DNA of 64,000 bases from Mimachlamys varia. Lineage: Eukaryota > Mollusca > Bivalvia > Pectinida > Pectinidae. Within the stretch, counting starts at the first letter, position 1, and each line of letters begins with the position of its first letter. The stretch lies in contig OX392532.1 in NCBI GenBank assembly GCA_947623455.1, positions 24,464,792 through 24,528,791 on the forward strand, given 5' to 3'. The position numbers and the translations under genes were made by a program. The notes beneath the pieces were generated by a model. That model was not told the DNA's origin. It saw only the letters and a program-made list of their open reading frames with translations, and did no database searches. Shown piece after piece: positions 1 to 64,000 of the stretch.

Positions 1-1500
1 CTTTCCCTTGTTGTGTGGAAGGTTCCCTCTCTGAAATCCATATGTTTGGCCAATTCTAACTTGCTTTTTTGCCCATTTTTGAATGAATGGTTAGTATTGA
101 GATGTTTTGTCATTTAATACCCCTAGATATACATCTATGCTGATGGAGAAGTGTGTTAGTGTTGATTATTTACTCAGACTATTGACAGTTTATGGCATTA
201 TCTGTCCCCTACCCCCATAGCTCTCCCAGTGGTGTTGTGGCTCCCTAGGGGTGTTTGAAGGCCTGTCATTAAGCCTGTCTAAGTAGAAGCTAATTGGTTT
301 AGGTATATATATCAAATGGCTATTTATGACCAAGGTCCTGTTAGATATCTTGAAGAATACTGTACATTAAAATATTGTCAAATTACACTTTTTCAAACAA
401 ATTTTCATTAATTTAATAAACCAATTAGTTAAAATGCTGTATAAATCACTGTAGTTGATATATTTCAATTTGAAGATCACATTCTATGAGGTACATGTGT
501 GTTTTATATACATGCAAAAGATGGATGTCTATAGTTGTTAATTGATTTATGACAGATCATTAACCAGCACCTGAATTTGAACATTTCTTGCCTTTGAGTG
601 CAAAGATCATTTGAACACCAAGGGACATAACTTGCCTTGTCTCCATAACAAATAGTCTTATACCAACCAAACCTCGCAATTATAACAAATATTGAATATA
701 CTTTAAATAACTTTATTTCAACATTTCAAACAGTTTAATGCCCTTTAAAGGACTCGCACAACTAAATCATCCAATCAAAATGTGTTTCATACGTTTGTAG
801 TGCCTATGTAAAATTAGTTCCAGCTACTTACTGGGCCACTGAGGAAGTTTAATGAGGAGCTGATGACAGATCTCTGCATGAATGAAATATTGAGATACTT
901 AACTTTTGAAAAATGTATACTTTTACAATGTTTCCATGTATGTGTGCGGATTTAGACAAGGTAAAATAGTATGGGGGCGTTTCTGTTTAAGGTCACCGGT
1001 TTTGCCTGTAAACTTCCGGTTGTCAACTTCTTGACACTGTGACAGCCCGGTATGCCAGTAAACATCCCTGAAAGGAGATACTGAAACAACATTTAACTGA
1101 TCAGAATTGTTCGAAGCTCTTACATTATAAAGTAATTTGACATTTTAAAGTTACATTTGCATAATCTTTCCACAAATACCACTTGACAAGGGTTACGGAC
1201 AGTCTAGATTATTGTAAGAAAATATTGTAAAACTGAATATTTACGCACGCATTTTAACCAAATTACTATCGAGAGTAACTGTGACTGTATCAACAACTCG
1301 CCAACTACGCAATATAGTGATAAAATCATGCAAATATACCTTTAATTACTGCATAATATACCAAAACTTTTGAATGGGAAGTAACATTTTATAGTAATAC
1401 GACGAGAATTTGTTATATATACAGTGTGTAGGGGAAACTACAACAGTACAAATACATTATCAATATATCTGTACATACAGTGTACTGTAAAAATGTGAAT
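1..1500. other. Intergenic, nothing recognised
   Basis: AT-rich DNA without long reading frames, RNA genes or repeats that I can recognise. Confidence 0.5.
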
Positions 1501-1521
1501 CAATTATTTATAGTTTAATAT

Positions 1522-1664
1522 CTATAGATTATAGTAAATATACACATAGGTTAAATTAAGAGATTTGTCTGGTGATGCCAATGCACCGGACAAACTTTTC
1601 TCTTCACCAGTCTGGGGTACTTCCTCTGGTAACAATGGAACACTATCATCTCCTGGATTGATGC
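1522..1664 (-). CDS. Candidate terminal exon, minus strand, hypothetical
   Basis: About 46 minus-strand codons are open from an AAAG acceptor-like site at 1665-1668 to a TAG at 1522, with coding-like composition (GDDSVPLLPEEVPQTGEEKS). No further exon of such a gene was found. The plus strand of the same stretch has a good acceptor (TCTCTTCACCAG, 1611) and a strong donor (AAG then GTAAGTATC, 1674), so the strand is uncertain. Confidence 0.25.
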
Positions 1665-2096
1665 CTTTGTAAGGTAAGTATCTGTGAATCTAGACGGTTG
1701 TCACTAGTACTGTACAACAAATATGAAAATTATTAACTAAAAGGTTTGGTAATGACATATAGTTAATGATTTAGTTGTGTGAGTCCTGAACAGCCAATCA
1801 AAATGCACCTTGTAAACGGTGTTTGGTAGACGAACAAAAAGGGCGGCAGATCGAAGCGAAAAAGAGAAAATCATTCAGGGCGTTATATAACAATTTGATT
1901 AGTATATTTCTTTACCTTCAGTTGTTATTTCTTTTAAATTTGTACAAACGAAAAACTATGAATCAAACGGATAATATCTAAAAAGAACACACGCCTTAGC
2001 GCGAGACCGCTGAACTGGGCGACGCCATTTTTGTATACGGTCGATCGAGTTTCTCGCTTCACTCTGGTTTAACGGAAAGTGTAGAAATAAATCGAA

Positions 2097-2121
2097 ATGA
2101 GCTTTTCACTTTCAGAATCTG
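2097..2121 (+). CDS. Candidate first coding exon, hypothetical
   Basis: ATG AGC TTT TCA CTT TCA GAA TCT G then GTAAGA, preceded by a CpG-containing tract unlike its AT-rich surroundings (GATCGAGTTTCTCGCTTCAC). It resembles a short first exon with a donor. No matching downstream exon can be identified because transposon remnants follow. Confidence 0.2.
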
Positions 2122-2175
2122 GTAAGAAGCGATTTGATCTGGTCGCTGTCAGATCCTACACCCGATAGTAATAGT

Positions 2176-2282
2176 AAGGATCTGTATTTTAATCAGATTG
2201 TTTAAAACATTAAGTATGACTTTAAGCATGTTGATTGGAATGATATTAATAATGAACCAATCTGATTAAAATACAGATCCTT
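2176..2282. repeat. Perfect 25-bp inverted repeat (107-bp hairpin)
   Basis: AAGGATCTGTATTTTAATCA plus GATTG (2176-2200) is exactly reversed at 2258-2282 around a 57-bp loop. The inner ATTTTAATCAGATTG matches the end of the inverted repeats at 2574/4332 and 45871-45994. Confidence 0.85.
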
Positions 2283-2573
2283 GTTCTCTCTCCGTTTTAC
2301 AAGGATCTGACAACATCCCATAAGAGGTCACGTCCAGATGGCCTTTGTCGCCTCTTTACTTAACACTAAAATAATTTTCCAACGACCTGTCATCTTGCAG
2401 CAAGCCATTTCGTCACATTATTCCGCACTAGTTTTTTTGGTGACGAAATGACTAAACGGAAAAATGTGTTTATGCAAGCTTTGTCGCCTCAAAATGTCAC
2501 TGTCAAGATTCTGCTAGTAGTAATTTGATTGGCTAATGCGAAAGGTCATCGGGACATGACCCCTATGGGATTA

Positions 2574-2650
2574 TCTCAGATCTTAACGCAGCAGAGAGAA
2601 GTTTACGGAACGGCGCGGAGATCACGATATAATTTTAATCAGATTGATAA
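2574..2650 (+). repeat. MITE-type arm (left of pair)
   Basis: This arm runs from CTCAGATCTTAACGCAGCAG through GAACGGCGCGGAGATCACGA to TTTTAATCAGATTG. Its reverse complement, with few changes, occurs at 4258-4335, so the two bracket the LINE remnant as an inverted pair. Confidence 0.8.
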
Positions 2651-2869
2651 TGAACTAACATCGGTTAACTAGGATAATGCATTTCTAAATAATGCCAATT
2701 AATTATCTCTACACTCTATTAATCAACAAAATATTAGTGACTCCAATATTCCTCATAAATGATAACAATCCACCCAGATGGCAAACCTTTTATGACAGTT
2801 GGTTGGTTGAATGATTGTTTTTACGTCCTATTGAAAAGCCAGTGTCATTTAGAACGGTCTCCCTGTGTA

Positions 2870-4110
2870 TGCAATATGGTTGTGTGTGGTGAGAGCGTGT
2901 GTATTTGGGAGGCTGCTGAAATAAGATGGAAACTAAGACAAAACAATAGACGACATGAAAGAACAAAAGTTCATAATAGAGAACAAGATTACACGAAATT
3001 AAGAACCATTCGTAATGATATCATTCAACCCATTCGGAAAGCTAAAGAATTTATTTTTAAAACTTCTTCCAAGGAGGTGGTGGAGTATTGCCAAACCTTT
3101 TTCTTAAATCAATAATACTAATGTCCACTAAAAATCAATGATAAATTACTTCCTCATCCTCGTGATAAAGCTGGAGCCTTTAATAACTTTTTTTTTACTT
3201 TTAAAGCATCTAATATAACCGACTTCGACTTACTCGAATTACCTCCCTTATGTCCCTTTGAGCTATCTGAAATAACCATAACTGAACAAAATAGTATTGA
3301 TCAACTTCAGATTCGGAACATTAATAAGCCAGCTGACCCGATGGTATTTTACCTCTGGATATAAGTCAACCTCACTACTTTATCCTCTAAAAAATTCAGA
3401 AAAATACCATAGCGTCAACAAAACCATAATCTGAACTCAAAATCGATCAAACGAGGGGCAAAATAGGAACAAAGGAAAGATTGACATGGAGACTCTCGTA
3501 AAAGCACAAGAGAATAAGACCAGGTGTTCCGGAGAGTAAGCGTCCTCCGCTTCGACGACACCCGCCATGTAAATCTTGGTCACATCCAAGCAAGCAAGCA
3601 TCAATACTCAAAATAAGAACTGAGTCATCGTTGTCATCACAACAACCAAACACACCTACAAGCAAACTCCATATTCATATCACACAAAGATACATATGAT
3701 GAGATCAAGATGGCTACCATAAAACTTGCCCTAATCTTCATCAACCTGCATTTCTCGAATCCCTTGTTAACATAATTCCAAGGTTTTGGTTCGTCGATCT
3801 TTTGTATAAGCTTAATAAATTTGGTACAAAAGGACAATTATTTGAGTGGTTTAAAGCGTATATCTGACAGGAAAACAAAGTGTAATAAATCAACTACTAA
3901 TTCCACAACTGCTGGAGTTCCTCAAGGATCTGTTCTTGGACCTTTTTTTATTTCTTTATTAATTAATAATAAAACTGTTTGCAGATGATACTTCTCTTGA
4001 TGTTACTGTAAATGGTGATGAAGCTCTTAATATACCTGCTGATATACTAAATGAAGACCTTTCATCATTCTTTGCATGGACTAATCAATGGCAAATTCTT
4101 TTCAATCCAA
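2870..4110 (+). pseudogene. Non-LTR retrotransposon (LINE) remnant with RT motifs
   Basis: Broken plus-strand frames show reverse-transcriptase signatures. At about 3905-3950 there is TAGVPQGSVLGPF, and about 20 codons later ADDTSLDVTVNGDEALN. An upstream open piece (2759-3115) has a basic, charged stretch like the endonuclease-RT linker. Several frameshifts and stops are present, and a different repeat is inserted on the minus strand at about 3390-3790. It is inactive. Confidence 0.75.
3390..3790 (-). repeat. ~400-bp dispersed repeat, copy 1
   Basis: Minus-strand copy of a family also seen at 14926-15090, 51985-52320, 54005-54402, 59560-59675 and 63095-63275. Shared blocks (family strand) include GAAGCAGAAGAC, CTCTTCCGGAACACCTGGTC, TCCATGTAAAT, TTTGCCCCTAGTTTAATCGA and GTTGACGCTTCGGTATTCTC. 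This copy also includes the block GAGATCAAGATGGCTACCAT found at the other end of the 54-kb copy, so it is near full length. It sits inside the LINE remnant. Confidence 0.75.
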
Positions 4111-4257
4111 AAAAACACATCTGCATTAACATTAACGAAATGCACATGTCTAATCATATTAATAACATTTACGAGCGAGCTTCATCAAGATTGGAAAAAC
4201 CACTCCAGGAAAGTCTAGGTATTTAAAAAGAAGAGAGACAAGAAACGACTAAATTTG

Positions 4258-4335
4258 AAACAATCTGACTAAAATCATATCTTGATCTCCGCGCCGTTCT
4301 GTAAACTTATCTCTGCTGCGTCAAGATCTGAGGAC
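4258..4335 (-). repeat. MITE-type arm (right of pair)
   Basis: Reverse-complement partner of 2574-2650, containing TTGATCTCCGCGCCGTTCTG. Related arms also occur at 45871-45994 and as a single half at 31801-31830. Confidence 0.8.
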
Positions 4336-4919
4336 ACCCTTATCCTTACTCTACCTACGTAACAGTATTTGTTAAGGACAGTACTGTCAAGTAGGGTTGT
4401 AACATTACTCTTACAAATTAGTATTTAATTTATATGCATGCACTTTTTCAATCACTGTTGTCATTCACTACTTCCTGTGACGTCTCTTCATACTTGGGAT
4501 GAAAATAGCCATGAAAGCTGTCACAACATACCATGAACTCTCCACCCCATAGTTTTGATCACCGGCATAACATCAAATTTTCGCAAATATTTCAATCTAT
4601 AACATATAATTAATAATATTAATTACAGGACGGGATTGTACAGTGTTGGGACTGTGTTATGTGACGATTACAGGGCGACATTGTAGTGTGTGTAATTGTA
4701 CACCTGTAACATAATCGTCATTATTGACGGAATCGCAAAATGGCGGAAAAACGAAATTAAATAAAACGCATAGCTTAGAATTTTGTTTACACGTCTGCAG
4801 TATATTTCAGTGTGGTAGTACTTGGAACGCGCACATCACATACACCTGGAGGCCGTCATTAAATGACTTCAGCTTTTAATAGAACGAACAAATATTAAAC
4901 CAAACCAACACAAAACATT

Positions 4920-5310
4920 TCATACATTTTTTATGTCAGTGCAAGGAGACGAAGGTGTTACATCCTGGGTAGGTAGTACTTCCTGGCCTGGTGAAATGGC
5001 TACATAGGATGTGTCAAAGTCCTGGGTTGGTGATATATCCTTGGCTGGTGTAATATCTGCAGAGGATGTGTTGGAAGTCCTTGGTTGGTGTTACATCCCG
5101 GGTAGGTGGTACATCCTGGCTTGGTGAAATGTCTACATAGGATGTGTCAAGGACCTGGGTTGGTGGTTCATCCTGGGCTGGTGTAATGTTTACATAGGAT
5201 GTGTCGAGGTCCTTGGTTGGTGGTACATCCTGGGCTGGTGTAATATCTGCCGAGGTTGTACCAATGCTCTAAGATGTTGTTGCATCGAAGGATGATGTTT
5301 CCATTTCATC
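4920..5310 (-). pseudogene. Decayed coding tandem repeat, 57-bp (19-residue) unit
   Basis: Read on the minus strand, the region encodes Thr/Pro/Asp-rich repeats such as ITPAQDVPPTKDLDTSYVN, about six units of 19 residues. One in-frame TAG lies near the start (TTS then stop) and a one-base frameshift occurs at about 5075. After that the pattern resumes (DISPTQDFDTSYVA) and runs to a stop at 4920. An acceptor-like CTTAG lies just upstream at 5311. This looks like a former exon of a low-complexity, perhaps extracellular, protein. No family is recognised. Confidence 0.5.
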
Positions 5311-8189
5311 TAAGAATAATACAAAGGTTACAATAGAGAAGAAAGAATTTTTTTTACAAAATTTAATATAGATATTAAACCTATTTCATCTGGACATACA
5401 GTTGGATGAGCAAATTCCTGTATCATATACTGCTAGATATTCTTCAGGAAGTTTTCAGCAAATTTTATATTAATTCCTTCATTTGAAAAAAGTTTTAGCA
5501 AGTTCTCAAAATTCATAGCTTTAAACTATCTTTTTCAAGTCGTGACTTGTTCAATTAGGAAAATACACGGCATTTTTTAAAAAAATCGGGAAAATATGGA
5601 AATGGTTAAATAGAGCTTAATTTAACTTGGTTTTTTTAATCCAACTGCAAGACAATTTAACAAAATCATTGCCACAATTTTATTTCCGTTAACACTAGAC
5701 ATAAACTGTGCAAAAAAAAATATATTGAAAAAAAATATATATTATATAATAATTAATATAATAATACTGCACTGATAACTATTGTTTGTTTTCTGTAGTC
5801 TAATGGCTATAGATATTTCTCTAATAAGTAGATTGATCTAATTTTTTTAAATTCCTGAATTCTGGGTCCGTCCGGGTCCGGTTTTAGTTTGAATACCAAA
5901 CTTCCCCTTTATAAACACAAGACCTTTTTACTGAGAGATATCTGTCCTATCTGTATATATAATCAAGAAAAAAGTAAGTACACTGTTTATATGATCTATT
6001 TGCCATGCTTGGTTTGCAAAAGGATGTATTTTATCGATTTTAACGTTAAGAAATGGCTCCATGGACAGTGCTTTTTATAGAACATCCTCTCGCCCCCACT
6101 TAATTTAAAAGTTTAAAACACAGAAAAAGTATAATAAAGTTGTCTCATTACTGCTATTTTTTCTTATTTGTTCAAGTGTTACACCTTTCTAATGTAGTGG
6201 ATTTGTTAAGCCCTCTTTATTGAAGAAAAGTGGTAAACAAAGTACCTTATTTACATATGTAAAATTGGAAAAATACCACTTCAATTTTGGGAAAAAACTA
6301 CATTTTTGCCTAGGGAAGCAGCCGAAAGTCTGCTGTAAAATAGGGCAAAAAAATCACTGTTCAGTCTTCAGCTTCAAAATGATCGTCACAAATTTAAGTT
6401 GAACTTCTGAATGCATATGTTTATGTATTTCACCAGTAAAAGTTGTCAACATGTCAAAAAGTAAGGTCGAGTTCATCTCCGCCGTCGCCATTTTGTCTAT
6501 AATGACAACACCGACTACATGTTTGTACTTCCGTCGTTTGATCCAATATTTCTTGTAATTGTAGGCCTAATAGTTTTAATGATGGGTTATTCGTTCCTTC
6601 ACTTGTTTATTTCTGCTTTAGTTAGAGTTTTGTTTTCAAATGAACACCACAATATTACACCGCTTTGCGGCATGTTATCCAAACCGATTCGTCATCTTTT
6701 TTCTGCTTTGAAACGTGAACAATGTATTGCTTGTTTTACTGTAGAAGTTTATTAATTGTTTTATTTATTACCGATTATTATTTGTAGATGGAAACTCTTA
6801 GTCTAGTGCTTATACTTACTTGTATAAAATTTTTAATCGACCGAGGTCCGACTTCTTCTTACTTTCGCCAGAGGGCTATCGGAACACCACTAGAATCAGT
6901 CGATGTTAATATTTCGTTACGAAAATATCTTCCGAAGATATCATGCTTCAAACATAGGTAAAACTGCATGTATGCCTGTAAATTAAAAACGCAGGTAAAA
7001 GAGAATAGCTTATGATTTAGGGTGACTTTCATCGTCACGAGTCATGGGTAGGCATGTAAAAACATCCAACTGTCCTAATAAAATGAATGTCATGTTTCTT
7101 TTTTAAAACAAAGAGTTGCTCACGATATCAATATAAGTTTATGGTACGGCGACAATATGTAACATTCAATAAGTATCATCGTTAAGATACTAGTTCAATA
7201 AAATCAAAACTTACCGTGACAAGCTCTACATCCCCTTTCCAATATGGCGGCCAAAAATGTAAACACTATTCTGATTGGACAATAATGTCATGTGACCAGG
7301 GGACGCAACTCTGCATAAACCAAATGGTGCAATCAATGCCGTTTACGGTCTTGGCCATGACAGAAACGGACAGCCAGGTGGCCACGAATTTTGTGGGGTG
7401 CAAATAAACTTTTTATACTTGTAAGGATATTTTCACCAGGACAAACGATTTCGGGGGTAATTTTATGGGGTGCACCCTAAAAGTCCAAAAACCCACACAA
7501 GTATCATTTGTACTGCCCAGAGCCCACACAAGTACCTGCCAGTGAGAGCGGACGGACGGACGAAGACGGTACGGTAATAATTATACAAATAGACAACGCC
7601 AACACAAAGATAGCAACACAACGCACGATCCTAATCAGACCAACCCCTCCAGGATAACTATACCCTTGAGCAAACGATTGCAGACAAAACGCTCTCTAGA
7701 AAGATGCGCAGAATAAACGCAAATCAACGCTAAGTAAGAATAGGAATGGGCCAAAAGGCCTATTCCGTCGCCCTCCCAAGCAACGGAATGAGTCTATACT
7801 GAGCGCGACTACTCATTTTGTTACACTCAGTATGACTGAACGTTTACCAAAAATATTGGTACGACAACTAACGTTTCAATTGTCTAGCGCACCTGAATGA
7901 CAAAAAAGCGCAGCTACACGGGTGGTCGTGTCTTTTATAGTCTGACCTCGGATGTAGGGGACAGGCATGCACCGTGTGTTTTGACCTTTTAAGGTCAGTG
8001 TCCCTCACCTTGTAGGATGACAAGTACAATGTAATTGAAGAGAATCATTGTTGTTGGCTGACAATTTCATTCGTGGGAAACTTGACTTGCCATCTACATG
8101 TACCACCACAGATGATCTGGAGAATGTTGATATTGATTCCTTCACTCAGCATTGTATTCCATTGTATGAGAACATAAAAGATGTGAACG
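5311..8189. other. Intergenic, only short unsupported frames
   Basis: AT-rich sequence. A hydrophobic 78-codon frame (6519-6755) and a 63-codon frame (7216-7407) lack splice or homology support. A GGACGGACGGACGAAGACGG-type mollusc-like repeat edge occurs near 7550. At 8048-8197 a short open stretch is interrupted by the hAT insertion. Confidence 0.5.
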
Positions 8190-8197
8190 CTAGTATT

Positions 8198-9946
8198 CAG
8201 GCATGGGTTCAATTACATGGTAATGTAATTAATTAAATTACACATTACTTTGTGAAAAGGTCATTACCATAACCATTACCATTACACAAATATGAAATGT
8301 AATTAATTAAATTACCATTACTTTGCCAATGTAATTAATTAAATTACACATTACATTTTGTGTTAAATATTTTATTGTATTCTACATACTAAACTGGTCA
8401 CATAAATTACATAATACTGCATGTATATAAATGACACAATGTGTATTATACATCAATATTAAACAATGATACATGACTACTTCAACAAAAGTATCTTAGA
8501 TTTTAGAATTTCACTTGATCATCATCAAAGTTTCAAATGTTGAATCGGACAGCCTGCACCTGTCCGGTCGAAAGGTTTTCCCAGCAATGCTGAATAGTCT
8601 TTCTACCGGAGCTGAGGTAGCAGGAATGCACAGATGTCTGTTTGCCAACTTTGATAGCATGGGGTATTTTAAGCCATTTAACTTCAAATTAGGCCAAAGG
8701 GTCTGCTGATCTATCAAGACATTCCTCTGTTAGGAAACTGTCAACCTCACAATTGATACCCGATCGGTGTCTTTTTCTTGATGGGGTTGATGGCAAGAAA
8801 CTGAAGAAGTCATCAGTTTTGACCTTCTTTCTTGGTGGGGACATTTCTGTTTCATTTTCATCTGCAGACTGACTTGTCAGGCTTTGAACTTTAGTCTTTA
8901 ATAGCTGAATATTTACATCACACTCATTTGCACACCAAGATGTTTTGAGTCTAGGATCTAATAAGGTAGCAAGGATGTATGAGTCATCTGTCAAATACCT
9001 AGACAGCCTTGCCTCAATGGATGTTTTGAGGGCAGTGACAAGTTTGGAGCTGTAGTCATTGGACAAACAGTTAATCGTATGTTTCAGTCCAAGTGTTACA
9101 GGGATAGTCAGACTGCCACTAACACTTAATTCCTTCTGAACGATTAAAGTTGCGTCCTCAAATGGGACCAAAATGTTGCACAACTTTCTTTCATAGGAAG
9201 TAATTTTATATTTACATTCAATGACATTTAGTTTTTCTTCTGGTACATTTAAAATGCAACTGAGAATTCCATCTTGTAGCATAAGCTACTTAGATAGATT
9301 TTCTAACAAATGAAACTATGTTAGATGCTTTAGCAATGACATTTTTCAAATGGGGACTACATTGCTTCAGATCATCTTTTACCACAAGTTGAAGTGTATG
9401 TGCAAAGCAAGTAGAATGTGATGGCAAACATTCATTCAAAACATCAGATTCACTACTTGAATCGTCAACATTTAACATTTCATCATCATCACCATCATCA
9501 TCAGATTGTTCATCTTGTGTTTGACGGGACTCAAATCCTGGTAGAGAAAACGCTTTAACCATGTTTGCAGCTTTGTCACTGATAATAGACACAATCTTTG
9601 ATCCTACATCAAAAGAAGCCAATGCTCCCTCATACTCATGCCGTATATTGTCCGATGTGTGCTTTCCACGAACGCGTTTGCAGCAAATCATCACAGATTT
9701 CATAGTCCAATTGAGAATATAATGTCCTGTGATTCCCAAAAATCCCTTCATCTGCCTGTTTGACCACAAGTAATTGAAATGTAATTGAAAAGTAATTGGG
9801 CATTACAGGGATTTTGTAATGTAATGAATTACATAACCATTACATGTAATTGAATTTACCTTCAATTACACATTACATTCAACTACTTGAAAAAATGTAA
9901 TGCATTGCAATGCATTACCATTACATTTTTAATTACCCCATGCCTG
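8198..9946 (-). mobile_element. Truncated hAT-family DNA transposon
   Basis: The element runs from CAGGCATGGG to its inverted end CCCCATGCCTG and is flanked by a perfect 8-bp target duplication, CTAGTATT (8190-8197 and 9947-9954), the length typical of hAT. Sub-terminal regions are full of TGTAATTAATTAAATTAC-type motifs. At 1749 bp it is short for an autonomous hAT, and its transposase is broken, so it should be non-autonomous. Confidence 0.92.
8511..9769 (-). pseudogene. hAT transposase remnant (ZBED-like)
   Basis: Three minus-strand open pieces (9769-9290, 9282-8689, 8717-8511) together resemble a BED-type hAT transposase. The first carries an SDKAANMVKAF core, an acidic stretch and CFAHTLQLVVKD. 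The second carries ATLLDPRLKTSW. The last carries the dimerisation motif ATSAPVERLFSIAG. The amino-terminal BED zinc finger is missing, a segment appears deleted between the first two pieces, and a frameshift separates the last two. It cannot make an intact enzyme. Confidence 0.9.
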
Positions 9947-9954
9947 CTAGTATT

Positions 9955-10287
9955 AACTTGAACTGTAAGCCAATGGCTAACTTATATGCATATCTACCCG
10001 TAGTCCCTTCAATTCATGTGTAGTTGCATTGAAATCGGTTCATAGGTTTAGATATAGTCGCGCTGACAAATTAGTGTTCTACAAGAATTTGGATATTTTG
10101 ACCTGGTTATTATTGCAGACAAAATTTCTGCAGAAATATACCCTGCATGCACATTAACACATGTTCCCTGATTTTCCTGTGTAGTTTCACTTGAATCGGT
10201 TCACAGGTTTGTTAGTAATTGTCTGACAAAATAACCCCCTCCCGAAAAAAAGTATAGTGACTTGGTTACCATGGCAACCAAAACGTT
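9955..10287. repeat. Degenerate direct repeat unit
   Basis: Two related stretches share TTG(A/C)ATCGGTTCA(T/C)AGGTTT (about 10030 and 10190), each preceded by CCTT/CCTG...TGTGTAGTT. The GGACGGATGGACAACC block after the neighbouring MITE (about 10785) seems to belong to the same composite. No coding content. Confidence 0.4.
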
Positions 10288-10671
10288 TTAAAGGCCCAAT
10301 ATACGTAACTTTCGGTAAAACTTGAAGCGAAAATCAAGCCTAATAACTTTTTATGTTTATAGATTTAGTTAAGATTAACTGATATCAGCAATATCCAAGA
10401 TAAATTCCTTCGCGGTTACCGGTACAGCACCAGTTGAAATTTGTAAACACGCGTCCATTTCGAACCGTCTTCTACCTTCGGTTTGTTGTTGAAGTGGGCC
10501 CCACCTTAGGTATTTTCAATTCTTTGGATTTTGTTGTCAAGAGTTTCTTGTTAGTTACTGCTCAGGTTTACTCGTTTTAGGCTTATTTTTGCATGGTTAT
10601 CAACTGGATTTTTTTCAGAATTTTTCAGGATCACGAAAGTTTCGCTTAAGTTACGTATATTGGGCCTTTAA
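10288..10671. repeat. 384-bp MITE, copy 1
   Basis: Terminal inverted repeats of about 22 bp, TTAAAGGCCCAATATACGTA at the left and its reverse complement at the right. The interior matches 36915-37302 almost throughout, for example TAAGATTAACTGATATCAGC. No coding capacity. Confidence 0.85.
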
Positions 10672-10829
10672 CGTGATTCGATTACGAACATCTACAATGT
10701 AAAAGGATTATTGCCACCAAGTTTCGTTGAAATTCATTCAGTGGTTTAAGAGGAGTAGCCGGTACATCGTCTACAGACGGACGGATGGACAACCTGATTC
10801 CAGTATACTCCCCTCCCCCTAACGTCGTT

Positions 10830-13095
10830 GCGGGGTATAACAAGGTACTTTATTGAAATTGTTGATAAACGACCATGGCCAATGCAATGCCACGCAAAAA
10901 CAGGTTGCAGCCCAAATTCGTAACGCTTTTTTTTCACTAAAGAGAATCACTCTTTCTTTATTCAACTGAACTATGTAACCTATTGTTCAATATTTAATAA
11001 TGATGTTCAGTAATGTCTGAAATTATGGATGTGAAATAAGGGGCTTACATACCACCATATCAAATTGAAAAGGTTCAATAGATTTTTGTAAGAATAAAGG
11101 ATCAACATCCAACATGATATGATGCAATTTTTTTAATTTATCCTCCAAATGTGTTCTGTATAAATATTAAATTTTAGTTGATAACGTTTCACTTAACTCG
11201 AACCTATTCCTGTTTAATATTAGAAACTTATCAGCAACGCTTGCCTGCTCATTGTTTTAATGTACAGTGCAGTGCAATATATATTCGTATACGTAATATT
11301 GTCACTATATATTTCATGCGTTTTGACTTCAATGACTTTCCGTGACTTTGTTTTCCCCTGGAATTTATTGAAATTCGACTCGCATGTAGAAAATTGATTG
11401 CTTATTCCTTCGATAAATTGTATATAATTTTCTGTTGCCGATATCATGAGATATTGCATGTATTTCAGCAATGGTATAACATAAAATAAGATTAAAGAAC
11501 AAAATAACCTCAAGCTATTTTTACTGTGCATATATTGGTTTATTGCGGGAAAACTAGACACGGGGAAAAGTATTGAAAATATATCGGATGAAAGAGCTAG
11601 CAACGTTTAACTGGTGTATGGAATTTCAAGAAAATCCATTGATAAACGATGTCATAAAAGGTCATTTAAAATCTGTTAAAATGCACGAAATATATAGCAA
11701 AATTATTACGTGTCCGAATATATATTACACTTAACTGCAGAATCATAAAGGTATACTTACGTTTCTGTTGAATAGCGTTATCTACTTTGTCAACTATGCA
11801 ATTGTGATAGACTCTTAAAGCTTAAAGTATCCGGGGGAGGTCTATGGGATATGGATGGGGGAGGGTAAATATTTGATAGCCCCCAAAAAAGTATCCGGGC
11901 GGTTAAGTATAAATATAGGGGGGATACATATTTAATAACCATCAAATAAGCACCCGGGGGGGGGGGGGGGGTAGGTGATATAGGGGGATGCATATATCAA
12001 AATATAGTTTTAGGTATAAGATACAATCCTTTTTAAACCCTGACGTTTTATCAATCTAATTTCCTCGGCAAGTTTCATCTGAAATATCCATGCTTAATAT
12101 CTGTCCTGAAGAAAGTATGATTAAAAATACTATTCGATGAATTGTTCTTCAGAAATCTTTGTTTTGATAATTATAATGAATTTTAACGTAATCCCAATGC
12201 TATGATTATGCTTCACACAACAGTAGAAGTACAAGCTTACAATAATGTAACAGCAGATAGGATATCATCATGATACGTGTCACACATTCTAGATTTTAGT
12301 AAAAGTTGAAATTATACGATATGATAATCAACCTTTTGAAAATAGAAATAACTAGAAATAAGTTAATGTTAAATAAGTTTTAAAAAATGCTTTTTAAAAA
12401 TTATTGAAGGAAAGATTGAAAATCCTTAAGGTGATTAAGAAAAAGAAAGACATCATCATTCAATATAGCTATCATTTATTTTTTGACATAGAGCGAAAAT
12501 ACTCGTACAGTCAAACATACACATGAACATCCATACTTCAACAGTTCAATTGCTAAACAGTGAATTATTCAGTTTTCAATGACATAAATAAATATGAATA
12601 AATAAATGCTGTTTCAATGTTGTATTACTGTAGACATACATACTTCAGAGGTAATGACATTATACTACCACCATTTGTTCAGACAAGTTTTGATGGTATG
12701 AAGGCATCTTCTCGATAAATTGAGGGAAATCCATTTCATGAGAAAATGAGAAAAATAACTGTAAAATATGTCGGAAGTATGTGAAATGACAAATGAAACA
12801 CATAGCATTATAGAAAGGTTATAACCATTGCAGATTGTTTTTCTTTTGTAGAATATAAATATTGGTATGTCAATTTTTGAAAAGCTGTTCAAAGAACTAG
12901 CAATAAAATGTTAGTCAGCTAAATAAGTATGTTTACAGTAACTATAACAGTGTGTTTTTTATGTATAAGAATATAAATCCGTTTCAGAAGAATTACATAT
13001 ATACAAAGTAGAACTAAATAATGAACCCAGATGTCTTCACAAAATGACAGTTAAATAACAATTGGTTTCTTAGAGCAACCATGAATAGATATTGA
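10830..13095. other. Intergenic with G-rich tracts
   Basis: No gene recognised. Between about 11820 and 11990 there are spaced GTATCCGGGGGAGG-type repeats and an uninterrupted run of about 17 G, a possible G-quadruplex. The rest is AT-rich. Confidence 0.5.
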
Positions 13096-14150
13096 TTAAA
13101 GGGGCATCCCGGGGAAGTCTACAATGAAGTTCTTGAATGTACATGCTGTCTGCACTACCAGATACATTTTCCTGTTATTTCAATATTCAAAGTCCACTCA
13201 AAATGTGTTTATTAGTCACTTGAAAAATTGCATTCTTCGGGAAAGCCCGATAAAAATAGCGCTGATCACGCGTCAATCAGGTGACAATTTTGTCGCAAGT
13301 CGACGAGGGGCCCAAAGTGAGGGGACGCGTAATGCATAGGTCCGATGATGAACCAGACACAAAATACGTGTATACATTTTTTTAATCATATTCAAATTGA
13401 TAATCAGACGTTAATTACACACGATATTCATATGAAGAAATGTATGTCGACATCTATGCATCATTTATCGACATCAGTACCTGACTGAAACAGATGCAAA
13501 TTGGTACATGATACAACCATGCATCGCCAGACTGCACTCTTACATTGTACGTTTAACAGTGCCATGTGGGTTTCCGACGATGACAACCATAGGGCAAACC
13601 TTAATTTCTGTAAAAAGTTATCTTCACGAATCCTCATTTAGAACCATTTCACAAAAGGTGTGCATGCATTTTAAAGTACAAAAATGAAATAAAATGATTC
13701 CGATTTTTTTTATACAACTCGATGTCTTGAAGATTTTTTTTTCAGACTATCTATATATTCATCTAAAATATATCCATCTTTCAGCGTCAACATACTTTAA
13801 CACTTACAATTATGTATCAGGGAAGTCCGTGCACTCATATGACGCATCACGCACTAAACATGTAAAACAAATGTATAATATATATACAAATTTGGAACTT
13901 GTCGAGAAGATAATTGTCCAATACTTAATCCATTTGTATATGTTATGATAGCTCCGTTTTCATTTTACTTTTTTTTTATGTAAATTTAAAGGTTCGTTAA
14001 CATTTTCAACACAACTGCAGACATGGGACATACATGTATATGATTTTTTTTTATAAATTAATGACTTCACTTAGATATCTATATATTGCATATATTTTTA
14101 TTCATATCAAATTCAATACCGGGGTCCAAACCCGATACTATTTGTACAAT
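13096..14150 (+). repeat. ~1-kb repeat, copy 1
   Basis: Begins TTAAAGGGGCATCCCG and aligns in patches with 20959-21935 to the end at AAATTCAATACCGGGGTC. Shared blocks include TGTCTGCACTAC, CACTTGAAAAATTGCA and TTTATCGACA. No conserved reading frame; it could be a non-autonomous element. Confidence 0.65.
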
Positions 14151-14925
14151 CCGTATTTTATAGATTAGGTATGACAAGCATTTTTTTATCCGCACAGGAT
14201 GACATAAATTTATTCATTTTGTCCAAATTGAATCTGTATGTAATTATATACATTAAACTCAATCGCACATATACCGGCGTTTTACAACGAAACCCCCTCC
14301 ACACCCCCCCCCCCCCCTACGGGTTTTCTTGTATGTGAAAAAGTCTTTCTCTTCAGCAATATAATTCAATTATGTCGTTTTACTGAAATATTATAAGGGG
14401 AATATTGCAAAACACGCTTTCAAGTTTTACACGCGCATTTCATGTAACAGAGGAATGAAAGAGTTATCCCTTGGGAGGCCCCAAAACCAAATCAAAACTG
14501 TGTCACTGGCTATCTAGAAGAAAACTGTAACATGCAAACAATTTGGCTGTTAGTTTCTCCCTTGAATACTTCCCATCCCTTATTATGCTTCCGTAATATA
14601 ATCCTTACGTTGAAGTTTGACCATACGGCCACTTTTCGCTTGGTAGTTACATGTAGGTCACGCGGATCGCCATTTTTTGTTTACCGATGTAGCTTGTTAT
14701 GCGCATGCGTTATCATATGTGACGAAAAAAAAAATTACATGTCCAAATCGTTGATCAACGAATAGTGATTCCCTTTTTTAATTATTAATTAAAGTTTTGG
14801 GGAACATATTTCAGCGTAAATCGCCCATTAATTTTCCACAAGATTATACGTTTAATTCATATATACAATACTTCTAAATAAGCATAAAAAAATATAGTTT
14901 TACCGTGATGCCTCTTTAATTTACC

Positions 14926-15090
14926 TGGCGGGTGTCTTCGATGAAGCAGAAGACGCCTACTCTTCCGGAACACCTGGTCTTATTCTCTTGTTTTTACGAG
15001 AGTCTCCATGTAAATATTTCCTTTTTTCTATCTTGCCTCTAGTTTAATCGATTATGGTTTTGTTGACGTTTTGGTATTCTCCGATTTTTT
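14926..15090 (+). repeat. ~400-bp dispersed repeat, copy 2 (partial)
   Basis: Plus-strand right-hand half of the family described at 3390-3790, from GTGTCTTCGATGAAGCAGAA through TTTAATCGATTATGGTTTTG to GGTATTCTCCGA. No coding capacity is conserved between copies. Confidence 0.75.
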
Positions 15091-15880
15091 GCACCAATAA
15101 AGATGAGATATGTTTTATTCAAAACAGATGATTTATTATTGCAATACATAAACCATATGCAAGCAATAATTATTCGATCAATTATCCTTTTAATCTTGTC
15201 CTTTATTGATCAGAATTGGTGGTAGAAAATCTCTATCGTTAATATTATTGATTCATAAATGTATAGTGATGTAATTACCTTATAATTCAACCATATCTCC
15301 AGCAGGAGAGTTTTCGTGTTTGCTGGATGCAGGGTAACGGTTCAAACAGAGATCTTCTTGTTTGGAATACTGCTGGTCCCAATCGGTTTGCTGGAAAGAG
15401 GAATCACCTTCAACGTTTCCATTAATGTTAGCATGTCTATCTTCTCCCTAAACATTGCTGTGGTCAGGACTGATGCTAGCATGGCGGCCTTGATTGGTTG
15501 TTGTAGTTGTACAGCAGATTGTGCAGAATATCCCTTAATGAACAGTTCCCCACAGTCGTCCTAGTCCTGGCTGTATTGATGCTGTCCCTTAAGGTAAAAC
15601 GAATGAGTTGGCGAATCTCTTTCAGTATACACCATGCATCCAGGATTCCTTGAAAGGGGCATTTCCATGGCACTGCACTTCACTAAAACATCACTGACTG
15701 TTTGCTTTGACATTTTCGTGAAAAATTGGCAAATAGCTATAGTCTGTGAAGGGTTCTGGTTACTTTCTTTCTTGGTTTTTCTTTCTTTCTTGTTAAGGTT
15801 CGAAATTACCGCTGTAGCCTTGGCCGTCTTGCTCTGTGAGTCTTTGTGGTTTTGCATTGCCGCAACTTTCTTGTTTTCTT

Positions 15881-16378
15881 CTATTTGATTGGGTTGGCTG
15901 TTCGCTTTACTGTTCTGTCTTGTGTTGTCTTCTTGACAGTCTGCACACCTGGAATCTTCTCATCTGTGTGGTTGGTTAGCACTGTTGGGCTGGCTGTTCT
16001 CTTTACTGTTCTGTCTTGTGTTGTCTTCTTGACTGTCTTCACACCTGGAGTCTTCTCATCTGTGTGGTTGGTTAACACTGTTGGGCTGGCTGTTCTCCCA
16101 TTCTTCACTGTTCTGTCTTGCGTTGTCTTCTTGACTGTCTTCACACCTTGAGTCTTCTTGTCAATATGGTTGATTGTGGGTGGATAATACTTTTTCAGTG
16201 ACTTGATGTTCTCTATAATTCTGTAAGGACCTGTCCATCTACTCATAATTTTGTCACCTTTCCTATTGATCCTCTTCTTGTTCTTGAAAAGCACGAGGTC
16301 ACCTACTTCCAACATGGCAGATCGATGTTTCTGGTCACACTGGGCAGTGGGCTTTCTGTGTACTCTGCGCATTCCCAA
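15881..16378 (-). pseudogene. Ty3/gypsy integrase carboxyl-terminal fragment with triplicated tail
   Basis: The minus-strand frame carries DQKHRSAMLEVGDLVLF and then RWTGPYRI, the GPY/F signature of gypsy-type retrotransposon integrase. A tail follows of about three 32-residue repeats containing GVKTVKKTTQDRTVK. The catalytic integrase core, reverse transcriptase and LTRs are not recognisable upstream. It is a 3' end of pol only, so inactive. Confidence 0.8.
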
Positions 16379-16949
16379 TCTGTATCTTTGCCTCTTTCCT
16401 TGATTTCGATAATTGTAAAAATGAAGTTGTTCTGTCCTATGATTGTTACATTGACCGATTTGAATTTTTAGTTGAAGTACTCAGAGAATAATTTAAAAGC
16501 GTGGATAATATGATACGTTCTGATGTATCAAACATATAGGTGCTTGTCATTTGTATTACTAGTAACTGATGGAAATACTTATAAGAACTTTCTGTGGCCA
16601 ACATCTTCTCTTTGGATCACTCTGATGAAAATTAATAATTTACTGGTAGCTCTCAGCATCCATATTGAGTGTTTACACTCAAAGTCAGGAATGATGATAG
16701 AAAATATTTTGGCAGTTCCTACACCCGATATCTTCTGTCTGTACATGTTTACAAAGTATAAAAGGCTTAGTTTGACTTTGAAATAAATGAGTAGGTGTTA
16801 ACATGTATACTTTTAAATAGTCAAACAGACTATACTCAGGTTTGTCCAGGTTAATACAGGTGATGTTGTTTTAAAATGTAGGCTGAGTGGGAATGAACCG
16901 CAGTACCCCTGGGTCTGCCCAGATATAGCTAAAACTACACCATGTCACC

Positions 16950-18505
16950 TACACAGCACCATAGATAATATCTTTATTTTAAATGGAGTTATCTCCCATC
17001 TTTTTCATTTAGAAATAAAGTCTACATTGTGCTTTTATTGATTTCTCAAAAGCCTTCGATTATGTGTTTTTTTTAAAGGGACAATCTGTGCCTAAAACTA
17101 ATCAAAGTTGGCGTTAGGGGTAAAATGCTTGATATAATTAAATCTGTGTATACTTCTGTCAAATCAAGTGTTAAAGTAAATAATTAAATTTCAGAAAGTT
17201 TCCAGTGCATTACCGGAGTTCGTCAAGGTGAAAGTTTGTCGCCTTTTTTGTTTGCTATGTATATAAATGATTTAGAAAATGAATTTATATTGAATGGTGT
17301 TGATGGTATAACAATTGAATACGCGGATGATATCACAATATTTGCCGAATCTGCTGAACAGCTACAGCAAGGATAGACATTTTGAAAGTGTATTGTAACA
17401 CATGGAAATTAAAATTGAATGTAGATAAAACTAAGGTTAGGATATTCAGAAAAGGCGGAAGATTTGGCAAGTGATGTTAGGTTCTATTATGACGGTAGTG
17501 AAATCGAGATAGTAAATAAATGTTCGTTTTTGGGAATTGTTTTTACCTCAGGGGGTTCCTTTTATGAGGCTCAGAAAAACCCGTGCCGGTCAAGCTACTA
17601 AATCTATATTCAAAATGGTTGTTGCCCAAACATATATGTGATTTATTTGACAAGTTGGTAATGCCCGTGCTCTGCTACGGTAGCGAGGTATGGAGTTTTC
17701 ATTCGGCTGAGGAAATTGAACGTGTTCACCTCAAATTTTGTAAAAGGTTATTGTACATTCTTGTATGTAAAGTCTACTACATAAAATAACTTTGTTTATG
17801 GCGAACTAGGTCGTTTTCCATTAAAAATAGCACGATATTGTAGAATAATAAAATATAGGCTAGGATAGTATGCGATTCACCTAATGATCTTGTTAGATCG
17901 GTTTATAACATATTGTATCAAGACACTGAACAGTTTTCTAAAAGAATTTGGGCTAGTGCGGTGAAAGAACTTCTTTTTACCAATGGATTTGGTTATGTCT
18001 GGTATATGCAGTCTGTAGGTCGAATTGAAGCATTTATGCATATATTCAAAATAAGAATTAAAGATATTTGTGTTCAAAATTAGAAAAGGGATTTATCTGG
18101 TTCTACAAGAGCAAGATTTTATATTAATCTTTCTAATAATTTCGAATATAAATTATATCTCGACCTTGTCAACATAAAAAAGTTTCGTAAAGCCTTAACA
18201 AAATTTAGAGTCTCTTCGCATCGTATAAGTGTTGAGGCAGGTCGTTGGCACAGACCGAATCCTATTCCATACGAGAATCGAACATGTAAATGTTGTGGGG
18301 TCTTAGAGGACGAGTATCATTTCCTTATGGAGTGTACTTTATATTCTATTATAAGACATATATACTTTATTAGGAGGTACTATTATCACCCAAATAAACC
18401 AAAGTTTCTTGAATTAATATCGTCTACAAACAGGTGTATGCTAAGAAATATTGCTGCTTTCATTTATAAAGCGAATGAAATAAGAAATGATTATTTGTTC
18501 AAATA
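16950..18505 (+). pseudogene. LINE remnant: RT and carboxyl-terminal domain
   Basis: Frameshifted plus-strand pieces follow the order of a non-LTR retrotransposon ORF2. They are STIDNIFILNGVISH (about 16955), then GVRQGESLSPFLFAMYINDL and EYADDITIFAESAEQL (about 17215-17365), then PVLCYGSEVWSFHSAEEIER (about 17665). The carboxyl-terminal domain (about 17930-18505) has a CKCC...H...C zinc-knuckle-like motif (CKCCGVLEDEYHFLMEC) and ends at a TAA at 18503. At least five frame breaks; inactive. The exact clade is unresolved. Confidence 0.85.
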
Positions 18506-18880
18506 AGAGTTACGTCCGCCCTGATGTCGGATAATTAGCACTGAAATTCATAATGTCACTGTTTTGCTGTATATATTTGTGAAATGTATTGCATTGTAGA
18601 ATATACCACTACCAAAGATCCATGTATATGTAATGTATCCATGGCACAAAGACGCGTGTGTCTATTGCTGAATAAAGAATATATACATATTGTAAGTGAC
18701 AAGTGGATGAAGGTGACACAACTCTTTGGCTATAGAAAAACAAATGAATATTCCTTGCAAATATTCTACTTGTAGGTACCAAATAAATGTTAAGACTAAA
18801 TAATAAATATTAAAATGCATTTACTATCATAGAGTAATAATTAATTGTCTTGTTTGGTTGATGAGCCGAATATTTATTGA

Positions 18881-20506
18881 ATTAAGCTATATATATATAT
18901 GCTCATCCCTTTTTAATCTGGCTTTCTCCCTTTTTCCCCGAATCATATGTTATGAATGACATAAACATTTCAAATAATATCCTGGACATAATATTAATGA
19001 TTTTATCAGAATTTGTCAATTGAAAGCAAATATATTTAATATAATACATAATATACACATTTTCGTAGTACACGATTTGCAATGATACGGAACAAGTTTA
19101 ATTTTACTTCTAAATTCATAAATTAAAGGGGTTTTATGTATCTGACCCTTCTGCTTCTATATTAGTTTAGAAATTTTGGATTCCCACCTTTTGGCCCCTA
19201 GCATCATTGAAGAGTCCTAGGAGGGCGAAACAGCTTTATGGTGCAGTTTAATTCATTTTTTCGGTATACTGTATCTATTACTTTATATAAAAGGTGCAGC
19301 ATGTGTGTGTTATGTCATCTTCAATGAAGGACATCATAATGAGCTTCACTTCAACCCATCATAATTTAAGGATGTACTCTTGTGAGGTTTCAGTCACGTT
19401 AAAGTCTCGTTTATGTCTCATTTAAAGATTTTTTTGTTATATTGAAGAAAGAATGATCAATTTTAATAGCATATATGCATCTGAAAATTGTGTCAAAAAT
19501 ATAAGTCTCTGATGCTTGTAGAAATTTTTTTATGTGAATTTTAAAAAATTACCAATTTGGCAGCCATTTTGAATATGCGTATTTCTGTCCATTTTCTGCA
19601 CTTCAAGAATGGTCAAAATTTCACCATTTTGATGCTAGATCGATCTCTTAAAAACACCAGTGTTTAGCCATTTTTAATGATTGCAAGTTAATTTTTGCTG
19701 TACAAGTTTATAATGTTCAATTTTATAGATATATTATGCTACAAATTGTAGTTTTGAACCCGAAACTGTGAACAATAACACAAATAATGAAGGGACAACA
19801 AAATAACCACACTAACCCCCAATTTTTATGATGATTTTAGAAAGAGAAACCCATTTTCTTTTCATCCGCAAAATATTGAAAAAAGTTTGATATCGGAACG
19901 TTTTTTATTAAGCGTTAAATCTGCAAAAAATGGTGAAAAAATGAGGATTTTCTCATTAAAAAATAAGGGGTAGGGGTTACTCAAATTGCTTTCCTGAGTA
20001 AAAATATTAAGTTAGAGAAATTTTACTTGCATAACTTAAAAGACAACAATATTTTTGTCATTTCTGCAAACATTCATACATTTCGAATTACAAATTCGGA
20101 AGATATTGTATGAAGATATCCCACAATCGGTCAAAACTACAAAATTGACTTAAAATTCCTTATTAAGTCATATTGGTATCTTTGACCGATCATAGCATAA
20201 AAACGAGCACACTGACATATCATTATCTTTGCATTTTCTGGCATGCCTTGCACTCCCTTATCCAAAAATGTATATGAGAAAAAAAGTTTGATACAGGAAA
20301 ATTTTGACTTCTCAAAGGTGTACATCCTTAATGGTAGTTATAATTACCAGTTATATATTTGCTTTCAGTTGACAAATTCTGATAAAATCATTAATATTAT
20401 GTCCAGAATATGAATTGAAATGTTTATATCATTCATAACATATGATTCGGGTTGGGGGGGGGGCAAAATTAAAAAGGGATGAGCATATATACATATATAC
20501 CTTAAT
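18881..20506. mobile_element. Element bounded by 156-bp inverted repeats
   Basis: Arms at 18881-19036 and 20351-20506 are reverse complements over about 150 bp; shared text includes ATGCTCATCCCTTTTTAAT and AATCATATGTTATGAATGA. Between them is a second nested inverted pair, TTAAGGATGTACTC (about 19368) and GGTGTACATCCTTAA (about 20320), as well as a repeat shared with 44490-44660. No coding frame is present, so it appears to be nested non-autonomous DNA transposons. Confidence 0.7.
19131..19335 (+). repeat. Repeat shared with 44490-44660, containing a hammerhead-like core
   Basis: Begins TCTGACCCTTCTGCTTCTA and contains TTTTGGCCCCTAGCATCA. At 19207-19231 it has TTGAAGA, then a 4-bp stem GTCC/GGGC with a 5-nt loop, then GAAAC. 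That is the order of hammerhead core elements (CUGANGA, stem II, GAAA), with one core change (C to T). Confidence 0.5.
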
Positions 20507-20958
20507 TTCCCTCTGCAGAGAAATTTAATAGTGTTATTTAATGTTTCAGATAGACAAATTCGTATGTGGGTGGTGATTACCATGAAAGAGGATAAGTGAA
20601 TAAAAGAGGAATTATCTAAATTAAATTGCTTATATATATGGCCAAGGCTGGCATGCTGGTTATACCCACCAAATGATCTCGTGTATAAATTACATTGTAA
20701 GTTGTTACGTTAAAATAGATGCCTTAAATACATGCATTTCATATAATTCATTTTGTAATATGTGCAGACTTTAAAGCACATGCGTGGCTATTACAGAATG
20801 GAAAACCTGCACAGAAATATTACATTGTATATGCCTTCTGTTGCAGAAACACGGGTATTTACCTGAACATAAAACGATCCCAACACCCCCTAGGTGTGAC
20901 CCTCACTTACATGTATAATTATCTCCTGTTATGTAACACTGCTGAACCAGGTGTGTAA

Positions 20959-21935
20959 TTAAAGGGGCATCCCGCGAAAGCCTAACTACCTGTTCTTGAA
21001 TATACATGCCGTCTGCACTACTTATTAAATTTTTCTGCTATTCCAATATTCAAATTCCGCTCAAAATTTCTATATTGACCACTTGAAAAATTGCAGCCCT
21101 GATAAAAAAAAGCGGTGATGACGCAATGTGACAGGTTTGTTTGCAAGTCGCATGACCGATTTGACAAAGGGGCCATAAGGGAGGGGACACGTTATGTATA
21201 CGGCTGATGAAACAGAGACAAATTCCGCGTATAAACTTAATGCACCACATTCACATTATAATGATCAGGCATCAATTGCACACCAACCGATATTCAAATG
21301 AAGACATATTTGTCGGTATCTCGGCAGCATTTATCGACACCAGGAATTATCTATATTATATTTACTTGACCGAGACCAGTACACATGGGTACGGAATACG
21401 GCCAAGGTACAAACCTTAATTCATGTAAAAGGTAATATTCATGAATCCAACTTTTCAGATGATGTCATAAAAGGTATGTATGCATTGAAAAGTACAAAAA
21501 CAAAATGACATCAAATGTTTGCGATTTTTTTACAGCTCAATGTCTTGGGGATTTGTTTCAGAATATTCATCAATACATTCATGTTCATTTAAAATCTATC
21601 CAACTTTCAGCGTCTTCATACGTTAACAATTATCACGGAATGTGAATACTTAAGTCCATGCACTCATATTACGCACCGCACACTAAACATTAATACATGT
21701 ACATTTTGTATATCAGATTTGGAACTGTGGAAATACGTATAACTACCCGTTATGAATATGTTATGATAATTCCGTTTTCTGTTTACATCTTTTTTTATCG
21801 TCTTTAAAGGGACGTTGACATTTTCTACAAAACTGCAGGCAAGGGACACACATATTGTACATGTTTTTCCCCGTTATATATAAATATTTTCGTATCAAAT
21901 TCAATACCGAGGTCGCAAACCAATGATATGTGGAC
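20959..21935 (+). repeat. ~1-kb repeat, copy 2
   Basis: Diverged second copy of 13096-14150, in the same orientation, ending at AAATTCAATACCGAGGTC. Confidence 0.65.
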
Positions 21936-22910
21936 CTTCACTAAAATAAACAGTAAAGTATACCTGTGTGAACCATCTCACAAAGTCTCGTCTTCCTATT
22001 TCATTGGTAGTAGGCTAGGTCAAATCCACCAAGCCAGACTTCGAATGGAGAACTTATTAGCTGTTGAGTTAATTTAATACAGTGTAAATCTGAGCAACTG
22101 TCTCTACTCCCTTATAATTTCCTCTCTTTCCCTCCTCGTTCCCCTTTTTATACCCTTCCATCACTCATTTTCCTTTTATACTAAACGTACCGTTAAATTT
22201 TGTTCTCTTTCTCAATATTATAATGTAATGTACTGTAGTCCTCAAGTTTCAAACCTTATTCTTTCACTGGGAAGGATTATAATAAGCAGGTCTAGATCTA
22301 GAGACGATGGCTTTATACGTCTCTGATATAAGTTGCAAAACTTGTTTCCAAATTCAATTTTAAAAAATTGTGAAATTGTGTATTTGCTCTTCATAATGTA
22401 TAGAATGGAAAAGAAATAAAGTTTAAAATAATCACAAGTTTACGGATAGAAAATATATAGCCAGGTGGCATTTTCTTTTTAAACTTATGGAGGTGTGGTC
22501 AATATACCCATAGTTTTGTATGGTATCGGCATGATTAAGACAAAAAATACAGCACGTGACAATATTCGCTCTTTCCAGGCCATACCTGCGTCATATTATT
22601 TTCATATTCGCCCTTTACTCTCAGGTCTTACACGTACAGTAAGATGCAGATCAAATCATTATTGCATGGTATTTTAACAAATATGAAAAACGTGTGTCAA
22701 TGTCTTTGTTGTAATTATATAGCCTAATTGTCCGCCTTCAACAAGCTTAAGATTAAGAAAAGTACAAACACACGGAAGTCCAGCATTTTTTTATCCTTAT
22801 TAAATTTTCTCGTTGTTCCATTTAGGCCATATTCATTTAGTTTTAGTCTAGTTGAAACAAACCCTTGTCCGTATGTTAACAGTAACCTATATATATCGGA
22901 TTATATACAG
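21936..22910. other. Intergenic, nothing recognised
   Basis: Only short frames without support, including 22728-22970, whose last part overlaps the LINE fragment in another frame. Confidence 0.5.
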
Positions 22911-23676
22911 GTTGGCTTCCACTTGAGGAAAGAAGAAAACAGCATAAGCTTATACTTTTTCACAAAATAGTTCATGGTCTAGCGCCCCAATATCTACAAA
23001 ATATCCTTCCCCAACGTAATCGTGACTTCCACAATCATGATACTCGCATGGGAAACAATTTTCGTACACCAACATGCCAAACGACTTTTTTCATTAAATC
23101 CTTCTTGCCATCAGTTATCAGTATATGGAACTCCTTGCCAGACTGTGTTAAAAATAATCCTTCTAATTTTAAACTGAAATCATATCTACGTACGCTTACT
23201 CACTAAGTTCCAATATACTACTTTGCTGGTAGAGGAATGGTACAGTCTTTCATCATTAACTCCAAACGGTTTAACTAAGGTTTCTCTTTCACTCATCCTT
23301 AATCTATTCTATGCCTAATATTTTCTATTGTCATTGGCACGGGCAACCCAAATCAATCCCACATCTTCCTCATCCATTAACCCTTCTCAACCCCTCCCCA
23401 CCTAACCCTTCCCCTCCCCATCACTCACTCATACCCAACCTCATCCCCATCTTATATTCCATTCATACTCAATATAACCTCCCAATTTTCAATTAAATAT
23501 TTTCCACAATTATGCCATCATGTCCAATTAATGTTTAGATATAATCATTTTCTAATGGAAACGGATTAATATAAATTTTTTTTAAACTTGTTTCCGGATC
23601 CTATTCCTGCATATTCTTTGTCTAATAATATAATGTTGTTTATATACTGTTGGAATGAAATAAAGTTTATATTAAC
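22911..23676 (+). pseudogene. LINE 3' end remnant
   Basis: An uninterrupted plus-strand frame from 22911 to a TAA at 23204 encodes GWLPLEERRKQHKLILFHKI, RTPTCQTTFFIKSF and SIWNSLPDCV, the familiar carboxyl end of animal LINE reverse-transcriptase ORFs. An AT-rich 3' UTR with AATAAAGT near 23660 follows. No upstream RT core is present, so this is a 5'-truncated insertion. Confidence 0.8.
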
Positions 23677-23893
23677 AGTAACTTAGTCAAATTCCGAGAA
23701 TATTTTTTCGGAGAATTCCGGATTTCCGTTTCTAAATTTATTCAAACTAGTCATATACTTCCGGTGCACTTTTCCTGTCAATATGCTTCTGTGTGTTTGT
23801 GTGGATACAACAACAAACATTTCCCAATGATTGGGCTATTTGCAGAGTCGTCTGCTCATACAATGTCTTAGAAGGACACATACGACCGACAGG

Positions 23894-23947
23894 ATGAGTG
23901 GAAGGGTCGGAGATCTCAGCGATTCACAAGCATTGGCCCTACAAACA
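23894..23947 (+). CDS. SEC14L2: Gene A first coding exon
   Basis: This short exon encodes 18 residues, MSGRVGDLS then DSQALALQT, and ends at a GTAAGA donor in phase 0, which joins exactly to FRENV in exon 2 after a 2.27-kb intron. It was chosen as the start because it matches the usual amino terminus of SEC14L proteins and no other ATG exon upstream fits frame and homology. A short upstream reading frame (ATG TCT TAG) lies just 5' of it. The LINE remnant at 22911-23676 ends only about 215 bp upstream, so the promoter lies close to or inside transposon-derived DNA. Confidence 0.88.
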
Positions 23948-26900
23948 GTAAGACATGTCACCTGTAAAGTTTGACTCGACTTTGGCCGATAATAACAAGA
24001 TCAGAGTTCAATTCCTCCCATTATACCGTTAAACCACAGGGGTTCGTTACAAATGTCTTGACACACACATATACTTTACTGATATGGGTCATAGCACACA
24101 TAAACATGTTCTGATTTGGGTCACGGCACACTGAACATGTAATGTTTACTTGTGATCTGACCCATATTAATATGGGATATGGTCACTTCGGCCCACGGTC
24201 ACTTCGGTCGGGCCGAAGTTACATATTAGGTCACCCCGGCCCATCGTTACATCGGCCCCTATATATAATATATACATTACATGTATTGATATATATCATA
24301 TATAAGTTAAATGTGTTAATTATCAAAGAATATACTATTTTGTACCAAAATAAAGCACATTAGCCGTAATCAGGGACAATTTTGTAATACGAAAATAAGC
24401 TGTAATTACAGACTCGGATAGCAATCTAATTCTGTGCCGTAATTGATGACTGTTGGTTTAGTTGCTCTCGTTCTCGTTAGAAACTTGCATGCCGCTTGAG
24501 GATAACAAATGATAATTATTTATTATGGCCCTGTTGAGAGGGCACTATTGCCTCATAGTATGGTCGAGGGATGGAATAGTGCCTGAGCCGAAGGCGAGGG
24601 CACTATCTTATCACGAGACCATACCATGAGGCAATAGTGCCCTCTCAACAGGGCCATAATGGGTTTAGTACATGTACATCACACTTTAATTTAGATACAT
24701 ATGTATACAGCAACACTCGTTTTATCATGATAGACCATTGCCAGCTTTGAGTCGTTTCCAGAGTCGGCCATTTTCAAGGAGAACAGTAGCACGACGTAAT
24801 AGTGACGTCATTATAGATTCACGTTGAACATCGCGCCAAATACCCTTCATAGTACCCATGTGTGTAGCCAATGGGAAGGCAGTATTCAGTCACGTGATGT
24901 ACTAATAATGTTTATTCTAGCATGTAACATATTAATTAAAACATACTTTGACAATATAACCACTTCTTATATAGAATAAGAGACCAAGATTCACATGTAG
25001 CGGATCTAGACCGGGTCGATCGTCGGCGACCAGATAGCTCAATTGGTTGAGCGTCCGTCTAGAGTTCGGAAGGTCCCGGGTTCGAACCCCGGTCTGGCCG
25101 TGCATTTTCCTCTCCTATTACATTTGGTGCATGTGACCAAACCTTGTTTCAAGTACTGGGTGCATACTTAGCAAGGGGATATATACCCGAACCTGGGTTG
25201 TAAATGGTGATGTCTTCGGGGTCGAAGACTTTGTTAAAGGAGGGAGGAATGTAGCGGATCTAGACCGGGTCAATCGTCGGCGACCAGATAGCTCAATTGG
25301 TTGAGCGTCCGTCTAGAGTTCGGAAGGTCCCGGGTTCGAACCCCGGTCTGGCCATGCATTTTTCCTCTCCTATTACCACATAGGCCGATGTGACTTAATG
25401 GACGAGGTTACCATGGGTCAAGGTGACTCTGGACAAGTTTACCATGGGCTGAGGTGAGCTCTAATTCAATAAGTACTAATATTAATACCCAGCCTCCTAT
25501 GGCTCTGCCCCGGCCGGGTATTAAATCAGTCCTACATGTATGCCTCGTAATGAAGTAAGCCCAGTGTGATTCACACCGGGTTGATTTTTGCATCACCTAT
25601 CGGCCAATTGGTTCTCATAGATAAACGTACTCAAATTATAAACCATTTCTGTCGATCTAATATCAAGTTTACATAACAATGCATAAACAGAAATGAGTAG
25701 CGGCAGCCATGATTATATATAAGACTTCAGTAAATTTCTTGGTTTCTTTTCTGAAGGGTTCCTCTAAAGTTGAGAATGGTTGCGCGCGTACGGACCAATT
25801 AAGAAAGTCGTAGTAAGCTGTAGTAATTCCATATTTGGCCAAGCAGGCCATATAAAAAAAACGAGATTTGAGATTAACATCACACGTGAACTGTCATGGC
25901 GGTAGTTACTTGTGTTTGTCAAGAAGAACATTTCTGGTTCTGCTTATTTCATGATAAAAATATTTTTCATCATGGTAAACACTTGATATTTCAGCAATCC
26001 TGTATTATTTTGACAACATTATGCGTACATGAGGTGGTAATTAAATGAAATCTTACAGATTGAACACTTTTGATTTTGCTCCACTACCAGGTTCTGAGCT
26101 TGAGTTCAAATGTCTATAATGCCTCTTGATCAAAGTTTGAAGGAAGGAGTCGTGTGAGGGGTACAAATGTATATGTGTACATGTTTTATGATCATTTTCT
26201 TCTTTTTTTCTTGTTACAGTTCAGAGAAAATGTCAAAGACATTCTAAAACCTAACCATGATGATTACTACCTGCTCTGCTGGCTCAGAGGTAAAGTATAA
26301 GGAAAGAGAAAGTAGACACAGATGCAGTTCATTTTATGAGTGGTAACCTATACTCATTAACACACATAGACTTACATTTCTTTATTAATTTAGAATCACT
26401 ATATATTTTATTCAGAAATTTCTATTTGGCCCCCTTTGACAGGACATGCTTTAGAATTGTCCGTCAATTTGTAACAAATTATCTGTCGTTTGCCACCAGT
26501 CTGATTATGGAAGAGTGAGTCTGGTTTATTTATTGGATATACGTCAATTGACTTGATCTACAGCATTTAAAAAGTATTTGTAATCCAGCAGATAAAGTTT
26601 GTACAATTTGTAGGCAATTCTGAAGTAAATTTATGATAAATGCCATTGTGTCAAATATAATAAATATCAATATTCAATTGTCTATATTCGGTTTTATTTT
26701 TCAGCAAGGAATTTTGACCTCAAGAAGTCAGAAGAAATGCTTAGAAATGTGAGTTATTACTTATTTATTTGGATTAATTTACTGAAGGTCAGACTTTACA
26801 TTTTTATCCTGGATATAAAAAGCATGGGATAGTTTTGTGCAGCACCATCACTAGTCATTGAGACTTCTTTATTACAGAGATTGCAAACTCGTGCAGATGG

Positions 26901-29900
26901 CAACTCGGATCTCACAAAATATCCATTCATGATCATATTATTTTGGAAGTTCTAAGTATATGTAGATATGCAATGATTCTGGCTATGACAGTTTGGTCTG
27001 AGAGTCACTTTCGAGAACTAGATAGTAATTTTTAGTTCATGTCAAAAGGTACCATGTATCCTATAGAAATATATGGATCATGTTAAGAAGCTGGCTAGGA
27101 ATACTACATGTTTGTTATGGAAAATATCTGATGATGTTTTTTAAATTGTATAATGTCATGAAACTGAGAAAACAAAACAAATTTTCACATCAAATTAAAG
27201 CATTTATCGTAACTCATTTATTCTGAAAACACTGTATTTTGAGATACAGGAAGATATAAGGAAGGTTGTAAGAAATATCATCAAACAATTGATATCTAAA
27301 GGTTTTTTGTTTGTTTAAACAATATTTTATTCAATATTTGAAGAAGTATATACACACAAAGGAGTTTGATCCTTTTTAGTGAGAATCATTAATATTACAG
27401 TCACCATCTTATGCAAATTTTCAGTCATTCAATTTTAACATTGGATATTTTCCGAAATTTGTTTCTCAGTTAATGGATCACTCATAAACGACTTAAAAAT
27501 CTAAAAAATTTGACAAACTCAGGGTTTTCCCTGGGACCCTATAATTTTTGAATTTTAGAGTCCTTGGAGGCAGATCGCATATAATTTAGGGTAAAACTTC
27601 ATCAATTTTGGGAGTCCTTTGGCAATTAAAGAAGTCAAAATGCAGGGTTTTGCAAGTCAAAGAAAATCCTGCCAACTACAGGTTTAATATGATTCAATTT
27701 TTTTGTTTATTTTCAGTGTTTTATAACAGCATAAATATGTTTTGAACTGAGCAGGATTTTTTAATACAACAAATTAAACCATATATCCAGTATTGTGCAG
27801 GTGAAGCATGTCTCACTATAAATCAATATGATGCCAAGTTACAGTGACCAAGCATAAGGCAAAGAGTAAGTTGCCAATCTGTGATAGAAGTCTCTGATGA
27901 AAGACTGTTTCCAACATTCACTCTCCAGCAGAAGCTAGGTTTTGAGACTATAACATATTAGTTTTAAGATATCGTTACTTAAAATACACCTCACAAGTCC
28001 TTTGTTTGGCCTCAGGATGTTAGTTGGAGAAAGAAAATGGGATCAGACACCATATTGGAGAGTTTTGTGATTCCACAAATTGTTGATAAATACCTGACAG
28101 GTGGCAACTGTGGCTTTGACAAAGAAGGGAACCCTATCTGGGTCGACCCATTTGGACGGATTGACATCAAGGGTGAGACAATTTTATATCATAGGTTTTA
28201 TATGAAGTTCAGGGATGTGCAATGTCATTTTAAGAAATACCCTGCAGACAAAATTCACATAAATTCTATGGCCCAAACTGATACTTTTATAGAAAACATT
28301 CAATTTTTTTCTGGCCCTCAACGATCAAGGTTTTTGCTATAAAAACGGTGATTATGACCCGACAACTGTTGAATGGTCACATAATACTCATTGGCTATTG
28401 ACCGGTCACATGATAAACAGGTGTTTAGTACCCGATGACCCTCAGCTAGTCACATGATAAAGCAGTGGTAAACAGTCATGAAATGGAATATTGAAAACTG
28501 CCCTGTCAATTCAATTGTCTTAGGGGTTCTCCAGTTTCCTTACACATTGAAACCTCTAGATGCTATCATCCAAGCCAGAAGACTCAAGAGCAAAGTTCAT
28601 AGAACTTCTTAAGTTTTGTAGTTGTTCTAAAATAAATAAGGTGTGATTAAAGATATAAGATTATAAATTTTACAGGTATCATGCGGTCTGTTAAGAAATC
28701 AGACGTTGTCAAGACACAGATTCATCGCCTGGAAAGACTCCAAGCTGTTCAGATGGAGCAGACACAGAAAGTGAGCTTATAGAAAAAGATCATGTTCTTT
28801 TGTGTCTGTATTGATAAAATGTTTTAGTTCCATTGATTTCCTTTACGTAACCTTTTGAGTAATTCATTTATGTGTAGCTGATTCTATTTCGCTTGGGCAT
28901 TTGTATTGTTACATTTTTGCTCCAACAAAATGAGCTATTTGATCAACATAAATATGCATATGTTCAACCGATGTAAGGGGAGGTAACTTTATAGGACAAA
29001 AATGCAGTGACAGTGCAGTGGGACAGGGATCCTTAAGGGGAGGTAACTGTATATGGAAAAAAACACAGTGCAGTGGGACAGGGATCCTTAAGGGGAGGTA
29101 ACTGTATACGGAAAAAAAACACAGTGCAGTGGGACAGGGATCCTTTATTTTGAAAGATAACATTTAGCATAATTTAAAAGTCATTTTATTGTAAATGTGC
29201 ATCTTCTAAATATTTCAACTGTACAGTCTAATTTGAAAATCTGGATAAGAGCTGCTGGCAACTGGTTCCTTTTGTTTTGATTGACAGGTTGGACGCCGGG
29301 TCGAGGAGTTAATGGTGATCTACGACCTTGAACGTCTCGGGATGAAACATCTATGGAAGCCTGGTGTAGATTTGTTCTGCGAAGTCATCGACATGTTTGA
29401 ATGGCACTATCCAGAAACTCTCAAGCTTGTGTTTGTTATCAATGGTAATATTTCGACCAGTTTCCCTCTGGTCAAGTGAACCCAACTTCAAGTACACATA
29501 TATATAACACACATGAAGGGCTGTGCCAATTAATTTTGTTCTCTTTATCAGTTATTTTTTCATTTATGTCGTTCAAAGGAGCATTATTTTTGTTAAAAGT
29601 CTTTCAAATTTGACCAAATGATCATGGTATGGCATGATCTGTACGTCATAAAGATTTATATTTGCCCAGAGATCTCCTTCCACAGTTTACAATCAATCTC
29701 TTTGAATTTTTGTATATTGAATCACAATGACATGAAGTTGAGGTTTCCTGAACATCTCCTTGATTTGACTTTATTTGGAAGAGTTATTTCCCCTTACTTC
29801 TTTTACAATTTAAATTTAGTCTGGCCATCTCCTCCCATAGTTTTCAAACGATCCCTTCTAAACTTTGTATATTTATTCACAATGACATGAATGTTCAAAC

Positions 29901-32900
29901 ACATGTGAAAGAATTTGTGCTTTTTGCTTATTTTACAGTTTCAATCTTGTCAGGTTATCTGTTCCCACAGTTTTCAACCTATTCCTTTTAAACTTTGTAG
30001 GTTTTAGCTAATTAAGATGATGAAAACTGTGCTTTCTGTTTGACATTGCAATTGATCAAAAACAATATATTTTCAATGTATATGCATTCGGATACAATTA
30101 CATCTTTGACTTTGGCTTGGTACAGATTATATATCCTCACCGCTGGTAGTTTCCACTGCGGGACTCTTGTTCTAGTATTCATGCTTTTACTTTTGCAATA
30201 CCGTATTTCTCCAGCAAAAAGCCCATGCTCGATAATAAGCCCACCACCCACTATTTAATGCACTGGCCGCCTGGGCTTATTGCTGGAGAAATACGGTAGT
30301 GTTTACATGACATTAAGACTGTTTTCAGGTTGTTAATCTACAAACCAACAATGATCCTGACATATTTATGATCCTTCATGTTTTAGCGCCGAGGTTCTTC
30401 CCGATTGCCTACAACTTAATCAAACCATTTCTATCCGAAGCCACAGCAAGTAAAGTTAGAATATATGGTTCAAGTAAGTCAACATCTACAATATCATGTA
30501 TAATTTGTAAATATTTCTGCCCAAGTTTACAGGTGCATTTCTGTTGTTGCTAGGGAAAAGATAAACATGTTTCACTGACATGAACTGAGAAATTCTTACT
30601 TAAAACCTTCATTGTTTAATGAAATGAAATAACGAAAATATTAGTAATCAGTAATGGCTGTGCTCACTCTAGCCATTAGCATTTTCGTTATAAACGAAAT
30701 GAAATGCTTATTTGCTAAAAGAAAATATATGCCTTTAGATACTTTTGATAATGGAATTTGTGTTGAATAAATCATTTTCATAAACATAGACTCCCTATAT
30801 ATTTATAATAAAAATTTATCCAATTCAATTAATGATATGTTAGATACATCGATATCAGAACTTAAATTAACATTAACACTTGAATTTTGACTCTACTAAT
30901 CAGTAAAAGTTGCTAAAGGAAATTCTTATTTGCTAAAAGAGAAAAGTGGTCTGAAGTGACTTTTGCTAAAACATTTTTCAGACTAGAATTAGCACAGAAT
31001 AAAAGACTATTACTTCACTGAGGACTTTTTCACTGCAGAAAAGAAAACTTCTATCACGTCTGTGTAACTACATTTGTTACCTATGTAGGGACTCTGCAAT
31101 AATACTGGGCGAAACTTGCAAAGGAATCACTATGACCCCTGAAAAACGTGAGATGAGTTCTTTCTTGGAGGCGGAGTATGTAATCCTGGAGATCTTTAGC
31201 TCGATAGGCTGAGGGCAAGACTATTCAGGCAGAGGTCCCGGGTTGGACTCCTGACGGAGGCATTGAAAAAGAATGACCTCTGTTGCATCAGTTTCAATCC
31301 TCTTCCCTGAAAAAAAAAGTTGGAGTGCACTTACAATGGCAGTGCACTTATTAGGTAGAATTTGGTAGTAATCAAAAGCGAAGGTAAAATTAACACTGGG
31401 GAATATGGATGTTTTGTTTTGACAGGTAACTATTCCAGTGAACTTCTAAAATACATTGACGCAGACCAGTTACCTGTGGCGTATGGAGGGACCGTGAAAG
31501 ATGAGACAGGAGACCCCCGCTGTGGTGCTATGGTAGGTCTGGGAGTAGCCAGTGGTATCTGTGCCAATATCTGTACTGAAGGATCCCTGTCCCACTGGAC
31601 TATGGTTTCTAGTCCACCTTCGTGTCAGTACAGCTAATTGTTTGTTGTCTGTCAAACTTTTCTTTGCAGGGTTTATTCTTCGGAACTTTATAAACTAAGG
31701 TTGTGATATTTGGCCAGTAGCTACCATGGACAAAGTCCTGTAAAATCTCAAATAAACTTGACACAGTTGTAAGTCACAGTAGTCAAATATGTCAAAAGAA
31801 GGAGATCAAGATATAATTTTAATGAGATTGAAAAAAGAACAATTTTGATCTAATATCAAGGTCATGGGGTTAAAATCTTCCAACAAGTACTTCTCAAAAA
31901 CTGAAAGGCCATGGGTACTGCTATGAGGCAGCACAACATAGCATGCAGGGATAAAGGGCTATCAGGTTTGTACAAAATGAATGACATTGACACACTTTCA
32001 AGGTCACCAGGGTCTAATGTCTTAAAATCTTCAAGACACATTTTCTAGATAACAATCGACCCAGGGTACTGATATTAGGCCTTAGCATGCTTGGAAGGAG
32101 GGCTTCCAAGTTTTGTTTGAATGAATTACCTTGACCCCCTTTCAAGGTCACAGGGGTCATAAAATTATGTTAAAATCTTTCAATAGATTTTTTTGATCTG
32201 GGATACTGATATTTTGCCTGTAGCTGTATTATAGACAGTGTTGCCAACCTCTTAATACAAAATACCAAAAGATGACCTGCAAAATAAGGTTGAAAGGATT
32301 AAATCAAGGGTCATGTACGTAACAACATTTCATCTCATAAATACCAACATTTTTATCCCATTTTAGATATAATTTTTAGTTCACTAGCAAGTGAGCGATT
32401 CAGAACCCAATCCATTGGGCCTCTTGTATTCTTTTCATACTAGAATATTTATGTAAAATACTGACATTTTTGCCTGTACAGATTTGTCAGGGAGGAGATG
32501 TACCTAAGGATTTGTACTCTAAAGTTAGTATCAACTCACTAGACCTAGACAAGTACACAGCCGTGACCATAGGGCGGGGGTCGTCCTTACAAGTAGATAT
32601 CAATGTGACGGAACCAGACAGTGCAATCAGGTAAGAGTGTTCACTTTGTCTCGCCATTACAGAGGCACGGTGGTCTAGTGGTAGGACACCGGACTCGTGA
32701 CCGAAGGGTTGCGAGTTCGAGTCCCGATAACGACACTTGTGTTGTTGCTTGAGCAAGATACTTTACTCTGTTTGTTCCAGTCTACTCAGCTGTAAATGAG
32801 TACATGGTTGGGTAGTGCTAGAGATTGTAGAATGCTAAATGTGAGCGCCAAAATGGCAGCACCTGCTTTATGCTCCCCAGGAAGTTGAGAATGAAATTGG

Positions 32901-35311
32901 CTGGTTGCTAAGGCCCTATAACCATGGATAGTAATTTATAAACCGCTTCGAGACGACCTTTAAGGTCGTAATAAAGCGGTTTATAATATCCTTCAATTAT
33001 TATTATTATTATTATTTATCACCACTTAATGAAGTATCTTTGTGAACTCTTCTTCATGTGTTAACATGTATCTATCCATTACTTTTACCCTTTGCTACCC
33101 CTCTTAACTGAACCATGATCATCACAACTATTGATGGAGGATCATTACATATAGAGGATCTTACACGAGTGTCGATGTAATAGGGAATTTATTTAACATG
33201 TTCAATAATTTAATATGCCACGAGCCTTTAGGTAAGTGGCATATTAAATTATTTAATGAGTTTGATAAATTCCATATTACATTGACACGAGTGTAAGATT
33301 CTATTTATCTCATGACTTACATTTATGAGAAAATACACCAAAATTATCAAATTCAGTCTCTATAAGAAAGGCAAATTTCTTTTTTGATGGTACAAATTTG
33401 TCACAATAATGTTATTACACACATGTGTAATACCATATTTATGACATGGTCATATGACATGACTGAATGAGTCATTTATGTGATAAATATATTTAAGGAT
33501 TAATCTTTTATATTGTTTAGTTTATGAGATCATAAATCCAATGGCTCACAAGGTAAATTGGGTAAACACATCCTTGGATTTATGTTCTCATAAACTTAAC
33601 AAAATCAAAGGTTAATTCTTATATTTACAGTATTTTCTGTAAATGGTTCATAACTGTTTTGTTCAATATAGCCCCATCGGCGGACACAGATTTCATTTCA
33701 AAACTTACCAAACTTATTGTTGTTGACATCATATAAATTTGGCACATTCTCAAGTATAATTATTGGACAATAAATCTAGTTATTGGACAATGGTTATCAG
33801 GTTAATATCAGTGTAGACCAGTACTGTAAATAGATGAAGATGAAAGAGATATTCACTCAATGACAATTACATAAACAAGTTGTCAGTCATTCACCCCTAA
33901 AGACACATTTGAACTCTTCTATTACAAAGGCTGGAAAAGTTCATTATAAAATTTAGGGTGAATGAGTTGCATTATCAAAATTCTGTAAAAAAAACCCAAA
34001 AAAACAATTGTTTTGATGAAAATTCCGAGCTCTAGCTATCAGCAGAGATATTCCCTACCATATGATCTGAAGTCTGTGATCTTACATATAAACATCTCTA
34101 TATTTCCAGGTGGCAGTTCATCACCGAGGGATACGACCTTGGGTTTGGGGTGTACAAGCGTACCAAGGACAGTAGACAGAAGGCTAATGACATGGAGGAG
34201 GTGATCCCATCGGAACGTGTCAACAGTCACATGTTCCCCGAGGATGGGAGTGTCATTATTAAAGAGGCTGGCACATGTAAGTTCAATTTAATAAATTTCC
34301 TTTCAGCTTTTTTGTAAGAGCATAGCTCTCGACGAAACTCTTTATGGTAACATATGCGGGCTGAGTTGTTTCCCCTTACTACACATTGCCTTTGGTTTTT
34401 TTCATCCAGAAACATGTCACACAATTACATTAAGTCACACAATAATGTTACAGTTGGCCTTCATCGGTTATTTTGGAAGGATGAAAATAAGTGGAAATCT
34501 TTCAGCTGATGTCTGTATTTATCACTTTTTCGTTGCTTCAGATTTTTTTTTTTCCGACTTGCCGACTTAAAATAATGGAAATCTTCCCTCTTTCTGAATC
34601 AACAAATTTCATCATGAATAATTCTCAGTAGATATCACAGATTAACTGTCAGATTATATAAAGCTCTTTTAAGGCTTTGCCTTTTTCATATAATAAAATA
34701 TATCACCCATTGGCAAGCTTTGCTGTTCTTAAACAGCTCTTATTTAGTAACATTGCCTCATTTTGCCCTCAGCAGAATTTCAGGATTGTTTCCTGACCGT
34801 ACCTTATATGTCTGTATTTTTCTAGAGTCATTAAACACTACATTAATAAAGAAAATCATGTGTCTTTAAAACTGTGAAGGTAATATTTCTTTGAGCTTGT
34901 TTTTTTTCACCATTCAATAAAAACAAAATTAAATAACCAACAAGAGCAAAAGAAATTGAATCAAACAAACAAATGGTCTGTTGGTGCATACATGTTAGCC
35001 ATGGGTTCAATTTCCTGATCAGACATTAAAAGGTAAAGAGTTACCTGCCCAACCACATGAATTTTCTCTATGTACTCCAGTTTTCACCTATAGCATCTAG
35101 GCTCATATGTATGCCTTCAAATTATGATATTCAATGCATTCTTGATTACTGGCAAAACTTCAGATTTATAGATATTTCAATTTTACTTTCAGATGTTGTG
35201 AGATTTGACAATACCTACAGTTGGACAAGGAGCAAGAAGATATATTACATTATAGAAATGCTGGAACCAGACACAGAAGATGAGTTTGAGCTGGCTAGTG
35301 AAAGTCCTTAA
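23894..35311 (+). CDS. SEC14L2: SEC14-like protein (gene A), 11 coding exons
   Basis: This is a soluble lipid-binding/transfer protein of the SEC14-like family; vertebrate relatives bind hydrophobic ligands such as tocopherol, squalene or phosphoinositides. The ligand here is unknown. Coding exons: 23894-23947, 26220-26289, 26705-26748, 28016-28172, 28676-28770, 29288-29444, 30387-30473, 31426-31532, 32482-32630, 34110-34276, 35193-35311. All introns are GT-AG, frame is kept at every junction, and the total is 1206 nt (401 aa plus TAA), close to the roughly 400 aa of family members. The protein starts MSGRVGDLS, like vertebrate SEC14L proteins. Residues about 10-60 form the CRAL-TRIO N-terminal helices (FRENVKDIL, SEEMLRN). 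Residues about 75-245 are CRAL-TRIO (GFDKEGNPIWVD, YPETLKLVFVIN, DADQLPVAYGGT). Residues about 260-385 are GOLD (WQFITEGYDLGFGVYKR, RFDNTYSWTRSKKI). Orthology within SEC14L1-6 is not resolved, so the symbol is only a family label. Confidence 0.93.
24521..24660. repeat. Fold-back element in gene A intron 1
   Basis: Arms of about 45 bp, beginning TATTATGGCCCTGTTGAGAG on the left and ending with its reverse complement on the right, enclose about 50 bp. They would form a long hairpin. No coding content; a MITE-like element is the simplest explanation. Confidence 0.8.
25028..25099 (+). other. tRNA-like sequence in left terminal repeat
   Basis: A 72-nt tRNA-like fold with D arm TAGCTCAATTGGTTGAGC (a good A box) and T arm CCGGGTTCGAACCCCGG (a good B box). 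The acceptor arm has one mismatch and the anticodon stem one. The anticodon position reads AGA (Ser), but the long variable arm of tRNA-Ser is missing, so a functional tRNA is unlikely. It is better seen as a Pol III promoter carried by the mobile element. Confidence 0.65.
25282..25353 (+). other. tRNA-like sequence in right terminal repeat
   Basis: Identical over the tRNA-like body to the copy at 25028, 254 bp away, with the same A and B boxes and AGA in the anticodon position. It belongs to the right terminal repeat of the same element. Confidence 0.65.
28968..29146 (+). repeat. Three tandem copies of a ~55-bp unit in gene A intron 5
   Basis: Units share GGGGAGGTAACTGTATA and CAGTGCAGTGGGACAGGGAT. 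The last two are nearly identical and the first is more diverged. Confidence 0.85.
30199..30298. repeat. 100-bp fold-back element in gene A intron 6
   Basis: TACCGTATTTCTCCAGCAA...AAGCCCA on the left is reversed on the right as TGGGCTTATTGCTGGAGAAA then TACGGTA. MITE-like hairpin. Confidence 0.85.
31180..31265 (+). repeat. Degenerate tRNA-like SINE head, gene A intron 7
   Basis: CTTTAGCTCGATAGGCTGAG (A-box-like) and GTCCCGGGTTGGACTCC (B-box-like) are about 35 bp apart. The acceptor and anticodon arms do not fold well. Confidence 0.4.
31801..31832 (+). repeat. Half-arm of the same MITE family in gene A intron 8
   Basis: GGAGATCAAGATATAATTTT followed by AATGAGATTG matches the outer part of the arms at 2574 and 45994. 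No inverted partner lies nearby. Confidence 0.6.
32664..33016 (+). mobile_element. tRNA-derived SINE in gene A intron 9
   Basis: The head has a tRNA-like A box (TGGTCTAGTGGTAGGACACC) and B box (GGGTTGCGAGTTCGAGTCCC). The body contains a block starting ACTTTACTCTGTTTGTTCCA and ending CAGCTGTAAATGAGTA, which resembles a central domain found in several metazoan SINEs. The 3' end is a hairpin (TTTATAAACCGCTT...AAGCGGTTTATAA) followed by an (ATT)n tail. It starts only 34 bp after the donor of gene A exon 9. Confidence 0.8.
33151..33305. repeat. 155-bp fold-back element, gene A intron 9
   Basis: The left arm, AGAGGATCTTACACGAGTGT onwards, is inverted at the right end (GACACGAGTGTAAGATTCT). The arms are about 65 bp and include AATTTAATATGCCAC/GTGGCATATTAAATT at the centre. 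Confidence 0.85.
33493..33620. repeat. 128-bp fold-back element, gene A intron 9
   Basis: TTAAGGATTAATCTTTTATA... is inverted as ...CAAAGGTTAATTCTT, with inner arms ATCATAAATCCA/TGGATTTATG. A second hairpin about 190 bp after the previous one. Confidence 0.75.
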
Positions 35312-35692
35312 CCCTAACCCATGTTACATAGGAAGAACTAAACATATGAATGTGGATACGAAAGATTCTAAGCCGTAACAAATCCTTGACCAAGTTTTGT
35401 TTACAGATGTGATAATGAAAGAAAGAAAAAGGTTATCTGATGCTAAAATAACCCTTAACGAAGTGTTGTTGAAGTCAAAAATTGATATTGAAGATTGTAG
35501 TACTAGTTAGTGAAAATGAAATCCCAAAGGTGTTGTGTTCAAACCCTGTGTATTAATGTAAGAAAGACTATCATAATATACAGAGAAAATGAGGTTAGCA
35601 TGCTATTAAATATGATTATGATGCCCAAGAGGTGAAAGACAAATATATCCTACCAAAGGGTACAACTCTAGAATTGCCAAGGGTTTTTCTCC

Positions 35693-35698
35693 AATAAA
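35693..35698 (+). terminator. Probable polyadenylation signal of gene A
   Basis: A canonical AATAAA hexamer lies about 380 nt after the gene A stop codon. The tract between has no long reading frame and is taken as 3' UTR. Confidence 0.5.
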
Positions 35699-36265
35699 GA
35701 TTCCCAAGAGTGAAATATATATATCCTACACCTTTTGGCATGAAGGAGTATTTTTCTTCCATTCCATTGACAGGAATTAGCCTAGAGACCACCTTTAGAA
35801 GTTGTTATATTTCCTGTATTGCACCATCAGAAACTTCTTGATTTGGTGATGCCATGTCATTTTTGTCCCATTTTTATGTCTCGTATGCCACCTTGGGTGT
35901 AAGATGTAAATTTCTTTACCCTTTTTTGACCATGGACAGTCTGTCTGATACACACCGAAATGAGAGAAAACCTTTACCATTTGAATGAGAGAAAAACCTT
36001 CACCATGTATCGTTAACCCCATGTGATACTGTAGGTAAATATAGAACGATATGAAAGATTTTTTAGTTCTAGTGAATGTTGTACCAGTTAAATGTTGCTG
36101 GACCCGATGTGATAGATACAAAAGTGTTAGAAGTTTTGGTACAGAAGATGTGTGTTAAATGGCTAAGTGTTACCAATAGTTGCTGCTTAGTACATGTTTG
36201 TTTGTTTGTTGATAGAGAAATGTTTTGTGAGCTCGCCAGATTAATTTCTGTACTGTTGGGACTGT

Positions 36266-36743
36266 TTACAATGTACAGGTACATTGATGTAGAACCAGGT
36301 GTAAACAATGTACAGGTACATTGATGTAGAACCAGGTGTAAACAATGTGCAGGTACATTGATGTCGAACCAGGTGTAAACAATGTACAGGTACATTGATG
36401 TCGAACCAGGTGTAAACAATGTACAGATACATTGATGTCGAACCAGGTGTAAACAATGTACAGATACATTGATGTCGAACCAGGTGTAAACAATGTACAG
36501 GTACATTGATGTCGAACCAGGTGTAAACAATGTACAGGTACATTGATGTCGAACCAGGTGTAAACAATGTACAGATACATTGATGTCGAACCAGGTGTAT
36601 ACAGGTACATTGATGTCGAACCAGGTGTAAACAATGTACAGGTACATTGATGTCAAACCAGGTGTAAACAATGTACAGATACATTGATGTCGAACCAGGT
36701 GTAAACAATGTACAGGTACATTGATGTAGAACCAGGTGTAAAC
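36266..36743 (+). repeat. 37-bp minisatellite, about 13 units
   Basis: Unit ACAATGTACAGGTACATTGA followed by TGTCGAACCAGGTGTAA, with a few substitutions and one copy lacking about 7 bp (near 36600). Several overlapping open frames across it (36069-36708, minus) are by-products of the repeat. It lies about 570 bp beyond the probable gene A poly(A) signal. Confidence 0.97.
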
Positions 36744-36914
36744 CAGCCTCTATACTCCAGTGATTCCTCTTATTTACCCTCTACCCACCACTGGATTATG
36801 TCATAGCAAAATTGAAAGCACACAGCTTGCTGTTTCCATTTGTTTTAGATTAAAAAATTTTACCAATCCTAGCAATACCTTTCAGTTTCACTGTTACATA
36901 GCTATAAAATTCTT

Positions 36915-37302
36915 TTAAAGGCCCAGTATATGTAACTTTCGGCAAAACTTAAAAATCAAGCCTTATAACTTTTTATATTTATAGATTTAGTTAAGATTAA
37001 CTGATATCAGCAATATCCAAGATAAATTCTTACGCGGTTACCAGTACAACAGCAGTTGAAACTCGGTATCAGTAAACACACGTCCATTTTGAATTGTCTT
37101 CTACCTTTCGGCTTGTTGTTTAAGTGGGCCACACCTGAATTATTTTCAGTCCTTTGAATTTTTCTGTCAAGAGTTTCTTGTTAGTTACCGCTCAGGTTTA
37201 CTTCATTTACGGCTTATTTTTGCATGGTTATCAACTTTATTTTTTTCATAATTTTTCAGAATCACGAAAAATTTCCTGAAGTTACGTATATTGGGCCTTG
37301 AA
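36915..37302. repeat. 388-bp MITE, copy 2
   Basis: Second copy of the family at 10288-10671, in the same orientation, with ends TTAAAGGCCCAGTATATGTA and ACGTATATTGGGCCTTGAA. It lies downstream of gene A. Confidence 0.85.
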
Positions 37303-40300
37303 TATTCATCAAGGGATCAAACTAATCTTCTTGTCTCATCACTTAAGAGGCCCACACTGAGGCTAAAATTTTGTCCTAGCATTTTTCCAGTGGTGTAGAG
37401 AACTTCAATGAACATAACTTTTTGATTATCCAAAGATGGAGTTATATGTCACGATGAATATGAGTGCCAATATCTTAAGAGTAATCAACCACAGATACAT
37501 GTATAAGTATAATTTATTTGTTAATATATAAACTTAATTTATGTAACATGGATCGAAATAAGGTTTTCAGGATATAAGCCCATATTGGGTCTTAATGTGA
37601 GGGGACACCAGAATACCCGTCATTCAGCAGGTGACCCATGCCAGTACCTGATGTCTCCAGGGAATCAAACACTGGCTGTCCTGGTGAAGGACAATATTTG
37701 AAATATTTTCTCACGGTTTTTGTGTTTTTCTTGCCTTCAGTCAAGAATCCTTGATGAATTTGTTTCATATTCATTAATAATTTTAATTAACAATTTATTT
37801 CGGTGTGATATTAAGTCTAATAATTACATCAACAATTGTTTTCGTAGATGATAATTTCATACTTTGTGTCATAAACATCTTGGAACCAAACATTTGGGTT
37901 ATTGAAATTAATTATAATTATTCAAAAAAATAATTAGATTATATATTATATGAAACATATTTTCATTTTCTGAAAAATGGAAATCTTTATCTTTTGGAAG
38001 AATTTATAGTTACAAATAATAAAAAAAAATAGAGGCAATGCAACTTATAGTGTATTAGTTTAAATATATTCGAAATAGAAGTGTGGATATTTGATGTGAC
38101 AGGTCCCGTAAGTTGTTCCAATACATTGTAGATAATTAGATGATTGATGCATGATGTTAACACTAGTTGTAATTTACTGGTTACTGTTGTGCATCTTCTT
38201 GTGTTCCATTATGTCCCCTTCCTGCCTCAACAATTTAATCAAAACCCATTTTTATGTACGGTGCAGTACAATGTCTTTATCATTGTACATGCCTTATTTT
38301 TATGGTTACCTCATTGTTCAAATTGTCATTGTACTTTGTATGGTGAAAGTGAAAGTAGATATATTTATAGACTGCGTATAAATCATTGCTACAGATGTAG
38401 TACAGTGTATGCAGAGCATGGTCTATGTGATAATTTGGTATACAGTGATGTGCTTTAAGTCTTTCACTTTCACTTTCCTTTTGGATTCTTTATCAATTCA
38501 TCCTTTTTGAGTAGTTTTTTTCCTCCCATGTTGAAATAAGTTTTTTCTTAAAAAATTTTCATAACTCACATTACATTTGATTTTTTTCTGTAGTTTTTGA
38601 GAAATTGCTTTTATCTGTATATACAATTGTACCTGACAACCTGTGATATCCTCTCCATATATACAAAGTAAACATTTTCAATAGAATCGATACATTTTAC
38701 TGATTTATCAATTGTAAGAAGCAGAAAAATGTAGCAATTTGTTTTTGAAAGTACATATGCAATATTGCTAATATTATGCCAAATTTTAAATTTTGAAGTT
38801 GGAAAAAATGAAAGAAAGTAGTTACATAATATAAAAAACAAAAGGAAAAATAGGTTAAAGGGAAAGATTTACTGCACATGACTGTGATATGATACAGTAT
38901 TATAGATGTAGAAACCTATAATGATAGACTTGTTTGAACATTAATATTATATTGTTTCTCTTCAGTCTACAAAAGTCTACATATTTGCCTATTGGTAATT
39001 TAGCCATTGGTAATTTTGCCCTGCACAACTGTATGCTAAATGTTGGCAAATTTAAATTCACTCTAGTGAGATATTCAACCTCATTGTATCCTCGATATCC
39101 AGGGATTATGTTGGTGATTAATACCTTAGATATTGAGGATTTGGAGAGGGTAGAAAAAGCAAAAATTACATTGCACCACAAATTTCTTGTTATACATTAA
39201 ATGTGCCGAGATCCTGCCACAGCCATATATGATAACCAGTCGGGGATCTTGAAATCATATGGAAAGAAACTGAAATAGCAGTGTTTTAACATGTGATTTA
39301 GCATGGGGCTATTCTTAACTTTTGTAGGTTTTGGCAGCTTTGGCTTGAAAATAGGGGACCAACCTGTACCCATAAAACATGAAAAATTGTTCATTTTCAG
39401 CATTATGTATATAAACGTTTGTGTTCGAAGATATTCATTGTAACATTTAAAATATGATGAGAATATGACTATAGCATTTGATAAAATGCCTTTTAGTCAA
39501 TCTTTCACTTTCTTTGACCCTAAATATTTTCCCTAAACTTTTGTCTTTTAACAATAACAATGATATAGATGAAGTGTTGTTAATTGTTTCATTTGTGAAA
39601 TGATATGTTTAGGTCTATCAATCATGACACGTACCCCACCAGTCACAGAATACTGTCTTGATTTTACCCGTTCAGCGTTATTTTCTGTCACTTCCTTATT
39701 AGGTACATGAATGACAGATATACCATGACAAGAAACACTACTCGGACATCATGGGAACAACAGATATGTCGCCACAATGAGCTCTCGACAGGAGAAGCTG
39801 AAATTTTCAGAGAGAAATCAATGTCTCCCTACTTTGATGGTGAAGCATTGAAATCTCTTACATGGGGTGTGATTTGTGGTGCTCTATGTTTGTTTGTTGA
39901 GGGTAAGACAGCCGAAAATCAAACCTCACACTGGAGATTCTCTGTTACACCCTTAAAGGTATACGACAATTCCTTTCTATTCATTTATAAATGGCAGTTG
40001 TGAACGAGTGCATGTTTGGGCAGTGCTGAAATTGTTGATAGCTGGCTGTTGATGCCTAAATTGCAGCACAGCCATTTTATTTAGTATTATTTAGAAAAAA
40101 TTATATGCGCTTGTCATAGTGTGCGCAGAAATAATGCAAAACGTGCTTAAATGTAATGACTATGGAACATTAAATCCAGTCATAAATTACATACAAAAGT
40201 ACTATTTTGTTCACCACAAAAGTTTGGTTAAACCTCTCTGAAATGTGGTATGAAGCATGCCATTATTTATGTTATTATGTCGATATTGTTAAAGTGCTTA

Positions 40301-43300
40301 GTCTAGCGTTGTTTGTTTTAGTAAGTTTATTTCAATGTTAGAATTGCTCAAATCGATGAAAATGCCTGCTGACAAAAACGGTGTCTACAGATACAAAGTA
40401 TTAAGTTTTTAAATAATAAATAAGATTTTACGAAATAATAGTGTTTTGTAGTGAAGTGCCCGGTGCATATTTTAACCCTGTTAATAATATTATATCAAAT
40501 CATTATTCATATTCTTCCACATGCTTTGTCAAAGAAAGACAGCTACAAAATATAGTCAATTATATATACTATATGTATTTTAACATGTTTCTTTGATGCT
40601 TTTAAACTGATCTCAGCTTCATGCGAATGATGAAGATGTATTGCTCTAGCTGCAGATCCATTAGTGTCTAATGTGCTTGTGTTCTATGCTTTATTACAGT
40701 GCACTCCTCTTTATATCATGTTGCATTTGTCAGACAAAAAACATGATATTAACAGGAATGTGACATTAAGAGAAACATGTTTTTCCACTAAATCTATTGC
40801 ATTTCCAATCTCCATAACTAAAAGTAAGCAATTCAATGTATATATGAAGATGTTTCAATATAAATATATAACATTATTTCAATTAAAAAATATTTTTGGG
40901 GTTATTCTTTATTTTATATGCAACAATTTGTACAGGTTGTATATCTTAAATTAATGGAAATGACATCATTTTCTGGATATTTTATGTAATTAGTTAAAAA
41001 AAAACATGATATTAAGAGGAATTCACCTTAAAATACATGATATTAACCTAATGAAATTACATAGATTATATAGAGAGAAAAATGGTGCTTGGGAAAAACA
41101 TGATATAAAAAGGAATGTGATATTAACAAGAGTGATATTAAGTGGAGTCAACTGTAATAGCATTCGCCATGGAAAGGCAATATTATAGAGGAAGTCGAAC
41201 AACCTAGCGATTACCTGATAAAGGCATTGAACCTTGACCCTGTAATGGAAGGCTAGTGATCGTAGATTATAATCTGATGCCTTTACTACTCGGTCAGTAT
41301 TGATTAATGTTCAAGACATGTGGAAATGAAGTATTTCATCTCATGTCAGTGTGGCTTTCTCCGTAGAAATACCTGATTCTCGGACGGAATAGTTTCCACA
41401 TCAAGCAAATACTTGATTTAGTACATCACCACCTGTCCCTTCAAAAGATTGTATTTAGTGTCAAATAGTCCTACAAGACCTTTTTTGTACTGTTCTGCAG
41501 ATGAATACTTAAAAAGTATCTCCACACTAATTGTTAGTAGGTCAATTGGGTTTCATATATTTATAAAAAAAAATGTCAGGTACATTGATCCTAATTTGTA
41601 AATGTATAGTATCAAATGTTTTTAAAACCTATTTGCCTATTTACTTTATATCTCCAAATAACCTTGATGTTGGCAACACATATCAGAACCATCGCTGCTC
41701 TTAAAATGGCCTATAATTCTTGTGTTGATAAAACATTTTTCCTTTTTAATGAATATACCATGCAAGTCTCATTTAGGTGGTTGATTTGGTTTTCTTGATT
41801 TAATCTATGCGGGATATCCTAATCTGTGTTTGACTAAATATAAATGATTACTCGAAATAATGATTTTTTCACATCCATGTCTTGTGCGTATCCAAAGACG
41901 ATGGAAAGAAGGAACCACAAGTCTTATAATCTAGAATCCCTTCCCAACATTTGTACAAGTGTGTCATCTGTAGTTAACTTTTTCATGTTCATCTACAACA
42001 TTGATATGTTAATTATATTACTGTATAACAAACTGGAAAATCCTGTAAAATATACATGACAGTTTAAGTAATATGTAGAAATCTTTGGTATTTTGTGGGA
42101 AATAAATGACTTTTTTGCAATACTTTTTTTTTACAAGTAGATTTGTGTATCGGTTTTTTTCAATAACACTAACAAAACTAATATTTATACATATGATTTC
42201 ATAACATTCCATATTTTTGTTTTCTTTTTATTTCCTTTGCAAAATGGCTCTTCTATGGAAGTTTTATTTTAGCCAAACATAATTCTTGTGATATATGTAT
42301 AAACTGTTTCGCAGATTTTCAACATCAACACTTTCTTTGGAAGGATTACTATTATGAACATAATACAGCCCTAAGAAATTCGCAAAGTTTTCTTCCTCAG
42401 ATAAATAGGGAAACCGAAACCAGTACTAAAAACCGAAATACTTGGTTGGTATACAAAATATTGACACCTTCATCAGGATCATGATTATGTCAAGGTGAAA
42501 GTCAGAGAGTGCTTTTTAAAAAAATAGAATGAAAGAAAAAATAGGGGACGAATGATACAATTTAGTTAAAAAGAAAGATTTTAAAGGAAATTTTATGGGT
42601 AGTTTAGGATGTAAGCATGTGATTTGCACATCACGTTTTAGTTTATTCCACATGATATTAATCTGTGACAGTACACTCATTGTTTTAGATTTTGTTTTAG
42701 TAATGTTGATGTATACGGCACTTTGTTGACAATCAAACATGATTGTGTTCAAATAAATTCTTTATTTTATCTCCTAGTCAATGTGTCTTGCATTGCATGA
42801 TTGAAATTATATTTGAAGTGATAAAACAAAAGACGGTGATAAACTTTGATAAAGCAATGCTACAACACATGAATTCGACACAACTGTATATTTGTTTTAA
42901 ATGCTCAGTATTGTATTGCACTGTCGTAACAGAAAAATGACAGTTACCTTATATTGCATTCTTAAATATATGCTGATTTTCTTATGTTATTATTCACACA
43001 CTTGAGAATATTGTAGATGATAGAAAAACAGTACCGAATATATGAAATGTCATCAACAACCAGGTTAAACGTTACAGCTGTATACGGCCCTGATTAATTA
43101 ATAACCAATTACTGAAGGTATGTGATACACTGATACGTGTGATGATTTCCCAGGGGACAGTGTTTGTTTTACCTGTTACACTTAACTTTCAGAGAGAAAT
43201 GGCTAGCAAGGAAAAGGAATATATTTTACAATTGTTTTTCTCTTTTACGTAATTCTTTACCAAAAAGTGCATGTGCTGTATCTACATGATTGCTAATTGT

Positions 43301-44489
43301 TAATTTGTTTAAGGGATTTTAATTTTATAATATTCTTTTATTATCAATATTAACATATTTGCGATATCTAAATATTCCAATACATACAATGTATGTACAT
43401 TAAATACTGAACTGGAAATATCAATTATTGTACAGGTATTTTTCAAAAGAAAAATTGATATATTTATTCTCCAGCGTAATGGACCAATTAGACCGAACAG
43501 ATGGTATGAATTTTGCTGTTTTACTACAGAAGTAGCTATTTTGTAAACATGATTCAATACATGATTCAATTTGTGTTGTAATAACTATACCGTTATGAGA
43601 TTGATAGTGATATTTGTGTTTTGTGCACGTGCTAGATAGTATATGATTCAATGTTAGGTGTTATATTTGATGAACATTAATGAAACTAATTTCAGAACTG
43701 AATGGATTTGTTCCGCGTATTTTTTCTATCCGTTTTCGTGAAAAACACTTCCAAAGTTTCAAAGTAAAACGAATCTGGTCTGGAAGGTTAGCCTGAAAGT
43801 TATAATACATATCTTAAAAAAAACAACAACAGAAAACCTTTCAAATTACTTCAAATATATTCATTATAACGGAAGGTAGTATTCGTGACGAATGCATATG
43901 CTTTCACTACCGAATACAGTAAAATTTTCGTAATTCCCCATCTGTATGAAATTACTTTAAGCTTGTTGTTTACAAGACATTATTATGATATAATTGGAGA
44001 TATATTTCAGCATCACTAGAGATTGCTAGATACAACATCTATATATGATCAATATAATGATTATAATAATGTATTTTAATCTAATAAAGAATATTGTTTG
44101 GATTTACAAGTGTCTTGTTTTTGTCAGTTATGTTATATATTTATATTGATGGTTTCAATAGCAAACCAATTTGAAGTGTTATACTTACTTCAGGTATGAG
44201 TATATAATTATATATTAGCTTTATACATTTATATGAAGACAGTTTAAACGTGTTTTTTGAATATCCTTTGATACACCGGATCATAGTGTATTGGACATGT
44301 AAATGCATCGTCTTTAAGACTCATTATAATCATGAGAATATGCAATTTAGATACTTTGATATATAAATTGTGCAGAAAATAGGCCATAAAGACCAGTGAC
44401 AGACTGTGACGTCGTTGGAAGTTTATTTAAGCTTTATTTGTAGAGTGTAAATTGTGTGATATCCTTTGATGCATTGGGATATAACTAGG
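37303..44489. other. Intergenic, no supported gene
   Basis: AT-rich. A 98-codon plus-strand frame (39707-40003) has no recognised domain and no convincing splice partners. Around 40737-41150 the motif CATGATATTAA with GGAATGTGA recurs irregularly, suggesting an old dispersed or tandem repeat. No tRNA, rRNA or transposon protein was recognised. Confidence 0.5.
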
Positions 44490-44665
44490 GTTATACACAC
44501 CTGACCCTTCTGCTTCTACATTAGTTTTCCCATCTTTTGGCCCCTAGCATCACTGACGAGTCCCAGAAGGATGATGCATTCATTTTTTTCGGCATAATGT
44601 ATCTATTACTAAATTTAAAAGGCACATCATGTATATGTAACGTCATCTTTAGTGAATGCTGTATC
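44490..44665 (+). repeat. Repeat shared with 19131-19335, degenerate hammerhead-like core
   Basis: Second copy, with CTGACGA at 44553-44559, stem GTCC/GGAT around CAGAA, then GATGC where GAAAC would be expected. Flanking blocks ATGTATCTATTACT and CATGTATATGTAACGTCATC match the first copy loosely. Confidence 0.5.
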
Positions 44666-46883
44666 CATAAAAACACATGCGTCTACAAGTTCAATGAATC
44701 ATTTTATTTAAGAGTAAATGCAATTCAGACACTTAAAATTGTTCAGAAAAAAGGTCATAAGGACGAGTGATGGACTTTGACCTTGTCAGAAAGAAAATCA
44801 GGGAAAAGAGAAACTAACAATGAAACGGAAAACATTACAAGTACCAAGTCATCTGTCGTGTCCTCGATATCCTCTCTGTACACCACCCGAAAGGAAACTT
44901 GTTCTGTAGGAGCCTACATCCGTCGGATGTACAATATTTATACCCCATTGGAATAAGAGGCGTATATTTTTTGCACTTGTCGGTAGACCACATTTTTTCC
45001 TATCAAACTCTTTATTGGTTTGGTATTTCATGTGGGTTGGTCATTGGTAGAAGATGGTTCCTCTTAATTTTCAGGTTAATGCCAAGGGGTGAAATGCAAT
45101 AACTCAAAACAGTTAGTTTCTGCGCAACAACGTTGTACGCCAAGGTGATGTCAATGGTTCCCCAATGCGTTTAATGACACGTAAAAATTACTGAAGAAAC
45201 CTCATTAGTATTAAGGTCAAGCTCATATTTAACATCTTTATATATCAAGGTAATCAGGTCAAGTATTGCATCTTTGAACTGCTCAACTATTAGCACCACA
45301 TAACATAGCGGGCCCTTGCTTAAACTGTGTATGTACTATAGTCACATTGAAAAGCATATTCCAAATTCACAGAAACCCCATACAGAAGGTTGTTTTTTAC
45401 TCTACAAACAGCAACTTGTACCCTTAACTTAAAAGAGTAGAATGTAAAAGCAGATGCGAATGCCATATTCAAACATCAATTCTAAATATAGAATAAGTTT
45501 AAAACTTAACAGGAGGTAGGGCATAGCTGCTCTTATAATTAAGTCAAATAAGAGCTCAAATATTATTAAGGAAAATCTTGTCAAGACTGGAACTTTTAAA
45601 CTGTTAAAGGGGAGATGTTAACGTTTGTCTTGACAAAAGCAAATCTCTATTGACTTGTGAATATTCTAAAACTCTGAAAGCAATATTTCTGGGTGCACAA
45701 TTTATAACGATGAGAACATAATTGCATTCCTATGAATTAATTGAATGTTAATATGTACATTTACAAAGTATGATTTAGTATATTATCATAATAAAGAGCT
45801 TGAGGTCATAATGGCCTCAAATAAAAGCAAATAAAGAAGAAGCAACAACTTGTACGCCAATTTGTTCCGCAACCTGATTAAAATCACAACTTGATCCCCG
45901 CGCCGTTTCGTAAATTTCTCTCTGCTGCGTCAAACAGCGAGAAGTTTACAAATCGAACGGCACAGAGATCAAAATGTGATTTTTATCAGATTGGCTTGTT
46001 CCCAAAGGGCCTATTGTCATTTACTCGTACGTTGTGCGTTTAGATGGCTAAGTTGAGGGGCATATATGTTTAAAGCACTTTTCTTGTTTTTTATTTATTC
46101 TAGGAAATATTTATTCAATATCCAACAAAATGTACTCACGTATTTTTTAATTTAGGAGAGGAAAACAAGTTTGACGCTTGTATAAATTAGTAATGAACCA
46201 AAACGCCCCTACAGATTGTACAGGGAGCCTCCCTCCCCCCTACGGACCTGCAATGTTCAGACGATGTGGTACTTATTTTAATATTTGAATTAAATACATT
46301 TCGTCTGATTCGTTTACAACAACGGGTATATTCTATTGAAAAAACAAACTACACTACAATAAAGGTATTAATTAAAACCAAACACGTGTATGTTGTTATC
46401 TAATTTTTATTTCAATGCATTACGACACCTTGATTCATTTGGGGGTCTAACCGTTTAACATAACCCAGACCAAATATAACTTGGTGAAAAACTAAACATA
46501 TAATGTAACACTGTAATACTAGCAAGGCTCTTACACATTAGTTTGGAAAAAGGATAAAAAAGCATGAATTCAAAGGCCGCCCGCGATACCAACTAACCGT
46601 TACTGTAGAGTGTTAACTGAGCTCTAAGCTAATTCCACGTAGTAATGCCTTCATTTAAAGGTACGCATTGCTTGCCCTAACACCGGTACTTATTTTATTG
46701 GCAATGACCTTCGGATCGTTATAGGTAGTATATACCGTAGTAAGGTATATACACATGGGTCACATACCTACGTAATACAGTTTTCTATGTGATCGGGTGA
46801 TCGGTGGACAGGGCCATGGTTCGGTGAAGCGGGTAGCCGACAGGAATACATGAATGTTTGATACGGCGAAGTATCGTGGACTG
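44666..46883. other. Intergenic up to the gene B promoter
   Basis: Apart from the MITE at 45871-45994, no features were recognised. The last ~250 bp before the TATA-like box are less AT-rich and contain CpG (GATCGGGTGATCGGTGGACA), as expected near a promoter. Confidence 0.5.
45871..45994. repeat. 124-bp fold-back MITE of the same arm family
   Basis: Two inverted arms with AACCTGATTAAAATCA at the outside and CTGCGTCAAACAGCG at the centre. Both carry the GATC(C/T)C(C/T)G(C/T)GCCGTT block. This compact element gives the likely complete form of the family. Confidence 0.8.
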
Positions 46884-46891
46884 TATATAAA
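46884..46891 (+). promoter_or_regulatory. Candidate TATA box of gene B
   Basis: TATATAAA lies upstream of a predicted noncoding first exon (start about 46910-46920) that ends at a strong donor, CG then GTAAGT, at 46976/46977. An acceptor ending in CATTGCAG at 47386 then opens the exon holding the start codon at 47393. The 5' UTR intron would be about 410 bp. The spacing is right for a TATA promoter, but no transcript evidence is available. Confidence 0.5.
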
Positions 46892-47392
46892 CTGTACTGT
46901 GAGTGAGGAAAGAAACATTAGTGATTTCAGCCTCTTGGAGCTAAAATGTGACAGACAGAAGGAATAACCAGAATCGGTAAGTGGTCTCGCACTGAACCAA
47001 TCGTCTAATTATAAATGTACGAGGAATGATTTGAACGCGTGTAACCGGAACGATTAAAACTGAACCTTTACTCCGGCAATGTTTGTTAAGTCTTATTACA
47101 ATGTTAGCATACAATAGCTGTCAGTGTACTGTCTCACCTCAACAGTGTACACCATTGTTTATGTTGCTTTCGTTTCGTTAATGTATGTAGATTCTGCTAA
47201 GCTCGATCAATGCATTGTTAGCTTGATTATGTTTCGTTTTGGCTGAATGAAATCAAGAGAGTTCTGAGTGGTTGAGTCTTACTACGTATATCACATAGAG
47301 CAGCAAACACGTGATGTTATCATGTTTACAAAGACGTACGTATATGACGAAGCGTTTGGTTTCATTTAGGCCGTGTCTCATTGCAGATTAGA

Positions 47393-47509
47393 ATGGGTGA
47401 TCCGGGCATCAAGCAAGATATTAATCCTTCTGGTGTGGAAGTTGTACCGGGTGTTGTGGAAGGGGGGACGAAAACCCTAACTACAGAACAGCAGTCGACA
47501 CTCAGTACG
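47393..47509 (+). CDS. SEC14L2: Gene B first coding exon (39 residues)
   Basis: It begins MGDPGIKQDINPSG and ends ...TTEQQSTLST at a GTAAAG donor in phase 0, the phase needed to join FRNRV of exon 2. The ATG lies 7 nt after a probable splice acceptor (CATTGCAG), so an untranslated exon is expected upstream. The Gly/Val/Thr-rich extension is absent from gene A and has no domain I recognise. Confidence 0.8.
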
Positions 47510-50500
47510 GTAAAGTGTATATTTACATTCATATTCAACATAATTCACTCATGCATGCAGTCACGACTATTTATAGTTTATACTACACGTTTTAATGCCC
47601 CCTCGTTTCAGGCAGCTTTAAATCCAACAATAAAGAGAGTCGTAAATCCTTCGATCGTTCAGCGAAAAATCGATAGTTTTTAACGTTGCTATAACGCGGT
47701 CAATCTACCCACAGCACCTGTTCAACTTAAACGTCGAATGTACTAAATCGGCATGCAGAGTTTTCCTCCTTTAATGATAGGGATTGTTGTATGTCTGCAG
47801 AACGACTTTTCAAGCTACCGAATTGTTTTTCATCGGATATACAAATGTGTTATAGGATTGTATGTTATCTGAGTGCTATTTTGTTGTCAATGGAATAATG
47901 AAAAGTAATGAGATTGTTTAATGGAAAATTATCAAACATTTCTCTAATTCAGCTAGAAATGGAGTCATTCTTAAAACCATTTATTTTAACCTTGGAGTGT
48001 CGGATTTCTCGTTTAAAATAGTTTTTGAATAAACGAGGAACAAATATCAAGTGTTGTGAAAGAAATTTCAATTATATAATTCTTAGACCGAAACATGTTC
48101 ACTCTGACAGGGGAAGCTGACAATATCTAAAAGCAACTAGAAAGATTAAACTTTGCTCCATTTTATCGACTGAATACATCTTTCACCAGACTAAGGTCCC
48201 TTCCTAAACTTTGAATATGTTTTATAAATTATGTGAAATTAGTAACTTCCGTAGTACATTGTTATTTATACTTACATTTCATTTCAAATAGTATTTCTTT
48301 GTATATTACTTTTTAAAGTAATACAGATGCTTTTTTGAAGATGTTTGGGTGAGACAGGGAGAGACAGACAGACGAAGAGGGAGAGAGACAGGGACGGAGA
48401 CGGGGAGAGGAGGCAAACAATTATATAACCGATAAACCGAATAGATAATTTGAGTACATTGTATGCTGTTTTTACTATGCAGAAAGAACATACAGATACT
48501 CAGATTATAAAGGGTCGATATTTGATTATGCTATCAGTTTCTGGTACATAAATAGGCATACACACATATCAAAACCTGGACATATGTGCTTTATGTGAGA
48601 TATTCCATAAAAACAAATACAACAATTGTTTTATAGTAGTTCTTGGAAATGAATTCTTTCACCCATTTAAAGGGTTATAGAGTATAAAGGGTTCGATATC
48701 AAGTAAGGCTAAATAGTGAATTCATTTCACACTTTATTTGAGAGAGATTGACTTTATATGTTATAGTAACTAGGATCTTTATATAATATATTACAAGCTG
48801 TAGACGACGCACTATTACTATTGATAAACTCTTGCTGAAATAGTATTACACTTGTCACACGATCGAAAAGAAAACTCGTGGTGCACTTGTTACAGGATGT
48901 CACACAAGTAGGTTAGCAGGGCCATTAATTGAATCTACAACGATGACACATACAGACACGAGAGTCATTAAGTTAAGTATGCTTGAAAGAGACGATGAAT
49001 AGTGGTAAGAATTAACCGCCATACCAGATATAATCTCTAACCATATAGCACGAACATGCATATAGTGTTATCGAAAGTCATTTAATGGGCTATTCACATT
49101 TGCACAAAATAATTCAAAAATGTTATTAAATAAAACAATACGACTCGTATTACTGCTGACGCCTCCGTGCATTCACGTCCTAATCAGTTATGTTCCGTGT
49201 TCGTTTTTGTTGTCATTATGGACAAAGAATACCCGTACTAACGTACATGTACAGTAATTGGTTAAAAAATACTTGTATTTTATTTCAAGAGTTTCTCTTA
49301 TCTTATTACATTCCTTTTGTAAACGTGATATATGTTATCGTCCACAACTGAAGATAATATACATTGGTTCTTAATTTCCAATAACTATTAAGAAACAAAT
49401 TTTGCATTCGTGTGTATGGAATATCTCCAAAAAATCACACCTTTTGATGCTGATATAAGGCTTTGCATATTACAGAAGAATGATATCGAACCGCTTATAA
49501 TCTGAGTATCTGTACACTCATCTGCATAGTAATAACAGTATACAATGTACTCAAATTATCTACTCGGTTTCTCGGTTATGTAATTGTTTGTCTCCTCTCC
49601 CGTCTCTGTCTCTCTCCCTCTCTGCTCGTGTGTGTGTGTGTGTGTCTGTTTCTTTCTCTCTATCTCCCTTGTCTTACCAAACATCTTCATCTTCGCATCT
49701 GTAGTACTTGTGAGTTTGAAAAACAATGCATAAGGACATATTATTTGGAAGGAAGCGTAACTTTATAGAATATCTATAACACAAAGTTATAAATATTTAT
49801 CAGGAAATCAACTAAACAAGTTATATAAAAGATGACGTAATACACACATATGTTGCATGTTTTAAACATGTTTTATTTTCCAACATTACAAGAAACAGAT
49901 GGAATCAACCACTTGTGTGAGTGGGTATAATAAAATATGTGTGAACATTTAATGAATACTTCCATCAGTTTAATCGATTGATTGATATTATTCACACAGT
50001 TCCGAAACCGAGTTCAGGATGCTATCAAACCTGACCACGACGACAACTTCCTTCTCAGGTGGTTAATAGGTAAGTAACAGGTATATTTACATATTATTGA
50101 ATAATAAATAGAAATGTTTTGAAAGCATTCGGTTTAAGTCATTATTTGACACAATATATGTGGTCATAAGACTTTTGAGATGATCTCATTGTATTTTAAT
50201 CATCACAAATCATTCATCAATCTTTTCACTTTTCAACATTTTAATGAATTTTACATTTTTTATAAAAGCTTTGTTTTATTCACCTTAACAGTTTAAATAC
50301 CACTGGCAGGTCCATTATATAATAATACCATTGATGTAAACAGAAAAATATTTATCAATGATCAATTTTAAATGGATACAAATAATTTGTTCTATTACAG
50401 CAAGAAATTTTGACCTGACAAAGTCAGAGGAGATGTTGAGAAATGTAAGTGTATATAAACATATATACGAACAGTGTATTGTGAGAACTATAAGGACAGA

Positions 50501-53500
50501 ACAAAATGCACGTATCAAGTTATTTCGTTGGTTTCATTTTTCAATTAAAAAAATCAATAGTACCCTGTCGTCTGTAGACTTCTTCAAAGTGGTCAATTGT
50601 ACCGTTTCGCTGTCGCGCAATTATCATAATGCACATTACACGATAAGCTTCTACTTTCACCATGACATAGCCTAAGGGTGCAAATAATGTGATATTCTTA
50701 TGTCACGGACAAGTGAACAATATGTTGACAGTTGACGTTTCGAAAATATACTGTTAACCATGTTTCCTTTCGCGTGCTATTTATTTTCGCGAATTTTGCG
50801 ATGAAAACAATCTTGCATAAGTTATTCGCCGCAAATGATGACGGGGATGACTCATTTTATAAGTTTAAGTGTACTTATAAGTATAATCTGCGTCATGATA
50901 GTCGGTACTTAGACGCAAAGAGACTTGCTTTACAGAATACATATGTATGTAAAAAACGCCACAATTTTTAATTTTTGCAGAGTTTATCTTGGAGGAAGAC
51001 ATATAATGTAGATACAATCCTAGAGGATTTTGAATCTCCAGATGTCGTGAAGAAGTATTTCACTGGCGGGACCAGTGGCTTTGACAAGGAAGGCTGTCCT
51101 ATATGGGTGGACCCGTTAGGTAGATTGGATTTTAAAGGTGCGTATATTATAACGTAATTTAATTGTTCACTATCAGCACAATTTTATATCATAATATCCC
51201 TTTGGTTTTTAAGAATTTGATTCACCAAAAATATAAATTTAACCCATGCATGGATATTTCAAGTTAACATCACTATCTTTTCAACATATGCTATCCCAGA
51301 GTATTTCCTCCCTCGTTTTGAGTCCAGACAGCTGCCAAATGCCAGTTTGTTTTAATAAACCTAGAACATTGATAAGCTTTCTTTACTTAAACAATCAGGG
51401 TAAAGATATATGGTAGTTCAATGTCCTCGTGTATTGTGTAGCCATCTAGTAGGTATGATGACTTTAACGAAGCTGCATAAAACCAAAACATACAAGCTTA
51501 TATGTTAACACGTAGACAATTGATTGGTTGATCAAAAGTAAACGGCATGATGAAATATTTTTATAGCTGGGCTGAGAAAGACTTTGAGATCATTAGAAAA
51601 GAACGATTGTTTTCGCAAAGTATCAAGAATATTGCCGATCTGCAACTGATTTGCCGACGACGTTATCTGATTATCGATGCATGTGCATGATTTTACCATT
51701 TGATATTTCAGGGCTATGTGCATGTGCGAGAAAAATAGATTTGATAAAACATAAAGTTTATCGGCTAGAATTATACACCAACATCATGAAGGAACAATCC
51801 AAAAAGGTATGTGAGTGAGGGGTGAACTAACACATTGACCAATAAGAAGTGAAGGAATATATTTCATATACCTCACTTCCTAAAATGTTGTGACTGATAA
51901 ATGCTTGCTCCAAACATGGCATGATCCAGGATTAGGTGAGATAACAGCCTAATTTCGGCTACTACTTTTTCCTTTAAAATCACGAAAAACAATCATAGAA
52001 TAACGAAGTGTTAAAAACCATAACCCGAACTAAAAATCGATTAAATTAGGGGCGACAAAGGAGGGATTTATACGGAAACCCTTAATGCTGAAGTTCTCAC
52101 TTTTAGGGCGTGGCATTTACTCGGATCTGACCTAGATTTACATGCCAGGGGTTGTCGATGAATCAGAAGACGCTTACTCTTCTGGAACACATGGTGTTAT
52201 TATCTTGAACTTTCGCTGCGTTAATCTTCCCTTTGTTCAAATCCCTACCTAGCGTAATCAATTTTGAGTTCGAAGTATGGTTTTGTTGACGCTTTGGTAT
52301 TCTCTGATCTTTTTACACATGTACCAGCAAGGCTGTATATCTCATTCTCATCTTTAAAGTGTCGGCTTTTCTGACTTTTGAGTGCTACATTACAGGGCTA
52401 ATGGCATCGGTAAAACAATCAGATTTGTTACGTCATAAGTTGTCTGACCTTGAACGATTCTCGAAGGTCATGGCGTGCCAATCACACAAGGTGAGACATA
52501 TTATATGCCGGTTTACTTTGTACAAATATGCTTTTGCATTGGAATATACTCATTGTAGAATGTTATGATATCATGAACATTATACTACTGCACTTAGCCA
52601 AATATCTGGCCTGATAAAAGTATAATATACAGTTATTGTGTTTTCCAACGCCTGCCGAGCTGCTTTTGAGTGTATTTACCCATTATTTTCTCAACAAAGA
52701 TAATTTTGTTTGGATATCATGCTGAGTGCATGGTAAAGTCCCTTGTGCGGAGCCTAACGACTGAACCAGGCTGCGTGTACACGAGAGGCTTAGTATGTAA
52801 GCCCTTTATCTTACTCTGTGTATTCTACTCTTACAACATTGAATGACAAGTTCATCTTCTGACTCAATTGTAGCATCTTATATGTATATGTATTCGTCGT
52901 TCATCTTGGCAATGTATCTCTTTGCAAATGCACAACACTTCTTTAAACTAGCTTTTAAATTTAGTTGTGTTATTCACGTGACATCTGCACGATTTCCGTA
53001 TTGAAATTGTCACGAGATCATGATTTGTTTTGCTGATACATATCTCAACAGGAAATGCATCCCCGATTTACTTATACAAATCAGAGTTCATGCTTATTGA
53101 ACACTCGAACGTTCTTTGTCGCAAGTCCATCTAGATTGAATAATGATGTTATGCTGGGAGTAATTGTGAATCTGTACACAGACCTAAGAACTAAGCTGCA
53201 TGCATATACAATTTGTACTCAAATGGATATGTTTTCTTGAAATAGTTATGTCGGTCAGTATATGTTTGAATCGAATGTCATAATTGTCGAGTCTGCCAAT
53301 TAAGAGACCTAATCGTAATCAAAATACCTATCACTAATTCGTTCCGTACTGCTATGAAATGTATCCGTATGTTTTTTATTCTGTACAATTTGCGTAACTT
53401 TAGTTATTAGTTTTATGCAAAATATATTAGCAAATTCACGACAAACTAGCAGTATTAAAATGGAACTTACATAGATTTACAACTTTCTAATGTCCACATG

Positions 53501-56500
53501 AATATTGTTTGGAAAAAGCATTGCGATATACACAGGCAATATGTCTTTATGTGAAATGTGAAAAATTCACTTTTTCTCCATATTTCACGTGAATTTCACG
53601 AGAAAAAACATTGGCTATGTATGTCGTAATATTGCTGGAGTTAAGAAAGTATTAAGACATATTCCATTTCTAACCATTCAGACAAATGCAAACAATTTCA
53701 AAACCAGAAGTCCAAAAGAAATTAGAACTATTCTTGATGTGTTGCTATACATTCCAATACCGTACATGTGTATCATATTTTACAGCTGGGGAAAGTGATT
53801 GACAAGGAGACTATAATATATGACATGGAGAAGGTTGGAATGAGGCACCTTTGGAAACCCGGAATCGACACATTTAATCAGTTCGTCACACTCGTCGAGG
53901 ACAACTACCCCGAAAGACTCAAGTTTATTTTCATCATCAACGGTAACACTGCAAATCTAGAAACAAAAAACACTGAAAATGTTCTCCTGGAAATTAAATA
54001 AGACAATAAAAATGTCCGAGCATACCGCAGCGTCAACTAAACCAATATCCTTATACCATGGTTTTATGGTCGCCATCTTTATCTCATTGAAAAACATTAT
54101 GTCTCTCTATGTAATATGACGATGTACGTTTTTGTGTATGCTTATTAGTATGCTTACTTGTTCTGATTGACAATGCCTCGGTTCTTATTTCGAGGACTTG
54201 GTGTTTATTTGGATGTGGCCCAGATTTACATGGTGTGTGGTCGTCGATGAAGCAGAAGACACTACTCTTCCGCAACACCTGGTCTTATTCTCATGTACTT
54301 TTACAGGGATCTCCATGTAAATGTTTCCATTTTTCCATATTTTGCCCCTAGTTTAATCGATTTTGAGCTCGGATTATGATTTTGTTAATGCTGCGGTATT
54401 CTCTAACACAATTTCGTCATATAGCCAGGAGGCGACGGTATGCCCATGTTAATCCTGAGACGATAGTGCGGAACTGATGCCGATATATATGATGGGCGAC
54501 AATTGATGTCTATCGTATATATTGAAACGCTTTCCTTTCCTGGCCAACTACTTTTGTGGGTGTCCGTAGTGATTTTCTTAGTGTTTTTTTTCAAATTTAT
54601 AGTTAGTTCTATGTTTTAATTTGATTGCGTTAATAAAATTTAATATTTTTTCTTGTTGAATTATTTGATTTCTGGATGTGTTTGAAAATTTAATTGATAT
54701 TAAAAGTGTAGTATCTGAACAATAAATGTTAATGTTGCTACATCACACATTGTCTCAACAGCTCCGAAGATTTTCCCGGTGATCTGGAAACTAGTACGAC
54801 CGTTTGTGGCTGAGGGAACGAGAAAGAAAATTAAAGTATTTGGTACAAGTAAGTTAATATTTAATTTTCGTTTTATTTGAAATTAATCGGTACAAATCCA
54901 CTGTTATTTTGATTATAAACATTTATTTGAAATACATTGTATTTCTCGCAAACATGGAAATATGTCATTAGAACGAATTCTCTCTACATCGCTGTCTTTG
55001 TTCCCCAAGGTAACTACGCAGACACCCTACTCAAATACATTGACGCTGACCAATTGCCAGCTGCCTACGGGGGTACTCTAGTGGACAAACACGGGGATCC
55101 CAGATGTGGTGAAATGGTAGGTCTTAAGAAGGGAAGGCCACATTATAGATATAAATCGCTAATTACAATATTATATGATAGTAATTGTCTTTACTAGTAA
55201 CAGCAATCTTAACAATTAACTACGAGCCAAATCCCTGATAATTACAAAATGCGTTGAGAAGTATCAACGTAAAATGTAATAAAGCAATTTTATTACAAAT
55301 TGCGTTGTTTTTAATTATTGCGGAGTGACACCGCTCTTTTTCACATCATGGTTCGTCAGATAGACCAATGTGTGATCTCCTGCATTGTTGGGTTTTCTTT
55401 TGTGTTTTATGGTAAGGCACATCAAATAGGTCAAAATTGGCTACAGACCCCCACGCAATGCTTAGAATCAATGTACGTGTATCTTTCTTTCTTTACACGT
55501 TCCTATCGTCTAATGTCTCCTCAGGCACCCCCCTAAAGCAAGGACAGGAAACAATCAACAGTAACAAAGAGGTTGATAAGTTGATGTCCTTGTACTCGCC
55601 TGGGGGTAAAAGATACAATTCTTACGCCCTTCCTGCAGATGATGATTTATAAGCATTTGAAATGTAGGACTGTAATGTTCTTTATTTATACCAGATTGTC
55701 CAAGGTGGAGATGTACCTAAAGAACTATATGCCAATGCTAACGGCCTGGAAAGGGACAAGTTTACCTCGGTAACCGTTAGCAGTAAACAGCTTCTGGACC
55801 TGGAGTATAACGTCACCATTCCGGAAAGTGTGCTTAGGTAGGGGAAGGGATACCTGAAATGGAGTGATAGTATACCGTAAATTAAATCATCTAAATGTTT
55901 ATATCTTTCCAACGTAACGATGCAATAATTACTTACTGTTTACTTACTGTACTGCAACACCCGATAGTCTCCCGGACTAGTGACATTGCCTTGATGTATT
56001 TTCACTCTCCCGGATAATTGCTCTACATTGTCGCAATAAAAAAACTACAGTGTCGCAATAATAGTACTGCAGTGCTAATGAGTGCTAACGTTAATTGTTT
56101 AATATACCGGAGTATGCGACATTAAATAAACATTCTTGTAACAATAAATCAGACCGGGTCCTTTGAGGGGAAGTTCGTTTTTGCTTAGTTTGGGGATAGA
56201 AGTAAAAAATGTTTCCTGGAATATTGCGTCCAACGAAAATATCACAAACGAAACATGTTGACGAAAGTGGGGCTTTTGTATGTTGTAGTTGGCAATTCTT
56301 CACAGAAGGATATGACGTTGGTTTTGCCGTGTACAAACGGATAGAGGACGGATTACAGAAGGGAACCATGGAGGAGATTGTAAAACCGGAGAGGGTTACC
56401 AGCCATATATATCCGGGCGACGGTAGTGTCGTGTGTAAAACTGTCGGCACTTGTAAGTTATTAGGGGTTTCGATTTCATTGCGGATTTTAACTCCAGTTC

Positions 56501-57310
56501 AAAACCGGGGCAATTTTCTTACTGATTTCTGCCATGATAATTCCTGTTGAGTTCAACATTCATATAACCTTTTTGACTTTTTCGCCGAAAATTCAGGTTA
56601 AGGTTTTGGGGTTAGTTTCTTTAAAAGCTAGTCGAGGATTTTGGCAATGACAGTTCTTACTGGATTCAACATGCATTGAATGGCGTCAAATTCGAAATTT
56701 CGCCAAGTTGTCATTTTGTTACTTCCCTTTATTATACGAAAGCTGTATGAGGGGAATAACTCATCTCTGCTCGCATTCCTCCCCACCGCATGTATAGCCT
56801 TGTATACGTCTTGGTTCGCTCTGATTTTATCAACATCTTTGCCGTTCTTTGTGTTGTTATTACAACAAAGCGTAGCTGTCTTTGTTGTTGTTGGAGCTCG
56901 ACGTAAAACATATTTTATTTAAAATTTTACTTTGGGGGATAATTGAATATTTTCATACCTGATTTTTCGAGAAACACCATGCTATTTTCAATTCTGTGTT
57001 CATTTTTAAAGTTCAACAGAACAAATTATTGATTATTTTGAACAAAATAGTATTTATTCATCAGACTTTTGAAACCATGATACACCTTATGTGAAGGTTA
57101 GTAGATGTATGCACGTCTCTGGAAACTATGCCTGTATAACAAAGGGGCATAACTCTGTTTCTTCATTTTCTTTTTTTATAATTTACAGACGTGGTACGAT
57201 TTGACAACACGTACAGTTGGACTCGTAGTAAGAAGATCTTGTACTCGGTTGACGTCATGGCACCAGATAGTATGGACGGCTTCAGTAACGTGGACATATT
57301 CACTAATTAA
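47393..57310 (+). CDS. SEC14L2: SEC14-like protein (gene B), tandem paralogue with duplicated exon 5
   Basis: Second SEC14-like lipid-binding protein, downstream of and parallel to gene A. Coding exons: 47393-47509, 50000-50069, 50401-50444, 50981-51137, then either 51712-51806 (5a) or 52396-52490 (5b), 53786-53942, 54762-54848, 55010-55116, 55695-55837, 56289-56452, 57189-57310. With one exon 5 the total is 1263 nt (420 aa plus TAA). Exons 2, 3, 4, 5, 6, 7 and 8 have exactly the lengths of their gene A counterparts, and all phases agree. CRAL-TRIO_N covers about residues 33-80, CRAL-TRIO about 95-265 (GFDKEGCPIWVD, DADQLPAAYGGT) and GOLD about 285-405 (WQFFTEGYDVGFAVYKR, RFDNTYSWTRSKKI). The amino terminus is 21 residues longer than in gene A and unrelated to it, though it ends in a similar TTEQQSTL stretch. 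Exact paralogue or orthologue class cannot be settled without a tree. Confidence 0.93.
48323..48521 (+). repeat. Left arm of a ~200-bp inverted repeat in gene B intron 1
   Basis: From ACAGATGCTTTTTTGAAGAT through a purine-rich GAGAGACAGACAGACGAAGA tract to CAGATTATAAAGGGTCGATA. The reverse complement lies at 49483-49702, about 960 bp away. Confidence 0.8.
49483..49702 (-). repeat. Right arm of the same inverted repeat
   Basis: Contains ATATCGAACCGCTTATAATC, a pyrimidine-rich tract with a (GT)n insertion (about 49627-49645) and CATCTTCATCTTCGCATCTG. The (GT)n and small indels account for its greater length. Confidence 0.8.
51712..51806 (+). CDS. SEC14L2: Gene B alternative exon 5a
   Basis: A 95-bp exon bounded by an acceptor (TTGATATTTCAG) and a donor (AAG then GTATGT). 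It enters in phase 1 and leaves in phase 0. It encodes 32 residues starting GLCACARKIDLIKHK and ending KEQSKK, and lies at residues 130-161 of gene B, inside CRAL-TRIO. It aligns without gaps to exon 5b (13 of 32 identical by eye) and to gene A exon 5. It is the more diverged of the two, with Cys at positions 3 and 5. Confidence 0.8.
51985..52320 (+). repeat. ~400-bp dispersed repeat, copy 3, between exons 5a and 5b
   Basis: A right-hand half on the + strand (about 52130-52320) faces an inverted, shorter piece (about 51985-52090, which holds AAAAATCGATTAAATTAGGG on the + strand). The two pieces are partly complementary and could pair in pre-mRNA. They fill most of the 589-bp intron between the alternative exons. 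Confidence 0.65.
52396..52490 (+). CDS. SEC14L2: Gene B alternative exon 5b
   Basis: A 95-bp exon with acceptor GCTACATTACAG and donor AAG then GTGAGA, entering in phase 1 and leaving in phase 0. It encodes 32 residues starting GLMASVKQSDLLRHK and ending MACQSHK. It keeps the S-x-K-x-x-D-L-L pattern seen in gene A and vertebrate SEC14L proteins, so it is probably the ancestral version. Joining 5a to 5b would read GGC TAA, an immediate stop. Confidence 0.85.
54005..54402 (+). repeat. ~400-bp dispersed repeat, copy 4 (near full length)
   Basis: Located in gene B intron 6. Its two ends are inverted relative to each other over about 30 bp: left GCATACCGCAGCGTCAACTA, right the reverse complement of GAATACCGCAGCATTAACAA. 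A terminal-inverted-repeat, MITE-type element is therefore likely. Confidence 0.7.
55525..55652 (+). other. Possible cryptic or alternative terminal exon in gene B intron 8
   Basis: After a good acceptor (ATGTCTCCTCAG) one frame stays open for 41 codons (TPLKQGQETINSNKEVDKLM and so on to PADDDL) and ends at TAA, with coding-like composition. The frame fits phase-1 entry, whereas exon 8 ends in phase 0. It would therefore need splicing from exon 7 and would remove the GOLD domain. No poly(A) signal was seen before exon 9. Confidence 0.25.
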
Positions 57311-57935
57311 CTGTGATTTCTGAAAAGTTGATAAACTACACACGAACAGTTTCACATCAGACATTTTGTTATATTGTTACTATGGAATCTCACTGTAAAG
57401 AATACTGTGATCTTGGACGTTTTCGCCTATCTCGTCCTGATGAGAGGTGATTCATAATTAAAGCGAAAACCATTAGATCACTAACAGTTAATAATAGTTA
57501 CCTGTAAAGGCCGAACTCATCACTTGGCAAACATACATTTTATCGGCGAAGAGCGAACATTTGAGTAACGAGAAAGCGAAGCTTCCATACAAAGGCAAAA
57601 AAACCTTTCCGTTTTTTAAAATCATGTCCAGCCCACTGTTTCCTTGGATTTCCTTCATGGTGACCCATTTTGACGTAAAAACTGTCAAATGGACTGGCTT
57701 TGAAGATGTGTGTTCGTGTGTTTCAGCCAAGAGATTTAATATCTATTTCATTCCCTCATCTTCGTCATGACATGGATGTTTAAGATTTGAAGACTATCAG
57801 CGTCGATTGTCTTAGTAAAAGTTTGTGGTATGCATCATTGATGTCTATGGAATGCTAAAGCTGCCTTAAGGTGAAGTATGACAGCAACGTCTTCGCAATG
57901 TTATTGCATCATGTCGACATGTTATTGATTTATAA

Positions 57936-58218
57936 CATGTCGCCATGTTTTAGCATCATGTTGCCATGCTATAGCATCATGTTGCCATGTTATAGCATCA
58001 TGTCGCCATGTTATAGCATCATGTTGCCATGTTACAGCATCATTCCGCCATGTTATACCATCATGTTGCCATGTTATACCAGCATGTTGCCATGTTATAG
58101 CATCATGTTGCCGTGTTATAGCATCATGTCGCCATGTTATAGCATCATGTCGCCATGTTATAGCATCATGTCGCCACGATATCGAATCACGTCGCCATGT
58201 TATACCATCACGACGGCA
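57936..58218 (+). repeat. 21-bp minisatellite in the 3' region of gene B
   Basis: About 13-14 imperfect copies of a 21-bp unit close to CATCATGTTGCCATGTTATA plus G. Because 21 is a multiple of three, one frame stays open across the array and would encode seven-residue repeats such as CYSIMLP. The array lies about 630 bp after the gene B stop, so it is more likely 3' UTR or flank than a separate gene. Confidence 0.85.
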
Positions 58219-58549
58219 CGTTGTAACAGATATTAAGACGTTTGCTTTTAAGACTGCTCGGAAGTCTTAAGACTGCTATGGCGTTAAATATATGTCTGTA
58301 AGATATGTGGATAACTGAGCTGACCATGACATCATGTTTTTGTTTAGCAGCATAATTCATGCTTTATTTTACTTTCATACAATTGAATTTTTATATTTGC
58401 TTTCGTAGGATTGCATTGAATTTTGTATTTATTCAAGATAAAATTTCGAAATTTTCTTGTGTGTATCTTTACTTGTTCAAGACTCTGTGTAACATGTTAA
58501 TTACACCTTTTTATATGAAATATACACTGTATGGACTTATTACATAAAT

Positions 58550-58555
58550 AATAAA
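58550..58555 (+). terminator. Probable polyadenylation signal of gene B
   Basis: AATAAA lies about 1.24 kb after the gene B stop. If used, the 3' UTR would include the 21-bp minisatellite at 57936-58218. Gene A has no such tract in its shorter putative 3' UTR. Confidence 0.4.
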
Positions 58556-58559
58556 CAAA

Positions 58560-59329
58560 ACCAAGACACATGTTATTGAATTCATCTTTAACTACTACAT
58601 TGAATGGAAATTACAATCGAAAATAAGTATATTAAACATTAAAGTTTGACACACTCACAGGCGTGTACTACGGACAGGGCAATAATTCTAAAGGAAAACA
58701 AATGACTAACGGAAACAGAATCAGGGAACAAGGACAGCATGCCTACACGTGCTAATAAGAACATGTAATATAGATAGAGATCAATTAATAATTAAGGTTG
58801 TATATAAACTCTTACTAACAACAAACTTTCCATCCTTACCGAGACCTTTCGATGGCCACTGTCCATCTTGGTCACTCTAGTGGTGGACGCTAGGTGGCGT
58901 GGTTACGTCACTCAAAGGAATGACGTGACCACGCACGATGGGGGGTGGAGGGGGGAGGGGGGCATATGATACATTTCTATAGAGCGTGCATTTTAATGTG
59001 ATTTCCTGCATGAAATATGAAGAGTGGCACCGGGGATAGATAACATAGATAGTCAGATAGGAGGAGGTTTGCATACAGATGAACGATATTATTATTATCA
59101 TTTGCTTAACGGCCCATCAACACAGGAAATGTTACTCGGGATTCGATTTAAACATATTTATTGCTTTTAATAGCAATGGGATTGGGCACAAGTTTTACAA
59201 CTTATACTAAGCCCTTTCCCTACAATAAAACATTTATATATTTACAAAGTTCTAGATGGCTTATTTACTAAAATACATTATCTCACAGTACATACAGTCA
59301 CACGTGCAAACACATCATGAGAGAGAGAT
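58560..59329. other. Intergenic
   Basis: No gene recognised. It contains a short palindrome (GCGTGGTTACGTCA...TGACGTGACCACGC, 58896-58934) and a G-rich run, GATGGGGGGTGGAGGGGGGA, beginning at 58938. Confidence 0.5.
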
Positions 59330-59381
59330 CAAGGGGAAATGAGAGAGAGAGGGGGGGAGAGAGGGAGAGAGAGAGAGATCA
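59330..59381 (+). repeat. GA-rich microsatellite
   Basis: GAGAGAGAG-type low-complexity tract with short G runs, about 50 bp. Confidence 0.9.
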
Positions 59382-59559
59382 TCTAATTGAGTAACAATTT
59401 ATATATATATAATGTGAATAATCTTTTCCGGCACCGACGACAAAAGTTAACATTGGAACTATTTGATACTCTCAGCTTATTCGGAAAAAAAAACAGGTAT
59501 AAATCAACACTGAAAATAAAGAAACGAAAAGACCACTGTTAACATTAATATTGAAACGG

Positions 59560-59675
59560 TACACTGGTCTTTTTCAAAAGTCTCTGTGTAAATGTTTCCT
59601 TTGCTCATAACTTTGCCCCTAGTTTAATTGATTTTGAGTTATGGTTTAGTTGACAGTTCGGTATTTTCTTAATAT
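59560..59675 (+). repeat. ~400-bp dispersed repeat, copy 5 (fragment)
   Basis: Right end only, containing TTTGCCCCTAGTTTAATTGA and ending at TCGGTATTTTCTTA. Confidence 0.6.
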
Positions 59676-59757
59676 TTAAAAATTGGCTATGATGAATTAT
59701 ATTATTTAAAACTGGAATAATTAACAGCCTTTAAATAATTCTAAATTGTACAGACAC

Positions 59758-60093
59758 TTAATATTGTTTCGAACAGAGATTTGATGCATGTTTTGTTTCG
59801 GAAGATTTGTTTCTGGACAGCTGAATGTCAATACACTCCAACAAGAAGTGTTTACTGTAAATCGTTCTTGGCATCCTATGTATTGAGTTTGGTCCGTATG
59901 CACGGCAGCTTATCCAATACACCAAAGCGTCGGATACGTACATAATTGTGAGATCCTTTGAATATTCTGATCCGTCTACAACGTTACAAAATTTGATTTC
60001 AGTGGCGTAGCAATCATATATGCGCGTATGCACAAGCATACACTCTAATTCGCCCTTCATACTTGACTTGCATCTTGATTCCTTGGGGAACAT
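59758..60093 (-). CDS. Cysteine-rich hypothetical ORF, single exon or fragment
   Basis: 111 open codons with balanced composition and seven cysteines, beginning MFPKESRCKSSMKGELECML. Residues about 74-90 (HRMPRTIYSKHFLLECID) weakly resemble the R-x-P-x-x-I...C stretch of IL-17-type cystine-knot cytokines, which are numerous in bivalves. The rest does not clearly fit, and no signal peptide or downstream cysteine pair is visible. It could be an exon of a larger gene, a decayed copy, or chance. Confidence 0.3.
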   Translation of the reverse strand: MFPKESRCKSSMKGELECMLVHTRIYDCYATEIKFCNVVDGSEYSKDLTIMYVSDALVYWISCRAYGPNSIHRMPRTIYSKHFLLECIDIQLSRNKSSETKHASNLCSKQY

Positions 60094-60770
60094 AGGACCG
60101 CAACAACATATAATTTACATGTTCTATGTGGCTGTCATGACAATAAACTAAATTTTTGCAAGAATTTTTTTATCATTAAAAATCATTTTATTTTAATTTG
60201 TTACTTCAAATTCAAAGAAACAAGGTGAAATTTCTTTCTCGTTGGTGCAATAGATTATATATTAAATCAGGGGTCTTCCTATCAAAAGCATTCACTTTCA
60301 AATATAATTCCTACGCCACTGGATTTCATAATCAAATATTGTTGATAGAATGCAGTAATTAACAAGATCAATACAAAACATTGTAAACATTACTTTATTT
60401 CATGTGAATGCAAGATTGTGATCATAGATATCTCCCATTTTGGCTTTTATTCAGCAGAGAGCCGGGGTAAAGGGTAAGGATGCTGGCTGAGGGTAATTTC
60501 GCCATCTATAGCATATCTCTAAGAACGTGATATCTTGACCGGGTAAATATCAACATGGCACGTTCATTCTCTTCAGTGCTGATAAGGTGACACAAATGTA
60601 TTTATACACAACGAACGTCACTTGAAGTAGTGATGCAGTGGAATGCAGTAACAGATGAGTCATCCAAAGGTATATGCCGACGGGTCCCGATTGCAATGAA
60701 CGCCAGATGTATATTTGTGATCGTTACCCGCCCGCACACCTCTAGTCGTTGTTGTGCACGTTGTGAACGG

Positions 60771-60842
60771 TCCGATGTGGTCTAGTGGTTAGGATTTCTG
60801 GTTTTCACCCAGACGGCCCGGGTTCAATTCCCGGCATCGGAA
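60771..60842 (+). tRNA. trnE-UUC: tRNA-Glu (UUC), copy 1
   Basis: A 72-nt cloverleaf with acceptor arms TCCGATG and CATCGGA and discriminator A. The D arm contains GTCTAGTGGTTAGGA. The anticodon stem TCTGG/CCAGA closes loop TTTTCAC with anticodon TTC. The T arm is CCGGGTTCAATTCCCGG. A T-rich stretch follows within 10 nt and fits Pol III termination. Copies 2 and 3 are identical over all 72 nt. Confidence 0.97.
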
Positions 60843-61286
60843 ATTCTTTTTTTCATCTTTTTTTTTGTACATATAACTTCTTCATTCCATACTAGTATAC
60901 AGGATTAATTTTGTTCGGGAAGGCCACTTCATTTGTACAACATTTTATTATCCACAAAATAATTAACGCATTATGGACGAGTATGTTAAATCGCATTCGG
61001 AAATCATTTTAATCTTCTTTTTTAATTTTTGTTTCTTTATACTTAATGTATTTTGTTTGGAAAAGGCCACCCCATTACTATAACATTCAATTATCCATAA
61101 AATAATTAACGCTTTGAGGGCTATAATGTTAAATCACTGTTTAATTGTTTTGAAAACAATGACATTTCTACCCGGATCCCATGACAATACTTCTCTCGTC
61201 TGCCTTTTCGGTAATTTTATACCTAATAGACATCAATCTTCAGCCCATCAGACGCTTGCTATAATACTGTCAACCTGTATGTAAGG

Positions 61287-61358
61287 TCCGATGTGGTCTA
61301 GTGGTTAGGATTTCTGGTTTTCACCCAGACGGCCCGGGTTCAATTCCCGGCATCGGAA
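61287..61358 (+). tRNA. trnE-UUC: tRNA-Glu (UUC), copy 2
   Basis: Identical in sequence to the copy at 60771, with the same arms and anticodon TTC. Flanks are related too: a TTTTGTACAT stretch lies downstream of each copy, so a larger segment was duplicated. It is followed by a T-run suitable for Pol III termination. Confidence 0.97.
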
Positions 61359-61488
61359 TTTGTTTTTTATTTTATTTTTTTATTATTTTTTTGTACATAC
61401 AACTTCTTACTTTTATACTAGTTTACATGATTTATTTTGTTTGAGATATATACAATAGTCATTGTTTTATTATTTTGGGGATGTCGAG

Positions 61489-61570
61489 TTGACGCAGTTG
61501 TAACGGCCGCAGGTATTCTGGCTAGGCGATTTGGTGCCGGAGATCGTGAGTTCGAGGCCCGGACAGGCCA
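61489..61570 (+). repeat. tRNA-like SINE head fragment
   Basis: GACGCAGTTGTAACGGCCGC...GGTATTCTGGCTAGGCGATT with a B-box-like GTGAGTTCGAGGCCCGG. It lies between tRNA-Glu copies 2 and 3. It does not form a good cloverleaf. Confidence 0.4.
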
Positions 61571-62113
61571 CAGGTCAAAAATTATCTTCCTTTGTCAGTT
61601 GTGTTTCCGTGTTATTTATACAATAGTCATTGGAAATATTCGTAAAAGCATTGAGTATATACGCAATGTTGACATAATGTAATTCTTTTTACACATTATT
61701 TGGCACCAATAGCTTCCATCAACAATTAGCACGATGTTGATTCTCAGGTCAAATACTTTCATTCTGAAATTGCATTACTCCGAGTTGCATATTAGTTTGA
61801 TCCAACTAAGAATGCAAGTGAAACAAACAAATTACACACAGTTACCAGATCTAGTAACAGGAAGAAGACTATAACAGTATATATAACACTGTAAATAGTG
61901 TCTCTTTTTTTTTGTCATACGCATTTGGTGTCTCAGCATAAAAATGCACTTAAACTTTATCCATTTTGCAAAAGTTTTATTTTGATGAAGAACCGATAAC
62001 GTATTTTGTAATTGATAATCGGAATCAGAAAAGTCAGACTGGTTGATTTTCGATTATAATTGATTTTCAGCTAATCACTAGCTTGTTATAATACTGTAAC
62101 GCTTTATGTAAGG

Positions 62114-62185
62114 TCCGATGTGGTCTAGTGGTTAGGATTTCTGGTTTTCACCCAGACGGCCCGGGTTCAATTCCCGGCATCGGAA
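62114..62185 (+). tRNA. trnE-UUC: tRNA-Glu (UUC), copy 3
   Basis: Third identical 72-nt copy. Its upstream flank (TATAATACTGTAACGC... then TGTAAGG) resembles that of copy 2, and TTTGTACATAC follows downstream as in the others. The first T-run after the gene is only TTTT, the minimum for Pol III termination. Confidence 0.96.
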
Positions 62186-63094
62186 ATAATTTTAACTTCT
62201 ATTTTGTACATACTTATTTCTATATAGTTTATTAATTTTTCCAAAATAAAGAAACAAGTTATTTTAATTACGTATTTTGTTTTCGTTTCGCATCAATCTA
62301 TACAATATTTATATTACACCAATTCTCTATTACGAGACAATGCAAAAACTAACTTTACCACAATAATCTTTCGGAAATAATATTTTTTATTTGTTTTGTA
62401 CATTCTTAATAGTATATGGGTTATGAAGTTGAAAACAAGTATGAAGCAAGTTATAGCATGGCAGGAAAGAGGAAAACTCGGTGAAATGATGCGTGGTTAC
62501 TACACAAATTTTAGCCGTAGCATCTATTTGACTTAAATATTAGATGAACTCCCCCCTGCTTAATTGCATAATGCATACAAGTTCTTATTATAATTGGAAC
62601 CGTTATAACAGTCCTTAAAACTGATTCCTTAGTCGGAAATGGTCATCTGAGATTTGGTAAAATGTTGTTTAAAACATGTAATTAGAGACAATGTGGGACC
62701 GATTGCATTACCTTGGCGTACACCTTTGAATGCTTAAAAATCAGATATTGTAACCTCTGACCATTGGTGAAAGTCAAATTTCCTTATGGCAGTGCGCTGC
62801 ACATAGTCTAAAGACGATGTCACTATACTTAACGTTTGCTCGGTATATCTCTAACGGTTCAAATGATATCGGCCGGACAAGAATTATTGGGAAAATTCAC
62901 ACTTATTTAACCTTGATCTCTTTGACATAGTTTCATAATGACAGCGAACAATAAGCTTCTGGTGATACAAGTATACTGCAAGTTTCGTTATGATATCTTC
63001 AACAGTTCAGAAGGTATGGCTCGGTCAAATATTATTAGAAGAACCAGAAGCAGCAGAGGAACAGTTAATTATGCAATATGTATCCCTCCATTCG
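62186..63094. other. Intergenic
   Basis: AT-rich, no supported gene or recognisable element before the partial dispersed repeat at 63095. Confidence 0.5.
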
Positions 63095-63275
63095 TTGGTG
63101 GTGCCGTCCATGAGGCAGAAGACATTTACTCTTCCGCAACGCCTGGTCTTATTTTCTTGAACATTTACAAGGGTCTACATGTAAATCTTTCTGTTGTTCA
63201 TATTTTGCCCCTGGTTTAATCGATTTTGATTCCGGATTATGATTTTGTTAACGCTTCGGTATTCTCTAATTACTT
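63095..63275 (+). repeat. ~400-bp dispersed repeat, copy 6 (partial)
   Basis: Right-hand half, containing GAGGCAGAAGAC, CTCTTCCGCAACGCCTGGTC and GTTAACGCTTCGGTATTCTC. A short reading frame over it (62938-63219) shares its carboxyl end with a frame over copy 1, which simply reflects the shared DNA. Confidence 0.7.
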
Positions 63276-64000
63276 TTCGTTGGGGGAAACATAATAAATC
63301 TCTCCTGTTGCCCAGATGTTATCGCCCGGGGGGTTTCAGTGTTGGAGGAAACCGGAGTACACGGAGAAAACCCGCATGTTCAGCCAGATAACACCGTATC
63401 TGTTCACGTCTGAATCGAAATGCACAAATAGTGTATATATACAGTAAAATCTGTTTATAGCGTTTTCTTCGAGACTCGATAAATACAACGTCTTATCCAG
63501 AAAACGTCCTTCCAAAAATGGACCGGTCTTTATCAACAGAACATATTTGCATACAATGGATAACTTCGTGATATATTTTATTCAACAAGCTTAATCACTG
63601 TCCAATTATTCATGGATACACGACTACAAGTGTGAATTTATTTAAAGAAACAAACTTCTGATCTGCAGTGTTTCTTAATTCGTTTGTTTATAAAATTCTC
63701 TACTTCAAGTATTGGATAACCTTATGTGTACAGAACCTAATCAGATGGTACATTATCATGCAGAGAAACTTTACAACCAGAACTTTATACTAACATAAGT
63801 ATTGAGTACATACGTAAGATTTCGTTTGCAGTTAATTCTCAGGATAATTACTTTATTGTGTTATTAAATTGCTCCGCGTTGCATAATATCTTGATCCAGC
63901 CAATATTGCAAGTGAATGAAAGATAAAACACTATTTCAGATAGTCGTGAAAAGAATATAAAAATATCATCTTCTATTCTGATTAGTCAAGCGCAATATCT
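63276..64000. other. Intergenic to window end
   Basis: Only short unsupported frames; nothing recognised. Confidence 0.5.

Follow-up and report, generated by a model that had tools for sequence, protein, structure and literature searches.

The two homologous exons 5a and 5b of a SEC14-like protein 2 gene of the scallop Mimachlamys varia (gene B) are best explained as a tandem-duplicated, mutually exclusive pair, for which we infer a switch operated by RBFOX proteins and mRNA decay; this reading as a whole is held to be fairly probable. Judging from the sequence, the lipid-binding domain of the gene product probably exists in two forms.

Results

The SEC14-Like Genes of the Locus

The window, that is, the whole stretch of 64,000 nucleotides which was analysed, contains two SEC14-like genes (A and B) in tandem on the + strand (table 1). 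In the protein of gene B, Pfam recognizes CRAL_TRIO at residues 104-264, together with CRAL_TRIO_N and GOLD_2. The whole-protein scores of CRAL_TRIO_N, CRAL_TRIO, and GOLD pass their cut-offs with either isoform of the gene, GOLD_2 reaching 30.3 against a cut-off of 28.4 only over the protein as a whole, none of its stretches passing by itself. Human SEC14L2 (supernatant protein factor, PDB 1OLM and 4OMJ) belongs to the same family, the likeness to gene B being one of protein comparison (372 bits with the 5b isoform). The relatives of gene B were drawn from the best 120 of 378 matches. Among the matches listed, the closest is SEC14-like protein 2 isoform X2 of Mizuhopecten yessoensis (P0001, 91% identical), followed by isoform X3 of Mizuhopecten (85%) and the proteins of Pecten maximus (83%), P0004 (80%), and Ylistrum balloti (80%). 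A gene B-like (P0005) and a gene A-like protein (P0006) of Ylistrum are both encoded on contigs of 614,334 bases, and because of this equal length the two genes are probably linked in Ylistrum as well.

Other features of the locus include a minisatellite within 1 kb of the coding end of each gene, i.e., 13 copies of a 37-nt unit after gene A (36268-36743) and 15 copies of a 21-nt unit after gene B (57893-58210). Rfam gave five matches in the window, all of them tRNA: three 72-nt genes in a row with 66.6 bits each (60771-60842, 61287-61358, and 62114-62185) and a pair at 25028-25100 and 25282-25354. The anticodon of the three genes in the row was read by eye as TTC, and they probably specify tRNA-Glu. 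The dispersed repeat of the 5a-5b intron appears to be MITE-like, and related copies are located at 3388-3593, 14919-15094, 54181-54404, and 63106-63277. Five further open stretches were also compared with Pfam and showed no match.

Table 1. Location of the genes, exons, motifs, and repeat discussed in the text (positions within the window)
Feature	Position	Strand	Remarks
Gene A, upstream tandem paralogue of gene B	26220..35311	+	Exons 2-11; single exon 5 at 28676-28770
Gene B, coding region	47393..57310	+	Exons 1-4, 5a or 5b, and 6-11; orthologue of SEC14-like protein 2; carries CRAL-TRIO and GOLD domains
Exon 4 of gene B	50981..51137	+	Common upstream exon, phase 1 at its end
Two abutting TGCATG (RBFOX-type)	51678..51689	+	34 and 28 nt upstream of 5a
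Exon 5a of gene B	51712..51806	+	Alternative; with the preceding G encodes GLCACARKIDLIKHKVYRLELYTNIMKEQSKK; tblastn, spliced model, profile
Third TGCATG	51719..51724	+	Inside exon 5a (+7)
Dispersed repeat with inverted ends of ~60 nt	51986..52314	+	Within the 5a-5b intron; blastn of the introns against the window
Exon 5b of gene B	52396..52490	+	Type found in 4/5 pectinid-like gene B proteins; spliced model, orthologous proteins
TGCATG	52727..52732	+	237 nt downstream of 5b, 12 nt upstream of the X3-like segment
Frameshifted stretch, possibly equivalent to the third alternative segment of Mizuhopecten X3	52739..52792	+	54 nt, stop in frame
Exon 6 of gene B	53786..53942	+	Common downstream exon, phase 0 at its start

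Anatomy and Reading Frame of the Exon Pair

At 95 nt each, exons 5a and 5b run from phase 1 to phase 0 and are bounded by AG and GT; the coordinates, lengths, phases, and splice ends given for them in an earlier note on this DNA all proved exact when checked again. The two exons are 60% identical in DNA, and their products share 13 of 32 residues (40.6%), with an E-value of 5e-5 in a tblastn search of the 32-aa exon against the window. The introns around them have ordinary GT-AG ends. The one separating 5a from 5b is 589 nt long, and steric blocking is limited to introns shorter than this.

According to the spliced model, gene B remains open with 5a alone or with 5b alone, each form having 420 aa. 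When both exons are included, translation stops after 162 residues (...KKG, stop), and when both are skipped it stops after 134 (...KAGESD, stop). The statement that a full-length protein results only from splicing one exon at a time is thus borne out, as is the statement that gene A has a single version of exon 5. The stops arise from the length of 95 nt, which three does not divide, and they would follow for any duplicated 95-nt exon; frame enforcement is therefore automatic on duplication and by itself no evidence of regulated splicing. Consequently, the term "frame-enforced", under which the pair had been described, is correct for the outcome in the reading frame and loses its value as a sign of regulated exclusion, given that every exon of a length not divisible by three would behave alike. 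An mRNA with a stop well upstream of later exon junctions is a target of nonsense-mediated decay, and the mRNAs with both or neither of the exons, having their stops in such positions, should be targets of this kind. In the available text of PMC6071210, decay of the wrong forms is named as a contributor to exclusive splicing.

Homology of Exon 5a

Exon 5a is a real exon copy, homologous to 5b. The 115 relatives used for a family profile of exon 5 include gene A and leave out P0001-P0005, 5a, 5b, and one gapped row. On this profile, exon 5 of gene A scored 56.5 bits (being a member of the profile, it is not independent), 5a 43.1, and 5b 36.0. The window holds, on both strands, 71 open segments of 95 nt flanked by AG and GT, and these three exons were the only ones above zero, the best of the remaining segments scoring -22.8. 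When all 20,935 open 95-nt segments of the window were scored, the next best after the three reached -0.4. Chance resemblance of 5a to exon 5 was ruled out by this whole-window scan, and no further copy of exon 5 stood above background elsewhere in the window, either by tblastn or by the profile.

The splice sites were compared through a leave-one-out matrix built from genes A and B. Exon 5a has the 3rd-ranking acceptor of 21 and the 12th-ranking donor of 20, whereas the acceptor of 5b is weaker (15th of 21) and its donor is placed 2nd of 20; the scores of both exons lie within the range of the other exons of the two genes.

Exon Types in the Orthologous Proteins

Among the matches listed, four out of five pectinid-like gene B proteins (P0001, P0003, P0004, and P0005) are of the 5b type, most of the five being database gene models and P0004 being counted as pectinid-like by resemblance only. 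The latter (414 residues) derives from contigs of at most 1,601 bases, which are too short for a gene with such introns, and so it probably reflects a transcript. The fifth protein, P0002 (isoform X3 of Mizuhopecten), has at this position an unrelated segment of 18 residues, VPCRKITAESGCVNMGGL. Weak tblastn matches to it (E about 1) were found downstream of 5b at 52735-52752 and 52748-52792, in two frames. The corresponding stretch shows one extra base and an in-frame stop, its boundaries and stop being judged by eye, and a third choice of the X3 type is probably non-productive in gene B of the window. The unrelated segment of X3 also indicates that the annotated isoforms at this position may include noise.

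No transcript or protein of the 5a type was found among the matches listed (120 of 378) in a database clustered at 90% identity. Since the 5a isoform is ~95% identical to the 5b form, a close 5a isoform can be hidden by clustering at this level; the clusters of P0001, P0003, and P0004 comprise two, four, and four member sequences, respectively. A query with the 5a region of the 420-aa isoform gave no candidate sharing three words, though P0001, P0003, P0004, and P0005 share 5, 6, 7, and 10 words of that region, and so this outcome says nothing against a 5a protein. A 90-aa piece gave one candidate and no match in the protein database. On the other hand, the name "isoform X2" carried by the Mizuhopecten and Pecten proteins implies that an X1 exists. 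The earlier proposal of two isoforms differing within the CRAL-TRIO domain remains the best reading, in which the use of 5b is supported by the orthologous proteins and that of 5a is presumed.

Age of the Duplication and Selection on the Copies

Two near-invariant positions distinguish the copies. Position 137 (gene B numbering) is Lys in 112 of the 115 relatives and in 5a; the five 5b-type exons seen (window, P0001, P0003, P0004, and P0005) have Q or H instead. Ser134 is found in 114 of the 115 relatives and in the same five 5b-type exons, and it is replaced by Cys in 5a. As Lys137 is kept in 5a and lost in all five 5b-type exons, the duplication is probably older than Mizuhopecten, Pecten, and Ylistrum. 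The simplest reading of these sequences would be a duplication before those scallops split, with each copy losing a different near-invariant residue. In the best of six trees, based on 17 hand-picked sequences, 5a is located outside the five 5b exons; the AU test at 0.05 rejects one of the five alternative placements of 5a, and four stay. A fuller scenario, in which an exon duplication before the scallop radiation produced two RBFOX-switched versions of the domain (5a having lost Ser134 and 5b Lys137) with different ligand specificity by tissue, can be put forward tentatively.

The comparison of 5a with 5b gave dN 0.57 and dS 0.55, the latter being imprecise as it is drawn from about 20 synonymous sites. 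The earlier note had proposed dN/dS of each exon as a check; between the copies the ratio is about 1, and purifying selection did not emerge from it. Identity is flat over the three codon positions (0.59/0.62/0.59), and both results argue against ordinary purifying selection between the copies. A ratio of this size speaks for a decaying relic, namely a once-used duplicate which is now rarely or never spliced and stays open by chance. The loss of Ser134 points the same way, as does the absence of the 5a type among the visible orthologues (listed matches, 90% clustering), and in a neutral simulation 42% of the runs with 15 changes stay open. Such a relic is nevertheless unlikely, because 5a is as close to the family as 5b, its length is exactly 95 nt, its acceptor is strong, and neutral runs with at least 19 changes seldom keep its profile score.

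In detail, for 8 of 11 outgroups the residues in common with 5a but not 5b are more numerous than those in common with 5b but not 5a; the reverse is seen in two (gene A, 4 vs 7; P0018, 3 vs 5), and there is one tie. By this measure, 5a appears no further drifted from the family than 5b. The neutral simulation comprised 5,000 runs per step and started from a favourable mosaic ancestor, 18 nt from 5a, with indels and splice sites uncounted. The exon stayed open with a score equal to or above that of 5a in 20%, 4.3%, 1.2%, and 0.1% of the runs at 10, 15, 19, and 25 changes, respectively. From random mosaic ancestors, the respective figure was 0.1% at 15 changes and 0/5,000 at 19, 25, and 30. Both facts, i.e., the ratio of about 1 and the resemblance to the family which 5a has kept, fit a used pair under relaxed or divergent selection better than a decaying 5a.

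UGCAUG Motifs and the Proposed Switch

The abutting TGCATG pair upstream of 5a is placed between a branch-point-like CTGAT (-42) and the AG of the acceptor, and together with the copy inside the exon it makes three motifs within 47 nt. The + strand of the window has 27 copies of TGCATG. Between exons 4 and 6 there are six, against 1.1 expected, and the remaining 20 acceptors in the two SEC14-like genes have just one copy among them between -300 and +100, located 146 nt upstream of exon 2 of gene B (three of the gene A acceptor positions used in this comparison are up to three bases off). The cluster of three appeared in 0 of 200 simulated windows; for 102 of 4,049 hexamers, some such cluster exists somewhere in the real window. 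Near the 5a acceptor, TGCATG has a p of 1.3e-5, which loses significance when all 4,096 hexamers are considered, and it is outranked by the overlapping ATGTGC (9.6e-7); over the whole span of exons 4-6 it ranks sixth. The cluster was noticed after the fact and may belong to a small repeat, and it is persuasive mainly through its position and through the precedents of egl-15 and FGFR2. For the other regulators, the binding patterns of NOVA, PTB, CELF, QKI, hnRNP A1, hnRNP L, and ESRP showed no clear excess between exons 4 and 6, and an MBNL pattern was present twice against 0.3 expected.

Both precedents concern an upstream UGCAUG. According to the available portions of the sources, RBFOX represses through it exon 5B of egl-15 (PMC3585155) and exon 9 of FGFR2 (PMC2880598); in the latter, the motif lets Fox2 block the 3′ splice site, which causes the switch to the other exon. 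With a reference on FGFR2, PMC6071210 (in the text available) also names decay of the double-exon forms as contributing to exclusion. Exons 8 and 9 of FGFR2 resemble 5a and 5b in being adjacent and exclusive, with UGCAUG upstream of one of them. In contrast to gene B, FGFR2 is a receptor gene whose repressed exon is the downstream one and whose regulators were shown by experiment. The Caenorhabditis elegans exons 5A and 5B differ from the scallop pair in that egl-15 is an unrelated gene, with SUP-12 as a partner, and was tested genetically.

By analogy, repression of 5a by RBFOX combined with decay of the wrong forms would be the preferred switch. Exon 5a would be spliced in some tissue or condition, and RBFOX bound to the UGCAUG copies around its acceptor would repress it, leading to the use of 5b. 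Any mRNAs with both or neither of the exons would meet early stops and be removed by nonsense-mediated decay. RBFOX-rich tissues would then carry 5b and other tissues 5a, and the two isoforms might differ in how they handle their ligands.

The same motifs would suit a switch in which 5a is a poison exon, spliced together with 5b into an early-stop mRNA that lowers the output of the gene and yields no 5a protein, and the stop after 162 residues agrees with it. Conservation of the protein sequence would not be needed in a poison exon, yet 5a retains Lys137 and reaches 43.1 on the family profile, and 5a alone leaves the protein open; this explanation is accordingly considered quite unlikely. It is very improbable that the pair is used and its exclusion depends, instead of on a repressor and decay, on one of the other published routes to exclusive exons (PMC6071210, in its available text), given that the 5a-5b intron is too long for steric crowding, that the ordinary ends of the introns speak against U2/U12 incompatibility, and that for competing intron pairing the best duplexes (-45.4, -52.5, and -51.5 kcal/mol) are beaten by the shuffle minima (-56.1, -55.2, and -57.3), even though the second of these values, for the intron before 5a with the intron after 5b, is better than its shuffle mean of -48.1. 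Competing RNA structure was rejected, since 15 Markov shuffles of each intron pair gave a range that includes these duplexes.

Discussion

Exclusive exon pairs are a well-known arrangement in other genes, as in FGFR2 and egl-15. The arrangement had been presented as new for SEC14-like genes, and this agrees with the literature searched, which was of partial coverage and gave no report of exclusive exons in such genes and no paper on a scallop SEC14-like protein. The available portions of PMC8548661, PMC8641155, PMC12533644, and PMC7385082 describe no exclusive exons in a SEC14-like gene, SEC14 is absent from the main text of a study of human tandem duplicated exons as far as that text was available (PMC9741552), and none of five mechanism terms is present in PMC9013439. 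The novelty does not extend to alternative splicing in general, as splice variants of SEC14L1 (PMC8548661) and a CRAL-TRIO microexon of PRUNE2 (PMC8641155) are already in print, according to the available parts of these papers.

Among bivalves, a similar case of tandem exon duplication is exon 10 of the oyster alternative oxidase (CvAOXA/B). Its copies are 63.5% alike in DNA and the first one is less conserved between species, as given in the available text of PMC5589949. Unlike 5a and 5b, the oyster exon is terminal with its own stop, a long mRNA includes both copies, and expression was measured.

The position of the pair within the protein was examined in the AlphaFold model of P0001 from Mizuhopecten (mean pLDDT 87.0, from an alignment of 45 sequences drawn from the 120 listed proteins). 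There, residues 130-161 span the last part of helix 128-134 and the greater part of helix 137-162. The CRAL-TRIO part of the model superposes on 4omj_A with a TM score of 0.94 by target length and an rmsd of 1.2. This structure is the human supernatant protein factor with bound 2,3-oxidosqualene; background on the ligands of SEC14L2 is found in the available text of PMC4077815.

The two isoforms of gene B differ in 19 of the 32 residues of this module, and the remaining protein is identical. If 5a is used, the pair would be a natural swap experiment, in which a 32-residue helix module is exchanged within one lipid-transfer scaffold, and it would reveal the CRAL-TRIO positions which set the choice of ligand. 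It would also be a molluscan addition to the UGCAUG-controlled exclusive exons of the worm and vertebrate FGF receptors.
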